Source: Isoetes taiwanensis (lineage: Eukaryota; Streptophyta; Lycopodiopsida; Isoetales; Isoetaceae). Taken from it: a stretch of 64,000 nt of DNA. The DNA lies in the NCBI GenBank assembly GCA_021234155.1, contig JAJEKV010000011.1:12439255-12503254 (forward strand). The letters run 5' to 3'. The notes under the pieces were generated by a model that saw only the letters and a list, made by a program, of their open reading frames with translations, ran no database searches and was not told where the DNA came from. Below are positions 1-64,000 of this stretch, one piece after another. The position numbers and the translations under genes are program-made. Position 1 is the first letter of the stretch, and every line of letters starts with the position of its first letter.

Positions 1-600
1 TCACTTGAAAATCTCTAAGCTGGTATTGAAAACCCTGCAATAAGACCATTATATTTATTAGGTCTCCCTTTGCCAAGATCTTCAAGTTTTTTGTATTAAT
101 ATGAGGATGCTTGTCTCAATTGAATTCCACAAACATGCACCCAGATAAAAATTTAATTGCGAAAAATGATACCTCAAAGATAATATTTAACCTATTTCGA
201 TAGGCCTGAATGCTTGCATCAGCTTCTACAATCATATGCTCATTTCGTAATACAAAGTAATGCTTGCTAGGATTTCCTGGGAATGCCACCCCAAGAAGCT
301 CACGGGCACAATCAATTGGAACGTCTGCAGAAAGCAAATAACTGGTTGGTTATTAATGTGTATGCGATACAATTGGACTAACTGGAAAACAGTTATGCTA
401 GTCTATGTATGTGATCAATCTGGCCATTTTGCAAGTAACCCTATTTCGTGAATTAACAGAAAGCATGTGCTGCGAATTCTGGTGTTCAAATATCTACATA
501 ACCACAGTCTAAGTCTATTTCAAGGCTTACATACCTATCAGATCATAATCTTGCTCAAGCTACTCTCCCCACGAAAATACCATTACAGATGCACTAGGAA
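1..600 (-). pseudogene. MED20: MED20-like fragment (Mediator head subunit 20), captured exons
   Basis: MED20 is a head-module subunit of the nuclear Mediator complex, which links transcription factors to RNA polymerase II. On the minus strand, exon 324-173 reads PSKHYFVLRNEHMIVEADAS and ends in NIIFE at a GT donor. The next exon, 34-1, begins GFQYQLRDFQ. In plant MED20 the corresponding stretches are PSKYYFVIR, VVEAD-SIQ and FEGFQYQLGDFQ, so both the match and the intron position fit. About eight residues after SIQ are missing. An upstream piece (about 590-531) splices in frame into the 324-173 exon but holds a TAG stop. Only the middle of the protein is present; N-terminal exons are absent and the C-terminal part would lie off the window. 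Introns are retained, which implies capture at DNA level. It abuts transposon sequence at about 590. MED20 identity rests on remembered family sequence. A real host gene invaded by the element is the alternative. Confidence 0.7.
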
Positions 601-3015
601 TCTCTTCTGATGGCTTCCAGTTGCAGTAGCATTTATCTCTGCAACATAATTAAAATGAGGAAGACCACAGAAAAATACAAAAAAATAAATCATGTATGTG
701 GCATCGGTACTTACTTGATACGACTGCATTTAGTTCACTATCCAAATTTTGTTTTGGAGTCTCCACACCGTCAGCAGCTGGGATTGACTTAGGAGTATCA
801 AATGGGGTGAATTCTAGGTATAACCGGGAGGTATCTTGCAGTCTCATAACTGATCGAGGCGTGGATAACTGTTGGATATCCTTGGTCTCAAATTTCTGCA
901 ATTCTGCAAGCACTAAGTCAGTAGACCTGTGACAACATCAGTAAACATTAGTTAAGGCACTTACTTGTGTCTATTGGTTCTTCTGGTACCACTCGAATAC
1001 CAAAAGCCAAAAGCCATGTCTCAATCATAATGTGGGCACAACTAGGGCTGCAGCAGTTTCTAGAGTGTCTGCAAAACAAATTCAAAATCAATAGAGTCTT
1101 TAGACGAGGGTTAGAGATGATAATATTTACCTCAAATGGTGTGATAGACATGGAATGTGATACTGGTGACTGTTCTGCTATCACAACTGGCAACATTTTA
1201 CCCTCCCATTTCAGACAACGTCCACAAAATGGACAACCTTCATCACCCTCTTCTTACGCCTCGGGAAGCATTGGAAGTCACGATCTAAAGGAGTGTCATG
1301 ACCACTACGCTCGAGAAAAAAATCTCAAATCTTTGCATTCGAGGTAGCAGCTCCAAAAGATAAGTCTTCACATGCGTTTAGCTCAATTTCAGTTTACGCT
1401 AATTCCTTTTTAATTGATTCAGCCCGGCAACACCGTACCATTTAGCTCTTCATCCTTTAGTTAAACTTATAACCCGAACACCCTCTGCTGCTTTCGGATT
1501 TGCTGTCATGATTGATTGCCATCTGTGCAAATCAGCTCTAATTTCTGATGTTTTATGCTCCATCAACTCAATCTTTCTTTTGATATCATTTTTCCTATCC
1601 TCGTTTGCTTGCAATCGTTGCTTGCATCTATCAAACCTAGCTGATGTTGCAGCCAACCATTTCTTTCACAAGTCTGCCATAGTCTGCAAAACAAAACACT
1701 ACGTATATGTCAGCCTCCTAACATAGTAAGCCACGTACTGATGAAAAACCACAATCACACACCACACAACACAAGGTAGTCTCTACACACCACCACATAC
1801 CACACCACACAACATACGCTGCACAGTACACACCACACACCACGTTGTGGTGGTGGTGTGTGTGGTGGGTGGTGGTGGTGGTGGGGGGTGGGTGGTGGGG
1901 TTTGGTGGTGGTGGTGGTGGTGGTGGGGTGTGTGGTGGTGGTGGAGTGTGTCGTGGGACATGGTGGATTGTGGTGATGGGGTGTGGTGGTGGGGTGTGGT
2001 GGTGTGGTGGTGGTGGAGTGTGGTGGTGGTGGAGTGTGGTGTGGGACATGGTGGAGTCTGGTGGTGTGGTGTGGTGGTGGTGGAGTGTGGTGGTGGTGGA
2101 GGAGTGTGGTGGTGGTGTGTGGTGTGGGAGTGTGGCGGTGGGAGATGGTAGAGCGTAGTGGTGGGAGATGGTGGGGTGTGGTGTGGGACATGGTGGATGC
2201 CAACAACTCACCACCACCACACATACCTCATCTATCATTCTGGCATCCATTGCACGAAATGCCCCACAGATGGTATCATAGAGACAAAACATGACAATAC
2301 AGCCAACATGATGCAAAATGGTAGTAGACATACCTGATTCTTGAAGTGGATTTGATGTTACCTTTTCTGTGTTGATAGAAACAATCTAGATCAAGCTTGA
2401 GATTTTTTTCTGTTGTAACACAACTAATAATTGAACATACCTGCAATGGCATGTTTTGGTCTCAGAACATTGCTCTGCTTTTCTGTTTTGATTGTGAGTT
2501 CAGATTGAATGTGTTGCCTAGAGGAACCTGATTTGGTTTTTTTTTTCCTATCATCTTCATCATCCCTGTCACTTTTACTATTTTCCTCCTCGTCAGGTTG
2601 GATTTGCCTATGCTTTCTCTTGGGTCTAGAAGAACTGGCCTCCACTTTCTCATTGGGAGTTTTATAATAATCTGAGAAGCTCTTCCAATTAACAGCCTCC
2701 CCCTTTATATGCAGATAATAAGCCGCTGCCCAGGTTCCAGGAGCCATTCCACCCTATGTATGTGGCTTCCCTGTAATTCTTTTGTAAATTTGCATGAACT
2801 CTTTGTATTGTTCATTGCTCAGATTCTTCAACCTATACAAGAAAACATATGCCTTAATTTTTCAGTTTGAACAAAACATTTGGGGGAAAATACCTGTAGC
2901 CAGATTTATTTGGAACTCTGTCATCCCAAAGCTTCTTTAGATCTTCGTGGGGCACAATCTCTTGTTTGAGGAGAGATTTCATCGTGTAACCAGTGGCGTT
3001 CAATTCTGACTCCAT
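600..3015 (-). pseudogene. Cargo gene of element L, 5' half: N-terminal domain, coiled coil, damaged RING-like finger
   Basis: Start ATG at 3015 (MESELNATGY). Exon 1 is 3015-2894, with donor CAG/GTATTTT. Exon 2 is 2832-2442 and shows W-A-A-A-Y-Y-L-H-I-K-G followed by V-N-W, then a Lys/Arg/Asp/Glu-rich linker. A TAG interrupts exon 2 just before the GGMAPG stretch, and the same stop is present in element A. Short exons follow near 2370-2330 and 2290-2227, then a 543-nt intron made largely of GTG satellite (2226-1684). The next exon, from 1683, is a Lys/Glu-rich coiled coil. The RING-like region near 1290-1135 has lost two bases relative to element A, which breaks the Cys-His core. A further exon ends near 700 and joins the MED20 part. 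Function as a whole is unknown; the gene is clearly non-functional. Confidence 0.6.
1755..2215. repeat. GTG/CAC-rich satellite inside a cargo-gene intron
   Basis: Mostly GTGGTGG-type repeats on the + strand, with recurring GGAGTGTGGT and GGGACATGGTGGA words. It lies entirely in the intron bounded by exon ends 2227 and 1683 on the minus strand. Long Gly/Val/Trp-rich or His/Thr/Pro-rich frames here are artefacts of the repeat. Copies occur at 34320-34745 and, in opposite strand sense, at 28504-28965. Confidence 0.9.
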
Positions 3016-3236
3016 TAGGGTTCAATCGGCAAGAAGCGGCAAAAAAACAGAAGAAGAGGTGATTATTTCTTAATTCAAAAAGGTGGACAATGACGTACTG
3101 ACGCTCATTAATTCGCACTCCCGCAATCTCCGCTTCGGTATGCACCACCCGATTCTACCACAAAGGTGGTGCCAAAATGTGGCGTTAAAATGTGCGTTTT
3201 TGATACACCACAGCGTGCTTTTACCCTTCATACCTT

Positions 3237-4373
3237 GTATATCTCGGTGTTTTCGAGGAGACTGAGTTAGGTTTTATGATGCCTGGCCACACACATGAGG
3301 ATATAGATGCTATGTTTGGTAATTTTTCATCTTCCTTGAAGAAAGCCGAAGTGCTAACCATGCCTGAGTTGCTGTATGAATTTCATACGTGCAATCTCAA
3401 TAAGCCAGTGCCATATCTTGTTGATAAGGTTCCAGATTGGAAAGGTTTCATAGAAGGGTACATCCTTGATGGAGAAGATAGATTGACTGGTCACACTGGT
3501 CCTCTGACCTTCAGGTTCATTATGAATGGTGACTGGCCTGTCATGTACCACAAGATACGTCCTACGTTCGTGGATTGGTTACCTGCTGCAGGAATAAGAA
3601 CGTGGAAAGAAGGAGAGGATGGAAAACCCCTAATGCCATCTGGAAATCCGAAGATGTTAGCACCTAAGAGCTCGGTGAAAGATCTCGGTCAGCTTCGAAA
3701 CAATATCCATAAGCATATCCTCCACTGGGTTGCATGCTCGACGAATAATAAGGGCACTCTAGAGACGGCCAAATATACGGCACAATTTACGTCGACAATT
3801 GAATATTGGATGGGACTCTTCTAGCATCTGGATAACATCACCAATGCGGAAGGTCCTTACGAGGACTTTTGGCCGCGCACTAGGCAAGATAGACTTGACA
3901 TATCTGATGTGGTAACCGTGGTGGAGCCAATTGCAAGCATCACTCCTGCTTATATTGGTCCATTGAAGGATAATCCCATACCAGAATTCAATCCATTCAC
4001 GGATTTTAAGAAGGGCATGTTTGTAATGGCATGCTCTGATGACATCTTGTGTCCGACATGGGTAGAGTATGCTATAGAGAAACCCCAAATGGATGATAAG
4101 AAAGACAACTTCGAGACTGAGCCTATCCCTGTTAGAAACCAGGTGTTCCCAGCCAACTATGTCAATTGTTGGAAGAAGAGATGGAGACCGGCGATTGCTA
4201 GTGACCGTAGTAAGATAGAGAGTATCGACTACGCTTGGAGTCCTTCGAATAAGAAGAAGCTATCAAAAAACTGTCAAGATTCCTATGCTTATTGCCGAAG
4301 CATATGCCGCACTCGCGGGGGATGTATGTTAGTGTCATGGAAGTGCTTGTTTTATAAAAAGTCCACAAATTAA
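3237..4373 (+). pseudogene. DUF7869-type transposase-like protein, C-terminal half (left copy)
   Basis: In the frame that becomes productive after the element L end (3237-3240 is the TTCA duplication) the protein runs LVYLGVFEETELGFMMPG and then HTHEDIDAMFGNF, the core signature I associate with Pfam DUF7869, a transposase-like family common in plants and invertebrates. It continues through VPDWKGFIEGY and an NCWKKRWRPAIA region. One TAG follows EYWMGLF at about 3823; the same frame reopens to 4373. Relative to the right copy it lacks 15 bases encoding a T-W-W stretch near 4117. The N-terminal half (QLDNAFGQNKNRYVF) is not adjacent here because element L sits between. It is a decayed gene of a mobile element, not a host gene. 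Confidence 0.7.
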
Positions 4374-5599
4374 GGTATTGTCCATATTTAATAGAATAGA
4401 ATAGTTTTTTTATCGTCCACTGAGACCAATCGGCCTATGGGACCCAGAAGGAGCGCAGCAAACTTATTACTGTCCGGGTTAAAAAACCCCCCGCCCCGAA
4501 GGGTTTTCGAGGGAAAAACCGTGGCAGTAATAAGAATGCTGTCAAACTGTACAAGTATACATCATCATGAAATAAATGTGTATGTACATGTCAAGTGCGT
4601 GCCCGAGGACATAGCTGATCTCGCATGTCCATGACCTCCTGAAGGTATGATCCTAGCATCCGTACGGATGCCGTGGCTCAATGTCACATGTAGCGGCTGG
4701 CGGGCGACCAACTCAAAGATAGCGTCCGGATTTGATCATATCTTTGGGCAACTTTGAAGGGTATGAGATTCATCCTCAATGACTCCCATTTGGCGGCATT
4801 GACAGAGCACCCGCCCCGACGTGGCTCACCAATCCATCCGCCTGTCTCAATTCGAAGATGATGTGCCCCGCGTCGAATGGAGGCAATGAGTCTCGCGTCT
4901 TTTCATGGGCAAGTGGGTGCGCAGGTAGCATTGTGGGCCTCGTTCCAATGTGGGATTTATGTGGCGCCGGTAGTGTGCCGTCTTGACTGCTTCAAGGGCG
5001 CCATCCCAAAGCTTGTCGATGAAGCAAGCGTCAAGATATTGCCTCAAGCTATGGCGATGCGCCTGCGTTTGCACATGTATGCACCTGTGCTCTGCACATT
5101 CCATCTAGCCATCCATTGAGCTCTCTTTTCCCTCCAAAGATGCCTTGAGGTTGTGGCCCCATTGCCATGATATAAGCTAGTTTTGGGAGACGAGCATCGC
5201 CCATGTTGACCACCTTCCGAAATAGACAATGTGGCGATCAAGGGCCGCCCTCAAGAGGCAAGAATCCCGTTTCTGCAAAGAGAATTTGATATGGGACTGT
5301 GGACTTCACCCCTAGTGCTCGTACCAAGAAGGCTTTCTCGCACCTGCCCAAGTCATTCCAAGTAGCGAGGGATACTCTGGCCCCATACTTCAACCCCGTA
5401 TAAAAGGACAGGCTCCACTAAGACTTTGAACAGTGTGGATCGATGGGTCCAATCATACAACTCCGCTCTATGACTATTGTTTTGCATTGCATATAGTGCT
5501 TTCCAGCTGCCGTAACTTCGTAGTCAGTATGGATGTGTCCCAAAGCATAGTAGACGGAAACTCCACTCCCAAATATTTGTATGTGGATGCTACTTCTAC

Positions 5600-6700
5600 A
5601 TTATGCCCCTCAGAATCGGAAGGAGGGGATCCTCTACCGTCGTGAAGATGATATGAAAACCACCTTAGTCTTGGCCAAGTTGACGTGCATATCGGTTAAA
5701 CGACAAAATGTGTCCGGGCATCGAGATGTCGTTGCATGTCCGCTGGTGTGTAAGCTAGGAGGTCCACATCATCGCATATATTAACCGCTTGATGATCCGG
5801 TAGAGAAGGTGAGCCCCGTCGCCCCCATTATCGCCAAAAGCCGACTCTCCAATTGATCAATGTAAAGCCCAAATAATGTTGGGGAGAGAGGGCATCCCCG
5901 GCGAACCCCCGATACTACTATCAAATGGTTGGCTTGTCGGCCGCAACCGACCCGAGCATCTTTCATAAAGCACTCATTAATCGCATTCTCGCGAATCTCC
6001 AGGAACCCCCAAATGCCCGCATCTTGCCCATAGTTTTTCCCTCGAGGCACGGTGTCAAATGCCTTTGCAAAATCCACGGCAACAATATAGATCCCGACGG
6101 CGGTTCCTCGCCGTCTTCAACCGAGCTTCGCAATGTGAAGATGTGGTCAATGGTTGAGTGTCGGGTCTGAATCCCCGCCTCGGTGAGGGCCCAGATCTCT
6201 CTTGCCTCGCTTCCGCCTACCGTCAACCGCCGCCGAGAATCCCAAAGAAGCAATTTTGCAAACACCGAACCCACCATGATTGTTCGGTAATTGGTCGGGC
6301 GGTCGCGGGTCACCGCCTTATAGATGGGAACAACTCGCTATTGGTCCATCGCACGGAAGCCTTCCTGTAATGCCTTGTTGAACAAGGCGGTCAGCACTGG
6401 TATTATGGACGGCCCTGCCCACTTAAGCAATTCTGCCTGCATGCCATCCAGGTCCGGGCTTTCCCATTGGCAAGACGCTGTAAGCCTTGTTCCACGCCCC
6501 AATCGGATTTCCAAAGACGGGCCTTCTTGCGGGGGTAATGCCGCATGTGCACCCCGAGGGTCATATAGTCGTTGCAAGTATTGCCTCCAATCGCTGGGAG
6601 TGATGTTCCCCGTGGGCTGTGACGCGGCTTTCTAAGAACCCTTCGCCGTAAGGTCCCGGGTGACGCCCGTGAGATAAAAAACATTTCCCTTTGATGTGCT
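5600..6700 (-). pseudogene. LINE-L ORF2: reverse transcriptase remnant
   Basis: Pieces of reverse transcriptase occur in several frames: DLDGMQAELLKWAG with LTALFNKALQEGF (6577-6338), NYRTIMVGSVFAKLL (6313-), FAKAFDTVPRG and RRGCPLSPTLFGLYIDQLE (6077-5781). The catalytic box that is YADD in LINE-R (17029-17040) reads ICDD here near 5775, so one catalytic-box residue pair is altered as well as the frame. The order and spacing match LINE-R. A decayed pseudogene. Confidence 0.75.
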
Positions 6701-7462
6701 GCAATGTACCTGGCTTTCTTAGCTTTAAGGAAGACGCGGTACTGTCTGACTGCATGTGGGCGTAAAGTGTGGTCCGTGACTTGGCGAACAAGCGTTTGTG
6801 TTCCTTGCACTCTGCATCAAACCATTGATTACGTGGGAAGGTTGTGTTCACGAGGTCCGTCGCGGGCGGCTTATCCCAAAGCATCTCTCTCGCTTGTAGC
6901 CCTAAGCACATCGGTCGGTAGGTCAATCATTTGCTCTAGTGTAGGATATTGCAAAATTTCTGCCAGTCATCTATAAGCATCCGGGCATAAGCCCCCGCAT
7001 GTTCATAATCCAATCGCACCGAGACATGTGAGGAGTCGTGGGCACGGGGGGTTCGCACAACCCGCCAAGCCAACTTCAAGTAAAGTGGTAAGTGGTCCGA
7101 AATCGATCTCTTCATCCCTATTAGTTGTTCCCACCGGAAGTGCTTGGCGACATGCATATCCTACTCGTGCACCAAAGACATAGTCCACCACACTAGATCC
7201 TCCCCGGGTTTTCCCCGTCTACAAGTGCTCTTTAGCGGTGGGCGGCCCACCGTGCCGATCCATTGCGTAGTTACCGTCAAAGATACCACACGAGCAAAAG
7301 CAATTGTCTACCATAGCGTGTGACCTGATTGTCGCGTCGATGTCCGTGGGCAAAGCCGCCTCTGCGGGACGCAGCTGCAATATATCATCATCAAGGGATC
7401 AAATCTCATGGGTTGTTCTACCCCGGCGCGGCGATTAAAGTCTCCAAGGAGTATGACATCGC

Positions 7463-7894
7463 CTAACCGCTTGTCGGCCAGATGTCATCATATAGATCGA
7501 CATAGGGGTCCAGCCTATCCACATCCGAGTGGGTGTGATAGAAGTTGCTTTCTGCATGTGGAAAGTAGCAGGCTGCCACAAAGAGGGGTCTGCTACTGCA
7601 GTTTTGCACACGCACCCACAAGTACCGGTTGTGCTTGTCTGTCTTGAACAAGGAAACTGACTGTGCCAAGGCCGTTCGATAGTAGCAGGCAACTCCCCCA
7701 TGCCCCCGCTTTCCTGTGCAATCATTGAAGATTGAGTAGCGCTGGTATCCTGGCAAGTCGGGTATCCTGTGTCCTGCATGCTCCCATGTTTCCATAAGGA
7801 AGATCAGATCCATATCTGCAGCAACAGAGTTGAGACTATCTCCCTTCTGCCATGGGAAGCCCCGACAATTCCAGGAGACCATGCGGAGGCACAA
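7463..7894 (-). pseudogene. LINE-L ORF2: apurinic-type endonuclease domain
   Basis: The reading frame opens with VSWNCRGF, the typical start of a LINE APE-like endonuclease that nicks target DNA for target-primed reverse transcription. It continues through FLMETWEHAGH, a GHGGVACYY stretch and ACYFPHAESNFYHTHSDVDR to 7463, where the frame is lost. The expected GDFN motif lies beyond the break. It is about 60% identical by eye to the LINE-R endonuclease at 14896-15417. Non-functional because of the frame break and missing C-terminal half. Confidence 0.75.
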
Positions 7895-8210
7895 TTCCTA
7901 TTTGTCGGCAGGGGGCTGCGCTTGGGGATTCAAAGCAGCCAGCGAAGGGGGATGGCGGCGTAGAGGCGTACTGAGATGTGCGAGCAAATGAAGGTGAAGC
8001 AACTTGAGCAGGCGCAAGGTCAGAAGGGCGCAAGAAGTGGCATGGTCGAGCTGCTGGAGGGTTAGCGGGATTCGCAGCAAAGATTTGGCGGCTTGAAAAT
8101 TTGCATCTTACCCCGAATCAGTCCTGCAGCTCCTCCCTGTCTGCGAATGCTTTTAACTTTGGCCAACTCGTGCCTGCGGTCTTCTTGTTGGGCTGGGGTC
8201 AGGTCTCGGT

Positions 8211-8419
8211 AACTGTGCTTATTATGGAGGATTTACATGACATCCAACCTTCTACCCCTCATTTCGAAGCTTTTACCTATGATTTTGAAGCTTTTACCCC
8301 CACTCGGTCAAATTTACTTCATGTCTGCGTAACGCAAACCAAAGTTGTCATCACGTTTCAAGAATGTTTGTTTTGCTGAGTTTTTGGCATGTCAAATGCC
8401 TTCGCGCTACCGGGCATCG
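8211..8419 (+). other. Candidate right terminus of the outer DUF7869 element
   Basis: After the DUF7869 gene the sequence carries GAAGCTTTTACC twice (about 8264 and 8288), and the second continues as GCTTTTACCC to 8299. That is the terminal motif of elements A, B and the MITE in right-end orientation. In the right copy the same motif ends at 37049. The two duplicates are well conserved up to this point and poorly conserved for the next ~50 bases. No matching left end was found, so this is tentative. Confidence 0.3.
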
Positions 8420-8736
8420 GGGTGAAAGCATGCTAGGGTGTACCATCTAAAGTACTTTTTAGGGAGTGCGAAACTACCCAGAAAAGTACCCAGCACTGGG
8501 TACTGGGAACTTGCATAAATGTCGCAATAAATAATAAGTTTGAGAGTTAATTCATTTATTTTAGTCTCTAATAGTATTGTTATCCTGTAGTACTATAGAT
8601 TGACATGTTATTGACCTTCAATTCAAAACTTTCGATTTTAATGGAAAGAAAAACCAGAAAGTATCAGTTTTAAAAGTACCCAGTGTGGGTACTTTTGAGG
8701 GTTCCAAAAGTGGTACACCGTAGCATGCTTTTACCC
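8420..8736. mobile_element. 317-bp MITE with GGGTRAAAGCATGC ends and 4-bp target duplication (left copy)
   Basis: The left end reads GGGTGAAAGCATGCTAGGGT. The right end, reverse complemented, reads GGGTAAAAGCATGCTACGGT. ATCG flanks both sides (8416-8419 and 8737-8740). There is no coding capacity. Internal AAAAGTACCCA words occur in both orientations. Its ends match element B best (GGGTAAAAGCATG with AGGGTGTC) and element A in outline, so it is probably a non-autonomous derivative. Confidence 0.85.
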
Positions 8737-8936
8737 ATCGGCAGCATGCCGAGAATCTCTCTTGTATACATAATTGAGCCAAGATAATTTAAGTGAAATT
8801 AAAATTCCAAGGCCACCACCTATGAAACAACATTTCAACCATGAAAGAATACATAAAAATTTATTTCAACCTTAGAAAAAAAAAATCCATTCCAATAGGA
8901 ATGTCTATGCATTTCTATGACCTATGTGTCATGTTA

Positions 8937-9330
8937 TGTTGGAGCCATGTGGCATGTATGAACCTAGATGGCATGTTTTACCCTAGGTGGCATGTTTGAG
9001 CCTAGGTGGCATGCTTGAGTCTAAGTGGCATATTTAAGGCACGTGGCATATTTGAGCCTATATGGTATGGTTGAGCCAAGGTGGCATGGTTGAACGGAAT
9101 GGGGGAAGCCATTCTTGCTTCCCCCTGACCTACAGAATCCGGGAGCGCGACCACGTGGTATGTTTGAGACTAGATGGCATGTTAGACCCTAGGTGACATG
9201 TCTGAGCCTAGGTGTTATGCGTGAGCCACGGTGTGAGCCAAGGTGGCATGTTTGTCCCACGTGGCATGCTTAAGCATATTTGAGCCTAAGTATTACATTT
9301 GAGCCACGTGAGATGCTTGAGCCCAAGGGC
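8937..9330. repeat. Diverged ~20-bp tandem repeat of GTGGCATGTTTGAGCCTAG type
   Basis: About 15 imperfect units such as GGTGGCATGTTTGAGCCTA and GTGGCATATTTGAGCCTA run through the stretch, interrupted near 9097-9160 by a short hairpin with a GGGGGAAGC stem pairing with GCTTCCCCC. The same arrangement appears at 37680-38080 in the duplicate. No gene is visible here. Confidence 0.75.
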
Positions 9331-9372
9331 ACAACATTTCAACCATAAAAAATACGAAATCAAATTAAACCC

Positions 9373-10330
9373 TTAAAAAACAAAATTCATTTGAAAGAGC
9401 ATTTCTAGGAACCTAGGTGGCATGTTTGAGCCTAGGTTATAGGATCTTAACCGTGCAAGGCTATTCCATGTTCCGTCATATTTCGCTCTTGCCATAGGGG
9501 GTGCAAGGAGGTTAATGCCATCTCGGATTATTGCAGCCTTCAACATATTTACTTTGTTGCAAGCTTCCTTCATTAGGAAGGCAACATGCTGCAAAAAACT
9601 AGGACATTCCTGGATGGGTAATTTCATATGATTCACGGATTCATCTACACTTACCAACAACATGCTGTTGCCTAGTGGCGTGACGTTAAAACAACTATCT
9701 ATGCATTATAAGCATAGGCGCTCCTCTCTACGACCTCCAGTTCAGGAATACTAATGTCCATTGCATCACCACAATCCAACATCACCAATGTGGTCTCCAT
9801 CACATCAAATTTACATCACTATTAAGGGAGCTCAAGTTTGCTATATACTACCCTTCCCCGTTCCCACCATAATGCCATATGTTGGTAACTCTTCATCTTC
9901 AGTCTAATCCTCGTGATGATCATCAACATGGATTGGCGAATTAAATGGAGATTGGAGCGTATAAGTTGCTTCTTTATCAACTTTCTCTCTCCGTGAGAGT
10001 GACATTGGTGATTCTAAGGGAACATGTTCATCAGCATCATCCTCAAGCAAAGCTTCGCCCAAATACGCACCCTCCTCGAAGCTAGCTGCAACAAACTCCT
10101 ATCTTGATTGTTAATAATCTTCAATCTATTTTGTGTTCTCTTCCTTGTACTTGCAACAAGCAACACGTAAGTTCTTCAACAACAACAAACGCGTCATACC
10201 AAAATTAACGCCAAAGTTACATCTGCATAGCAATAGTATTGAGCTTTCTAGCCACAATATTGAGGTTCCTGTTTTTTGGAGGCATGATTTTTAGATTTTA
10301 CTAATAATAGAAAATGGTACACGCCTTCTT
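9373..10330 (-). pseudogene. Unrecognised coding remnant, acidic, present in three copies
   Basis: An intact frame at 9663-9373 reads MLLVSVDESVNHMKLPIQ and runs on through FLMKEACNKVNMLKAAIIR and LLAPPMARAKYDGTWN. Upstream on the same strand (about 10083-9835) a second stretch reads FEEGAYLGEALLEDDADEHV with SPFNSPIHVDDHHED and DEELPTYGIMVGTGKG, broken by stops. I do not recognise the protein. The two parts could be exons of one gene. The sequence is repeated at 38128-39066 and, in pieces, at 12676-13045 plus 18405-18730. Whether it belongs to a transposon is unclear, but it travels with the DUF7869 unit. Confidence 0.35.
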
Positions 10331-10569
10331 ACAGGCTCCAGAATGGGCCAGATCAGAATTGCTCATGGTCCCCAATGTGAAGAAAAAGAAGTTGTGTGCA
10401 TACTAGAATTATAACCGATGTCTTTCCACAAGCGAGCTACTATAGAGAATCGATCAAGGACGCTTCATGGGTGAGGACATTCATGTCATGAAGATTCCCA
10501 AATTGTCCCAATAAACAAAGGTTGACAAATGCATGTCCAGTTCCCTCAATATCTAAACATCCATGGAGG

Positions 10570-11290
10570 GGCCAGCCTAGATACCAGCTGGGGTAGCAAA
10601 TTAGGCGGGTGCCCAATTTGACACCCTAGGTAGATGTGCATAGCCAAAGTAGATTCCACCTGGGGTAGCAAATTGGGCGGGTGCCCAATTTGACACCCTA
10701 GGTAGATGTGCATGGCCAAAATAGATTCCACCTGGGGTAGCAAATTGGGCAGGTGCCAATTTGACACCCTAGGTAGATGTGTATGGCCAAAGTAGATTCC
10801 ACCTGGAGTAGCAAATTGGGTAGGTGCCCAATTTGACACCCTACGTAGATGTGTATGGCCAAAGTAGATTCCACCTGGGGTAGCAAATTGGGCGGGTGCC
10901 CAATTTGATACCCTAGGTAGATGTGTATGGCCAACCTAGATTCCACCTGGGGTAGCAAATTGGGCGTGTGCCCAATTGACCCCCTAAGTAACTGTGTATG
11001 GCCATCATAGATACCACCTGGGTTAGCAAATTGGGCGGGTGCCCAATTTGACCCCCGAAATAACTGTGTATGGCCAGCTTAGATACCAACTGGGGTAGCA
11101 AATTGGGCGGGTGCCCAATTTGACCCCCTAAGTAAATGTCTATGACCAGCCCAGATACCACCTAGGGTAGCAAATTGGGTGGTTGCCAATTTAACCCCCT
11201 AATAAATGTCTATAGCCAGCCCAGATACCACCTGGGGTAGCAAATTGGGCAGTTGTTCAATTTGCCCCCCAGGTAGATGTGTCTCGCACA
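10570..11290. repeat. 72-bp minisatellite, about ten units (Q1)
   Basis: Each unit contains CCACCTGGGGTAGCAAATTG then GGCGGGTGCCCAATTTGA and a TAGGTAGATGTGTATGGCC part. I count about ten units at a period of 72 or close to it; later units diverge, with TAAGTAACTGTG and TAAGTAAATGTC variants. As 72 is a multiple of three, minus-strand frames stay open with a 24-residue repeat (LPQVESTLAIHIYLGCQIG type). Nothing indicates that this is translated. Confidence 0.9.
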
Positions 11291-11329
11291 ATTTGACCCC
11301 CGAGGTAGATCTGGTCTTACTTGGCTCTG

Positions 11330-12480
11330 GATCTGATTCAATTTTTTGTGCAGGAGGTGTACCTATTCAAGGACGGTCGGGCAGTTGCCAAAGGATCCGT
11401 GGGAGACAGGGAACGATGCCATTTTAAAGACATCCCAGATTGACTTGTGAGTGTTGGTGTTCTAGCTGTGTTTGAGGGGCACTATATTCTCTCCTGGCCT
11501 TCCAGATGCAAAAACATTAGGAGAGGCCCTGGAGTCCTTCATACTCTAGAGGGAAGGTAATATCCACGACTCCAATGTGGTGGATGTGCCATCGACATCC
11601 AAAAGACAGACAGCGCGTGGGAAGTAGCACAAACACTATGGCGCTAACAAGGTACACGCTACTTGAGACAGACTGCAAAATTTGGCACTCTTGTGATGCC
11701 ATCCCTGCAGGAAAGGGCTTTATATCCTTCACTGGTCCAGATGATGCAGTATATAATCAGTTCTTGGGTATGAAGACCGTAGGAGTGTCTGTTACTGAGG
11801 GCTTTCCCCTTCCGACTGAGGTGAATTTCCGGTGTCAGGCATGTTTGACAGGCCTAAAGTAGGCATGCTTGTGAGGTGGAATAATGATCTTGTTAAGGTT
11901 ATGGGAGTGAAGGGGTATGATATTTTAAGTGCAACACCAGTAGAACAATGATACGACATCAAGCCAGGGTAGCTCGGAGCTTGAGAAGCATCCGCAATAC
12001 GAGAAGCGTACATAGACCTTCCATTTTCGTCAGTCAAAAAAGGTACTAAAGCCTCCAAAGATCGATCGGCTCACAACCAATGAAGCCATCTTGAGGTATA
12101 GGAAGACCATGTGTTGCAAACAGAGATGTTGTGAGAAATTCACTAGGGATCAAGGTATAAACATGCGAAAGGATTTCCTCGCCATGAAATCGAGTGACAG
12201 GGTCACTTTTGTGTATGATATGTTAGGCAACAATATGAAGGGCAGAAGGGTCCATCGACTAGTCTTGCAAGGCATGATTTGTCTGTGAGAGAGCTTGGTA
12301 TCTTGGTCTTGGGATTTCAAAATCGGGGTATCTCAAGTGGAAGGCACAATTCCGCTTTGGTGCTCGCAAAGCTGGGCGTGGTCATGGAAACTGTACTTCC
12401 ATGGGATATGGATATGGTAGCTCGGGGGAGTGGCCTTGAACGTTGGTCTTGGTGGACTAGCATGGGTGTGTGAGAAGGGC
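11330..12480 (+). pseudogene. DUF7869-type gene, N-terminal part (truncated copy in Q1)
   Basis: The clearest part is 12080-12470: CCKQRCCEKFTRDQ, then KDFLAMKSSDRVTFVYDML and VHRLVLQG. After one frameshift near 12283 a second frame reads WYLGLGISKSGYLKWKAQFR and RKAGRGHGN. A Cys-rich start, a +RxF+ segment and a VC/LGISK..Y..K segment ending in HGN is the N-terminal layout I associate with the DUF7869 family. Upstream, 11575-11862 is an open frame of unknown identity (DAIPAGKGFISFTGPDD). The copy stops at 12670, before the catalytic half. Compare 22860-25218, where the gene continues. Confidence 0.55.
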
Positions 12481-12675
12481 AAACTAATAGCATGGCAAGG
12501 CAATTAAATGGCAATTGTAATGGTTATGGTCAAATAATATCTATTAAGCCAAGCTAATCTCCTTGATAATATCCCAGTCCAAAAATAGTAGTTTTAAAAA
12601 GGCCAACTTCAAAAAATCATATCTCATGGAATATAAGTCAGATTATGGCGATCTAGGGCTCATTGGAAAGCCCTA

Positions 12676-13045
12676 GATGGGTAATTTCACATGATTCACG
12701 GATTCATCTACACTTACCAACAACATGTTGTTGCCTAGTGGCGTGACGTTAAAACAACTATCTATGCATTATAAGCATAGGCGCTCCTCTCTACGACCTC
12801 CAGTTCAGGAATACTAATGTCCATTGCATCACCATAGTCCAACATCACCAATGTGGTCTCCGTCACCATCACATTTACATCACTATTAAGGGAGCTCAAG
12901 TCTGCTATACTACCCTTCCTTGTTCCCACCATAATGCCATATGTTGGTAACTCTTCATCTTCAATCTAGTCCTCGTGATGATCATCAACATGGATTGGCG
13001 AATTAAATGGAGATTGGGGCGTATAAGTTGCTTTTTTATCAACTT
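12676..13045. repeat. Second copy of 9613-9985, separated from its continuation by LINE-R
   Basis: ATGGGTAATTTCACATGATTC to the CAACTT stretch matches 9613-9985 and 38365-38736. The match resumes after LINE-R at about 18405 and continues to 18895. It therefore represents one 850-bp duplicate interrupted by the LINE. Confidence 0.85.
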
Positions 13046-13069
13046 CCTGCCTCTTGCCCATGCTCTTTC

Positions 13070-13215
13070 ACATTCTCTCTCTAGCGCCTAGCACATTCTC
13101 TCTCTAGCGCCTAGCACATTCTCTCTCTAGCGCTCTCTGACCTCACTTTCTCTCTCTAGCGCCTAGCACATTCTCTCTCTAGCGCTCTCTGACCTCACTT
13201 TCTCTCTCTAGCGCC
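13070..13215. repeat. ~23-bp tandem repeats at the 5' end of LINE-R
   Basis: Repeated ATTCTCTCTCTAGCGCCTAG units, some with a GCTCTCTGACCTCACTTTCT variant. The run is followed by two copies of CCCCCACAGGGTTGAAC. Repeats at this position in some LINEs act as promoter monomers; that role is only an inference here. Confidence 0.7.
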
Positions 13216-13372
13216 TCCCCCCCACAGGGTTGAACCTCCCCCCCACAGGGTTGAACCCCCCCAAACCCCCCCGTGCCAACCACTGAGGGCGGGCATCGTT
13301 TGTGCTTTTAAACATCTTCCAATTCTTCATAGCACTTTAGTTCTTTAATCCCCATCCATACCATACAACTTC

Positions 13373-14890
13373 ATGGCCGCTTTTGTAGCCCCTTGCCCGC
13401 ACCCCCATTTGGAGGGGAGACATTCCCAGTCCCCCGGCCCCCACCCCACAGGAGAACCGGGGGAGGGCTGCCACAAAACCCCCCCCGTCGATAACAAAGA
13501 CAGGGGAGAAACCTCTTCCATGAGGAGGGAAGCCCGGCGAAGGCCCAATCACGAGATTGGCTCTGGGAGATGGATGAAGGCTGCTCAAGCTTCGACCACA
13601 GTGCTGAGGCGAGGGCCATGAAACAAATTGGAGGAACAGTCGAATAATAACGAACCCGATTGCGGGATTGACAAAGCGAGAGATACAATCCTCGGCATCC
13701 CATGTGCTCAAAAGACGGTTAGCGTGGAAAGGCAATGGGTTCTGAGACATGGAGACCCGCGATGCGGCCGGTTTAGAAGACGGGCTTCCGCTTTGGCCCA
13801 CTTTGAGAGGCAACAGATAAGCGGGGCCTTGCCGACTTATGAGCTTCGCGTGGATTCCCTCCTCACCACCGTGGAGACTATGGCATCGCGACAAGCGGGG
13901 TGTGGGCGAGGATACGATGGCAACTATTTCCCGCCTTAAGTCGGAAGTCGAGGGTATGCCACCGTGATCTGACAGGCTTGTCAGAACCATCGTCGAAACC
14001 AGCAGCGGTGAGAACCCCGCAGAGGTAGGGCTGAGACACAAGATCGGGGAGATCCGGGGAGCTCAAAGCAACCATTGCCCGGCAAAGGCGGCGGCCCTCG
14101 TGCTTTCGGGTCCATGAACACCGGCCTTTGCACAAATGAGTTGGCCAGCGTGAGAGATTCCAACGAGCTAGGCTCCCCGACTCCGAGCGGCGGAGGCTCG
14201 CAACGAGGGGACAGCCAAAGCGCCTGCGTGCCCCCCAGCCCACAATTCGCCAAACAAAGCGGTGAGGCCGCCGCCACCTCCTCCATCTCGCACACCACAC
14301 CCCTCGGCGTGAGCAGCCCACACTCCCGGCCAGCAGTCACCACCTGGCGGACTAATGTTGCCCCTGCCCTTCGGTGGCGGGGAAGGCGGGGCAGCCGCGC
14401 CATAATGTGGTGGTCGTGGACTTTCAGAGGGGAGGGGAAGATCTCACCAAAGTTTATGAGGATGAATCCTATCTCTAATGGCATTCCCATGCCCGGTACA
14501 AATTGCTAGAGCGAAGCCGCAGGGCTCGTGCCTGAATCACCCGCGATGTTGTCACCTTCCACGGTGGCGGACATCGCGAGTGAAGAGCCATCTGGCGTCG
14601 TAGTAGACAACTGGAAGGGACCGCTCGTATGTTGACGAGGATCTCACCCGATACACAGGAGTCCACCCGGCGGCCGGGCCCGTGTCGGGGGCGTCCGCCG
14701 GGGAAGGGGGGCTGCGAGCCTTGTCGGGGGGCAAGCTTGCATTTTCGGGCGCCGCTGAGGTAGCCGAGGCAATGCGTCGGTTCTTCTTCTTCTTCTTCGC
14801 GGTACCCCTACCCTCACCTCCCTGCTCCCCCGCTCCCGGATCAAGCCGCTTTCAGCGCCGCACACCGCCCCCCGCAACCGGGATAGATCA
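13373..14890 (+). pseudogene. LINE-R 5' region, possible ORF1
   Basis: A GC-rich stretch with partially open frames on both strands. The + strand piece 14075-14509 is Ser/Gly/Pro-rich (MPGKGGGPRAFGSMNTG at its start). No RNA-recognition or zinc-knuckle motif is recognisable. Position between the 5' repeats and the endonuclease is the only reason to call it ORF1. The minus-strand frames of 147-234 residues in this stretch I regard as composition artefacts. Confidence 0.3.
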
Positions 14891-14895
14891 TCGAA

Positions 14896-15417
14896 ATGCC
14901 CACATCAATGCCGGCAAATAGGAACTGTACCTCCGGATGGTGTCTTGAACCGGTCGGGGCTTCCCGCGTAAAAGCGAGAGTCTCAACTCTATTGCACCGG
15001 ATATGGATCTCTTTCCTCATGGAAACATGGGAGCATGCAGGGCACAGACTGCCAGACCTCCCAGGCTATCTGCATTTCTCGGTGTTCAATGAGTGCACAG
15101 GCAAGCGAGGGCATGGCGGGGTTGCCTGCTACTACCGTGCAACCTTGAGGCACTCAGTCTCGTTGCACAAAACAGACAGGTACAATCGCTACTTGTGGGT
15201 GCGCGTGCAGCATGACAGTGGCGACACTCTCCTCATAGCAGCATGCTACTTTCCACATGCCGAGAGCAACTTTTATAACACTCATTCAGATGTGGATCGA
15301 TTGGAGCCTTATGTCGATCTATATGATGACATACAGCAGCACAAACAGTTGGGCAGGGTTATGTTGCTTGGCGACTTTAATGCACCGCCGAGCCGAAAGC
15401 GGCGTTCCAAAATTTGA
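14896..15417 (+). pseudogene. LINE-R ORF2: APE-like endonuclease domain
   Basis: The frame contains FLMETWEHAGHRLPDLPGY, a GHGGVACYY stretch, LLIAACYFPHAESNF, HSDVDRLEPYVDLYDD and, at the end, LGDFNAPP. GDFN is a conserved Mg-binding/catalytic-site motif of the exonuclease-endonuclease-phosphatase fold. The N-terminal SWNCRG motif is not legible in this frame (14935-14975 reads WCLEPVGASR where LINE-L has VSWNCRGFP), so the start is damaged. The frame ends at a stop at 15417, and further ORF2 sequence follows in shifted frames. Confidence 0.8.
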
Positions 15418-16125
15418 GCCCCCGCGGGAGGACGCCTTGCAGCTGAACCCCGGCAGGTGGCTTGGTCAAGGATATCGATGACGACCATATTTCGCTTATG
15501 GTAGGCGCTTCTTTGTTCTTTGGGTAGTATCTTTGACCTGGTTATCTGTAATGGGTTGGTGCAATGGCCGTCTTCCAGCTGCTGCACTTGTAGACAGGAG
15601 AACCAAGGGGGCGGCTCCAGTGTGGTGGATTATCTGCTGGTTGAGGAACGGGGTCTGCACCTGGTTACTCATTTTTCCATCGGACGCATACACTTTCGGA
15701 CGCAGGGAAGTAGACTCACCACCGCCCCTGCTTCATGCATCTCCGGTGGGAAGCTCCCCGCACCTATCGCCTCAACACACCGGGTGCCCCTTTGCGCTTG
15801 GACTACGACCGCAGGGGGACCTATGCCCACCGCTTGAGCATGATCTCAAGGGGCTGGCCGCAACTCCCCACACTTCAAGAACAATGCCGCTCACCGACTC
15901 ACCCTTCGGCGGGCTGCAGAAAGATGCTTTGGGAGAGGCCGCTCACGGCAAGCCTCAGGCACCACCACCTTCCCCCGCAACCGATGGTTTGATGATGAGT
16001 GTCGGGAGCTCAAACGCACACTCCGGCAAGTCACTGATCCCATCTCTCGCCCACAGGCCGTCAGTCAATACCGTTCCTTTCTCAAGAACAAGAAGGCCAG
16101 ATACCTCGCAGAGCATCAGCAACAG

Positions 16126-17328
16126 ATGTTTGGTCTCCTGGACCGGCACCCCAGGACATTCTGGAGAAGGGTCTTGAGCAAGCCTGCACAGCCCACGGGG
16201 AACATCACCTCGGAGCAATGGGTACAGTACTTGCAACAGCTGTATGACCCGCTCGGGGGCCGGGCACCAGTCCCTCCACAGATAGGCATGGCTCTGGTTA
16301 TCACAGAGGGGGATGTCATCATGGGCCTACAGCGCCTAGCTAATGGGAAGGCAGCAGATTTAGATGGCATGCAGGCAGAGCTTCTGAAATGGGCTGGGCC
16401 TCCACTGGTGCCTGTTCTCACGGCATTGTTCAATAAAGCATTGCGAGAAGGCTTCCCTACGCAATGGACCACTAGTAGAGTAGTGCCCATATACAAAGCA
16501 GGGGACCCTCAATGTCCGGCCAACTACCGCACTATTATGGTCAGCTCTCTCTTTGCAAAACTGTTGGCTGGCATCCTTGAGCAAATGACCCGACAATATG
16601 GGCGAGGAAACGGAGGTGCGAGCTCTTACTGGCGCAGTTTTTCGCCCGGACATTCCACCATTGATCATATCTTCACTCTGTGCACATTGATTGAAGATAG
16701 CAGGAATCGCCGGCAGAAACTGTACTGTTGTTTCGTGGATTTTGCAAAGGCATTCGACCACGATTACCCAGAATAAGCTATGGGACCCGTTAAGCGGCGG
16801 TAGGGGACCCCCCTGGACTTGCAGAATGCAGTATATAGGCTGTACGAGGCATGCTCAGGCCGTATCACATCAGCAGCACAGCCGGTGACCAGTAGCATTG
16901 GAGTGCGTCAGGGTTGCCCCCTCTCCCCCACACTCTTTGGCCTGTACATTGATCAGTTGGAAGATTGGCTCTCTGAGCATGGAGGTGCGGGCGCACATAT
17001 CATGCATCACACAATCCGGCAACTCATATATGCTGACGATGTCAACCTCATGGCCTATACTCCAGAGGACATGCAACGTCACCTGGATGCTCTTGACACT
17101 TTTTGCCAATTCACTGGCATGCAAGTTAACTTGGCCAAAACTAGGGTGCTGCTAGTTGCATCATCCCGTCGACCAAAGGCTTCCCACATTCACTTACCGG
17201 GGCAAGAGGTAGAGGTGGCTCCGACCTACAAGTACTTGGGGATTGAGTTCTCAACTACCACCCATTGGGATGCGGCTATCGGGTTGTCGGGTCACCTGGG
17301 GTTGGAAAGCACTATATGCCATGCGTAA
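16126..17328 (+). pseudogene. LINE-R ORF2: reverse transcriptase
   Basis: Two adjacent frames cover the palm and fingers: ADLDGMQAELLKWAGPP, VVPIYKAGDP, NYRTIMVSSLFAKLL, GHSTIDHIFTL and CFVDFAKAFD in the first (to 16776); IGVRQGCPLSPTLFGLYIDQ and LIYADDVNLMAY, with MQVNLAKTRVLL and YKYLGIEF in the second (16819-17328). The two catalytic Asp of YADD are intact at about 17029-17040. A frameshift near 16770 and stops downstream disable the copy. Downstream, 18010-18110 reads EDECHALRTCPKFAHIRRRY, the zinc-knuckle end of ORF2. Confidence 0.85.
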
Positions 17329-18408
17329 CAACAGACCACAAAGGCGAGTTGTATGCCCGGGGTCACCATCACATTTGTTTGGGCCTTGGTTGAGCCGCCC
17401 TTTTGTATGGGGCAGAAGTTTGGGGTCCAGTGATATCCCTCAACACCCGGAATGACCTCGGCGGTCGCGAAAGGCCTTCTTGGCACGGGCCCCAGGGGTG
17501 AAGTCCACGCCTTCGTGCATCCTACTCCAGAGACAGATTTCTACCCCTTCAACGGGCTGCATTGGAACGCCATATCGTTTACTTCCAAAAGGTGGTCGCT
17601 ATGGCTGATACACGCTTGCCCGCCTTGCTTTGGCCACGGCAATGGGTCCCCAACGCTGAAATCCTGCTGGAAAGACAAGCGGGCTCGCTGGTTCTCACGC
17701 CGGGGGTGTCGCGAGCAAACGATGTGTCCAGTCGACAAAGAAAGATCGCGAGGCACTTAAACTATACCTTGATGCTACTTTCCTTCAGTCGTGGGATGCC
17801 GAGGCTCGACACATGTTAAAGGCTGGCACACTATCGGCAACAGAAGTCAATCCTAGGCTCACAAGAGGCCCACACCAAGTGCTTGTACACCCAAATACCC
17901 ATGAAGAAACGGGCTTATAGCTTCCATTCGCCGCGGGGCACATCGCCTCCGCGTTGAAAACAGGCGTTGGGCTCGTGAAGCACGGGAGCAAAGGCTTTGC
18001 GGTGTTGCCACCGGTAGCGATTGAGGATGAATGTCATGCCCTCCGGACCTGCCCGAAATTTGCCCATATCCGAAGGCGATATGTTCGATTACTAGTGCAC
18101 GCCACCGTTGCATCAGTTATTGGCTACGGCGTCAGTGGGTTTGTTGGGGTCATACCTCCAGGAGGTTATGGATGCACGGACTCGTTTGTGTCCTACGGGA
18201 CGGTATTGAACTGTCCTATGCAATTGTACAGTGTGCCAGCAGGCTTATTACTGCTAAGGTTTTTCCCTCGAAAACCCTTCGGGGCGGGGGTTTTTTAATC
18301 CTGTCAGTAATATGCTTGCTGCTCTCTTTTTTGTTTGGGTCCCATAGGCCAATTGGTCTCCGTGGACGCTAAAAACCTATTCTATTCTATTCTATTCTAT
18401 TCTATTCT

Positions 18409-20503
18409 CTCTGTGAGAGTGACAATGGTGATTCTAAGGGAACATATTCATCAGCATCATCCTCAAGCAAACCTTCGCCCAAATACGCACCCTCCTCGAA
18501 GCTAACTGCAACAAACTCCTATCTTGATTGTTAATAATCTTCAATCTATTTTGTATTCTCTTCCTCTATCATAACCCTTGTACTTGCAACAAGCAACACG
18601 TAAGTTCTTCTTCAACAACAAACGCGTCATACCGAAATTAACACCAAAGTTACAGCTGCATAGCAATAGTATTGAGCTTTCTAGCCACAATATTGAGGTT
18701 TCTGTTTTTTGGAGGCATGATTTTTAGATTTTACTAATAATAGAAAATGGTACACGCCTTCTTACAGGCTCCAGAATGGGCCAGATCAGAATTGCTCATG
18801 GTCCCCAATGTGTAGAAAAAGAAGTTGTGTGCATACTAGAATTATAACTGATGTCTTTCCACAAGCGAGCTACTATAGAGAATCGATCAAGGACGCTTAC
18901 AGCTCTGATAGTTTCTTGCACACCATATCAACAACTGCTTCGCCATTTTCATCATGATAAGAGTACTTGGACGAGCTAAAATGATGAAGACACATGCTTC
19001 TGCAGAATCAGTACTATTAGAGAATACTTTCTCATTTCCCTTCCTTCCTATGACCTTTACATCATAATCACTTCTTCCTACAAGATTTAGAAAACCACAT
19101 GTCTCCCTTGTAGCAATCAAGAGATGTTATGCATCTCTAAAAAGTTCTATCTTTTTAGCTGAAACCATTCATTTAGCAAATAATGGTTACTAGTTTTCAT
19201 AAGTCTCAAATATCAAAACCACAATGGAATTTTGGCAATTTGCAGAAAGTTAACAATACTACGTTGAAACAATAAGCAAATACATCGAAACCGTTAGATT
19301 TTGACTTGGACTCATCGAAGCCGTTAGATTGCGATATGGAATAAAAATAAGGGTGAGATTCTACTGCCGCAAATGGCATTTCTGTGTTTCACCCGAACTG
19401 CCTACCCTCAAAAAATGGAACTGCCCTTGCTCGATTCCATTACAAAAATCGTCTCTGGCTGAATTGAAGTCGTGGAGTAAATCGGTCGGTTACTAGTTGT
19501 CCCTGAATTGTTGAACTCGGAAAGGCGAGCGTTGCAGGATTTATCTGGAGGTAAAGGGTTTTATGGTTATATTCCGCTCGATTTTGATGCTCTCTTCTCT
19601 GTGCATCAGCCATTGAACTTTTGGATTTTTGTTAGTTCTCCCCATAAAAAAGCTCATCAAAGGATCTTCTGTTTGACCTAATTTTTAGCATTGCTTTGTA
19701 CCTTCATATCTGCCTGTTTAGACTCATGAGCTATCGTGTCATTCATAAAATTTTCATCATGCACGAGTATAGCTGTCCGGAGGTTTAGAACAAGATTCTA
19801 TTTACATGGCTATGGCAGAAACTAGCATTTTTACAAAAACTGTTTAAGGCTGTCAATGCTGATTGACGTAGGTAGAAATGTTGTTGTCCAGGTTTTAAAA
19901 ATAGTGCAGACTTATGCTCACTTTTTGATCTGCCTCATGTCTTGGTTGTGGCAAGTAATAAACTCAATATACTATATCTTTGGTCTAGTTTTTATATCAT
20001 CATGTGCTCTTATCTCTAGACTGTTGGTTTTTCAGCAGGTGTGACGCGCTTGGGAGGTTACAAGTAGCATTCTATCTGCAGATGCAATTCTCATGAAAGT
20101 AAGTCTATTTTTGGGCAACATTTGCATCATCAATTTTGCTTATGGGTATGGAAAATATACACTGATTGGCCCTGCCACATTGCATATTGGATGACTGGGG
20201 CAACGACAAAAGCCACAATATTCAGAGGAATTGTCACTGAGCTTTACTTGCATTAGGAAGAGGGCATCATGAGAACGTGAAGATAGCATTTGGAAAAAAG
20301 GGAGAATTGAAGTGGAATGGCTATCTCTTGCCAATTCTGCGGGATATTAATTGATCAAAATACACAATATGTCCCTAGCTATCTGTAAGCTTATGTATCT
20401 TCTGCTTTATAACCCGTGGTGCACTTACCTTATTTCCATCAATCTAGGTAGAACTTATGACTCTATTCTATAGTCCTCACAAGGAAGCAGCCTTTTAATA
20501 CTT
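18409..20503. other. Non-coding sequence shared with 38740-40725, with one decayed coding trace
   Basis: After the end of the 9613-10463-like repeat (18895) the sequence matches 39210-40725. At 19120-18887 on the minus strand there is an open stretch with GFLNLVGRSDYDVKVIGRKG; after a frame change it reads SSSKYSYHDENGEAVVDMVC and ends KKLSEL. I do not recognise it, and the middle is deleted in the other copy. Around 19510-19560 on the + strand there is a possible first exon ending in GGAG/GTAAAG. I see no credible gene in the rest. Confidence 0.4.
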
Positions 20504-21024
20504 TTTGGTACACAAATAGAGCACTCTGCCCACTCTGCCCACTGTGCAAGCAAAGGGACGAGACCATTGAGCATTGTTTCTTTTTATGTGTTCATCTCCA
20601 GCCTGTTTGGTCTTGGCTGCTTTCTCTTTTTCATATGACATTGACAAGTCAGCAAGCACTTCTGGCTATTTATCTGGATATTTGGAATAAGTTGTGGAGC
20701 CAAGCATTTCATTTAGCACAGGATGGTTGTTATGGTCCATCTGGAAGCGCAGAAGACTGCGTATCTTTCAGGGTTTGGATATTCCTCCTGCAGTTGTTCT
20801 CCAGGCGCACAAGCTAGAAATGCTAAGGCCTACCATTACTCTTCCTTGCTCCTGCCAAGCGACAGTTGATATTTGAGTCCTATTTGAGTGTGTTGTCTTA
20901 TGTATAGGCTGGTGGTTCTACTCAGTGGATCATGATTATCCTCTGCGACTTTATTTCCCCCTCTGCATTTATATTTTGCTTTTGGCTTGGAGTTTCAATA
21001 AAGTTTGTCGTTCTTCCAAAAAAA
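20504..21024 (+). mobile_element. 5'-truncated LINE 3' end, zinc-knuckle type with poly(A)
   Basis: Homology between the duplicates stops at about 20503. The new sequence reads LCPLCKQRDETIEHCFFLCV (Cys-Cys-His-Cys knuckle), then VWSWLLSLF, and ends AATAAAG plus a 14-base A run at about 21011-21024. This is the same LINE type as 42992-44232. I could not identify a target duplication. Confidence 0.7.
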
Positions 21025-21192
21025 AAAAAAAGACCACACGAATAGACCATAATAATAGACTTTTAAAATAAATGCGCCCCAAAGTTTAAATGCGATTGGA
21101 CATAAGGTTTAAGTATGCCACATGGGGCAAAGTGGGCCACACCATTGCCCCGCCCATTTTTAAATTTAAAATTACATGTGGCCTGACACACT

Positions 21193-21628
21193 CAGGGATA
21201 GGTTCTGTACGTACAAAATTCAAATTCCTGACGTATAAAGTCAAAAAAATATGTATTTTTTAATAAAATACGTATTTAACGTATTTAAACCTCGCCGGCT
21301 GGAAAAAAAAAATTTCGCATACGCGAAAACAACGTGAAAGCGTACGCGAAAATTTTTTCGCGTACGCGAAACAGTGAAAACCGCGTACGCGAACGAAATA
21401 AAAAAAAAAAAAAAATCCGCGTACGCGAAACCTTATGTACTGCGTACGTGAAAAAAATTTTCGCGTACGCTTTCACGTTGTTTTCGCGTACGCGAAATTC
21501 ATTTTTTTTTTTATTTTTTTTTTAAATCCGTATTTTTTTTTTTGAATTTCGCGTACGCGAATTCTTCTGTATCGCGTACGCGAAAATACTTTCTGTATAA
21601 AACGTACAGCGTATTGAACCTATCCCTG
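21193..21628. mobile_element. 436-bp hAT-like MITE with CAGGGATAGGTTC ends
   Basis: The left end CAGGGATAGGTTC is the perfect inverse of the right end GAACCTATCCCTG. Flanks GACACACT (21185-21192) and GACACAAT (21629-21636) match at 7 of 8 bases, as expected for an 8-bp hAT-type duplication, and the CAGGG start also fits hAT. The interior is filled with palindromic TTCGCGTACGCGAA units and A/T runs. No coding capacity. Confidence 0.8.
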
Positions 21629-21636
21629 GACACAAT

Positions 21637-22028
21637 AGTTTTGTAATTAATAACCACGTGGTCGAATGTGAATTTAAATTTTGAAAACTCTCACGTGTCC
21701 AAAATGACACGGGCCCGCCCACTCAAGTTTGAAATATGTTTGATGGTCATTATGGGAAAATTTGAATTTCAAATTATTTTCTGGCGAACAGAGCTGCTTA
21801 GCCATTTGATTCTCACACATTCTTGGGCGGCTTAATATTCTTCTAATTCGCTAGCACTAAACGACTGGCATGCACTTCAGCGAAGGTACATTACTTTCGA
21901 ATAGTATGTTTATTCTTTCGCCCCTGTAGTTTGCATGCGTTGAGACTAGGATTATTCAGTGGCCACTAGCCAATGTAGTGCTTCCATTATGCCAAAATTT
22001 GATGCCTGGATTAATATGGGACATTGTG
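21637..22028. other. No gene seen
   Basis: A single-copy-looking AT-rich stretch between the MITE and block Q2. I see no open frame, repeat or motif that I can support. Confidence 0.5.
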
Positions 22029-22117
22029 GGTGAGGACATTCATGTCATGAAGATTCCCAAATTGTCCCAATAAACAGAGGTTGACAAATGCATGTCCAGT
22101 TCCCTCAATATCTAAAC

Positions 22118-22855
22118 ATCCATGGAGGGGCCAGCCTAGATACCAGCTGGGGTAGCAAATTGGGCGGGTGCCCAATTTGACACCCTAGGTAGATGTGCAT
22201 AGCCAAAGTAGATTCCACCTGGGGTAGCAAATTGGGCGGGTGCCCAATTTGACACCCTAGGTAGATGTGCATGGCCAAAATAGATTCCACCTGGGGTAGC
22301 AAATTGGGCGGGTGCCAATTTGACACCCTAGGTAGATGTGTATGGCCAAAGTAGATTCCACCTGGAGTAGCAAATTGGGTGGGTGCCCAATTTGACACCC
22401 TACGTAGATGTGTATGGCCAAAGTAGATTCCACCTGGGGTAGCAAATTGGGCGGGTGCCCAATTTGATACCCTAGGTAGATGTGTATGGCCAACCTAGAT
22501 TCCACCTGGGGTAGCAAATTGGGCGTGTGCCCAATTGACCCCCTAAGTAACTGTGTATGGCCATCATAGATACCACCTGGGGTAGCAAATTGGGCGGGTG
22601 CCCAATTTGACCCTCGAAATAACTGTGTATGGCCAGCTTAGATACCAACTGGGGTAGCAAATTGGGCGGGTGCCCAATTTGACCCCCTAAGTAAATGTCT
22701 ATGACCAGCCCAGATACCACCTAGGGTAGCAAATTGGGTGGTTGCCAATTTAACCCCCTAATAAATGTCTATAGCCAGCCCAGATACCACCTGGGGTAGC
22801 AAATTGGGCAGTTGTCCAATTTGCCCCCCAGGTAGATGTGTCTCGCACAATTTGA
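22118..22855. repeat. 72-bp minisatellite, about ten units (Q2)
   Basis: Unit-for-unit the same array as at 10570-11290, with a few substitutions. It lies directly upstream of the DUF7869-type gene, so it may be subterminal or promoter-proximal sequence of that element. Confidence 0.9.
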
Positions 22856-22859
22856 CCCC

Positions 22860-25218
22860 CGAGGTAGATCTGGTCTTACTTGGCTCTGGATCTGATTCAA
22901 TTTTTTGTGCAGGAGGTGTACCTATTCAAGGACGGTCGGGCAGTTGCCAAAGGATCCGTGGGAGACAGGGAACGATGCCATTTTAAAGACATCCCAGATT
23001 GACTTGTGAGTGTTGGTGTTCTAGCTGTGTTTGAGGGGCACTATATTCTCTCCTGGCCTTCCAGATGCAAAAACATTAGGAGAGGCCCTGGAGTCCTTCA
23101 TACTCTAGAGGGAAGGTAATATCCACGACTCCAATGTGGTGGATGTGCCATCGACATCCAAAAGACAGACAGCGCGTGGGAAGTAGCACAAACACTATGG
23201 CGATAACAAGGTACACGCTACTTGAGATAGACTGCAAAATTTGGCACTCTTGTGATGCCATCCCTGCAGGAAAGGGCTTTATATCCTTCACTGGTCCAGA
23301 TGATGCAGTATATGATCAGTTGTTGGGTATGAAGACCGTAGGAGTGTCTGTTACTGAGGGCTTTCCCCTTCCGACTGAGGTGAATTTCCGGTGTCAGGCA
23401 TGTTTGACAGTGCCTAAAGTAGGCATGCTTGTGAGGTGGAATAATGATCCTGTTAAGGTTATGGGAGTGAAGGGGTATGATATTTTAAGTGCAACACCAG
23501 TAGAACAATGATACGACATCAAGCCAGGGTAGCTCGGAGCTTGAGAAGCATCCGCAATACGAGAAGCGTAAATAGACCTTCCATTTTCGTCAGTCAAAAA
23601 AGGTACTAAAGCCTCCAAAGATCGATCGGCTCACAACCAAAGAAGCCATCTTGAGGTATAGGAAGACCATGTGTTGCAAACAGAGATGTTGTGAGAAATT
23701 CACTAGGGATCAAGCTATAAACATGCGAAAGGATTTCCTCGCCATGAAATCGAGTGACAGGGTCACTTTTGTGTATGATATGTTAGGCAACAATATGAAG
23801 GGCAGAAGGGTCCATCGACTAGTCTTGCAAGGCATGATTTGTCTGTGAGAGAGCTTGGTATCTTGGTCTTGGGATTTCAAAATCGGGGTATCTCAAGTGG
23901 AAGGCACAATTCCGCTTTGGTGCTCGCAAAGCTGAGCGTGGTCATGGAAACTGTACTTCCACAGGTATCTGATATGGATATGGTAGCTCGGGGGAGTGGC
24001 CTTGAACGTTGGTCTTGGTGGACTAGCATGGGTGTGTGAGAAGGGCAAACTAATAGCATGGCAAGGCAATTAAATGGCAATTGTAATGGTTATGGTCAAA
24101 TAATATCTATTAAGCCAAGCTAATCTCCTTGATAATATCCCAGTCCAAAAATAGCAGTTTTAAAAAGGCCAACTTCAAAAGATCATATCTCATGAAATAT
24201 AAGTCAGATTATGGCGATCTAGGGCTCATTGGAAAGCTCTCAGTGTCTAGTTTCCGGATTAGGTTCGCCCATTTGCTAACTCCTCGTGGATCGTGAGATA
24301 TCGCCAAAAGAGTGGCCGTGGGTCAGACTGGACTGCACCACCAAGATTGCCTTTTTGGAAGAGAACCAAGCTCCTTGCCTAGAAATTGCCATTGCCTTCT
24401 ACCTTGCTGTTGATTTGCCAGATCTCAACATCGGTTGGCCCGGTTGGGTGGAGAACTGCCATTAATTGCCTTGTATTGAGAATCTTCCTCTAGTTTTGGT
24501 GAACTAGAGCCGGAACATTCTGAGCTATTGGTGTAGTTTATATCAATTGGTGTAAATCGTATCTTATGTTCATTGGATCTGTGCTTATTTGTCTTATTAT
24601 TTCATACTTAGATCATTTTGTCATTGCTAACGGCTTATTCTGTGGATTCTGTAGCAAACCTAGACGGTTTACAGGCTATAAGATTATGATTTGTCTGAAG
24701 AGACCTGGTATTCTATTTAGAGGAGATAAAATGTATGGTTTATTGTTGTGAACCATATCAGTATCCTCGAGACTATGTGTGTATCATTCATGACAAAATG
24801 GGTCAGGCAAAGACTATGATTCCAAAGTTGCTACAATCTGTGAAGTCCCTTTGGAGACTAGATAAGCTGAAGACTTCATTGACAGGTGCACTTACTCACT
24901 GCCATGGAAGAGGGTCCAATGGAAATTCTACTTTGGATCTGCGGTCCGACGACTCCAACTTCCACGTGGGTTCCTTGAATAGTATTCTGAAAAGGTTGGA
25001 ACTGCCTCATGAGTTTGCAGGAGGCCATCTTGCATTGTTTGATCCATCAGTCCCAGATTGGGCAAGGCCTTGCGTGACACCACCGCGCTAGCGTCCAAGT
25101 TGTCGCTATCTAGCAAGAGCATCCCCGTTGACCTAATGAAGCGCCTCCCTTGCACACTGATGTTGCAACTAGACAACGCATTTGGACAAAACAAAAATAG
25201 GTATGTATTTATCTTTCA
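22860..25218 (+). pseudogene. DUF7869-type transposase-like gene, 5' half (interrupted by element A)
   Basis: Downstream of the minisatellite an open frame (23134-23511, DAIPAGKGFISFTGPDD) is followed by the Cys-rich N-terminal region (23600-23830: CCKQRCCEKFTRDQ, KDFLAMKSSDRVTF), then after a frameshift LGISKS and HGN motifs. A second coding stretch, 24735-25091, reads YVCIIHDKMGQAKTMIPKLL, SLTGALTHCHGRGSNGN and ALFDPSVPDWAR. It then shifts frame into SLSSKSIPVDLMKRLP and MLQLDNAFGQNKNRYVFIF at 25215. LDN-x-x-GQNKNR is the family's conserved core. Element A is inserted directly after it, and the protein resumes at 35780. Several frameshifts and a stop near 23570 show the gene was already decayed. 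It is probably the transposase of an outer element. Confidence 0.7.
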
Positions 25219-25240
25219 GGGTAAAAGCACGCTGTGGTGT
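25219..25240 (+). repeat. Left terminal inverted repeat of element A
   Basis: Begins GGGTAAAAGCACGCTGTGG and is 22 bases long. Its inverse is at 35754-35775. Target duplication TTCA is at 25215-25218. Confidence 0.9.
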
Positions 25241-25809
25241 TCCAATTCGGCTATCCCCCCTATCCCCCCCAAAATGTGGCGTTGCATCCACCACTTTTGT
25301 GGTATAAAAGTATAATTATGGCACTGCTCAGCGGCCGTTATTTAAGAATAGAGTCCCAATTTGTGGGGGAAATTCTAATTTCAAAAACTGAAATTCAAAT
25401 TCAAATTCCTATTCTTTGGCCCCTTCCTTTTCTTTGCCTGCGTCCTGTTCTTTGGCTCCCTCCCTGCTGCAAGCTCCAATCCATTGTGGATATGGATGTC
25501 AATGAGGTAATCTGTCCACAAACTGGCATTTCAGACAGGAGAAAACGAAGAAGAACCAAGGAACAAGAAATGTTGAAGAAAAGACGCCAGAGGAAAAGAA
25601 GAAGAGAAAAAAAATTGGAGCTTGCAGAATTGGCAGAAGGATCCGGTCCATCAAGAAGTGCAAGCAGTAAACGCTGTATTGTCCTTAATTTGCTAACGTC
25701 TTTCCATAAACAGACCAAAAGAATGGAGGATAGCACAAAGAAAGAAATTTTACTTGAGTTTTTGAGGGATAAAACATTGGAAAAATTCATAGGTGAAGAA
25801 TTAAAGGAT

Positions 25810-26834
25810 GTGAAATAGCCTCCCTCTTGCACTCACACATCCCCGTGTCTTTACCAAATGGAGACAAGCAGGGTTCATTATAGTTGGACATCTTTGGGAT
25901 GGTGTGCGGTGGCTTTCCTGGTCCCGTTTTAAGGGAATGATTCAGAATGCAGGAGAAGGGGACAGGAAGATCTTTCGGGAAATACGTAGGACTTTGAGTA
26001 CCCTCTCTGGATTGGACGGCCCAAATGACAGATGGTCTTGCAAGGGGGAAGAGAAATATGTTGTTAGCACTATCTACTATCTCCTCTGCCCAGAATCCCC
26101 CCTAAAGGCTGCTAACAAACTAGGTATGGACGTCATGCTCACTTCACAGTTACTAGTCAATTCATGGTCAAACATCTGCTCCAAAAGATTGCAATTTTTT
26201 AGATGGCTAGCCCTACAGGGTGGAATTAGCACTATGGAGGTGCTCCATCAAAGGAGACTACTCGCTATAGATAGCTGCCCACTTGGCTGCAACAATACGG
26301 AAAACCTCTCTCACCTATTTTTTTGTCCCAAGATCCTGGACTTTTGGAAGTGGGCATATCCTCTCATCGGTATTACACCAGGACAATGTACTTGGCCTCA
26401 GATACTACTCGCAACTGATAGAGACATAGTATCAGCATCTCTGGTTAATATAGTACTCTGGGCAATCTGGAAACACAGATGTGGAATTGCTCTTGGTGGG
26501 CAGCTCTTTTCTTTAGACAGACTAAAGAACATCTTCAATTTGGAGGTGGCACTTATGGCTTTAGCCCACCATCGAAAGTTTGGACGTTTCTACAACACAG
26601 CTTTGGACAGGATTGGCAGGGTTCAAGGCTTCTATATGTTCTTCAAATGTCACTGGGTAGATGACGATGATCCTGGGGATGATCCGAGTCTCAACTTACA
26701 AAGACTGGCCCTTGTTTAGATTTGATACTTGCTATTCATTACTTATGGTTCCTACATATAGGAAATATGTATTATAATACCTATTAATATATACCATATT
26801 CTTACCCTCAAAAAAAAAAAAAAAAAAAAAAAAA
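25810..26834 (+). mobile_element. 5'-truncated LINE nested in the element A transposase gene
   Basis: The target duplication GAATTAAAGGAT is present at 25798-25809 and 26835-26846, possibly two bases longer with the preceding AA. The insertion ends in a poly(A) run (26811-26834). Removing it rejoins the transposase reading frame exactly in phase across Glu-Leu-Lys-Asp. It therefore inserted when that frame was still intact locally. Confidence 0.95.
25904..26719 (+). pseudogene. LINE ORF2 C-terminal end with zinc-knuckle (zf-RVT-like) domain
   Basis: A 271-codon open frame, uninterrupted, covering the region after the reverse transcriptase. It contains FFRWLALQGGISTMEVLHQR, then CPLGCNNTENLSHLFFCPK (C-x3-C-x7-H-x3-C knuckle), VNIVLWAIWKHR and a C-terminal acidic stretch WVDDDDPGDDP. 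This domain follows the polymerase in plant LINEs and probably binds nucleic acid. The start codon of this frame is incidental, because the element is truncated 5'. The openness suggests a fairly recent insertion. Confidence 0.8.
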
Positions 26835-27779
26835 GAATTAAAGGATTTGGAAGCCAAGAGCATCGTCATAAGGAGCCTCTGGGACTCCATGCAGACTGTC
26901 AAACTCTCTACCAGCAATGACTGCCTAGCAGCCAAGAATAGCTGCCTTGCAATGTCTGTACCACGCCGTGCAGATTCTGAAACAAGTGACAAAATCAGCC
27001 AGCGAGATCTTGGAAAGGTATTAGGTGTTCACCCAAGAAACCTGCAAAAGGCAAAGAAAAAGAGGGAAGAGATCGATTACAATGGTGGGAAATGGGTTTC
27101 TTACAAGAGGGCTAAAAGATTCGATGCAATTTCAGATGAACATATAGAAAAGATTCAAAAATTTTGGATTGAGAACACCAGAGTGTCTCCTAACACAAAG
27201 GATGTTAGAACTAGAAGATTGGAGAGAAATATAAGAGAAGAACATGCTGCCCACTATCTGGAGGAATCACATGTTAGTTTATTTCTGTTATTCATGTTTT
27301 CTTAGTTATGGTGCTTAGTGTGGTGGTGCATGTGGTGGTTATTGTGTTGTACAAATGATTGTGGTGTATCAGATGCGAAGATGTGTGTAGTTGACTCTAG
27401 TCCGAAATGCAATATTTAATATTTGGAATATTATTAGAACATGACGAATTGAGTACTCCTTTTACCGGGTGTGTGTGCAGTCTAAAAATATTTGAGAATG
27501 ATAACTAACTGATCCTAAGATACAAATTTTTGTTGAATAAAGATAATTTTTTGTCAGATTCAAGCACAGCTCTGTTGGAAAGTATAATATATTAAAAAAG
27601 GGATCTTACAAAATTTGGCTTTACAAAATTTGGCTTTCCATTGAAAGCTCATGCAGAAACTAAATTTACATGCATTTCCTAAGCAACAAGAAATGCCGGT
27701 ATGACTGCTCGAGAACCGGTGCATCAAAATTATTGTTTTCTCGCACTAAAGCATCTAAGCTTTTCTGCGGTCATCCTGC

Positions 27780-28167
27780 AATTTAACAGATGAGGTTTGC
27801 CGGTGCTTCCTCGTGCATCCTCCGGTGGTAAGAACGCAACCACCGATAAATCCCGGCTGCTGCGAGTCGAGGCGGACAAGTGACAGAACAAATAAACCCG
27901 GTGCCCTTGCGGCGAAGATGTAACATAAGCTCATGGACCTTGTCTAAGAGCTCACATCCTATCAATCGACTCAAAGCACGCGACCATTGAAGGCCCAAAG
28001 ATCCACCTGTTGTATGCCTTTAGGTTGGATTCGAAATCAGCAAAGAAGGTGGATTTAGGCATATCCACCTTCATAGATTGATCACGAGCCCTGTTTAACA
28101 TGTGCCGAATGCCCTCCTCGCTCACCCTACAATAGCCATAGTGATCTCTGAACATCGCTCCTACCAT
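27780..28167 (-). pseudogene. Unrecognised coding-like stretch on the minus strand inside element A
   Basis: 28167-27952 reads MVGAMFRDHYGYCRVSEEGI, then MPKSTFFADFESNLKAYNRW and FESID. After one frame shift near 27960 a second frame continues IGCELLDKVHELMLHLRRKG and GTGFICSVTCPPRL. The two frames together look like one protein of at least 120 residues with a single frameshift. I do not recognise it. It lies within the large gap of the transposase gene, so it may be another captured gene fragment, but chance openness is possible. Confidence 0.3.
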
Positions 28168-28365
28168 GTTGCCGGAATGAACTTGTTCGAATTGGGAATG
28201 AAAAGCAAAAAATCAGACGTAGGAACAGGATTTAGGACCCAGATCCTTTTCTAATGATTAGAAGAGGAATGTAATTATTATCAGGGTGTATGAATTTCAA
28301 AAGTGTTTATGAGAGCAGGCTAGGCAGATTTTTTATGTCAGATGAAATAGGATAAAAGTGATGTG

Positions 28366-29105
28366 ATGTGATGTGTGGTGTCGTGATGGTGTGGTGTGGT
28401 GTCTTGATGGTGTGGTGTGGTGTGGTGTGGTGTGGGTTGCGTTATGTCCATGGTGTCATGTGGGTGTGAATGTATGATATGTGTGGATTCAATTTTATTT
28501 ATTCTCCCCCCTCACCCCACCACACCCCATCATCTATCCCACCACCATAGACTACCGCCACATCTTTGCGACCACCACATTACCACCACATGCACACACA
28601 TCCCACCACATCCCACGCCACACCCCTCCACCACCACCACCACACTCCATCACCACACTTCACCACCAACACACTCAACCATGTACCACACCACACCCCT
28701 CCACCACCACCACCACACTCCACCACACCACATCACACCACAATCCACAACACCACACCACACCACCACCACTACACCCCCAACACTCCACCACCACCAC
28801 ACTATACCACACCACACACCACACCCCACCACCACACTCCACCACACCACATCATACCACCACACACCACTACACACACTACCACCACACCACACACCAC
28901 TCCACCACCCCCACCACCACACTCCACCACCACCACTCCCCCACCACCACACTCCACCATTTGGTGTATGGTGTGTGATGAATGGTGTGGTGTGTGGTGG
29001 GGTGTCATGTGGTGTGTGGTAATGTACACAGCACTAAGGTGCTGGCTCAGTGAATATGATGAGTGTGGGGCATGGTATGGTGCATGGTTTGGTGTGGTAT
29101 ACACA
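28366..29105. repeat. Satellite tract of element A with strand switches (GTG, then CAC, then GTG)
   Basis: 28366-28440 is GTGGTGTG-rich, 28504-28965 is CACCACCAC-rich with CACTCCACCACCACC and CCATGTACCACACCACA words, and 28965-29105 is again GTG-rich. The outer parts can pair with the middle. The long His/Thr/Pro-rich open frames here are repeat artefacts. Confidence 0.85.
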
Positions 29106-31024
29106 TCCTAACAGTTTTAGTGTTCATTTCATGCATGATATTGTTCAAGAGGTTTTACGGACCAACATCCGTAAATTAAGATTCGCCTTCGAGCTTTTGA
29201 GAAGCTAAAACCCCGGTTTGTTGTGAAATTGAAGGACTTCAATAGTTGCTGTTGCATTCAGCACGTGAGGATGCAAATGCTAGTGGATGGACTCAATGGG
29301 ATGAGAACCAAACATCCGAAGAATTGCACTTGCACCTACGATGTTTGTAGATCACATGAACTTGGTCAATGCAGGGGCACACCAAAGATAAAATTGCAAG
29401 TACTGAAGCTTGTGGAGATCTATATTGTGTCCAAAGAGTGAATTAGATGAGTTTCACAAGAAGGCGTGCATCCTTGGAAATTGTGAGTCGTGGTGGAATC
29501 AAGAAGTTTCGCACTGTCCCATGGAATGAAGTGGCGAGGGAAAGTGAAATGGGAGTACATTGACTATGAAAAGACAACGCCCCGAAGTTCTCGGTAGGAG
29601 ACCCGACTCATCAAGACAATGAGACGTAACCCAAGGAGCTTCGGATAAACCGAAAAGAGCGTCTAGAAATCTTTCCAATTGCATAATTTCAAAAATGTAC
29701 CAATGGCAGGCAAAACAGTTTAAGGAGCTTCTGGAGAATCTCCCAGCAGATGCATGTCTCTCGGTAGTGGATTTTGCAGAGAGCTATACATTCAAGGAAC
29801 AAGAGGAGGTGTAGTCGATGCGCTGGGTCAATAACCAGATTACCATTTTGGTTCAAATAACATATCAAGACGACTCGATTGGCGGAATGAGATTATCAAG
29901 GAAACACATTACTATGTATCAGATGATAGGGAACACGATACTTTGTTCGTGCAACACTGCTTCATGAAGCACCACAAATATCTGGAGCACAAAGGAAGGG
30001 TGCCAAAGAGACATTATGTGTTTTCAGATGGTGCAGCATCTCAATTCAAGGCTTCTAGACCATTTTACTTTGTGGCTAGGTACACAAACGACACTGATGT
30101 CTATATGATGTGGAATTCTTTTGGTTCTAACCACGGGAAAGGTGAACACGATGGCAAAGCTGCTGAGTTGAAGAGATGATTAAGACAACTGCAATTAAAA
30201 TACAACAGCATAAAATTGGATAATGCTCATGAAGTGGTAGACGTTGCCAAAGAGATATTTACTTGTGGAACATCCGAGTGGATGAACACATCTGAAACCA
30301 GTAAGAGGAAGAATATAAAAAGGTTCTTTTGGGAAGTCAAGGTGGAGGATATAGATAGAAAGAAAGCATGGGGTGCAGAAAGGATTTTGGACACTAGGCA
30401 GATCCATTGTGTACATGCATTCAATCCTGAATCTCCATTGTAGTTGCACACGAGGGAACTTTCATACTTCAGCCTCTTGCTTGGATGGCATGTGGGGCGG
30501 TTATTGTGTGAACAAGCACTATGTTGATGATTGGAAACTTCAAGTTATTGTACCATCCTCCAATGTGCATGCTGACATTGAGGACCGTAAATCCAGCAGG
30601 TCCTTGTTCTCCTCCAATCCCACGATGTTAGCAGAGGCACTTAGAGTTGGTGATAATTTTGCTGTCGTTGCTCCGAAAGGGAATGATGAGGGTTCTGAAT
30701 TTTGGATTCTGATGTGCACAAAACCAAAATGGATAGTGGAGAAAGACTTCCAACTCAATGGAACATGGTACCTCGCCGGTAATAGTGTCATAGAAGGTAT
30801 TACAAGAAGGGCGCAAGATCAACCGTCGACTATGATCTTTGCGAAAGATGCCTTAGGCATAGTATTCACAACACAGATCTGTGCAATCAGACTTCACATG
30901 CCACCAACTAAACGTCAAAACAGGACTATATATAGGCTGGATCCTTTAGATGAGGAGAAAATTTTACAGAATTTACGCGAAGTTCTTTCTGATGATGATG
31001 AAATGTAAAACCATTCTGTAGTTT

Positions 31025-32201
31025 TCAGAACTCATGTGAAGTTTTGTGCTTCAAATTGTGAAAATGAGTTTGTCTTGATTTCTTTTGAAGATCTGAATTC
31101 TTCCTCAAACACTTGATTCCTTTGTTTGTGAGATGAATTGAATATGAATTTTCATTGAAATGAATCGAGGTTACAATAACAATTATGTACATAAGAAAGA
31201 TATACAGTGATTTAAGTACGAGGTGACTCATGCACCTACATACTTCCCAATACATATGTTCCTCTCGGTTCGAAATTTTTGTTGCTTCTAATCTTAAAAC
31301 TTCAAGCATGAACACTCTAACATCAACTAGATCCCGGTCTGAAATGTCCACAACCCGCGCTTAACCACACTTTGTCAATAACATGAGTTTGGTTTGTCTG
31401 CTGCATTTAAGTTGACTTACTAGATCGGGGCAACAATATATTCACTCCTTTCAAGTACCCCTCACAAATTTGTGCATAAACGAACATCTTGCGGCAGGCC
31501 ACATGAATGACCATCGGTTTGAAGAGGCGCTCGAAATTTTCACAACATCCGAGGTTGTAAAGCTGAAATTATTGTTTCCAAGCAATTCCAAGAACCTCGC
31601 ACTCAAAGTTTGTTGTCATTGTGCCACAACAAAGAAAATGCAATGAGCAAGCACTAACCTCTCAATATGTGCCGCCCATGCAAGCCCGAAGCTATCAAAG
31701 TGATATATCCCTGGTTTATATCTCTGTGCGAGACACGCGTGGCTTACAATCAGAAAACAGGTCCAGTGATGTCCATCACAAGCAGGCAAAAACATGTACT
31801 GGCACTTATCCAGATTCACATGTTTCCTTATTGTTTTGTAACTATTTGTGTCCTTGGACAATGTTGAGTGAAAAAGAGGGTCAAAGAAATGAAAGGGATG
31901 GCTCATTCCTTGGAGAATCAAGTAGTATTCCATGTATCTGCAAACATATGCATATGATGGCACAATCCTGATGATCACAAATCAGATGAAAGTATCACCT
32001 TGAGAAGAGGAGGATCAATTGATCATTGAACCATTGTGTATCAGCTTCCAAAATTTTGATGTCGGTGGAGCTAATCACGACAGTTTCAGTTCCACTCAGC
32101 ACCACTTCCAGATGTGTATTTGGCTTTAGATAGTCAGGGACTGCCGAAGCTCTATCATCTCTAGTTCTAAACACACACGAGAACATTTGCTCACAATCCA
32201 T
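31025..32201 (-). pseudogene. Ulp1-type (peptidase C48, SUMO-protease-like) domain of the element A cargo gene
   Basis: Ulp1 proteases process and remove SUMO; many plant transposons carry captured relatives. Exon 32201-31999 ends QWFNDQLILLFS; a 61-nt intron (31998-31938) with donor GTGATA and acceptor TTTGCAG joins it to YMEYYLILQGMSHPFHFF. Then DKCQYMFLPACDGHHWTCF supplies the catalytic-type His-Trp, and IYHFDSFGLAW the Asp. The catalytic Cys region is not clear: downstream (31610-31480) a Cys-rich stretch reads in several frames. 31348-31025 carries VDISDRDLVDVRVFMLEVLR, a plausible C-terminal end. In transcription order it follows the NIF domain. Broken frames after 31616 suggest a pseudogene. 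Confidence 0.7.
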
Positions 32202-32349
32202 TCAAATATTTTAAATTGAAAAACTACAACACATATCATAGAAATTTTTTTACTTATATTGACTTTCAAAGAGTTTTACAAGATTCATTTATGAAAATAC
32301 TTGTCGAGCATTTTCATGCGATTCTTGTGACTCTTCGAGAATCCCACAT

Positions 32350-33115
32350 GTTCCACATTTGATGTTCCTTCACATAAGCCGGCACACTTTCTCGCAGCCG
32401 TAAGTCCCTCCACCATGGTTTGAGTTGCTCCAAAAGGAAATTGGAATCCAACCCGTCCGGAGCAAAACTATTTGGACATATCATTGTGTTCTACCGGGTT
32501 GGCGTAACCCTTATATCTCACCGGGCTGTCATCTATCAACAATGTGTTTGTCACCTGGTATCTCCAAAATTTCAGATACACTTTGGACAGATCCTTAAGG
32601 AAAATTGGCTTATTAACCACTTTTAATTTTGTGTTGGTGCAGTCATCCTGATTCCAAATAAAAAGAAATCTGCCCTTATATTCCTGCAGCAATTTTCTCA
32701 TCAACAAGTCAACATTACTCTTAGCCATGCTGGACCACAATGCAATCTCAAATTTTGAAAAACACCATTCTAAGAACTCCTGTAATCCAGGCCTGGAAAC
32801 TGCTAACTTTTGATTGTTCAATTTCTGGACGGTCACTTCTGGCTCGGCCGATGCAGGGATCCTCACTTTCAAGTCATAAGACTTGCCTAAAACTCCATTA
32901 AAATCCAGAACAAGGAGAATTTCAGTTAACCTCTTGGTTTTTCTTGGTTGAGGTTGTATTGGACTCGTTGAGCAGTCTGCATCTTGTCTAGGATCCGGGG
33001 TTTCTTTGTCAACTTCATCACCTGCATCCGCATTTGGCTCATGTTCAGCACCAAAACTTTTTTCTGGTGAAGGACCCCGCGCAGAATGAATCTCAAGGGA
33101 ATTAATTCCCCCCCC
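32350..33115 (-). pseudogene. NIF/FCP1-like HAD phosphatase domain of the element A cargo gene
   Basis: The frame is open from about 33115 to 32468. An acidic Pro-rich lead (DAGDEVDKETPDPR) is followed by EILLVLDFNGVLGKS (HAD motif I, D-x-N instead of the usual D-x-D), RPGLQEFLEWCFSKFEIALW then SSMAKSNVD (motif II region), and NTLLIDDSPVRYKG (motif III-like acidic pair). This is the layout of NLI-interacting-factor/FCP1 homology domains, which act on phosphoserine in proteins such as the RNA polymerase II tail. A stop follows, after which LLEQLKPWWRDLRLRE and VPAYVKEHQMW continue in another frame. That C-terminal extension is also found in element B. The missing second Asp of motif I makes catalytic activity doubtful. 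Confidence 0.75.
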
Positions 33116-33119
33116 CTAA

Positions 33120-35546
33120 AACAGATGCACTAGGAATCTCTTCGTGATGGCTTCCAGTTGCAGTAGCATTTATCTCTGCAACATAATTAAAATGAGGAAG
33201 ACCACAGAAAAATACAAAAAAATAAATCATGTATGTGGCATCGGTACTTACTTGATACGACTGCATTCAGTTTACTATCCAAATTTCGTTTTGGAGTCTC
33301 CACGCCGTCAGCAACTGGGATTGACTTAGGAGTATCAAATGGGGTGAATTCTAGGTACAACCGGGAGGTATCTTGCAGTCTCATAACTGATCGAGGCGTG
33401 GATAACTGTTGGATATCCTTGGTCTCAAATTTACGCAATTCAAGCACTAAGTCGATGACTGTGACAACATCAGTAAACATTAGTTAAGGCACTTACTTGT
33501 GTCTATTGGTTCTTGTGGTACCACTCGAATACCAAAAGCCAAAAGCCATGTCTCAATCATAATGTGGGCACAACTAGGGCTGCAGCAGTTTCTAGAGTGT
33601 CTGCAAAACAAATTCAAAATCAATAGAGTCTTTAGACGAGGGTTAGAGATGATAATATTTACCTCAAATGGTGTGATAGACATGGAATGTGATACTGGTG
33701 ACTGCATTCTGCTATCACAACTGGCAACATTTTACCCTCCCATTTCAGACAACGTCCACAAAATGGACAACCTTCATCACCCTCTTCTTCTGCCTCAGGA
33801 AGCATTGGAAGTGCAGGATCTAAAGGAGTGTCATGACCACTACGCTCAGAAAAAATCTCAAATCTTTGCATTCGAGGTAGCAGCTCCAGCAGTAAGTCTT
33901 CACATGCCTTTAGCTCAATTTCAGTTTCTGCTAATTCCTTTTTAATTGATTCAGCCCAGGCAACACTGTACCATTTAGCTCTTCATCCTTTAGTTCGCTT
34001 ATAACCCGAACACCCTCTGCTGCTTTCGTATTTGCTGTCATGATTGATTGCCATCTGTGCAAATCAGCTCTAATTTCTGATGTTTTATGCTCCATCAACT
34101 CAATCTTTCTTTTGATATCATTTTTCCTATCCTCGTTTGCTTGCAATCGTTGCTTGAATCTATCAAACCTAGCTGATGTTGCAGCCAACCATTCCTTCAC
34201 AAGTCTGCCATAGTCTGCAAAACAAAACACTACGTATATGTCAGCCTCCTAACATAGTAAGCCACCTACTGATGAAAAACCACAATCACACACCACACAA
34301 CACAAGGTAGTCTCTACACACCACCACACACCACACAACATACGCTGCACAGTACACACCACACAACATGCTGTGGTGGTGGTGTGTGTGGTGGTGGTGG
34401 TGGTGTTGGTGGTGGTGTGTGTGGTGGTGGTGGGGTGTGGTGGTGGGGTGTGTGGTGGTGGTGGAGTGTGTCGTGGGACATGGTGGAGTGTGGTGATGGG
34501 GTGTGGTGGTGGGGTGTGGTGTGGTGGTGGTGGAGTGTGGTGGTGGTGGAGTGTGGTGTGGGACATGGTGGAGTCCGGTGGTGTGGTGTGGTGGTGGTGG
34601 AGTGTGGTGGTGGTGGAGGAGTGTGGTGGTGGTGTTGGAGTGTGGTGGTGGTGTGTGGTGTGGGAGTGTGGCGGTGGGAGATGGTAGAGCGTAGTGGTGG
34701 GAGATGGTGGGGTGTGGTGTGGGACATGGTGGATGCCAACAACTCACCACCACCACACATACCTCATCTATCATTCGCATCCATTGCACCTAAATGCCCC
34801 ACGATGGCATCATAGAGACACAACATGACAATACAACCAACATGATGCAAAATGGTAGTAGACATACCGATTCTTGAAGTGGATTTGATGTTACCTTTTA
34901 CGTGTTGATAGAAACAATCTAGATCAAGCTTGAGATTTTTTTTTTGTAACACAACTAATAATTGAACATACCCGCAATGGCATGTTTTGGTCTCGAAACA
35001 TTGCTCTCTTTTTTTACGCTTTGATTGTGAGTTCAGATTGAATGTGTGGCCTAGAGGAACCTGATTTGGTTTTTTTTTCCTATCATCTTCATCATCCCTG
35101 TCACTTTTAATATTTTCCTCCTCGTCAGGTTGGATTTGCCTATGCTTTCTCTTGGGTCTAGAAGAACTGGCCTCCACTTTCTCATTGGGAGTTTTATAAT
35201 AATCTGAGAAGCTCTTCCAATTAACAGCCTCCCCCTTATATATGCATAATAAGCCATCGCCTGTGTTCCGGGAGCCATTCCACCCTATGTATGTGGCTTT
35301 CCTGTAATTCTTTTGTAAATTTGCATGAACTCTTTGTATTGTTCATTGCTCAGATTCTTCAACCTGTACAAGAAAATATATGCCTTAATTTTTCAGTTTG
35401 AACAAAATATTTGGGGGAAAATACCTGTAGCCAGATTTATTTGGAACTCTGTCATCCCAAAGCTTCTTTAGATCTTCGTGGGGCACAATCTCTTGTTTGA
35501 GGAGAGATTTCATCGTGTAACCAGTGGCGTTCAATTCTGACTCCAT
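33120..35546 (-). pseudogene. Cargo gene of element A, 5' half: N-terminal domain, linker, coiled coil, RING-like finger
   Basis: ATG at 35546 (MESELNATGY), exon 1 to 35425, exon 2 from 35363. Exon 2 carries KEFMQIYKRITGKPH, an in-frame TAG, then the Y-Y-x-x-I-x-G stretch and a Lys/Arg-Asp/Glu linker. The intron 34762-34215 is largely satellite. The next exon begins DYGRLVKEWLAATSARFDRF and is a coiled coil. After a one-base shift ELAETEIELKACEDLLLELL leads to GCPFCGRCLKWEGKMLPVVI and ECSHQYHIPCLSHHLR: C-x2-C followed by C-x-H-x2-H-x2-C. The following exon starts HSRNCCSPSCAHIMIETW, supplying the last Cys pair of a RING-like finger (a possible ubiquitin or SUMO E3). The exon FTDVVTVIDLVLELRKFETK precedes the NIF part. 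Homologous N-terminal features recur in element B. Confidence 0.6.
34320..34745. repeat. GTG-rich satellite in the element A cargo-gene intron
   Basis: Same composition and words as 1755-2215, with small length differences. Relative to the 28504-28965 tract it is in the opposite strand sense, so the two tracts form a long imperfect inverted pair within element A. Confidence 0.9.
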
Positions 35547-35753
35547 TAGGGTTCAATCGGCAAGAAGCGACAAAAAAACAGAAGAAGAGGTGATTATTTC
35601 TTAATTCAAAAAGGTGGACAATGACGTGGCATAAAATTCAAAATAACTGACGCTCATTAATTCGCACTCCCGCAATTTCCGCTTAGGTATGCACCACCCG
35701 ATTCTACCACAAAGGTGGTGCCAAAATGTGGCGTTAAAATGTGCGTTTTTGAT

Positions 35754-35775
35754 ACACCACAGCGTGCTTTTACCC
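35754..35775 (-). repeat. Right terminal inverted repeat of element A
   Basis: Ends CAGCGTGCTTTTACCC and is the exact inverse of 25219-25240. It is followed by TTCA (35776-35779). Element L has the same end at 3236. Confidence 0.9.
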
Positions 35776-36939
35776 TTCATACCTTGTATATCTCGGTGTT
35801 TTCGAGGAGACTGAGTTAGGTTTTATGATGCCTGGCCACACACATGAGGATATAGATGCTATGTTTGGTAATTTTTCATCTTCCTTGAAGAAAGCCGAAG
35901 TGCTAACCATGCCTGAGTTGTTGTATGAATTTCATACGTGCAATCTCAATAAGCCAGTGCCATATCTTGTTGATAAGGTTCCAGATTGGAAAGGTTTCAT
36001 AGAAGGGTACATCCTTGATGGAGAAGATTGATTGACTAGTCACACTGGTCCTCTGACCTTCAGGTTCATTATGAATGGTGACTGGCCTGTCATGTACCAC
36101 AAGATACGTCCTACGTTCGTGGATTGGTTACCTGCTGCAGGAATAAGAACGTGGAAAGAAGGAGAGGATGGAAAACCCTAATGCCATCTGGAAATCCGAA
36201 GATGTTAGCACCTAAGAGCTCGGTGAAAGATCTCGGTCAGCTTCGAAACAATATCCATAAGCATATCCTCCACTGGGTTGCATGCTCGACGAATAATAAG
36301 GGCACTCTAGAGACGGCCAAATATACGGCACAATTTACGTCGACAATTGAATATTGGATGGGACTCTTCTAGCATCTGGGTAACATCACCAATGCGGAAG
36401 GTCCTTACGAGGACTTTTGGCTGCGCACTAGGCAAGATAGACTTGACATACCTGATGTGGTAACCGTGGTGGAGCCAATTGCAAGCATCACTCCTGCTTA
36501 TATTGGTCCATTGAAGGATAATCCCATACCAGAATTCAATCCATTCACGGATTTTAAGAAGGGCATGTTTGTAATGGCGCGCTCTGATGACATCTTGTGT
36601 CCGACATGGGTAGAGTATGCTATAGAGGAACCCCAAATGGATGATAAGAAAGACAACTTCGAGACTATCCAGGTCACTTGGTGGGAGCCTATCCCTGTTA
36701 GAAACCAGGTGTTCCCAGCCAACTATGTGAATTGTTGGAAGAAGAGATGGAGACCGGCGATTGCTGGTGACCGCATTAAGATAGAGAGTATCGACTACGC
36801 TTGGAGTCCTTCGAATAAGAAGAAGCTATCAAAAAACTGTCAAGATTCCTATGCTTATTGCCGAAGCATATGCCCCACTCGCGGGGGATGTATCTTAGTG
36901 TCATGGAAGTGCTTGTTTTATAAAAAGTCCACAAATTAA
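35776..36939 (+). pseudogene. DUF7869-type transposase-like gene, 3' half (right copy)
   Basis: Resumes the gene cut by element A: LVYLGVFEETELGFMMPG, HTHEDIDAMFG, VPDWKGFIEGYILDGED (a new TGA at 36029), DFKKGMFVMARSDDILC, QVTWWEPIPV and NCWKKRWRPAIAGDRIKIES, ending KCLFYKKSTN at 36939. It retains the T-W-W segment missing in the left copy but has its own stop at 36029 and a one-base deletion near 36178. The TAG after EYWMGLF (36371) is shared with the left copy, so it predates the duplication. Together with 22860-25218 this is one gene split by 10.56 kb. Confidence 0.7.
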
Positions 36940-37170
36940 GGTATTGTCCATATTTAATGAAACTGTGCTTATTATGGAGGATTTACATGACATCCAACCT
37001 TCTACCCCTCATTTCGAAGCTTTTACCTATGATTTTGAAGCTTTTACCCCCAATTCTGGTCAGAATTCTTACTGTACCGCAGAACGCAACCAAAGTTGTC
37101 ATCACGTTTCAAGAATGTTTGTTTTGCTGAGTTTTTGGCATGTCAAATGCCTTCGCGCTACCGGGCATCG
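36940..37170. other. 3' flank of the DUF7869 gene; candidate outer-element terminus at 37049
   Basis: Continuous sequence at the position where LINE-L is inserted in the left copy. GAAGCTTTTACC occurs twice, and GCTTTTACCC ends at 37049. Confidence 0.3.
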
Positions 37171-37491
37171 GGGTGAAAGCATGCTAGGGTGTACCATCTA
37201 AAGTACTTTTTAGGGAGTGCGAAACTACCCAGAAAAGTACCCAGCACTGGGTACTGGGAACTTGCATAAATGTCGCAATAAATAATAAGTCTGAGAGTTA
37301 ATTCATTTATTTTAGTCTCTAATAAAATTGTTATCCTATAGTACTATAGATTGACATGTTATTGACCTTCAATTCAAAACTTTCGATTGATTTTAATGGA
37401 AAGAAAAACCAGAAAGTATCAGTTTTAAAAGTACCCAGTGTGGGTACTTTTGAGGGTTCCAAAAGTGGTACACCGTAGCATGCTTTTACCC
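37171..37491. mobile_element. 321-bp MITE, right copy of 8420-8736
   Basis: GGGTGAAAGCATGC at the left end, inverse GCATGCTTTTACCC at the right end, ATCG at 37167-37170 and 37492-37495. It differs from the left copy only by small indels and substitutions, so it is the same insertion duplicated. Confidence 0.85.
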
Positions 37492-37679
37492 ATCGGCAGC
37501 ATGCCGAGAATCTCTTTTGTATACATAATTGAGCCAAGATAATTTAAGTGAAATTAAAATTCCAAGGCCACCACCTATGAAACAACATTTCAACCATAAA
37601 AGAATACATAAAAATTTATTTCAACCTTAGAAAAAAAAAATCCATTCCAATAGGAATGTCTATGCATTTCTATGACCTA

Positions 37680-38080
37680 TGTGTCATGTTATGTTGGAGC
37701 CATGTGGCATGTATGAACCTAGATGGCATGTTTTACCCTAGGTGGCATGTTTGAGCCTAGGTGGCATGCTTGAGTCTAAGTGGCATATTTAAGGCACGTG
37801 GCATATTTGAGCCTATATGGTATGGTTGAGCCAAGGTGGCATGGTTGAACGGAATGGGGGAAGCCATTCTTGCTTCCCCCTGACCTACAGAATCCGGGAG
37901 CCCGACCACGTGGTACGTTTGAGACTAGATGGCATGTTAGACCCTAGGTGACATGTCTGAGCCTAGGTGTTATGCGTGAGCCACGGTGTGAGCCAAGGTG
38001 GCATGTTTGTCCCACGTGGCATGCTTAAGCATATTTGAGCCTAAGTATTACATTTGAGCCACGTGAGATGCTTAAGCCCA
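37680..38080. repeat. Diverged ~20-bp tandem repeat, right copy of 8937-9330
   Basis: Same GTGGCATGTTTGAGCCTAG-type units and the same GGGGGAAGC hairpin near 37856. No gene is visible. Confidence 0.75.
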
Positions 38081-38127
38081 AGGGCACAACATTTCAACCA
38101 TAAAAAATACGAAATCAAATTAAACCC

Positions 38128-39066
38128 TTAAAAAACAAAATTCATTTGAAAGAGCATTTCTAGGAACCTAGGTGGCATGTTTGAGCCTAGGTTATAGGAT
38201 CTTAACCGTGCAAGGCTATTCCATGTTCCGTCATATTTCGCTCTTGCCATAGGGGGTGCAAGGAGGTTAATGCCATCTCGGATTATTGCAGCCTTCAACA
38301 TATTTACTTTGTTGCAAGCTTCCTTCATTAGGAAGGCAACATGCTGCAAAAAACTAGGACATTCCTGGATGGGTAATTTCACATGATTCACGGATTCATC
38401 TACACTTACCAACAACATGCTGTTGCCTAGTGGCGTGACGTTAAAACAACTATCTATGCATTATAAGCATAGGCGCTCCTCTCTACGACCTCCAGTTCAG
38501 GAATACTAATGTCCATTGCATCACCACAATCCAACATCACCAATGTGGTCTCCATCACATCAAATTTACATCACTATTAAGGGAGCTCAAGTTTGCTATA
38601 CTACCCTTCCTGTTCCCACCATAATGCCATATGTTGGTAACTCTTCATCTTCAGTCTAATCCTCGTGATGATCATCAACATGGATTGGCGAATTAAATGG
38701 AGATTGGAGCGTATAAGTTGCTTCTTTATCAACTTTCTCTCTCCGTGAGAGTGACATTGGTGATTCTAAGGGAACATGTTCATCAGCATCATCCTCAAGC
38801 AAAGCTTCGCCCAAATACGCACCCTCCTCGAAGCTAGCTGCAAGAAACTCCTATCTTGATTGTTAATAATCTTCAATCTATTTTGTGTTCTCTTCCTTGT
38901 ACTTGCAACAAGCAACACGTAAGTTCTTCAACAACAACAAACGCGTCATACCAAAATTAACGCCAAAGTTACAGCTGCATAGCAATAGTATTGAGCTTTC
39001 TAATTGAGGTTCCTGTTTTTTGGAGGCATGATTTTTAGATTTTATTAATAATAGAAAATGGTACAC
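38128..39066 (-). pseudogene. Unrecognised coding remnant, right copy of 9373-10330
   Basis: 38418-38128 keeps the LLVSVDESVNHVKLPIQ frame with FLMKEACNKVNMLKAAIIR. Upstream, 39066-38878 is an open frame (RLLLLKNLRVACCKYKEENT) followed by the acidic FEEGAYLGEALLEDDADEH stretch. The copies agree on the first block, which supports former coding, but stops break the whole. No family recognised. Confidence 0.35.
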
Positions 39067-40725
39067 GCCTTCTTACAGGCTCCAGAATGGGCCAGATCAG
39101 AATTGCTCATGGTCCCCAATGTGAAGAAAAAGAAGTTGTGTGCATACTAGAATTATAACCGATGTCTTTCCACAAGCGAGCTACTATAGAGAATCAATCA
39201 AGGACGCTTACAGCTCTGATAGTTACTTGCACACCATATCAACAACTGCTTCGCCATTTTCATTATGATAAGAGTACTTGGACGAGCTAAAATGATGAAG
39301 AACATCATAATCACTTCTTCCTACAAGATTTAGAAAACCACATGTCTCGAGATGCTATGCATCTCTAAAAAGTTCTATCTTTTTAGTTGAAACCATCCAT
39401 ATAGCAAATTACTAGTTTTCATAAGTCTCAAACATCAAAACCACAATGGAATTTTGGCAATTTGCAAGTTAAGCAAATACATCGAAACCGTTAGATTTTG
39501 ACTTGGACTCATCGAAGCCGTTAGATTTTGATGTGGAATAAAAATAAGGGTGAGATTCCCCAGTTCTCTGTTTCACCCGAACTGCCTGCCCTCAAAAAAT
39601 GGAACTGCCCTTGCTCGATTCCACTACAAAAATCGTCTCTGGCTGAATTGAAATCGTGGAGTAAATCGGTCGGTTACTAGTTGCCCCTGAACTGCTGAAC
39701 TCGGAAAGGCGAGCGTTGCAGGATTTGTCTGGAGGTAAAGGGTTTTATGGTTATATTTCGCTTGATTTTGATGCTCTCTTCTCTGTGCATCAGCCATTGA
39801 ACTTTTGGATTTTTGTTAGTTTTCCTCATAAAAAAGCTCATCAAAGGATCTTCTGTTTGACCTAATTTTTAGCATTGCTTTGTACCTTCATATCTGCCTG
39901 TTCAGACTCATGAGCTATCGTGTCATTCATAAAATTTTCATCAAGACAAATGAAGCATCGTGTTGTACGAGTATAGCCGTCCGGAGGTTTAGAACAAGAT
40001 TCTATTTACATGGCTATGGCAGAAACTAGCATTTTTACAAAAACTGTGGTAAAATACTATTTAAGGCTGTCAATGCTGATTGACGTAGGTAGAAATGTTG
40101 CTGTCCAGGTTTTAAAAATAGTGCAGACTTATACTCACTTTTTGATCTGCCTCATGTCTTGGTTGTGGCAAGTGATAAACTCAATATACTATATCTTTGG
40201 TCTAGTTTTTATATCATTATGTGCTCTGATCTCTAGACTGTTGGTTTTTCAGCAGGTGTGACGTCCTTGGGAGGTTACAAGTAGCATTCTATCTGCAGAT
40301 GCAATTCTCATGAAAGTAAGTCTATTTTTGGGCAACATTTGCATCATCAAATTTGCTTATGGGTATGGAAAATATACACTGATTGGCCCTGCCACATTGC
40401 ATATTGCATGACTGGGGCAACGACAAAAGCCACAATATTCAGAGGAACTGTCATTGAGCTTTACTTGCATTAGGACATGAGAACGTGAAGATAGCATTTG
40501 GGAAAAAGGGAAAATTGAAGTGGAATGGCTATCTCTTGCCAATTCTGCGGGATATTAATTGATCAAAATACACAATATGTCCCCAGCTATCTGTAAGCTT
40601 ATGTATCTTCTGCTTTATAACCCGTGGTGCACTTACCTTATTTCAATCAATCTAGGTAGAACTTATGAATCTGTTCTATAGTCCTCACAAGGAAGCAGCC
40701 TTTTAATATTTTTTGGTGCATGAAG
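39067..40725. other. Duplicate of 18730-20503, mostly non-coding
   Basis: Near-identical to the left copy with several deletions (for example about 130 bp near 39300-39360). A small open frame at 40010-40261 (MAMAETSIFTKTV) is broken in the other copy, so I do not call it a gene. The homology ends at about 40725, where the left copy has a LINE scrap. Confidence 0.5.
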
Positions 40726-42981
40726 AACTTCAATTTATGCCTCTATAGTAGCCATATGTGTGTGATTACTTATTTCCATTCGGTTGAGGCACTCTAGAAC
40801 ATGAGGACAAAAAGAAATGGTAGGAGATTAACAGCCTTGCATAGTTTATCTAATGCCCTAATATTTTCTTGTATTGAATAAGAAGACCTAGGTAGCATCA
40901 GCCTTACATACATACAAGGTGCACTCGCTGCAAATGAGGTAAGCAATACTAGGATTGAAGGAAATTCTAGACATTGGTTGAAGAAGTCGTGAAAGGCAAC
41001 ACACATAACTTTTTTGAGAATTGAGAAACAGAATTGTTGGTCAAAGTTCACATGAATTGTTGGTCAAAGTTCACATGATTGTCTTGCGCAATCACAATGA
41101 TGATGTCCATATGCAATGCACAGAGTATTTCAAAATGCTCGAGTCGCTGCTAGTTCCCATCATGGACATTTCCAATGTCAGTGCCAATCATGCAATATAT
41201 TGGCAAAAACAATGTTTCATCTATTGAGAATGTAGTTGTATCACACCTTCCAATATTGAGAGAGTCGTCTCCCTTTTTTTTATCATGAGCCTAGCTTAGG
41301 CATGATGCTAATTATGGTCTTGGATTTGGCCTTTAAAGAACGACTTTATAAGTGGGTTGTGTTTTAAATAAGCATCATTATGCTTGACGTGTTATCTCAA
41401 GCCACACAAGCAAGTCATGCCAAATGCATTTTCACTCTATCAATTGATACATCCATAAGAAAAAGAACCTCCTTATGAAGAAGCACCAGCAATTTTTACA
41501 ACATTAGCAACATAACAATTGGCTAATATAATTGGACCCAACGAATAAAGGTGGTTATAGATCTTGTAATTATAGAACCTTCTTAGAACTATAGCCAATC
41601 TTCATATTGGCCATAGTGGGTAGTTCATATTGTTATAGCCTCTCAATCTTTCCGGATGTCCACATACATACACTATTTGTGTTTGAATAGTGTACGTGCT
41701 ATTATGGCTTTTCTTTTGCCTTGTCTAGTACGCTAGTTCTGGAACAACTATGTCTCGAGTTTGGGACCGCCCAGAGTCACACTATGCATAGTTTCATCAC
41801 ATGGCCTTGTGTGGTCTCTCTGGACGTTAAAACATCATCCATCCATCCCTACCTACCTACCTACCTACCTATTAGCTTTCAATTCATCTTTTATAGCCTC
41901 ATTAACCATTGTTATGCACTAACATTTATGTTCTATTATTCCATGTTCTATACATCTTGTTCTATCGTAGTTGCCCATGCAAAAGGGTAGCTCCCAAGTA
42001 TGGGATGATCAAATTGCATGAGTTGTGTACAAAAATATCCGCTAAGAGAAACATTTGAATTGAATTTAATTGACGAAATCTAAAAAACAACAACAAAGCA
42101 ATTACTGTTTTGACGAGCAATATTTACACAGGTCACATAACAATGAACTACTTAACATAGATTTTCTGTAGCCTTTAAGAAGGTAAATCATTTTATAGAA
42201 ATTCAAGTTAAGAAGTTGGCTTCGTGAACGCATTGCCATATCGTCTTTATGCCATACATATTGAAGTAATGTGCACGGATCACAAAAGTCCTTACACAGG
42301 TAGTTAAGGATTTCTTTTTGTATATAACTTGTGATCTTTAGGACCACCTTACACTTTGATGTTTATGTTGTTGCTCATTGTTGTATATTACATGGTCATT
42401 ATGTTGCACTAAATGATTTAGACAACTTTGTCTGATGGTTGTACTAACAATTGTAGAAAATGATAGCAACACTATAAGCAATCAATCATACAAATAACGT
42501 CTTCAATCATGTTAAAATTGTAAATCTTTTTAGATCACAATTAAACTACTCGAAAGTAGATTCACAATATATTGGAGGAGTGTGTTTAATGTAATTATCA
42601 TCTTACTAAATTTGCAGAGTTGCATGGTCCCAAGACACCTAATTGTTTGAATATAGGTAAGCTGTGTATTTGTTGTTGTCATTGTTGTTGTGCCCTCTCC
42701 CCTCCCCTTTTTCTTTTCTGGTTGAAGGTTAAATAGTCTCAAACGGTAATGAAGCATTGTGCCCATGTTCGTTAGGCAAGAAATTTAGAAAAGAAAGATT
42801 GCATAACATTGCTAGGTGTTAAGAACTCACATCAATGATACTACAAGGTGTATATGGTTTTATTTCGAGTGGATAAACTGATATGTGCACATGATAAACT
42901 GTCCTTAAGAGCATAGGATTTAGTTTGTAGATATAGTCGACTACGCTCAAGTATTAAAAAATTGTTGTAAGAACCTTCAAA
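40726..42981. other. No gene seen; AT-rich intergenic sequence
   Basis: A local repeat GAATTGTTGGTCAAAGTTCACATGA occurs twice near 41030-41070 (described, not a gene). Short open frames on both strands lack recognisable motifs or splice context. A LINE-like tail lies at 41808-41876. Confidence 0.5.
41808..41876 (+). mobile_element. Short LINE/SINE-like 3' end with (CTAC)n tail
   Basis: GGTCTCTCTGGACGTTAAAA is close to the LINE-R 3' end GGTCTCCGTGGACGCTAAAA, but it is followed by ATCC and CTAC microsatellite repeats, not TTCTA. It is probably a relative with a different tail. Body sequence upstream is not recognisable. Confidence 0.4.
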
Positions 42982-42991
42982 AGATTTACAA

Positions 42992-44232
42992 AACGAAGTC
43001 ACCAGGCCTCCAACTCATAGCGCAGGCCATATGTTTCTCATGCACACATGCTAAAAAATCAGCACAAGTATCTCTTCCATGGTCTCTATTTTATGGCTTG
43101 AAACCTAGTTCCGAGGCCTCACCGTTCTTAAGAGGTCTCATTTCTGCGTGGGACGTGGTGAAAAAGCTCTTCACATTGAATATCAGTAATTGTGCAGCGA
43201 GTACTACTCCACCATGGTGGATTCCAGTCAACTACCGCAATAAGAATGGCCCTTTGGCCCTTTTAGCTGACATCAGAGTGGTGAGAAGATGGATCAGCTG
43301 TGGCATTGGTTCGTGTGCAATGTGGTATGAAGGTGGTCAGTTAACAGAATGGACGGTATTCAAGCAGAAATTCGGCCTCCAGAATAACGACAAAGCAATG
43401 TGGGAATGTATTGCAGTAAGTCTTCCAAACCACATAAATAGCACGAGTAAGAAACCTTGGGTTCTCGATCAATCTTTGCAGGCGGGGTCATTTGTGAAAT
43501 CAACATATAAGCGCCTGAAGACAAAAGGTACCTTATTGCTACCAGCTCAATGGAATGTGCAAGTCACTGACACCCAGTTGAAGGAAATCTGGAGGGGTGT
43601 ATGGATAAAACTTCTCCCTCCCCGAGTGAATTCTTTTTTATGGCAAGTAATTCATAGGGTTCCTATGGTAAACAGAAGGGTGTCCAAATTTAAAGCTGAC
43701 TTGAGCCCTCTATGTCCATTATGCAAGATGGAGGAAGAGTCCCTGGAACATTGCTTAGTAGAGTGCACTGACCTACAAGTTGTGTGGTCGTGGTGCATGG
43801 ATATGTTCAACATTACACTGGGGACCAATGATCTCCTTCTAGGTAGATATCCAGTAGAATGGCCAGTCTCAAAACGCAAAGCTTTTCATATTGTCAGATC
43901 ATGGGCAGTATGGGTCATATGGAAAAGGCGCAATTCTTTCACTCTAGGCAAAGAAGCATATACTACAGCCACACAAATACTGCACATGCTCATAGAGAAG
44001 CTTAGAAAGTTCAAGTGTGTGGTCGAAGATGATGTTTCCCTTGTTTGGGAGACCTTCATCAAACTACCACCTTAAGAAGAAGGCACCTACATGCATTCTA
44101 AAAGGGCTTTGTAGCTATCCCCTCTTCAAACTTGTTCAGGAGGGTGTCTATCTGCTATAAGGCTGTGTAATAGTTTACCGATAAATGGAAAATTCTTTAT
44201 CCTTCAAAAAAAAAAAAAAAAAAAAAAAAAAA
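42992..44232 (+). mobile_element. 5'-truncated LINE with poly(A) and target duplication
   Basis: AGATTTACAA flanks both sides (42982-42991 and 44233-44242), with extra A residues making the exact length ambiguous. A poly(A) tail of about 27 bases precedes the right flank. The body is the C-terminal part of LINE ORF2. Same family as 49064-50815 on the other strand. Confidence 0.9.
43098..44075 (+). pseudogene. LINE ORF2 C-terminal part with zinc-knuckle domain, open
   Basis: A 325-codon uninterrupted frame: SAWDVVKKLFTLNISN, PPWWIPVNYRN, a WISCGIGSCAMWYEGG stretch, KLLPPRVNSFLWQVIHRVPM, then CPLCKMEEESLEHCLVECTD (C-x2-C-x9-H-x3-C knuckle) and IVRSWAVWVIWKRRNSFTLG. This is the region after reverse transcriptase in plant LINEs; polymerase motifs are absent because of 5' truncation. 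The openness suggests a young insertion. The ATG used is internal to the former ORF2. Confidence 0.8.
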
Positions 44233-44583
44233 GATTTACAAGACTCTCTTTGAATTATGTTTCTTAAATACTCTTTAGATTATTTTAGTCTCCAAGAGAT
44301 GTTAACTTATTTCTTTTACCAGTTGATTCGACCTTTTTAAAGCATTTACGTGGTATTGACTCCTTATGCAACGACATGGCATTTATGAAACGAATTGAAA
44401 TGTTTTTTATTATCATGAGACCGAAATGTTTTTTATTATCATGAGACCATCCGATAAAACATCCATCACTTATAGTTTAAGTCAACATTCCATTGTCCCC
44501 TCCTCCCCAACACCCATTTCAGTCGCATATTATAGTAAAATCACCTAAAAATACCCGCTCCCTCACGTAAAAGTATATATATG

Positions 44584-44880
44584 GTAGAATAGAATAGAAT
44601 AGATTTTTTAGCGTCCACGGAGACCGATTGGCCTATGAGACCCAAACAAAAAGAGAGCAGCAAGCGTATTACTGACAGGATTAAAAACCCCTGCCCCAAA
44701 GGGTTTTCGAGGGAAAAACCTTAGCAGTAATAAGTATCTTTGGCACTTATTTGTAAATTGTATAGGATACAGGTTCAATACCGTCCCCGAGAACACAACC
44801 GAGTCCGTGCATCCATAACCTCCTCGGAGGTATGACCCCAACAAACCCAATCGCCAGTATTCAATAACTCATGCAGCGGT
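44584..44880 (-). mobile_element. 3' fragment of the LINE-L/LINE-R family
   Basis: Reversed: AGAATAGAATAGAATAG at 44586-44602, then the GC-rich 3' region including the GGTTTTCGAGGGAAAAACC hairpin arm seen at 4500 and 18260. 5'-truncated at about 44880 and followed by an A-rich run to 44932. Confidence 0.85.
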
Positions 44881-44934
44881 TGGCGGAAGAAAAAAGTAAA
44901 AAAAAAAAAAAAAAAGAAAGAAAGAAAGAAAAAA

Positions 44935-46525
44935 CAGATGAGACATTCATCTAGTTCGTACGACCAAAACTGGGTGAATCCTACTTGTCCAATATGCTCT
45001 TAGGTGGATCAAATTTAGTACCATCTCTCCCTATATCATTGCATCCGTCTAATGGACATACTTTAATTAAATAATCTCTTTAGAAATACTAAAAGAGATT
45101 CAATCTCTTTAGATTCAATTCAGTTCTTTGCTGAAGGACCCGTACTAAAAAGCTGCCAATTGGATGAGCAAAAAAATGAAGATAAGCCGACATTAATGCT
45201 AAATCGGTCTCTTGGTTTTTGATAAGCTAGATAACATAGAATAATTCTTCATGCCACAAATTTTACACCAACGATGCTCATGAGGAATTCCTTCTATATT
45301 CTATATCTTTATCTACATGGTGAGAAACTCATTCTAAGTTTACAAAGAGTATTCCATAGCTTGCTGGAGGCATCTCCAGCGTGGACGTAAAAATTTATCT
45401 TATCTTATCTTATCTTATCTTATCTTTAAAAAACCCACCCCAACACTTAACATAGAGTTTGAGAATTTATTGCATATTCAAGTCTATTTTCTGATGCCAA
45501 AATGTGTTACCATTTGGGCCAACCCTACTAGATCAAAAATCTTACGAAATTGATTTCCATCCTTGGTGCAAATGTTAGATTAGCACCAAATTCTAGTCGA
45601 CATATATATGTGGACATCTTGATGTCTTTGGCCTTCTCCAACTGCAGAAACATGTTAAATAGTGCACATCATCTTGACTCTCATCATATTTGTGTAATGT
45701 TCATTTTTCTTGGCTACTTGTTAAATAGATCTATTTGTCTTTCAAATCCGTAAAGCATCCAAAGCCTATTTTGTCCTCAATACAAAGTTTGCAAATTAAC
45801 ATAAAACCATACACCGAGATGATGATATCTACAAACACGACAAATAAGGATATGAGTGAAGAACGAAATGTAAAAATTATATCTACAATACGAGAATAAA
45901 GAGAGAACCTGAAAGTTTTGTAAACTGCACGAGAAATATAAAAGATAAAGGCCTAGTTCATGAGAGCAAATGGACATCTTCTTTTCCTCCTCTTTCTATA
46001 ATTCCCCTCCTTTTAATACGTTGGGCCATTCAATTGTATCACAATAAAGCTTCAGATTTCTATATTATTAGCATCAATTATGTAGCTTGTATGAGAAACT
46101 AACAATACACATAAGAATTGCGGAAAGGTAAACGCAAGTTTGTCTTGCCACAGAAATTTAATGTGAATGTTTTGCAGTCATTGCTTTTGTTTCTCGAGTT
46201 TTTCTTTTTCTTTTTCTTTTTAAATAATTGATATCAAAGTAATTTCTTTATTGTGCTGCTCAATTACATTATACATGTCATTCTATGGGTGAACATGCTC
46301 AAACTCAGAATGTCATAGCTCTACTACATGTCGTTGCCCAAATCGTCAAGTGCCTAATATCGAGAGCTCAGATTAGGCAGTAATGGCAATTTGGATAGAA
46401 ATTCGGCATAGATGAATGCTAGTTTATGCAAAATCCAAAAGACACTAACCCACACTAGCAAATATGGTAGTTATAGTAATGGGAGATGTTCAAGCTTATA
46501 ATTTGGAAGGATGTGATATGAGAGG
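44935..46525. other. No gene seen; AT-rich
   Basis: Contains a possible SINE-like tail at 45372-45424 and scattered short open frames without motifs. Confidence 0.5.
45372..45424 (+). mobile_element. Possible SINE/LINE 3' end with (TTATC)n tail
   Basis: CATCTCCAGCGTGGACGTAA precedes five TTATC repeats. GTGGACGTAAAA resembles the LINE 3' end core GTGGACGYTAAAA at 18366 and 55849. Confidence 0.35.
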
Positions 46526-46575
46526 GATAACACCCTGGATTTGGGGCATAACACCCGAGTTCTAGGGTGTTATTC
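46526..46575. repeat. Short hairpin GATAACACCCT / AGGGTGTTAT
   Basis: The arms at 46526-46536 and about 46564-46574 are inverse to each other and match the outer ends of the foldback at 48284-48419. Confidence 0.6.
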
Positions 46576-46817
46576 GCTTTAACAAACTAGGCCCGAGAGG
46601 TTTATGATAGTTTTGTGACAGTTTTATGGTGGTTTCATAATAAGCTAGGTGTTTATTGCCATTTGGCATATCAAACTAGGTGTTTATGCCCTTTTTAATG
46701 TGTTACTGATGGGTAATGCCACTGCAATCAACGATTGAGATCCAATTCTGCCATGAAACTTGCAGGCGAGGTTGTTAACATGTATGCACAATATACTAAG
46801 GGCTCTCTTATATGCAG

Positions 46818-47732
46818 GGTCGTAGAAGGTCTCAAGAGCAGGAGGGTCGACCTCCAAGTTTGTCTCCCTTTAATGAAGATCGGACTAGCGAATCAGCCCT
46901 AAAAGCAGCAGCAGATGCCGAGGCCGCAGAGGCTGCAAAATTAGAGGCTGCAGCAAAAGCCAAAGCAGCAGAAGAAAAGGCTAAATTAGAGCTTGAATCC
47001 AAAGCCAAGGCTAAAGCTGAAGCAGAAACTAAAGCCAAAGCTAAAGCCGAAGCAGAAGCTAAAGCCAAAGCTAAAGCAGAAGCAGAAGCAGAAGTTAAAG
47101 CCAAAGTGGAGGCGGAATCCAAAGAAAAAGCCAAAGCAGAATCAGATGCAAAATCCAAATCCAAAGCAGAGGCAGAAGCAAAAGCCAAAGCCAAAGCAGA
47201 GGCAGAAGCTGCTAGCAAAGCTAAAGCCAAAGAAGAAGAGGATGCCAAATTGAAAGCCAAAGTAGCAGAAGCAGATAAAAAAGCAAAAGAAGTAGAAACA
47301 AAGAGAAAAAAGGAGGATGTTACTCTAGAGACCAAGCCTATTGGGGTAATATCATGTATTGTGTATCGCTCAGTTTATGAATTTCTAACACAGTCTTAAT
47401 CATATTAGTCTCATAAATAGACAGATGGAGAGATTATTTCGCCAGATGTTAAAAGTTCTGGGGGGCATCCTAAAGTTCACTTCAAAGAAAATGCACCTGT
47501 TAAGGTCTGTGTTCTTCTCCTTTTTTTTGTAGCATACCCTAAGTATATCTCAAGGAATATTGTTATGCAGTAATAATTATTGTTAATGGACTAGTCTCTG
47601 AACTCCATTAGATGATTGTTTTATTGTGGATTCTATTAGATAGTGGAACCACTGAATATTGGAATGGGAGATGAAGAAAAGGGAAAAGGTTTTAAAGCTG
47701 GTGCAAAACGAGTAAATGGCATTGCTGAGCAG
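46818..47732 (+). CDS. Spliced gene, partial: Lys/Ala/Glu-rich coiled-coil protein
   Basis: Three exons fit in one frame with phase-0 introns: 46818-47345 (acceptor TATGCAG, donor GTAATA), 47421-47504 (acceptor AAATAG, donor GTCTGT) and 47640-47732 (acceptor TATTAG, donor GTATTT). Exon 1 begins GRRRSQEQEGRPPSLSPF and then becomes a long run of AEAEAKAKAK-type repeats lacking Pro and aromatic residues, a strongly predicted single helix or coiled coil. Exon 2 reads SPDVKSSGGHPKVHFKENAP; exon 3 reads EPLNIGMGDEEKGKGFKAGA. Upstream and downstream exons were not identified, so the gene is incomplete. Function unknown. It is the best candidate host gene in the window, though the minor repeats could also arise from repeat expansion in non-coding DNA. 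The minus-strand open frame over exon 1 is a shadow. Confidence 0.5.
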
Positions 47733-49063
47733 GTATTTAAAGAAAGATAAATAGAATGTTTTATGTCTGTACATTAGTTTGTCAAAACATCCTTTCTTTT
47801 AAGATAGGAAATTATAGGAATTGGAACTGATATGAATTATATATATTATCAAAACTTGGTTTATCAATCCTCTAGCTTCTAGATTTGGAAATGGTATGCA
47901 TGAAGCTTGCTTTGAAAAAAAAAAAAAACCCGGCCTGACAACAACAACACATCCAAGACAAGGACTTGAAAGTATGACTGGGTGTATAGCTAAAGGACAT
48001 CTTATGAGGTTTTAGAATCAACGGTGATATATATCTAAACACTTTTATGAGCTTTCCAACATTGTAAATCATTAAATTTAGTCAAATATGTTATGAAACC
48101 TAAACACCCAACCCCTCAAGTTTATAGTGATCCAACGATTGAGATCAATCTTGGCTAGTGCTTCAGTGGAGCCATAACACGCCGGTACTTTATAAAACTC
48201 TAAGATTTTATCAAATACATGATCTTAATTAATTCTAATGATCCTTAGACATCCCAAAATTGTTGGGGTGCGGTGTTAAAGAAGATAACACCCTGGCCCT
48301 CAAGTGTTACGGCTCCTGTAAAACACTCACTGCCTTTGGTAGTTCGTGTTTTACTGGAGTTGTAACACTCTAGAGGCGGCGAGTGTTTAGCTATAACACT
48401 CGAGGGCCAGGGCGTTATCAACTCCATCTCAAGCTAGAGATTTTAAATCTCAAAAGAATTATGGTAAAGTTTTAATTGAAAATTGAGAGTGTAAAGAAAT
48501 ATACCAAATATTTAGTTCTTGGATGACGATTAGGATAGTTAATAGAATTGTATTGGATTGTGGAGATAACATCATTACTAGTAGGGGTTATCTCTATTAC
48601 ATATTTGAAATTTGGTTTTGCACAATCATTTATGTGGATAAGCTTCTTTTTGTTTGGATCGAATCAGAATGAATTTGCAACCAATTAATTAATGTTTCAT
48701 AGAATGTGTATTTATATGGTTCTTGCTTATTGAAGCATACCAGTATTGTGTTTGATATTCTATTTGACAATCTTTACTTTTGGAAATGGTTAAGGATCAA
48801 CTAAATGTCTGATAAGGCAAGTTAAACTGGGTATTCATTTTTGCAGGTCATTTTTGACTGTTGTTTGCTAGTGTAAACATGCTCCTGAAGAATATACTTT
48901 GGGCTGCTAAATACTTGACAAGATGAGGCGTGCTACATAAAATATGAAGGAGCAAATTATTAAGAACATCATTCTTAAGACATAATATTCGAATGGATAA
49001 TTCTAAGACTTTGAATAAGAAAATGAAAATAGTGATTGTTTATGTCAATGACACCCTTTTTTT
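47733..49063. other. No further exon recognised; contains one foldback
   Basis: An AT-rich stretch that may hold the rest of the preceding gene. I could not find a convincing next exon. The foldback at 48284-48419 is listed separately. Confidence 0.4.
48284..48419. mobile_element. 136-bp foldback/MITE with GATAACACCCTGGCCCTC ends
   Basis: The left arm GATAACACCCTGGCCCTC and right arm GAGGGCCAGGGCGTTATC are inverse with one mismatch; inner TGTTAC/GTAACA words also pair. No coding capacity. A target duplication is not obvious. Confidence 0.7.
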
Positions 49064-50815
49064 TTTTGATAGATAAAGAATTTTCACTTATAAGTTTTAC
49101 AAAACCTTGTAACAGATAGACACCCTTCCTGAATGAGTTCGAGGACGGATAGCTACAAAACCCTCTTACTGTAGAACATGCAGAATTCTTTCTGGAAGTA
49201 GCTTGATGAATGTTTCCCAGACGAACATATGAAAGGAAACATCACCCTCGAATATGCACTTGAATTTTCACAACATATCTATGAGTATGTGTAGTACTTG
49301 AGAGCCTGTATTGTATGCACCTTTGGCTAGAGTAAAAGAGTTGCGTTCGAAATGACACATAAAGCCCATGATCTGACTATATGAAAGCATTATATTTTTG
49401 GGGCTGTCCATTCTGCTGGATACGTGCCTAGGAGGAGGTCGCTACTCCCAAATGCAGACATATCCATGCACCACATCCACACAACTTGCAGGACAATGCA
49501 CTCTACCAAGCAGTGTTCCAAAGACTCTTCGCCATTGCACCACACTCACATAACTTGCAGGTCAGTGCACTCTACCAAGCAGTGTTCCAAAGTCTCTTCG
49601 CCATTCTTACAAAATGGATATAGCGGGCTCACCTCAAACTTGAAATTGGATAGTCTACTATTCACCGTAAGGACCCTATGGACCACTTGCCGCAAAAATG
49701 AAATATCACTCGGTGGAAGGAGAAGTTTCATTCACACATCTTTTCAAATTTCTTTCAATTGTGTGTCCATGGCTTGCTCATTCCAGTTGGCTGGCAGTGC
49801 TATAGTACCTTTTGTTTTCATACAATTGATTTCACAAATGGCCCTGCATGTAAGTCAAGAAGACTTATTTCAATAGATTCCTACATTGTTTTGTTCCTAG
49901 TCTGAAGGCTAAATTTTACTTGAGAACTATCTAATCTGTTAATTGACTGCCTTCATGCCACACTACACATGGACCTATGCCACAATTGATCCACCTTCTC
50001 ACCACTCTTAACATTGCCACTAGAGCCATAGGTCTATTTTTGTTGCGGTAATTGACCAAAATTCCCATGGCAGAGTGGTACTCGTTGTGTAATTATTGAT
50101 ATTTAACTTTAAATGATTTTTCACCACATTCCACGCAGAAATGAGTCCTCTCAAATGATGGGGAAGCACCAGTACTTAGCTTCAAGCCATAAAAGGGAGA
50201 CCATGGAACATATATTTGTGGAGATGGTACTTAGAACGTCTGCATTAATATAGTATGGCCTGCTTTATGAGTTAAAGACTTGGTGATTTCATTTTCTCTC
50301 TAGAATATTTCCACATGAATTTAGCTTTTAGTATTTTACTTCGTAAGGCCAAATCAATCATGCCCCCTTCTTCTTTACCTCTTTTACATTTTCCCCATGC
50401 TATTTTCACTAGTGTTCCTTTATTGCCTCTCCCTATGAAGTGCCTGAGTGTCCCTTCTATTTCTTTTACTTTCTTTGATGGGGCTGTAAGGAGAGATGAA
50501 ACATAGATGTGGGTGCTGCATAACACATGCTTCGCTACAAATATCCTTCCCACCATTGATAATTTTGTAACCTTCCACTAATTCAGGTGCTTCTGCAAAC
50601 CTAATAACATCTCATTCCATGCAGTTGTTGTCGGTACATTAATTCCCACTAGGATTTCCACAAGATTAGAATATTCTCCTTTTGGTATGACTTTCTATAG
50701 GAAGCACTTTAAGCAACTAGGACGTGGCCCTTCCCCCTAGTCCATTGTGGAGAACATTTCTTCCAATTGATGAGGCACCACGAAGCCAAGGAAAAAGGAT
50801 TTAGCAACTAATTCG
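49064..50815 (-). mobile_element. 5'-truncated LINE, zinc-knuckle type, reversed
   Basis: A T run at 49064-49076 is the poly(A) tail on the minus strand. The sequence just inside matches the 3' UTR of the LINE at 42992-44232 in reverse (AGGGTGTCTATCTGTTACAA). On the minus strand 49731-49546 reads CKNGEETLEHCLVECTDLQ, and 50556-50272 reads MVGRIFVAKHVLCSTHIYV with EEGGMIDLALRSKILKAKFM, the segment that follows the polymerase. The 5' limit near 50815 is approximate. Several frame breaks: an older copy than 42992-44232. Confidence 0.8.
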
Positions 50816-51763
50816 GGTCCGGGATCGTGGAATAAATTACTACTCCTATACATTAGTGTAGCCAAAATAAATTTGGCTAAACTACCCTCAAATTGGAGCT
50901 TGAAGTTTCTAGCACTTGGCTAAACTAGATGATTTTTCACAATCACAGTTTCTAGGCATTGGCTAAACTTAAAAAAAAAATGAGGAGGCAAAAATTTAAG
51001 CCTTTGGACGAAGACATTGAACTAATTTAATATGGACAAAGTAAATGGTAATCAACATAATGTGGCATAATTGACAGATATAATCATTGTTATAACTTCC
51101 TTGATACAAAGAAGCAACAAAGGCATAAATATGCATGAAGATGTTCAAACTCAAAGAAAAAGAAGGGGAGGTCCGTTGTTCCTTCTAGATACGATCAATT
51201 ATGCGACTGCTTCCTCTTCATACCTAGAATAAGAAAGGAAGAGAAATAAAATAAATAAAATAAAAAATTGAACTCTACTTGGTGCTTTTTTGAAGTCCGT
51301 ACAGAACTTGGTGTCAGCTTGTCAGCTAATCCACACATTTTTCCAAGCTTCCTATTTCTGAGGTTTAGCTAATTGATGTTCTGTTAGAATTGTTTGGAGG
51401 TGGAGGTTTAGCAATTCAACCTAGAAGCTCACATGGGTGCTGTATAATGTAGAAATTGAAGAACACAGATCCGTGGGGTGTATGGTCGGATTTTAGCAAG
51501 TTCAAAAGTTAGTTTCTTTGGGATCCATCGGCACAAATTCAAAAGTTAGTTTCTTTGGGTTCCAAATTTTAGCAGGTCACATCCATTACCGTGAGCAGTA
51601 AGCAGGTCATGATTGTACAAAAGGGTAGGGACTAGACGAAGTGATAGACGGAAAATACGTAGTATATAGTAGGTGAAGGGTGGAAAAAAAAGCGAAGGGT
51701 AGAAAAAAAAATGTATGAAGGGTGTTTGTGCTAGTGCTATGGCGTGTTTATTTACTACCCACC
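50816..51763. other. No gene seen
   Basis: AT-rich, with short direct repeats (AAAAGTTAGTTTCTTTGGG twice near 51505-51560). No coding or RNA gene signal. Confidence 0.5.
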
Positions 51764-51927
51764 AGCATATTGAATGTCTCTAAGGGTTGTATGTTGGTGG
51801 TGCATACTACAAGGACAAAGCTATCACCTAAAGGAAAAGGGTATGAGCATATTGAATGTCTCTAAGGGTTGTATGTTGGTGGTGCATACTACAAGGACAA
51901 AGCTATCACCTAAAGAAAAAGGGTATG
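51764..51927. repeat. 82-bp tandem duplication, two copies
   Basis: CATATTGAATGTCTCTAAGG begins at 51766 and again at 51848; both copies end with an AAAAGGGTATG word. They differ at a single base seen by eye. Confidence 0.9.
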
Positions 51928-52474
51928 TCTGAGAGGAGGGAAGATGTTTCTTGGTGTAGGCGCAGGCGGCAGCGGCTAGGGCGGTTAGGAAGGCAGAGAG
52001 CCGTCTCTGCCCTCCATTTCCGGCACTACCACTGTTTCATTGTTCTCCTCAAAATTGATCTGTGGTGCTAGCTAGGAATCGGCATGGCATTTTACTTTTC
52101 TGCTTTGCCTGCGAAGCAGTATGTTTCAGTCTTGGGAGTGATCTTCCTTGAGGCAAGAACACATCGAAATGGCGTGGAGGCCTATAAGATGGAGTAAATA
52201 TCTGCTGGCAGATCTATCAAGTGGTGCAGTTTCAATTTCTTGCAACTTCATTTTCTTATCATCCAGGTTCTTTCGCATTTGGCTATTTCCATTTCCTACT
52301 CTTTCTTTCTAGCAGAAGGGTTCAAATTGTGCATTAGATGATCAGGAAGATTCTTTTCTTAGCAGTACCTTCATATGGGTCTTCAGATTTGCTAGATTCT
52401 GGTTGGAAAATGCAAGGTTACAGGCTGAAAAGCAGATAATAAGTGGATTGTTTTTCTTTTAGCACTCGATTCCT

Positions 52475-52735
52475 ATCTCAAGTACTGCTATGCTTGAGTG
52501 GTTGCCAATTCTTGCTGTGCTTTGGTATTTTATGCCAAGAACTCTCAAGTACTGATATGCTTGAGAGATTACTGATATTAATTGGCTTTGGTATTTTATG
52601 CCAAGAACTCTCAAGTACTGCTATGCTTGAGAGTTTCTTCATTGGCTTTGGTATTTTATGCCAAGAACCTCACAATTTTCACAAGTACTGATATGCTTGG
52701 TTGATTATTCTCAAATACTGATATGTTTGAGTGAG
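52475..52735. repeat. ~70-75-bp imperfect tandem repeat, 3-4 copies
   Basis: The words CTCAAGTACTGATATGCTTG and TTTGGTATTTTATGCCAAGA alternate through the stretch. Confidence 0.85.
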
Positions 52736-53164
52736 AGCTTCTTGGATTTCATATTATCTTGCCGCAGCTTTACAGATATGAAGCCTTACACTTTTTCGTC
52801 CTTTTCATCATTATTGCAATGGTTCTCTTCTTATATAGAAGAGAACCATCATTCTAGGGAAAGGGACGCCAGTTTCGGCGCCAGGTCTGCTTTTGGATTC
52901 AAGCTTTCTTTGGCACAAGTCTGCTATAGCGCAGGCTTTCTTTGGCCTTTTCTCTCATAAAAGCCTTGTGTCTTCCTGCATTCCTCATCGGCGTTTCCTC
53001 TGAGCTGAATCTTGTTGTTGTACGGAGTTTTCCCTACATTGATTCCTACACTGGTGCTGCTTCTTGATTATGCATAGGATGGATTGGTCTCAGGGGCACT
53101 TGCGCTTTAGGATCGATGGTGCTACCTAAAAATCTGGTCCCAGAACATAATTGTGTCATGGCTT

Positions 53165-53465
53165 GGCTCTCACCTTTGATGCTAATTCCGTTCTAGATCT
53201 TTTGCTTTTGATCTCAGCATGCTTTTCCAATGATATCCTATGTGGTGCTGCTGCATTCATCTGTGGCTCTCACCTTTGATGCTAATTCCGTTCTAGAGCT
53301 TTTACTTTGATCTCAGCATGCTTTTCCAATGATATCCTCTGTGGTGCTGCTGCATTCATCTGTGGCTCTCACCTTTGATGCTAATTTCGTTCTAGATCTT
53401 TTGCTTTTGATCTCAGCATGCTTTTCCAATGATATCCTCTGTGGTGCTGCTGCATTCATCTGTGG
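53165..53465. repeat. ~98-bp tandem repeat, three copies
   Basis: CTCTCACCTTTGATGCTAAT recurs at about 53169, 53267 and 53364, each followed by a CAGCATGCTTTTCCAATGAT word. Confidence 0.9.
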
Positions 53466-54279
53466 ATGTTGCTGGATTTGTGTTGTTAGCATTGTGGCCC
53501 TGTCGATTTCTTCTACTCAATTCTTGCGTCTCTGCTTCTCCATTGATCATTTTAATTTCGATCTGAGAGGTTTTCGGCTCTGTACAGGTACTGTGTCCCT
53601 TGGTGGATTGGGCTCAAGTTATGATCTGCTTCCTCATGGAATCGATGGTGCTTACTGAAAAACCGATCCTGAATGAAAGTAAAATCTTACTTGCTCTCTG
53701 TTCCTCTCATCTGTGCATGTTGGTGGTCGCCTCGCTCTCTGCCACAGTTAAAATATGTTTTTTCCCAGCATGCTTTTCGCTTCTGGATGTGCATGTTTGT
53801 GGTCGCCGCTTTACCCCCGATTATGATATGTTTTTTTTTCCCAATCATGCTCTTAAACCACGTGCCCTAGCCAGCTATAACCTCTGCCTTGTCTTGCCTT
53901 CTCTTTTTCATCAGAGGCCCTGCCTCGGCCTGCATCTAGCCCATCCGACTGCCCTAGCATCACCCAACTGAAAAAATCGACATGGGATTGGCTATCTGGG
54001 CAGATCGATCTGAGGTCGACCGCCGTTGATTCGTCCGCAGGATGAACTGTGCTGATTTGCTTTTTGGGGTTACCGGGGTCTGGTTTCCCCGCCAAATTTT
54101 TTGGGCTATAAATTGCATGGGGTTTCCGACTCCCGATATCCCTTAATTCTAGATTTAAAAAGTTGTAGCTTTATGTTTGTATTGTTTTAGGTCGAATTAT
54201 GGTGTTTCTTAGAGATTGTGCCTGGGCTTGGCTTGGTTCTGTCCGGGGTCTTATTTGTATGGTTAGAATAATTTATATG

Positions 54280-54660
54280 TTGAGTTTGGTCAGTCTAGTC
54301 CTTGCCTCGTCTTTCCCTTGTTGTTTGATGCCATGCATAGGTCGTTTATGCCCCCTTATGTTATAAACCTTAAATCACGGGTTCTAAACATTATAACAAA
54401 GGATCTTGTGCATAATTTATTAAACATTAATCATAAAAGGTCCTTACATAGGTCGAACCCTGTGCATGGTTATGTTTCGGTGTTAAGTTTGGTCAGTCAA
54501 GTTCTTGCCTCATCTTTCCCTTGTTGTTTGACACCACACATAGGTCGTTGGTGCCCCCTTATATTACAAACATTAAACCTCGTGCTAAAAACATTATAAT
54601 CAAGGGTCCTTGGTGCGTATTTTATTAAACATTCATAACAAAAGTTCTTGTGCATAGATT
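54280..54660. repeat. ~205-bp imperfect tandem duplication
   Basis: TTTGGTCAGTCTAGTCCTTG near 54285 and TTTGGTCAGTCAAGTTCTTG near 54489 start the two copies; both continue through a CCCTTGTTGTTTGA word and a CCCCCTTAT word. Confidence 0.8.
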
Positions 54661-55224
54661 GGTCCCTTCCCTCCCTCTTCCTTTTTCTTTGTTGTTTCTG
54701 GCGTCTTTTTCATTGGTCGTTCCCTTGGATGTCTAGTTTCTGCAGAGGTCATGTTAGGTTCGGTGCATAGTACTCTTTGGTTGCTTTTCTGGTTTTTGTT
54801 CGGTTGGTCGGTGTGTTGCTTGGATGTATGATGCGTTGTCGTCTAGGGGTTCGTGGTTGGTTTACCGGTGCTTGTTTTGATTTTGTGCGTCCTTTTACGC
54901 TTGTAGTGTTGTTGTATTTTTGGAGTTGGGGTCGCATTTTTTCCAGTTTTTGTTTGGTGTGCCTCCGACTCGACCTTGGGATTGTCTTTCTGTTTCATTG
55001 GGTTTCATTTTTTGGGTCAATCTTTAGTTGGGTGGATAGTTGTCGTATTGTCATTTTTTTCCATCAATGGCCTGCGTGTTATTTATTCATTTTTCAGCTT
55101 TTTAGGGCGGCCGTTTTTATGATGCCCAACCTCGTAGTTTCTATGTTGCAGTCTCTAGATTGACCCTCTTATGTGTCAACATCCTTTTTTGCTTTCTTAC
55201 TTGTATGTATTCGTTGGTGTATAA

Positions 55225-55778
55225 ATTATGGATCATTGCTCGTTTTTGCGGAGTCGTTTAGTTCTTTTCCTTGAGTCGGTTTGCATTTGGCTAACTATAA
55301 TTGTTGTGGTTGTTTGTTGTCATTTGGCGGCTTATCTACTCCTTGTTGCTGATCTTTTTCCTTGTCCGCCTTCATTTAGTTTGACTTGAGGGTGGGAGCA
55401 TCCATTTGGGCATAAAGTGACTTCAGTCGTATGTTTAATTCTTTGCTTGGGTATTCCATGTATTTCTATCTTTGCAGTCTATGGTAGCATCCTTGGCATC
55501 ATATTATGGATCATTGCTCGTTTTTGCAGAGTCATTTAGTTCTTTTCCTTGAGTCGGTTTGCATTTGGCTAACTATAATTGTTGTGGTTGTTTGTTGTCT
55601 TGGCAGCTTATCTACTCCTTGTTGCTGATCTTTTTCCTTGTCCGCCTTCATTTAGTTTGACTTGAGGGTGGGAGCATCCATTTGGGCATAAAGTGACTTC
55701 AGTCATATGTTTAATTTTTTGCTTGGGTATTCCATGTATTTCTATCTTTGCAGTCTATGATAGCATCCTTGGCATCAT
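55225..55778. repeat. 278-bp tandem duplication, two copies
   Basis: ATTATGGATCATTGCTCG starts at 55225 and 55503; both copies end GCATCCTTGGCATCAT. The second is two bases shorter and nearly identical, so it is recent. Confidence 0.9.
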
Positions 55779-55839
55779 AGGTTTCTTAGTTGAGGGATGC
55801 TCATTTGTTTGTCCATTTTACATTGTTTGTCCCATGACC

Positions 55840-55893
55840 TATTGGTCTCCGTGGACGTTAAAAAAACTATTCTATTCTATTCTATTCTTCTTG
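55840..55893 (+). mobile_element. Very short 3' end of the LINE-L/LINE-R family
   Basis: CCTATTGGTCTCCGTGGACG followed by TTAAAAAAAC and three to four ATTCT units. It is the last ~50 bases of the family, a severely 5'-truncated insertion. Confidence 0.8.
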
Positions 55894-57440
55894 GAATTTG
55901 TTGATCTCCTTCTGCAGGTTATGGGGTTTCCCGTCATCGCTAATTTATTTATGCGATTACATGGTTCATTGGTTTAGTTAGAAGTGGCTCATTTCTCTCC
56001 ATTCTCTCCGGCCTTTAGTTTCATTTGGTACTCTTGATGCTTGCTCTATTTCTTTCTTTCTTTCTTTCTTTCATTCATTCTTTCTTTCTTTCTTTCTCTT
56101 ACCTCATGACTTTCCCTCCTTCTTCCTTCCCTTTTGCATGAATGTCTCGTCCCATTCAACCTTTGTTGCATCGGTGGTACCCATTGCTCTATTTGTTCTT
56201 ACTCCATGTATCTCACGATGTCCCCTTCGTTTGGTTTTTGATTCCTCGATATCTTCTGATTTGTTGTGCTCTGGTCCTTTTGTCTTAATCACATTTCTCC
56301 ATCCATTTCATTTGCTTCTGTTTCCTTTCTTGATGTATCTTCTTGTCGCCTATCTTATTTCTTGTTTACCTTCATTTAAAATTGACTAGTCCTACTAGTC
56401 TTTAGTGGTGATTGGCGTGTTTGAGTGAGTATGTTCGTCTGAGTGATAGGTTCTCTCTTTAGTGGTCTATTTTATGTCCTTTTTGCTCTCGCTTTCGGAT
56501 TTGAAGGTTTGGAACCCCGTCTTGTTTTGTAAGTTACGTAGTGAGTAAAAGTAGAGTTGGTAGATGTTGGTTTTGTCAGGTTCCCTTGGGCCAGTTGGTG
56601 TTTAGATTAGTATATTGTCAGAGTTGATGGTTTTTTCCTTTGGTGGCCTGCCCATGTATGGTTCCCTCTTTTTGCGAATGTTGATAGTTTATAGCCTTCG
56701 TTGGTTTTAGTTGCAGGGTTCTTAGTGTGGAGAGATTCGAGCTATGGTTCGGTTGGGGAGGGCATCTCGAGTAGATGCTGATAAGAATCATTTTTTGACT
56801 TGGCGACTAGAGGGGTCAATGTCAGACTGGCTTCTTGGTATTTTTCGTCTTGTCATTACGAAGGGGTGGTGCCATCTCTAGTGGACATTGATGGGGATCG
56901 TTGTCAACTCTTTGTCCACTTTTAACAAGGTGCTAACTACTTTGTATGTTGCTTTTTTACGCCAAGTCAGTTTTGCATTTTAGTTGCTTCATTGCATTTT
57001 TGGCAATTTCTCACTATATCCTGTATTTAATCAACACATGCCGGTTGCCCCCTTTTTGTTGACATTTTGGCACTCGACCTAAGGACTTTAGCACGAGTTG
57101 TCGGGCGAGTCAGGTATTTCCAGTATCTTGTATATAACCTTCTCCATTTGGGATAGTCTAGCATTTTTTCTACTCTTGAACTTTTCCATAGCTGCATTCG
57201 TTATGAGTTGGTGATTCATGTTAGTTCATGCCATGTTGCTTTTGGTTATTCTCAACACTTTCTATCTCGTAGACATGGTTGTGGTCCATAACGTCTATTT
57301 TCTACCGCAATTAGTCCTTTTAATGCGCTTTGCTTCCATACTTAGATGTGGTCCTTTTTTGCTTAGGATCTCAGGTTCCCCCGTCGTTGGTCTATTGGTA
57401 CCATTTGTGGTGGTCGCTTACATTTGGTCATTTTGCAGGA
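55894..57440. other. No gene seen; T-rich, with a CTTT/CATT microsatellite
   Basis: A strongly T-rich + strand continuing the composition of 52-55 kb. A CTTT microsatellite with a short ATTC interruption lies at about 56050-56098. Short open frames here are hydrophobic because of the T bias and lack motifs. Confidence 0.5.
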
Positions 57441-57697
57441 GGGTAAAAGCATGAAAGGGTGTCTATAAATGTAGCCCTTTTTGTACATATACATATGTAC
57501 AAAATGCACATTTTTGGAATAACTGTTATCATGACCCGCTAGTAACTGCCATGATTAATGGCTATCCACTACTCTGAACCCGCAATTATCGGATTTTGAA
57601 ATTCTTTCCCAAATTCTTTTTTGGTTTGCCTCTCGTTCACTATCCCGCGCCCCTACCTTCTCTGCTTGAATTCCGATCACGAATTCTTCATCTAGCT

Positions 57698-58850
57698 ATG
57701 GCCCCAAAACACCCCCAGATGAGTGCTTGCTCATCATCACAGCCCAAGCAAGAAGCCAGTGCTTCCGGCAGTGGATTTTTACCTCCAAGGAGTTTACGTT
57801 TGGGTTCTGAGGTGATCCAAGCCAAAGACCTCCGTGATAAACATGTAGAGGCCCACATACCCAACCTAGAGATGGTTATGAACGAGGTATGGGGTGAAGC
57901 TCCAAAAAACAGACGAGGATTCAAGGAAGGGAGAATCCAGAACGCATGGAAAGATGATTTTTTTAAATATTATGAATTGGTTTATGGCAAGAAACAGGTT
58001 ACAAACCATTATATTTCTACCTATTTTGCCAGAGCATTTGCTCTTCACTTGAAGGGACGGCTTGTTGATTGGATGGACGTGGCTAGGACCGCCAAAGATC
58101 TTGCCAAAACCCTCATTTCGGGCGTTACTGAGAGGACCCTACAACAGGTAAATCCTCAACTATCAAACAGACATCGTATTGCGCGAATATTAGAGCCCCG
58201 AGTTATTCTAGATCAGATGTTGACACAATAAAGCGCTTACTTAAGCATGGGTTGGAGGAGAAAACTAACCTATTGAATGAAGTAGAAGCACCGGAAGAAA
58301 AAAGGAGGGATGCATTGAAGGTCATCGGCCCGGATTGAGGGTAGAAAGGATATGCTATCCAAGATCTGCAGCCAGATCTGCCGAGAAAATAGATGAGACA
58401 AAACAGAATTTGACAAATTGTCCCGGATCCTGCTGGAAATCAAGTTATCTTGGTGTTGAAGTACAAGTTGGAAGACTTGGTTATGAGTAGACATGATAAA
58501 GAGCAAAGACTCTTCTAAGCTAGACATTAGTTTGCGAGGAAGCAACTAAAGAAATTGAAAGGCATGAAATCTCAATTGAACAAGCAAAGGAAAAACTTAA
58601 TTGCATTGAATTGGTTCAGCAAAGGCATTCACAGATTTTGGATTTCATGGGGAGAGCAGGACCAATTGTTCTTTTTGAGGCCCTACCCCTCAGAGGGAGC
58701 TACTTCTATAGAGCAGTTCATCACATTCGGTTCATGTACTGTTGTGGCCAAGGCTTTGGCAAAACTGGTTTTGTTGTTTACTAGCTCCATGCGTAGATGC
58801 TTATTGCCTCTTCGCTTGTGTTATCTGTCCATGAAAGACATAATTGCATA
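57698..58850 (+). pseudogene. Element B cargo gene, N-terminal domain and degenerate Cys-rich region
   Basis: ATG at 57698 (MAPKHPQMSACSSSQ). The frame to 58231 carries NEVWGEAPKNRRGF, FFKYYELVYGKKQVTN and FARAFALHLKGRLVDWMDV. The spacing W...Y..Y...GK...(Y/F)A.A..LH+KG..V.W matches the element A N-terminus (KKLWDDRVPNKSG, EFMQIYKRITGK, YYLHIKGEAVNW). After 58231 the frame breaks; 58241-58600 is Lys/Glu/Leu-rich, coiled-coil-like. 58640-58790 in mixed frames contains FMYCCGQGFGK and FITFGSC, which sits where element A has its RING-like finger but lacks clear paired Cys. Function unknown. Confidence 0.55.
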
Positions 58851-58979
58851 AAAGGTTGCATCCGGGATGAGGGCATTCGAATTGACTTGGTTTCCCTCTT
58901 TGTGAAAGGTATGCATTGCTCTCAACTAATTTAAACTTATGTTTCTCTTAATTCATATTTGTTATTGTAATCTGCATAG

Positions 58980-59405
58980 TTCTACATGTATGGCTTTCAG
59001 TGCATTGCTATTCCTTGTACATGTATAACTTTTAGTGTACATCTGTAAGCAGAGGTACATAGGCATATATTTGCTTGTTTATTGATGCTTTTATTTTTGA
59101 GCTTGGACTGTAGTTGTATCAGTTGTACATGTCTCTAATGGAATCTACATCTGCAAATAGATGTACATGCATTTATCTTTAGAGTGCATCTGTAGATGGA
59201 TTCATAAGTATGTGCATTTTTTTACATATATGTGCTTTTTTTTGGGCATAGATCTACATTCCCTAACTGGATACCTGGGTACATTGATGTACCTCTATGT
59301 ACATTGAGGAACATGTACATGTACATTTGGCTATAGTTAAATGTAGTTACGTACATTTGGTACATTTTATGTACATGAAATGTACATGCTTGGCGTAATG
59401 TACGG
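58980..59405. promoter_or_regulatory. Cluster of GTACAT/ATGTAC motifs
   Basis: At least a dozen GTACAT or ATGTAC words within 430 bases in a non-coding part of element B. A second cluster is at 63045-63110, and the subterminal sequence at 57478-57502 has three. Possible protein-binding sites for the element; no function is proven. Confidence 0.35.
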
Positions 59406-59439
59406 ATATTTCTCATTAGTTCTGTTTTCATGTTCTTTT

Positions 59440-60427
59440 ATGTCTATTGAAATTTAGATCATTTGTTTGTTTGCGATGAGGCTATTCCTATCCCGTATGA
59501 CTTTAATGGTCGATGTTCTTGAGCCATCTGCATCGACTCTCTTTACTGATTTTATTGAGCATAATAAGCGGGATCGAATCAGACCCTCAACCTTCCAGCT
59601 CCGGATCACCAATGACATTTACATTGCGATAATAGAACCATCTCGCAAATGATGCCTCCTCGAACATGGCAAAGTGAAGTTGAGGAAATTGAGAGGATGG
59701 CACTTGAGAAAGCTAAAGCAGATTGCGGTCTGCACCCTTCAATGGTCGCCGCAATGAAACTCCTTCATCACCAAGTGCTAAATTAGTAATTGGAGAAGCT
59801 AAGAAAGATTCAGCTTTTGTCTTAGCATCATCTGCAGGTCCCAGTTCTGGACCTGTTACAGAAGAAGCTACAACGGAATCAGATCCAGATTTTATCCCAG
59901 AAGATACCAGGGAAGAGGAAGTTGAGTTGGTAGTTGAGTCCACTCCAAAGAGGAGGCAAAAGAATGCTGGTGATGGCACTCCAAGAGGAAAAAAACAGGC
60001 AAAATCTCCAGCAACGAAAAAATGTCCTCCGAAAAGAAAATCTCCAGGCAAAAAAGTGCCACCACCACCTAGAAAGAGGTATGTCCAAGACGAACTAATT
60101 TTGTTAAACATCTCAGATTTATGATAATTAACCACATTTTTTTTGTACATAGGACACGATCACAGGCCGTGAAGGAAGCTGATCCTGATCCTTCTGAGTC
60201 GGAACCGGAAGAGGAAGAGGATCTACAAGCAAATATTGATGTTTCAAATAAGGTGCAGCAGTCCACAGAAGATGCTGAAGTAGGTGATGAATTTACAAGG
60301 TGAGTAATATACAATTGATTACAATAGATATATTCTTTTGCTAATGCTGTTGTTTCCTTGTACAGTTTAGTGAACCGACTGAAAAGGTTGGTTCCATTCA
60401 CTCTAAGATGGTAGATGTCTATGGGAG
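59440..60427 (+). pseudogene. Element B cargo gene, middle exons: unknown domain and basic/acidic linker
   Basis: 59467-59652 reads STFQLRITNDIYIAIIEPSR, which parallels STPRSVMRLQDTSRLYLEF of element A (exon near 33440-33250). 59723-60078 is a Ser/Pro/Lys-rich, acidic then basic linker (PDFIPEDTREEEVELVVES, RGKKQAKSPATKKCPPKR) that may hold a nuclear signal. It splices (donor GTATGTCC at 60079, acceptor at 60152) to SQAVKEADPDPSESEPEEEE, then across 60300-60370 to EPTEKVGSIHSKMVDVYG. All junctions keep frame. The linker probably connects the N-terminal domain to the Ulp1 domain. Confidence 0.5.
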
Positions 60428-60515
60428 GTAGGCTAGCATTTCAACATATTTATGTTATTTCATTCCCTAAGTCACTCATCTTATGTATTAATATGTATTC
60501 TGGATTTGTGTGCAG

Positions 60516-61315
60516 GTACCTTTGTAGCAGTCTTCCATCTGATTGGAAACACAAGTTTTTTACTGTTTCGACCGACACCTTCCGAAATTTTGTGAATTCC
60601 CTCAGAACCCAGGGGCATGCACGTAACACTAACATAAAGGAAGGGCTGGATGGCATTTTGATTGCAAGATGCCAATACATATTTGTTCCAATTCGCAAGG
60701 CCCAAATGTGGCATTGGCCATACTTGTGCTTGCCGGTCCGCAGTGAAAAGCTCTTGTCCATCTATAGCTAGCCCAAGTATACAGATCCTCTCTCTGTCAA
60801 AGGCTATGTACCCGATGCTAAAGTGGTCCGTAGTAAGTATGAGTTTCTGTTTTGTTTTATGATTTGATTATTCTCATATTGCAATTTCTTATGCTTGATT
60901 TATTCTCACATTGCAATTTTGCAGGTTTCATAAGCTTGTGATCAATAACATGATGCTCGGATCCAACAGCTTAAACCATGGTAGGAAGAACTTTGATGCT
61001 CCTGTGTTCTCGTCCTAAAATGCCGAAACTAGTACCAAAGAACCCTTGCATGTACATTGTGGCTTACATGCACAAATTCATAGATGCCGTGGTTGATGCA
61101 CAGCCAAGCTCCATTTTTGTAAGTAGAACATGTTATTTTCCTATTAGTTATTTGTTGGTATAGTCCTCTAATACTTGTGCACCATGCAGATGACACCCAG
61201 TTGGTTCACTGATGCCTATGCCAAGTCACGGAGGGATCATCTAATGGAGGCATTAATTGTAGAATGCGAGATGAATATACAAGCAGTTGTTCCTACACAG
61301 GGTAGATAGTCCCTT
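60516..61315 (+). pseudogene. Element B Ulp1-type (C48) protease domain
   Basis: Exon 60516-60832 reads YLCSSLPSDWKHKFFTVSTD, then ARCQYIFVPIRKAQMWHWPY, with the His of the catalytic dyad in WHW. Where the family has an Asp (element A: FDSFG), this copy reads IYS followed by TAG, so the Asp codon is lost. After an intron (60833-60924), 60978-61120 reads MPKLVPKNPCMYIVAYMHKF, the place of the catalytic Cys. The exon 61191-61302 (TPSWFTDAYAKSRRDHLMEA) follows after an intron and ends with donor GTAGAT. Stops at 60772 and near 60937-60990 mark a pseudogene. It joins in frame to the NIF exon at 61521. Confidence 0.65.
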
Positions 61316-61520
61316 TGACTTGTTTGTAAATTACAGTTTTGTATGAGCCATGCTCCCAGCTTCTTTGTACTCAATAAGTAATGAAAAAATTAATTTATTT
61401 GTCTCACTTACACCTGTGCAAATAACAATTGTGTAATTATCAATGTGTTTTCTCAATTGTGTAATCTGAAATGTAATTATAAATTGTGAATAGACTCTCA
61501 AGTGTTTTGTTGCTGACAGG

Positions 61521-62291
61521 TGAATCATCTAATTCATGGAGAAAGCTCATTACCTTTGACTTAAATTCGGTGTTGGGCAAGAGTGTGCACAAGAATGAAA
61601 ATATTAACTCAAGATACCAAAAGATCCAGAAAGATGAGCTTCAATTCAATATAGGAAACAGGTTTTTTTTACTGCAGGCCAGGGTTAGCATCACTGTTTG
61701 CATTTGTAAGAGAAGGGTTTGATGTTGCCATCTGGTCTTCACTCACTTCTAAAAATCTTCTACCAATTGTGGATCAAATTTGTGATGCTTTTTCCATAAA
61801 GCTGAAGTTTGTTTACTGACCGGGGAGCAAGATGTTGGACTACGCCACACAAACACCCTCCCCATCGAACCTCAAAAGGGGTCGTTTATGAAGCCATTAG
61901 CTATGGTATGGAAAGAGTACCCAGAGTACTATGGAAATACAGTTTTGATCGATGACGAGAGATACAAATCCACTCTGAATCCCGTAGGAAGCTACATATG
62001 TCCTTTCTCTTGGCACCAATATTAGCTGACGACAGTTTGCTTGTCATGGAGCTCATTCCATGGCTTAATGGATTGAAAATGGCTGAAGATGGTATAGTTT
62101 ATGTAAAAGAGCATCCAATGACTAATGCAGCAGATAGCATATCAGAGCAGGTGGAAAATATTTTGCTGGCAAACTATGGCAGCAACTTGGGTGCTCTGCT
62201 GCCTAAATTTAGTCAATATATGGAGCAAGCAATGGAGAAACTGCCGTCATGTTATTGGCCTCTCGACTGGCCCATTGTTGGTACAGACTAA
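61521..62291 (+). pseudogene. Element B NIF/FCP1-like HAD domain
   Basis: The exon begins GESSNSWRKLITFDLNSVLG after acceptor CTGACAG (61520). It shows motif I as D-L-N, RPGLASLFAFVREGFDVAIW and SSLTSKN, then NTVLIDDERYKSTLN and, after a frame shift, ELIPWLNGLKMAEDGIVYV with KEHPM. These match RPGLQEF, ALWSSM, TLLIDDSP and YVKEH of element A in order. As in A, motif I has Asn in place of the second Asp. It directly follows the Ulp1 domain, the reverse of element A. Several stops and a frameshift near 61990. Confidence 0.7.
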
Positions 62292-62454
62292 AACTGATGT
62301 ACAAATTCAAATGTTATGAATATATGTATGAAAGTTTTTGTTCATTGCACTTGAGTACTCTGTTTTTACTGTCTTTCTTATTGGTACAATTATGAGTGTG
62401 TATACATAATTAAGTCAATCTTCATTTGCTTTGTAGATGAATGGACTGAAACAC

Positions 62455-62860
62455 AAAAGACTATTATGAAACTAAGAGATCAGTTCTGCTGCACCCAGAG
62501 GTAATAGAAACCAACACAAGCTGCAAGCACATAGGGTTGGGGACCGATTATCGCCTCTATACTGTTGTTCCTGGACTGTGGGAAAAGGTTGACCAAATTG
62601 AAAACTATGAGGAACGAGCAACCACAAAATGTATATTGGCAGCAACTCACTTGTTGCACAACCCTTGGGGGAAGGCACGTGTCCGGGAAGATGAAGGCCA
62701 TGTAGGATGGAAAGGTTTGCCAGTGGCACGAGCTATAGAAACCGCATGGACTACTGCGTTAGAGGATATCTCTACAGCCTCTAGGCGGGCTGGAAGACAT
62801 GATGCAATAGTCATAAGATATCAGGCTCCTACTGACATTTTGAAGCTAGGCCATGAATTA
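62455..62860 (+). pseudogene. Element B cargo gene, C-terminal unknown domain
   Basis: An open frame from about 62455 to the stop at 62861 reads RSVLLHPEVIETNTSCKHIG, YTVVPGLWEKVDQIENYEER, THLLHNPWGK and SRRAGRHDAIVIRYQ, ending LGHEL. I do not recognise a family. It could be the last exon of the cargo gene or a separate small gene. No counterpart was found in element A by eye. Confidence 0.4.
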
Positions 62861-62861
62861 T

Positions 62862-63342
62862 GAGCCATGCTCACTTTCAGGTGTGTTGTATTTATGTCCA
62901 CAATATAAATATATCAACCATTTGTACATGAAAACCTGTCCATTTCTTATCTTTGCCATGACTGAAATTATTTTTAATGTTTATGTAATTCAACTTTCTT
63001 ATGTTCAATTCTAATCAATTTACACTTAACAAATATCTCTGGAATGTACAACAGATGTACATAAGATGTACATAGGATGTACATATTATGTACATTGATG
63101 TACCTAATGCACTATTGAAGTAGTCCTTGTCATGTACAATGAAAATTTGTTCAGTTCTTATCTTTTATATGAACAAAGTATTACAATATTTAAAAGTACC
63201 ACAGATCGACTTAGTCCAAGTCATCTACAATTCTTTGGAAGTTGTGATAACAATGTCTCATGGACTTCATCCGGCAAGTGAAATGTTGTGCTTGCCCCCT
63301 TCAAATTTGTGTTTTACTTTGTTGAATGGGATTCAACCCCAA
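62862..63342. other. Spacer between convergent genes of element B
   Basis: AT-rich, with a run of ATGTACATA words at 63045-63110. No coding signal on either strand. Confidence 0.5.
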
Positions 63343-63840
63343 TCACGCATTCTGCAGTACCAAAACATTCTTAGTAGGAAGCGGTTTATACTTATTGTGG
63401 CGGCACGGGATTAGTTCATAATATTGTCCTTCAATGACACTAATGCCGGCAGAGTAATCATTTCCATAGTCATCAATTGAATCTTCTTCCAATGCATGCT
63501 TTTCCCTGGTGCACATGAGAACATAGTATGAAACACCTTCCACATTGTCCAGTGCTTGCAAAAAGACACAAATACATATGAAACTCCTACGGTGTCATCT
63601 AAACCAGCCCTCGTCTTACGCATACAAAACATCCACATCATTTTCAGCTTCACCACAAGAGGCAATATGATCTCGTGGGCTCCAAACTTTTAGAGACCAT
63701 TCTCCACAATGTTTAATGTTCTCACAATTCAACCAATTGAAGTTAATGCAAGCATCACAAAAGCACGAGAGTGGTCTGCGCATAGCAACTTTGTTGGATC
63801 TGGCTGGGTTTATAGTTGACACGAATGTATCTGGCCGAGT
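63343..63840 (-). pseudogene. Element B transposase-like gene, C-terminal end (partial)
   Basis: On the minus strand 63822-63616 reads RRPLSCFCDACINFNWLNC, CENIKHCGEWSLKVWSPRD and a stop; after a frame shift 63561-63343 reads VEGVSYYVLMCTREKHALEE and ISVIEGQYYELI. Element A's transposase C-terminus has the same order: a Cys-rich cluster with W-K-L-Q-V, FWILMCTKPKW and NSVIEG. So this is the end of a homologous gene entering from the right. The catalytic part is off the window. Frameshifted at least once. Confidence 0.65.
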
Positions 63841-64000
63841 ACCGTGTAAAGTCTTGCAATTGAATGCTTGCTCATTTGCTCACATCTGCTTTTTCCAACC
63901 TCCCAAAACACCCTTTCACAATTCGATTCCTTGGCCCTTAAAACCGCACAAAAAGCCGTTTACGCGACTACACCGGCATGCCATTTTGTTTTCTCTGCTC

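Follow-up and report, generated by a model that had tools for sequence, protein, structure and literature searches.

Within the 64,000-nucleotide stretch of Isoetes taiwanensis DNA that was analyzed (the window), positions 25219-35775 form a single element of 10.56 kb with 22-bp terminal inverted repeats (TIRs) and a TTCA target site duplication (TSD). The family to which it belongs, referred to here as family A, was confirmed as a real, high-copy transposon family of this species. Very probably, family A and its relatives are TIR DNA transposons which have common ends, a 4-bp TSD, a DDD/E-type transposase and a convergent gene for a coiled-coil/RING-like/NIF protein, with an additional Ulp1-like part in families A and B, this second gene being a selected accessory.

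Structure of the element and its insertion site

The perfect 22-bp TIR, GGGTAAAAGCACGCTGTGGTGT, is present at both ends of the element, where about 7e-5 exact inverted pairs of this length within 20 kb would be expected by chance in the window assuming equal base use. Paralogs of the target gene provided empty sites, and one TTCA was found in 6/6 of those aligned, bearing out the exact inverse ends and flanking TTCA reported in an earlier sequence-only reading. The features of the element and its surroundings are presented in Table 1. While the bounds of the 10.56-kb element proposed in that reading were right, its length includes an L1-like insert of about 1 kb which has its own 14-bp TSD (25796-25809 and 26833-26846) and was present in none of eight other full copies. 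The target, a DUF7869 gene, is repeated in the genome (594 first-look candidates), ruling out a single-copy host gene. It had also been claimed that the target protein resumes across the insertion; this called for correction, as 4 bases near the insertion site and 21 elsewhere that are present in paralogs are absent from the window copy, and the frame does not simply continue. The right part of the same insertion occurs a second time in the window within a segmental duplicate (585-4396 versus 33121-36961, 95.4% identical). The window copy is a dead element.

Table 1. Positions of the element, its genes and neighboring features in the window.
Feature	Position	Strand	Remarks
Second copy of same insertion, right part	585..3226	-	within segmental duplicate
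Left part of target gene (a repeated DUF7869 gene)	24699..25214	+	E 0.043 for left part alone
Left TSD, TTCA	25215..25218	.	single TTCA at 6/6 aligned empty sites
Left TIR, 22 bp exact	25219..25240	+	308+303 genome matches
Transposase exon 1, basic N-terminus	25492..27268	+	interrupted by L1-like insert; open in copy L044
L1-like insert, 5'-truncated, poly-A	25810..26832	+	zf-RVT PF13966 5e-08
Transposase intron	27269..29132	+	boundaries inferred from other copies
ORF remnant in transposase intron	27871-28170	-	
GT/CA-rich minisatellite in transposase intron	about 28360-29110		
Transposase exon 2, Cys-rich segment, conserved D...D(40)D motifs	29133..31008	+	frame broken in window
Ulp1-like C-terminal part	31403..31573	-	DGHSCGP from copies combined; candidate catalytic Cys
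Ulp1/SENP-like part, HHW + HFDS (candidate catalytic His, Asp)	31619..31954	-	family B homologue
Conserved ORF with no domain assigned, lying between the NIF part and the Ulp1 part	31998..32201	-	present in family B too
NIF/CTD-phosphatase-like domain	32468..33115	-	PF03031 E 9.9e-14; UBLCP1 match
Linker ORF of cargo gene	33244..33483	-	
RING-like finger, CPFC...CSHQYHIPC	33662..33949	-	zf-rbx1 E 0.004, under cut-off
Coiled-coil-like segment (by eye)	33934..34215	-	
GGTGT-type minisatellite	34320..34750	.	probably within cargo-gene intron
Cargo N-terminal exon B	34767..35342	-	
Cargo N-terminal exon A	35388..35552	-	present in family B too
Right TIR, 22 bp exact	35754..35775	-	exact inverse of left TIR
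Right TSD, TTCA	35776..35779	.	single TTCA at 6/6 aligned empty sites
Target gene, right part, DUF7869	35780..36939	+	E 9.6e-20

Copies and target duplications in the genome

A genome-wide search for the TIR allowing at most one mismatch returned 308 + 303 matches, compared with 0 + 0 for the reversed pattern used as control. Among the 100 matches listed, 25 neighboring +/- pairs were found, 18 of which were 5-20 kb apart. Flanking sequences were analyzed for 17 of these 18 (the window copy being excluded) and for three pairs obtained from end searches. An exact 4-bp TSD was present in 18/20 pairs and 3 of 4 letters agreed in 2/20, while mismatched flanks used as control gave 5/380; as two of the 20 pairs had common flanks, the sample represents 19 independent sites. 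The duplicated sequences varied, with TTAA in 1/18 exact TSDs. Eight other full copies were fetched, which were 9.2-9.9 kb long, 90-95% identical and of the same layout as the window copy. The earlier proposal of a family was upheld, the TIR pair being present at many other loci.

The transposase

A D(84)D(40)D pattern is conserved in the transposase, as is an E located two residues ahead of the last D, and exon 1 gave a weak helix-turn-helix match, under the cut-off. No credible match was obtained in Pfam, NCBIfam, PHROGs or PDB, and no transposase profile in Pfam was matched at E up to 10, that of KDZ included. Since no known transposase profile matches, the DDE-like assignment made in the sequence-only reading is based on the order of the motifs. 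Comparison with the DUF7869 profile co-aligned D..Q.K motifs and was not significant (E 0.59-0.79). Scanning of IMG/VR and GTDB contigs with strict short patterns yielded 54 and 84 pattern stretches, among which no relative was confirmed. AlphaFold2 produced poor models of two window pieces (pLDDT 47-49).

The convergent cargo gene

The cargo gene runs convergent to the transposase and has RING-like, NIF-like and Ulp1-like parts, as had been claimed, an arrangement also found in related family B. The NIF domain of the window scored 51.8 bits against PF03031 (cut-off 21.8). Phosphatases of the NIF/CTD type have the catalytic motif DxDx(T/V), in place of which the window reads DFNGVL. In transposon-like NIF frames this site was DxNG in 20/22 and YYNG in 2/22 (L114 and L115); DxD was present in 4/4 host-like frames (L086, L087, L067, L069). 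The RING-like finger of the window, in which the first six of the eight metal ligands but not the last Cys pair were located, is colinear with the RING-H2 of family C locus L065 and has a match in L114 (family B). The Ulp1-like part matched Pfam C48 at E 0.039, under the cut-off, and SENP5 at E 0.0087; candidates for the catalytic triad are HHW, HFDS and DGHSCG in family A, and QHW, HFDS and WSCGP in family B. The GGTGT-type minisatellite, probably in a cargo-gene intron, mirrors the minisatellite of the transposase intron. The frames scanned against profiles gave no capsid- or polymerase-like match, on which basis a Polinton or virus origin was rejected.

Related families B and C

The related families have termini GGGTRAAAGYAYG and a 4-bp target duplication in common. 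The family B transposase is about 64% identical to that of the window family, and a complete element (L060 + L114, C1019) of 13,457 bp has the TSD GCCA (4-bp TSD in 1/1). Its family's cargo has all three parts: L114 matched, in convergent orientation, the NIF (E 5e-25), the RING (9e-6) and exon A (3e-9), and in L115 there were matches to the Ulp1 part at 9e-13, to the short frame in the middle at 1e-7 and to the NIF (51% at 2e-47). Against PF03031, the NIF of L115 scored 53.4 bits and that of L114 gave no match; the family B Ulp1 frame had no match in Pfam or PDB. The family C transposase core is about 49% (47-50%) identical to that of the window family, and its ends were found 256 + 250 times genome-wide (control 0). 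A 4-bp TSD was present in 10/10 pairs examined from the 22 listed at less than 20 kb (control 0/90) and in 2/2 further pairs. Family C cargo consists of RING-H2 and NIF (E 3.8e-21) without Ulp1: the complete family C element L073 showed no such part. Nor was one present in the stretch of L064 examined. In L065 the RING is a complete C3H2C3 (Pfam E 0.00056, under the cut-off) and the NIF scored 75.9 bits against PF03031.

The order of the cargo is RING, NIF, middle frame, Ulp1 in both A and B, and RING, NIF in C. Among 150 + 150 matches listed, NIF and family C transposase were at most 6 kb apart in 15 places, 14 of which were convergent; the three shifted controls each gave 0. Transposases are 30-65% identical between families that keep the place and orientation of the RING-NIF gene, and the convergent cargo gene is an ancient one.

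Selection on the coding parts

Between subfamilies, dN/dS of NIF was 0.20-0.32, for frames chosen by their ranking in NIF score, a selection that favors conserved ones, and with several dS values above 1. For family B versus the window, pN and pS were 0.35 and 0.81 in NIF and 0.43 and 0.79 in Ulp1. Transposase dN/dS was 0.11-0.15 for L065 versus L070/L073 and, over 98 codons, 0.38-0.49 for family C versus L074, indicating weaker constraint; two values for the family C RING were 0.43 and 0.77. Within the window family no codon-position signal was observed in any coding segment. As measured by these substitution ratios, the transposase, NIF and (A versus B) Ulp1 show constraint.

Discussion

In the portions of the literature drawn upon, Sola elements are described as having a DDD transposase, a 4-bp TSD, TIRs of 11-1124 bp and a size of 2 to >15 kb, with Sola1 known from the moss Physcomitrella (PMC10741241, PMC9033089) and the superfamily from bacteria too (PMC10741241). 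The window family agrees with this description in its 4-bp TSD, 22-bp TIR, 9.2-9.9 kb copies and seed-free plant host, and has a candidate DDD-like motif; RING, NIF or Ulp1 cargo is a difference, being unmentioned in those portions. The D(84)D(40)D pattern together with the 4-bp duplications makes Sola the best known home, and our best guess for the superfamily, by description and not by transposase sequence comparison. The statement in the sequence-only reading that no described plant superfamily combines these features is thus weakened, and a RING-NIF(-Ulp1) cargo set was not found in literature searches naming its parts. That the transposase instead founds an undescribed superfamily, with the 4-bp TSD a coincidence of stagger length, is rather unlikely. 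It would account for the absence of a credible match in the four databases and of a confirmed relative in IMG/VR or GTDB contigs, even though Sola is described from bacteria; however, the length of the TSD and the range of the TIR, along with size and host group, agree with Sola as described, the contig scans relied on strict patterns, and we know of no Sola model in Pfam, so that the missing Pfam match says little.

Other superfamilies were rejected. TSD lengths of hAT, Mutator, CACTA, PIF/Harbinger and Tc1/mariner are other than 4 bp, and none was matched by a Pfam profile at E up to 10. The target of Kolobok, and of piggyBac as described in the text drawn upon, is TTAA, seen here in one exact TSD. 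Pfam includes a KDZ model, which gave no match, and Kyakuja, Zisupton and Dileera differ further in their 7-8 bp TSD and dioxygenase cargo. We know of no NIF cargo in plant Mutator-like elements (MULEs). Ulp1-carrying MULEs exist in plants (PMC2836005) and resemble the window family in bearing such a protease on a DNA transposon, but they differ, in the parts of the sources covering them, by TSDs of 7-12 bp (PMC10741241) and another transposase. Ginger1, in the part of its description drawn upon, likewise has a 4-bp TSD and, in many families, an Ulp1 domain (PMC2836005), but its TSDs are CCGG/CCGT-specific, its ends TGTNR, its integrase Gypsy-like and its Ulp1 fused to the transposase, whereas the window family has varied TSDs, GGGT ends and no match to an integrase profile in Pfam.

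The transposase would bind the element ends, cut with a D/D/D(E) site and join across a 4-bp stagger. Its partner gene would be a selected accessory, acting either on the transposase itself or on host factors controlled by ubiquitin, SUMO or phosphorylation. In this gene NIF is probably a module for binding rather than an active phosphatase. Loss of the NIF catalytic residues, the neutral evolution of all segments within the window family, where no codon-position signal was seen, and the lack of Ulp1 in the family C and L064 stretches examined are what would be expected if the second gene were passive cargo, made up of fragments that had been taken from the host and had no function in the element. 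This is very improbable given the cargo order kept between families, the low NIF dN/dS between subfamilies, pN well below pS for NIF and Ulp1 in A versus B, and the convergence of 14/15 listed NIF/transposase neighbors.

It is possible, though less likely than not, that NIF is common to several mobile lineages of the genome and moves between them, and is not only inherited with one transposase. DxNG-type NIF is present in L066/L068-like loci (dN/dS 0.10-0.26) where no transposase query matched, and NIF of L070/L073 is 76-77% identical to that of L065 against about 88-95% for the other parts of the element, a difference suggestive of module exchange. Fungal transposons including Kyakuja-Dileera-Zisupton offer a parallel, TET/JBP genes being, in the part of the source drawn upon, a cargo common to several families (PMC12730594). 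On the other hand, none of the known termini was found in the 6.5 kb examined at L066-like loci, and in the NIF tree the members of each family group with one another, at a resolution too poor to show transfers. A broader proposal is more doubtful still: an undescribed transposase lineage whose RING and NIF pseudophosphatase, with a SUMO-protease-like part in two families, make up a toolkit, kept by selection, that counters control by the host via ubiquitin, SUMO or phosphorylation of the RNA polymerase CTD, NIF passing between unrelated mobile families as a plant counterpart of the fungal TET/JBP transposons.

Returning to the selected accessory, which we favor, related elements keep the cargo gene under selection, and it may therefore help them cope with the host protein-control machinery. 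DNA transposons for which no curated profile matches are present at high copy number in this lycophyte genome. To our knowledge, selection on second genes of transposons has seldom been shown. Here the RING-NIF gene, with a Ulp1-like part in two families, lies in the same place and orientation across families and NIF is constrained despite altered catalytic residues, which together provide a testable case for a plant transposon with a modifier of its own that acts on ubiquitin, SUMO or phosphorylation control in the host.

Termini, target duplications and empty site

The 10.56-kb element (family A) proposed in the sequence-only reading, with 22-bp TIRs and a TTCA duplication, was borne out, its ends forming a perfect 22-bp inverted repeat flanked on each side by TTCA. 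The genome search for TIR pairs and flanking 4-mers suggested in that reading yielded many pairs. With one mismatch or fewer, the 22-bp end matched 308 and 303 times across the genome (G000; 1,658,258,908 bases, 1110 contigs), compared with 0 and 0 for the reversed-pattern control. Among the first 100 end matches listed there were at least 25 neighbouring +/- pairs, at least 18 of them 5-20 kb apart. Flanks were compared for 20 end pairs, namely 17 of the 18 5-20-kb pairs (window copy excluded) and three from end searches; as two have common flanks, these represent 19 independent sites. An exact 4-bp duplication was present in 18 of the 20 and the other two matched at 3 of 4 letters; when the left flank of one copy was set against the right flank of another, 5 of 380 combinations agreed. 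The duplicated words were varied and A+T-rich, with no fixed word.

Both flanks joined without the element served as an empty-site query. From 594 first-look candidates 40 matches were scored, of which 33 spanned the whole query by our own count, and a single TTCA was found at the insertion site in all six paralogs fetched and aligned. The target is one copy of a repeated gene whose product contains DUF7869 (E 9.6e-20). Its protein had been claimed to resume across the insertion; the frame does not simply resume, because the paralogs have four bases close to the site, and a further 21 at other places, that are missing from the target copy in the window. The target gene also carries a D..Q.K...H..D.D pattern recalling a transposase core; profile comparison of the target with the family A transposase was not significant.

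Features of the window in and around the family A element
Feature	Positions	Strand	Remarks
Family A element	25219-35775		
DUF7869 target gene	24699-25218 and 35780-36939		
Transposase exon 1	25492 to about 27268	+	basic; helix-turn-helix matches below cut-off
L1-like insert	25810-26832		inside element; poly-A, 14-bp duplication
Transposase intron		+	about 1.9 kb; splice ends predicted from copies where apparently intact
ORF remnant	27871-28170	-	in transposase intron
GT/CA-rich minisatellites in mirror position	28360-29110; 34320-34750		transposase intron; cargo gene
Transposase exon 2	ends at 31008	+	
Segmental duplication	585-10465 and 33121-39209		95-98% identity, interrupted by other inserts
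Partial second copy of same insertion	ends at 3226		in segmental duplicate; same TTCA flank
MITE	37171-37491		321 bp
MITE duplicate	8420-8736		317 bp
Transposase C-terminal relative	63415-63873	-	near window end; distant, 29% identity, E 7e-11

The window copy has broken reading frames and is dead. Eight other full copies (L041-L048), chosen to fit one 10-kb piece when other end pairs were longer, measured 9.2-9.9 kb and over aligned columns showed 90-95% identity, both among themselves and with the window copy; the L1-like insert was absent from all eight. The intron ORF remnant, better preserved in L045 and L047, had no match in Pfam. The segmental duplication takes in the right part of the element with its TTCA flank. 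Both copies of the neighbouring MITE have GGGTGAAAGCATGC/GGGTAAAAGCATGC termini and a 4-bp ATCG duplication, and the MITE is probably a non-autonomous relative.

Transposase and convergent gene

A protein search of the genome with the transposase gave at least 133 matches in the 86 scored of 11,454 first-look candidates, with the main family at about 76-96% identity and others at 63-71%. In the transposase alignment (A3), aspartates were invariant in all rows covering them (VVDF 11/11, SDG 12/12, HDG 11/11) with a D(84)D(40)D spacing and a glutamate two residues ahead of the last. The core would thus be of DDE/D type, as judged from motif order. The earlier assignment as DDE-like fits in this respect; as to profiles, no credible match was obtained in Pfam, NCBIfam, PHROGs or PDB. 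Two structure models, made from window pieces only, were poor.

The minus strand carries, one after another, two N-terminal exons, a coiled-coil-looking segment, a RING-like finger, NIF, a short frame that is conserved and finally a Ulp1-like part, putative cargo components that may belong to one protein. The convergent RING-like, NIF and Ulp1-like cargo originally reported was upheld with NIF over the cut-off (PF03031, E 9.9e-14; nearest PDB chain UBLCP1) and RING (E 0.004) and Ulp1 (E 0.039; nearest PDB chain SENP5, E 0.0087) below it, and it recurs in family B. A candidate Ulp1 triad was visible when family A copies were taken together.

Related families

The family B transposase was about 64% identical to that of family A over the second exon. 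One family B element, on C1019, measured 13,457 bp with TIR GGGTGAAAGCATGTTGTAGTGG and TSD GCCA; a MITE with ends GGGTAAAAGCATGTTAGGG and its own AAGC duplication sits in its left TIR (L060:886-1221). Different minisatellites adjoin the family B transposase exons. Cargo was not found at E 0.01 in the first 10 kb examined because it lies farther out: L114, from this element, contains convergent NIF (41%, E 5e-25), RING (9e-6), exon A (3e-9) and partial Ulp1 (0.009) matches. In the second element (L115), whose right end was not found, the convergent matches were to NIF (51%, 2e-47), the middle frame (1e-7) and Ulp1 (33%, 9e-13), the last carrying QHW, HFDS and WSCGP. The family B Ulp1 frame had no match in Pfam at E 1 or in PDB at E 0.1.

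A genome NIF search gave 3263 first-look candidates; among the best 150, which were scored, at least 96 were at E 1e-19 or weaker and widely dispersed. Of six loci fetched, L064 and L065 had a related transposase convergent with NIF, L066 and L068 had NIF without a transposase match, and L067 and L069 resembled host genes. Ends of family C (L065) at two mismatches or fewer numbered 256 and 250 (control 0). The first 100 ends listed include at least 22 +/- pairs at a distance below 20 kb, mostly around 7.6 kb. A 4-bp duplication was seen in all ten of the 22 that were examined (control 0/90) and in 2/2 other copies having both ends. Compared with family A, the family C transposase was 47-50% identical in the core and about 30% in the C-terminal part. 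Its convergent gene encodes a complete RING-H2 and NIF (E 3.8e-21); Ulp1 was not found in L073, a complete element. Between the first 150 NIF and first 150 family C transposase places at least 15 lay within 6 kb, 14 convergent, compared with none in three shifted controls. NIF frames at L066:885-3948, L068, L081 and L082 may at most mark candidate mobile loci; long frames without domain matches adjoin in L066 and L068, one with a motif that by eye resembles a SAM-dependent methyltransferase.

Selection and the altered NIF motif

NIF dN/dS between subfamilies was 0.20-0.29 (family C) and 0.21-0.32 (L064-like set), and 0.10-0.26 between L066-like loci, compared with 0.44-0.79 within subfamilies (one pair, with few changes, 1.76); frames came from a NIF-score-ranked list favouring conserved ones, and some dS exceeded 1. 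For the family C transposase core, L065 gave 0.11-0.15 against L070 and L073, and comparisons with L074 gave 0.38-0.49 (98 codons). The only two values for family C RING were 0.43 and 0.77. Between families A and B, where dS was saturated, transposase dN was 0.20-0.24, and pN and pS were 0.35 and 0.81 for NIF (161 codons) and 0.43 and 0.79 for Ulp1 (110 codons). No codon signal was detected in any segment within the window family. Transposase and NIF (and Ulp1, A vs B) have therefore been under constraint from one family to another, and decay once the element has inserted.

The DxD-type motif of NIF phosphatases holds their catalytic residues. Host-like frames retained DxD in 4/4, whereas DxNG was found in 20/20 transposon-like frames, comprising eight with adjoining transposase, eight assigned by similarity and four L066-like that are candidate mobile only. 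Two family B frames, counted apart, read YYNG, the first Asp missing too. As the fold is kept under constraint while catalytic residues change, a binding role for NIF is suggested. In a NIF tree the 20 transposon-like rows stood apart from the four host ones; the support for this split, 88/95, is short of decisive.

Interpretation

Ginger, KDZ, piggyBac and Kolobok were rejected for mismatch in TSD, ends or profile. Sola is described as having DDD transposases, a TSD of 4 bp, TIRs between 11 and 1124 bp long and elements reaching more than 15 kb, and as present in Physcomitrella; the window family fits in TSD, TIR length and size, a likeness at the level of description. Since Sola offers a fitting home, the wholly new plant superfamily suspected earlier is unsupported as it stands. 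A literature search by cargo terms, with most subscription papers and Repbase outside its scope, returned no recognised description of a RING/NIF/Ulp1 cargo.

The data are very probably explained by related TIR families with a 4-bp TSD and a selected convergent second gene as accessory. That this gene is carried along passively, without function, is quite improbable, the same cargo having been found in family B; that finding makes the accessory-gene explanation likelier, and likewise the rather unlikely view of an undescribed transposase lineage sharing a selected RING-NIF toolkit against host control, with NIF passing between unrelated mobile families.

With the second gene as accessory, the transposase would bind the GGGTRAAAGYAYG ends, cut, and join across a 4-bp stagger, an enzymology we infer, the duplication itself being observed. 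The convergent protein would most likely modify or bind host or transposase proteins of the ubiquitin, SUMO or phosphorylation pathways, and might thereby stabilise transposase, aid repair or lessen silencing. In the Ginger report, ubiquitin-pathway proteases were proposed to play a part in transposition (PMC2836005), and in another report fungal transposons are believed to evade silencing with the aid of TET/JBP enzymes (PMC12730594). The original observation thus holds and has been widened. Its apparent novelty lies in a plant DNA transposon lineage whose second gene, RING-NIF, is conserved and under selection, with a Ulp1-like part in two families.

Follow-up and report, generated by a model that had tools for sequence, protein, structure and literature searches.

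A Sola-like two-gene transposon of Isoetes taiwanensis with a cargo gene under purifying selection and family-specific motif clusters

Introduction

How transposons evade silencing in plants has been worked out in detail for VANDAL elements, and in some other plant transposons subterminal repeats bind the transposase. VANDALs, which are Arabidopsis MULEs, encode an anti-silencing accessory protein, VANC, which binds the motif and leads to loss of methylation, and, according to the sections of the papers cited here, carry a family-specific short motif in intronic, intergenic, and terminal non-coding DNA, often in tandem and differing between related families (PMC5735166, PMC10398659). Plant DNA transposons with an Ulp1 gene include KI-MULEs (Kaonashi), other Ulp1-bearing MULEs, and CACTA elements, and the cited sections place the Ulp1 gene of KI-MULEs in reverse to the transposase (PMC2528002, PMC13317346). 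MULEs have target-site duplications (TSDs) of 7–12 bp in the cited section (PMC10741241), whereas Sola elements, as described in the cited parts, combine a DDD transposase, 4-bp TSDs, TIRs, and a length of several kb (PMC10741241, PMC3627910). Among the open-licence papers searched, none joined Sola, transposon, and Ulp1.

Here, we analyze two elements, A and B, in a 64,000-bp stretch of the I. taiwanensis genome (contig JAJEKV010000011.1; hereafter, the window). All coordinates are in window numbering (Table 1).

Table 1. Features of elements A and B and of related miniature elements.
Feature	Coordinates	Strand	Comment
Miniature element	8420..8736		same type of termini; TSD ATCG
Element A	25219..35775		opposite orientation, transposase +, cargo −; TSD TTCA on both sides
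CACCAC-type array, A transposase intron	28355..29100
Ulp1 domain of A	31410..32090	−	downstream of NIF; His, Asp, Gln, Cys present
NIF domain of A	32330..32930	−	DFN
CACCAC-type array, A cargo intron	34280..34770
Duplicate of miniature element	37171..37491		TSD ATCG
Left TSD of B, AGGA	57437..57440		right copy outside the window, after 66659
Element B, in-window portion	57441..64000		whole element 57441–66659
Left TIR of B, GGGTAAAAGCATGAAAGGGTGT	57441..57462	+
Subterminal ATGTACA-type palindrome	57479..57504
Cargo N-terminal domain	57698..58148	+	open reading frame in B
Cargo coiled-coil part	58149..58700	+	open throughout in consensus
RING-like Cys-rich region	58722..58883	+	weak Pfam scores; read by Cys spacing
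ATGTACA cluster, cargo intron	59016..59390
Ulp1-like block	60514..61150	+	no His-Trp in family frame
NIF phosphatase-like domain	61540..62140	+	DLN instead of DxD
C-terminal cargo domain	62450..62863	+	no family name
ATGTACA cluster between convergent genes	62923..63139		11-bp tandem array 63044–63107
Transposase, C-terminal part	63224..64000	−	catalytic part beyond the window

Results

Element B belongs to a high-copy family of cut-and-paste DNA transposons with GGGTAAAAGC termini, of which it is a decayed copy. It extends 2,659 bp beyond the window, up to its right TIR, so that the whole element, from the left to the right TIR, spans 9,219 bp, and is flanked by AGGA at both ends as a 4-bp TSD. 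The original prediction expected the right TIR within about 10 kb, which is where it was found; the interval proposed for the element, in turn, stopped at the window edge, whereas B really ends at 66659. The terminal motif GGGTRAAAGCAYG, predicted to be common to A and B, has eight occurrences in the window, whereas 40 dinucleotide shuffles produced none. A candidate right TIR of B inside the window was rejected, its best local match (25, null maximum 30) being at the chance level. The first candidate for element A, an inverted repeat pair at 43–50 kb, was read as LINE remnants; one piece of this pair yielded no match in Pfam.

Both ends and matching 4-bp flanks were found in ten of 20 examined B-family copies, nine of which carry the whole two-gene plan in the same order; copies L011–L029 were drawn from 616 candidates, among the 40 with the highest scores.

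The minus-strand gene of B encodes a DDD-type transposase with an RNase-H-like fold. A profile made from 36 transposases of other origin, A and B not among them, finds this gene at 63619–63879 (E = 6.1e-11) and 63346–63594 (E = 4.8e-11), and the C-terminus of the A transposase matches the minus strand of B at z = 17.3 (60 shuffles), in agreement with the opposing transposase-like gene predicted from the DNA. TSDs of 4 bp are seen in the ten full B copies, in A (TTCA/TTCA), and in the miniature elements (ATCG/ATCG). By its DDD type and the 4-bp TSD, that is, by description, the B-family transposase is Sola-like. No MULE family, with its MuDR-type transposase, was found among the Pfam matches of the 36 transposase homologs at E 0.01, nor in Pfam on the joined catalytic part of A at E 10, and the 4-bp TSDs of the B family are outside the MULE range. 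Two of the exon windows used in one analysis share about 20 bases. Other plants with the transposase include Taxus, Calypogeia, and Klebsormidium. In the search for the transposase, viral contigs gave 132 pattern matches and no relative, and prokaryote genomes a single truncated contig from a cyanobacterial bin (L001). The C-terminus of the A transposase as the sole query gave no match in the protein search, and Foldseek on its own gave no PDB match at E 0.001.

The cargo gene of B encodes, in this order, an N-terminal domain, a coiled coil, a RING-like region, an Ulp1-like block, a NIF domain, and a C-terminal end. On the expected strand of B, the N-terminal domain of A matches at z = 10.7 and the NIF domain of A at z = 21.5 (60 shuffles each), consistent with the prediction of both domains in B; for A's coiled coil, RING-like region, Ulp1, and tail, no significant match turned up in B DNA. 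The N-terminal fragment of B matches A′ (z = 6.8) but gives no match to A itself (z = 1.8), which carries a stop and a frameshift there. The predicted structure of the N-terminal part of the B cargo is uninformative (pLDDT 38), and no recognised DNA-binding domain was found in the cargo.

NIF phosphatases have the motif DxDx(T/V). The cargo resembles a NIF/FCP1-type phosphatase domain (PF03031) over the whole domain, with E-values of 4.8e-9 for the joined frames of B and 7.9e-14 for the family consensus, and scores of 52.1 bits (consensus) and 51.8 bits (A), both above the curated cut-off of 21.8. It differs in the second Asp of DxD, which is replaced by Asn in A (DFNGVL), in the B consensus, and in all three sister loci covering the position (DLNSVL or DLNFVL in the B family and sisters).

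In A, the His-Trp, Asp, and Gln-x5-Cys of Ulp1 (C48) are kept as HHW, FDS, and QTDGHSCG, in different frames of the decayed copy, and the domain matches SENP5 (E = 7.7e-7); its Pfam score, 18.5 bits, is below the cut-off of 20.7. The prediction of Ulp1 in B did not hold as stated. In B DNA, the best match to the Ulp1 of A is not significant (z = 1.5) and lies at a different position, and Pfam finds no Ulp1 in the joined frames of B. B, read in its decayed form, still scores with short stretches of SENP proteins and with the Ulp1 of A: the observed score was reached in 0 (SENP7), 40 (SENP2), 127 (SENP5), and 17 (A Ulp1) of 2,000 shuffles. The W-H-W of this reading was rejected as the catalytic His-Trp: it is a frameshift reading that depends on a missing base, since 11 of 16 aligned copies have one extra base at this site, only L026 reads as B, and the family frame is LQGPNVALAI. 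The case illustrates that a frameshift in a decayed copy can yield what looks to the eye like a catalytic motif. Read in the family frame, the block is nonetheless Ulp1-like relative to A (0 and 1 of 2,000 shuffles), with Asn-Val or Asn-Phe instead of His-Trp and uncertain placement of Asp and Cys. The block of B and its sister fails to match SENP5 (scores reached in 1,459 and 1,901 of 2,000 shuffles), and against SENP2 the score of the sister-subfamily locus L050 was reached in 66 of 2,000; the block has no PDB match at E 10 and no Pfam match. Because the family frame lacks His-Trp, the Ulp1-like block of B is probably inactive, and, as the NIF domain also lacks its second Asp, enzymatic roles in B are doubtful.

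The two elements were predicted to share the same convergent two-gene plan. Two convergent genes are indeed present in both, but the domain order is opposite, NIF-then-Ulp1 in A and Ulp1-like-then-NIF in B. The former order characterizes the A family, with at least 1,594 of the 1,601 bases covered in 34 of the 42 matches listed. Since, in addition, the B block lacks His-Trp, simple retention of a single Ulp1/NIF arrangement in A and B is not supported.

Candidate places number 2,246 for the N-terminal domain and 5,196 for NIF. Between subfamilies, dN/dS of the cargo is well below 1, a result that the original proposal would take as support for function: 0.17–0.33 in 11 of 20 N-terminal loci (chosen from 150 listed, stop-free ones favoured; L047 and L048 have identical counts, so the 11 are not all independent), 0.13–0.22 in five of 14 NIF loci (chosen from 151; L058 has one stop), and 0.31 and 0.26 in two loci of the Ulp1-like block. 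All these loci were selected for similar proteins and a lack of stops, which biases the ratio downward. The loci outside the low-ratio sets are near copies or decayed relics, and cargo copies within one lineage drift and on their own show no function. B and the sister subfamily have a common layout, from the N-terminal domain to the Ulp1-like block in L050, and from the N-terminal domain to NIF, 4.1 kb apart, in C112. A listed NIF lies 4–7 kb downstream in at least 18 of 46 diverged N-terminal places, a lower bound from portions of both lists. The cargo was under purifying selection while the subfamilies separated and therefore serves the element. Of the claim that the cargo is a functional part of the transposon, the right TIR and the low dN/dS stand, and the retained Ulp1/NIF arrangement does not.

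The B consensus contains 52 ATGTACA sites, only two of them in coding blocks (defined from homology) and the others in introns, the spacer, and the ends. Each end has sites, as do four distinct non-coding places, and the sister subfamily has them in the same intron as B. The in-window part of B has 32 sites, 23 of them outside the 11-bp tandem array; per-copy counts exclude L023. The motif of A, of the CACCAC type, is different and forms part of the A TIR; the A arrays are impure CAC repeats whose length differs between A and A′. Each family, thus, has its own short motif concentrated in non-coding parts, as in VANC-type systems.

Discussion

We consider it a plausible, evenly balanced proposal that the two-gene plan combines a DDD transposase with a selected accessory protein that counters silencing through VANC-like motif recognition. 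The accessory protein, alone or with the transposase, would recognise the short motif of its own family, which is ATGTACA for B and the sister subfamily and of the CACCAC type for A; the many copies of this motif in the terminal, intronic, and intergenic DNA would mark the site where host silencing is countered; and the RING-like, Ulp1, and NIF parts may touch ubiquitin, SUMO, or phosphorylated chromatin factors. We infer both motif binding and the anti-silencing role of the cargo by analogy. Several points argue against the VANC-like view: the cargo has no recognised DNA-binding domain, the motif might instead be used by the transposase or have arisen by slippage, the A arrays look like impure simple repeats, the B protein has doubtful enzymatic roles, and the dN/dS values carry a downward bias.

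In a possible, though rather unlikely, alternative, the cargo assists transposition as an auxiliary factor, and the transposase or a transposase–cargo complex binds the motifs, as with the subterminal repeats of some other plant transposons. It would account for ATGTACA adjoining both termini as well as occurring inside, for the A motif being part of the TIR, and for the conservation of the cargo along with the transposase, but most sites are in introns and the intergene spacer, kilobases from the ends, where end-binding needs none. It is unlikely that the ATGTACA and CACCAC clusters are functionless microsatellites or slippage products, with the cargo acting in an unrelated way: the tandem array of B and the impure A arrays of differing length do suggest slippage, whereas the majority of in-window sites outside the tandem array, the same-intron recurrence in the sister, the presence at both ends and in four non-coding places, and the near-absence from coding blocks argue against it. 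The notion that the cargo is a host gene, captured and taken along as a passenger, with low dN/dS reflecting host selection before independent captures, is already hard to hold and highly improbable, for while plant transposons often capture Ulp1 in the cited section of PMC2528002, and the differing order of NIF and Ulp1 in A and B implies that at least one of them has moved, the low dN/dS is between B and a sister with a common layout, NIF lies downstream in many diverged places, and nine of ten full copies have the whole plan.

The VANC-like proposal raises a broader one, which we advance tentatively: a second, independently evolved system of sequence-specific transposon anti-silencing outside MULEs, with a RING/Ulp1/NIF protein co-evolving with its own motif arrays, of ATGTACA or of the CACCAC type depending on the family, within a highly abundant group of plant transposons. 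A high-copy family that pairs another transposase type with an accessory gene under selection and with motif arrays of its own would make it possible to ask if anti-silencing arose repeatedly, and which of the SUMO, ubiquitin, and phosphatase parts are responsible; the different motifs and domain orders of A and B make protein–target co-evolution directly testable.

Compared with the known systems, the B family is like Sola in its DDD transposase, 4-bp TSD, TIRs, and several-kb length, and differs in its cargo: the cited parts on Sola describe another passenger, Fanzor1, in Sola2 elements and do not mention NIF/Ulp1 (PMC10741241, PMC3627910). With KI-MULEs and other Ulp1-bearing transposons it shares the Ulp1-related gene, in KI-MULEs also reverse to the transposase, yet it is not a MULE by TSD and Pfam, and its Ulp1 is joined with NIF and is degenerate in B. 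Its likeness to VANDAL/VANC lies in a transposon-encoded accessory protein and in the distribution of the motif; the differences are the DDD transposase with the 4-bp TSD and the NIF and RING-like parts of the cargo.

Selection on the cargo gene

The cargo gene, convergent with the transposase of the Sola-like element B, is one of the parts of the transposon that are under selection. For its N-terminal domain, comparison of the B-family consensus with 20 chosen loci yielded dN/dS of 0.17–0.33 in 11 loci (dS 0.52–0.77) and 0.55–1.11 in nine (dS 0.14–0.34), with a median of 0.43 over the 190 pairs of these loci among themselves. The 14 loci chosen for NIF comprise five with dN/dS 0.13–0.22 (dS 0.67–0.85), four with 0.56–1.01 (dS 0.14–0.27), and five near copies with 0.13–0.73 (dS 0.03–0.10); loci were picked for resembling the protein and for being free of stops, which pushes the ratios down, but in our judgement the low values are too marked to stem from this choice alone. 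The simplest reading is that lineages of active elements are under selection, each inserted copy decaying neutrally. As expected for dead copies, the related element A and its segmental duplicate A' differ by nine substitutions at first, 12 at second, and 15 at third codon positions (approximately 455 sites each, summed).

Domain architecture of the cargo

The order N-terminal domain, RING-like region, Ulp1-like block, NIF, C-terminal domain, opposing transposase is kept in nine out of 10 two-ended copies and in 12 out of 20 B-family copies overall. In a frameshift-tolerant comparison of element A with the DNA of B (60 shuffles each), the N-terminal domain, NIF, and the transposase C-terminus matched with scores of 76, 146, and 111 against null maxima of 47, 58, and 51, respectively, each on the expected strand only, and nothing significant was seen for the tail of A or for its coiled coil, RING-like region, and Ulp1. 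The reverse comparison recovered NIF and the transposase; here, the N-terminal fragment of B matched A' (z 6.8) and had no match in A itself (z 1.8). The RING-like similarity between A and B is based on Cys/His spacing and weak Pfam scores, and the C-terminal domain of B has no match in Pfam or in A.

In the sister-subfamily copy L050, similarity to the consensus ends near the NIF start, beyond base 4349, and is followed by a fragment that we read as PPR-like; the break may represent a deletion, an insertion, or a capture.

Ulp1 and NIF domains

Judged by its sequence, the Ulp1 domain of A, located downstream of NIF, is sound. It matches SENP5 (7.7e-7), and HHW, FDS, and QTDGHSCG are all present, spread over different frames of the decayed copy; among four other A-family copies, HHW is found in three, FDS and the Cys in all four, and the complete Q-x5-C-G in two. 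Of the 42 listed matches (A included), 34 each span 1,594 or more of the 1,601 bases that separate the NIF start from the Ulp1 end.

Searches of Pfam and the PDB with the corresponding region of B gave either no match or matches with E close to 1. The scores of its decayed exon, compared with short SENP stretches, were reached by 0 (SENP7), 40 (SENP2), and 127 (SENP5) of 2,000 shuffles, and by 17 for the Ulp1 of A. At the W-H-W site, 11 out of 16 aligned copies have one base more than B, and the reading of B is common to one other copy, L026. The family frame, CQYIFVP[IV]LQG[PL]N[VF][AG]LAI[LF]VLAGP, is taken as the coding frame, since it is open in the consensus and in the sister copies L050 and L051, with dN/dS of 0.31 and 0.26 over 65–66 codons. 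For the consensus and L050, respectively, 0 and 1 of 2,000 shuffles reach its score against the Ulp1 of A, 1 and 1 against SENP7, and 1 and 66 against SENP2; SENP5 shows no resemblance (1,459 and 1,901). The resemblance sits beside the catalytic His position, but Asn-Val or Asn-Phe stands at the expected place of His-Trp; we conclude that B carries a degenerate Ulp1-like block.

At the NIF motif, A reads DFN; the B consensus reads DLN, as do all three sister loci covering it. As the second Asp is missing, ordinary phosphatase activity seems doubtful, though the domain is conserved.

Element boundaries and copies

With the DNA past the window included, the two TIRs of B stand 9,219 bp apart, and AGGA follows the right one. 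The first kilobase of B has 616 candidates in its own genome (1.66-Gb assembly, in which the window occupies C919:12439255-12503254), and all 40 scored ones are 93–100% identical. Ten out of 20 copies (B plus 19) have both ends and matching 4-bp flanks (AGGA, AAGT, TCAA, TTAT in three copies, ATGG, AGTG, TTCA, CTTC); in the other 10, such an end is absent from the 10 kb fetched per copy. Small indels repeat at identical spots in many B-family copies, e.g., at consensus positions 4490–4545; they may reflect assembly base-calling errors or hypermutation, and they influence frameshift counts.

Element A splits a DUF7869 match, profile positions 54–80 stopping at its left edge and 84–160 starting at its right edge. 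One out of 36 transposase homologs itself matches DUF7869 (E 0.0074), a hint of distant kinship. Another homolog, P0045 from the fish Labeo rohita, is labelled "Sentrin-specific protease 2" by the source, and no Ulp1 part is seen in its sequence despite this name. The transposase also occurs, along with reverse-transcriptase-like frames, on L001, a contig from a metagenome bin of Trichormus; the contig is probably eukaryotic contamination.

Coordinates of elements and neighboring features in the window
Feature	Position	Details
Element B, left end	57441	GGGTAAAAGCATGAAAGGGTGT, preceded by AGGA
C-terminal cargo domain of B	62450-62863	open across 129 codons in consensus
Element A	25219-35775	flanks TTCA
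DUF7869 coding sequence	24699-25216 and 35783-36028	broken by element A
LINE piece (zf-RVT)	25813-26846	inserted within the transposase gene of A; flanked by a 12-bp duplication, GAATTAAAGGAT, spotted by eye
Segmental duplication (95–98%)	585-4396 with 33121-36961; 8211-10465 with 36961-39209	takes in the right part of a second element A copy, whose right TIR is at 3226, as well as a miniature element
Strong AT skew	52001-58000	down to -0.425; left of + at the start of element B

Motif arrays and known systems

The part of B within the window contains 32 ATGTACA sites on both strands (mean 1.2, maximum 7 in 200 dinucleotide shuffles), 23 of them outside its one tandem array and none in its 2,538 coding bases. 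The consensus has 52, only two of which fall within its coding part (5,276 out of 9,298 bases); the sites occupy both ends, a cargo intron, the spacer between the genes, and a transposase intron. Nine full copies have 48–53 each, and ATGTACA is also the top 7-mer of the same cargo intron in sister copies (10 in L050, 12 in L052). Element A instead has CACCAC/GTGGTG in the TIR, subterminal DNA, and two intron arrays.

A very limited literature search found no earlier description of this type of transposase, of NIF combined with RING, of the two opposite domain orders, or of the degenerate Ulp1. MULEs and CACTA elements are known to carry accessory genes with Ulp1 (PMC2528002 and PMC13317346), and therefore this kind of cargo is already known. 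As described in parts of PMC5735166 and PMC10398659, VANC21, an anti-silencing protein of Arabidopsis MULEs, uses the motif YAGTATTAY to localize to the introns of VANDAL21 and to its intergenic and terminal non-coding DNA, and VANC target motifs are arranged as tandem repeats varying among related TEs. The cargo may act in anti-silencing, transposition help, or both; a VANC-like role is our first choice, since motif sites are scattered throughout the interior non-coding DNA and are not the same in the different families. Motif placement in B closely parallels that of the VANC21 targets in VANDAL21, albeit as an analogy.
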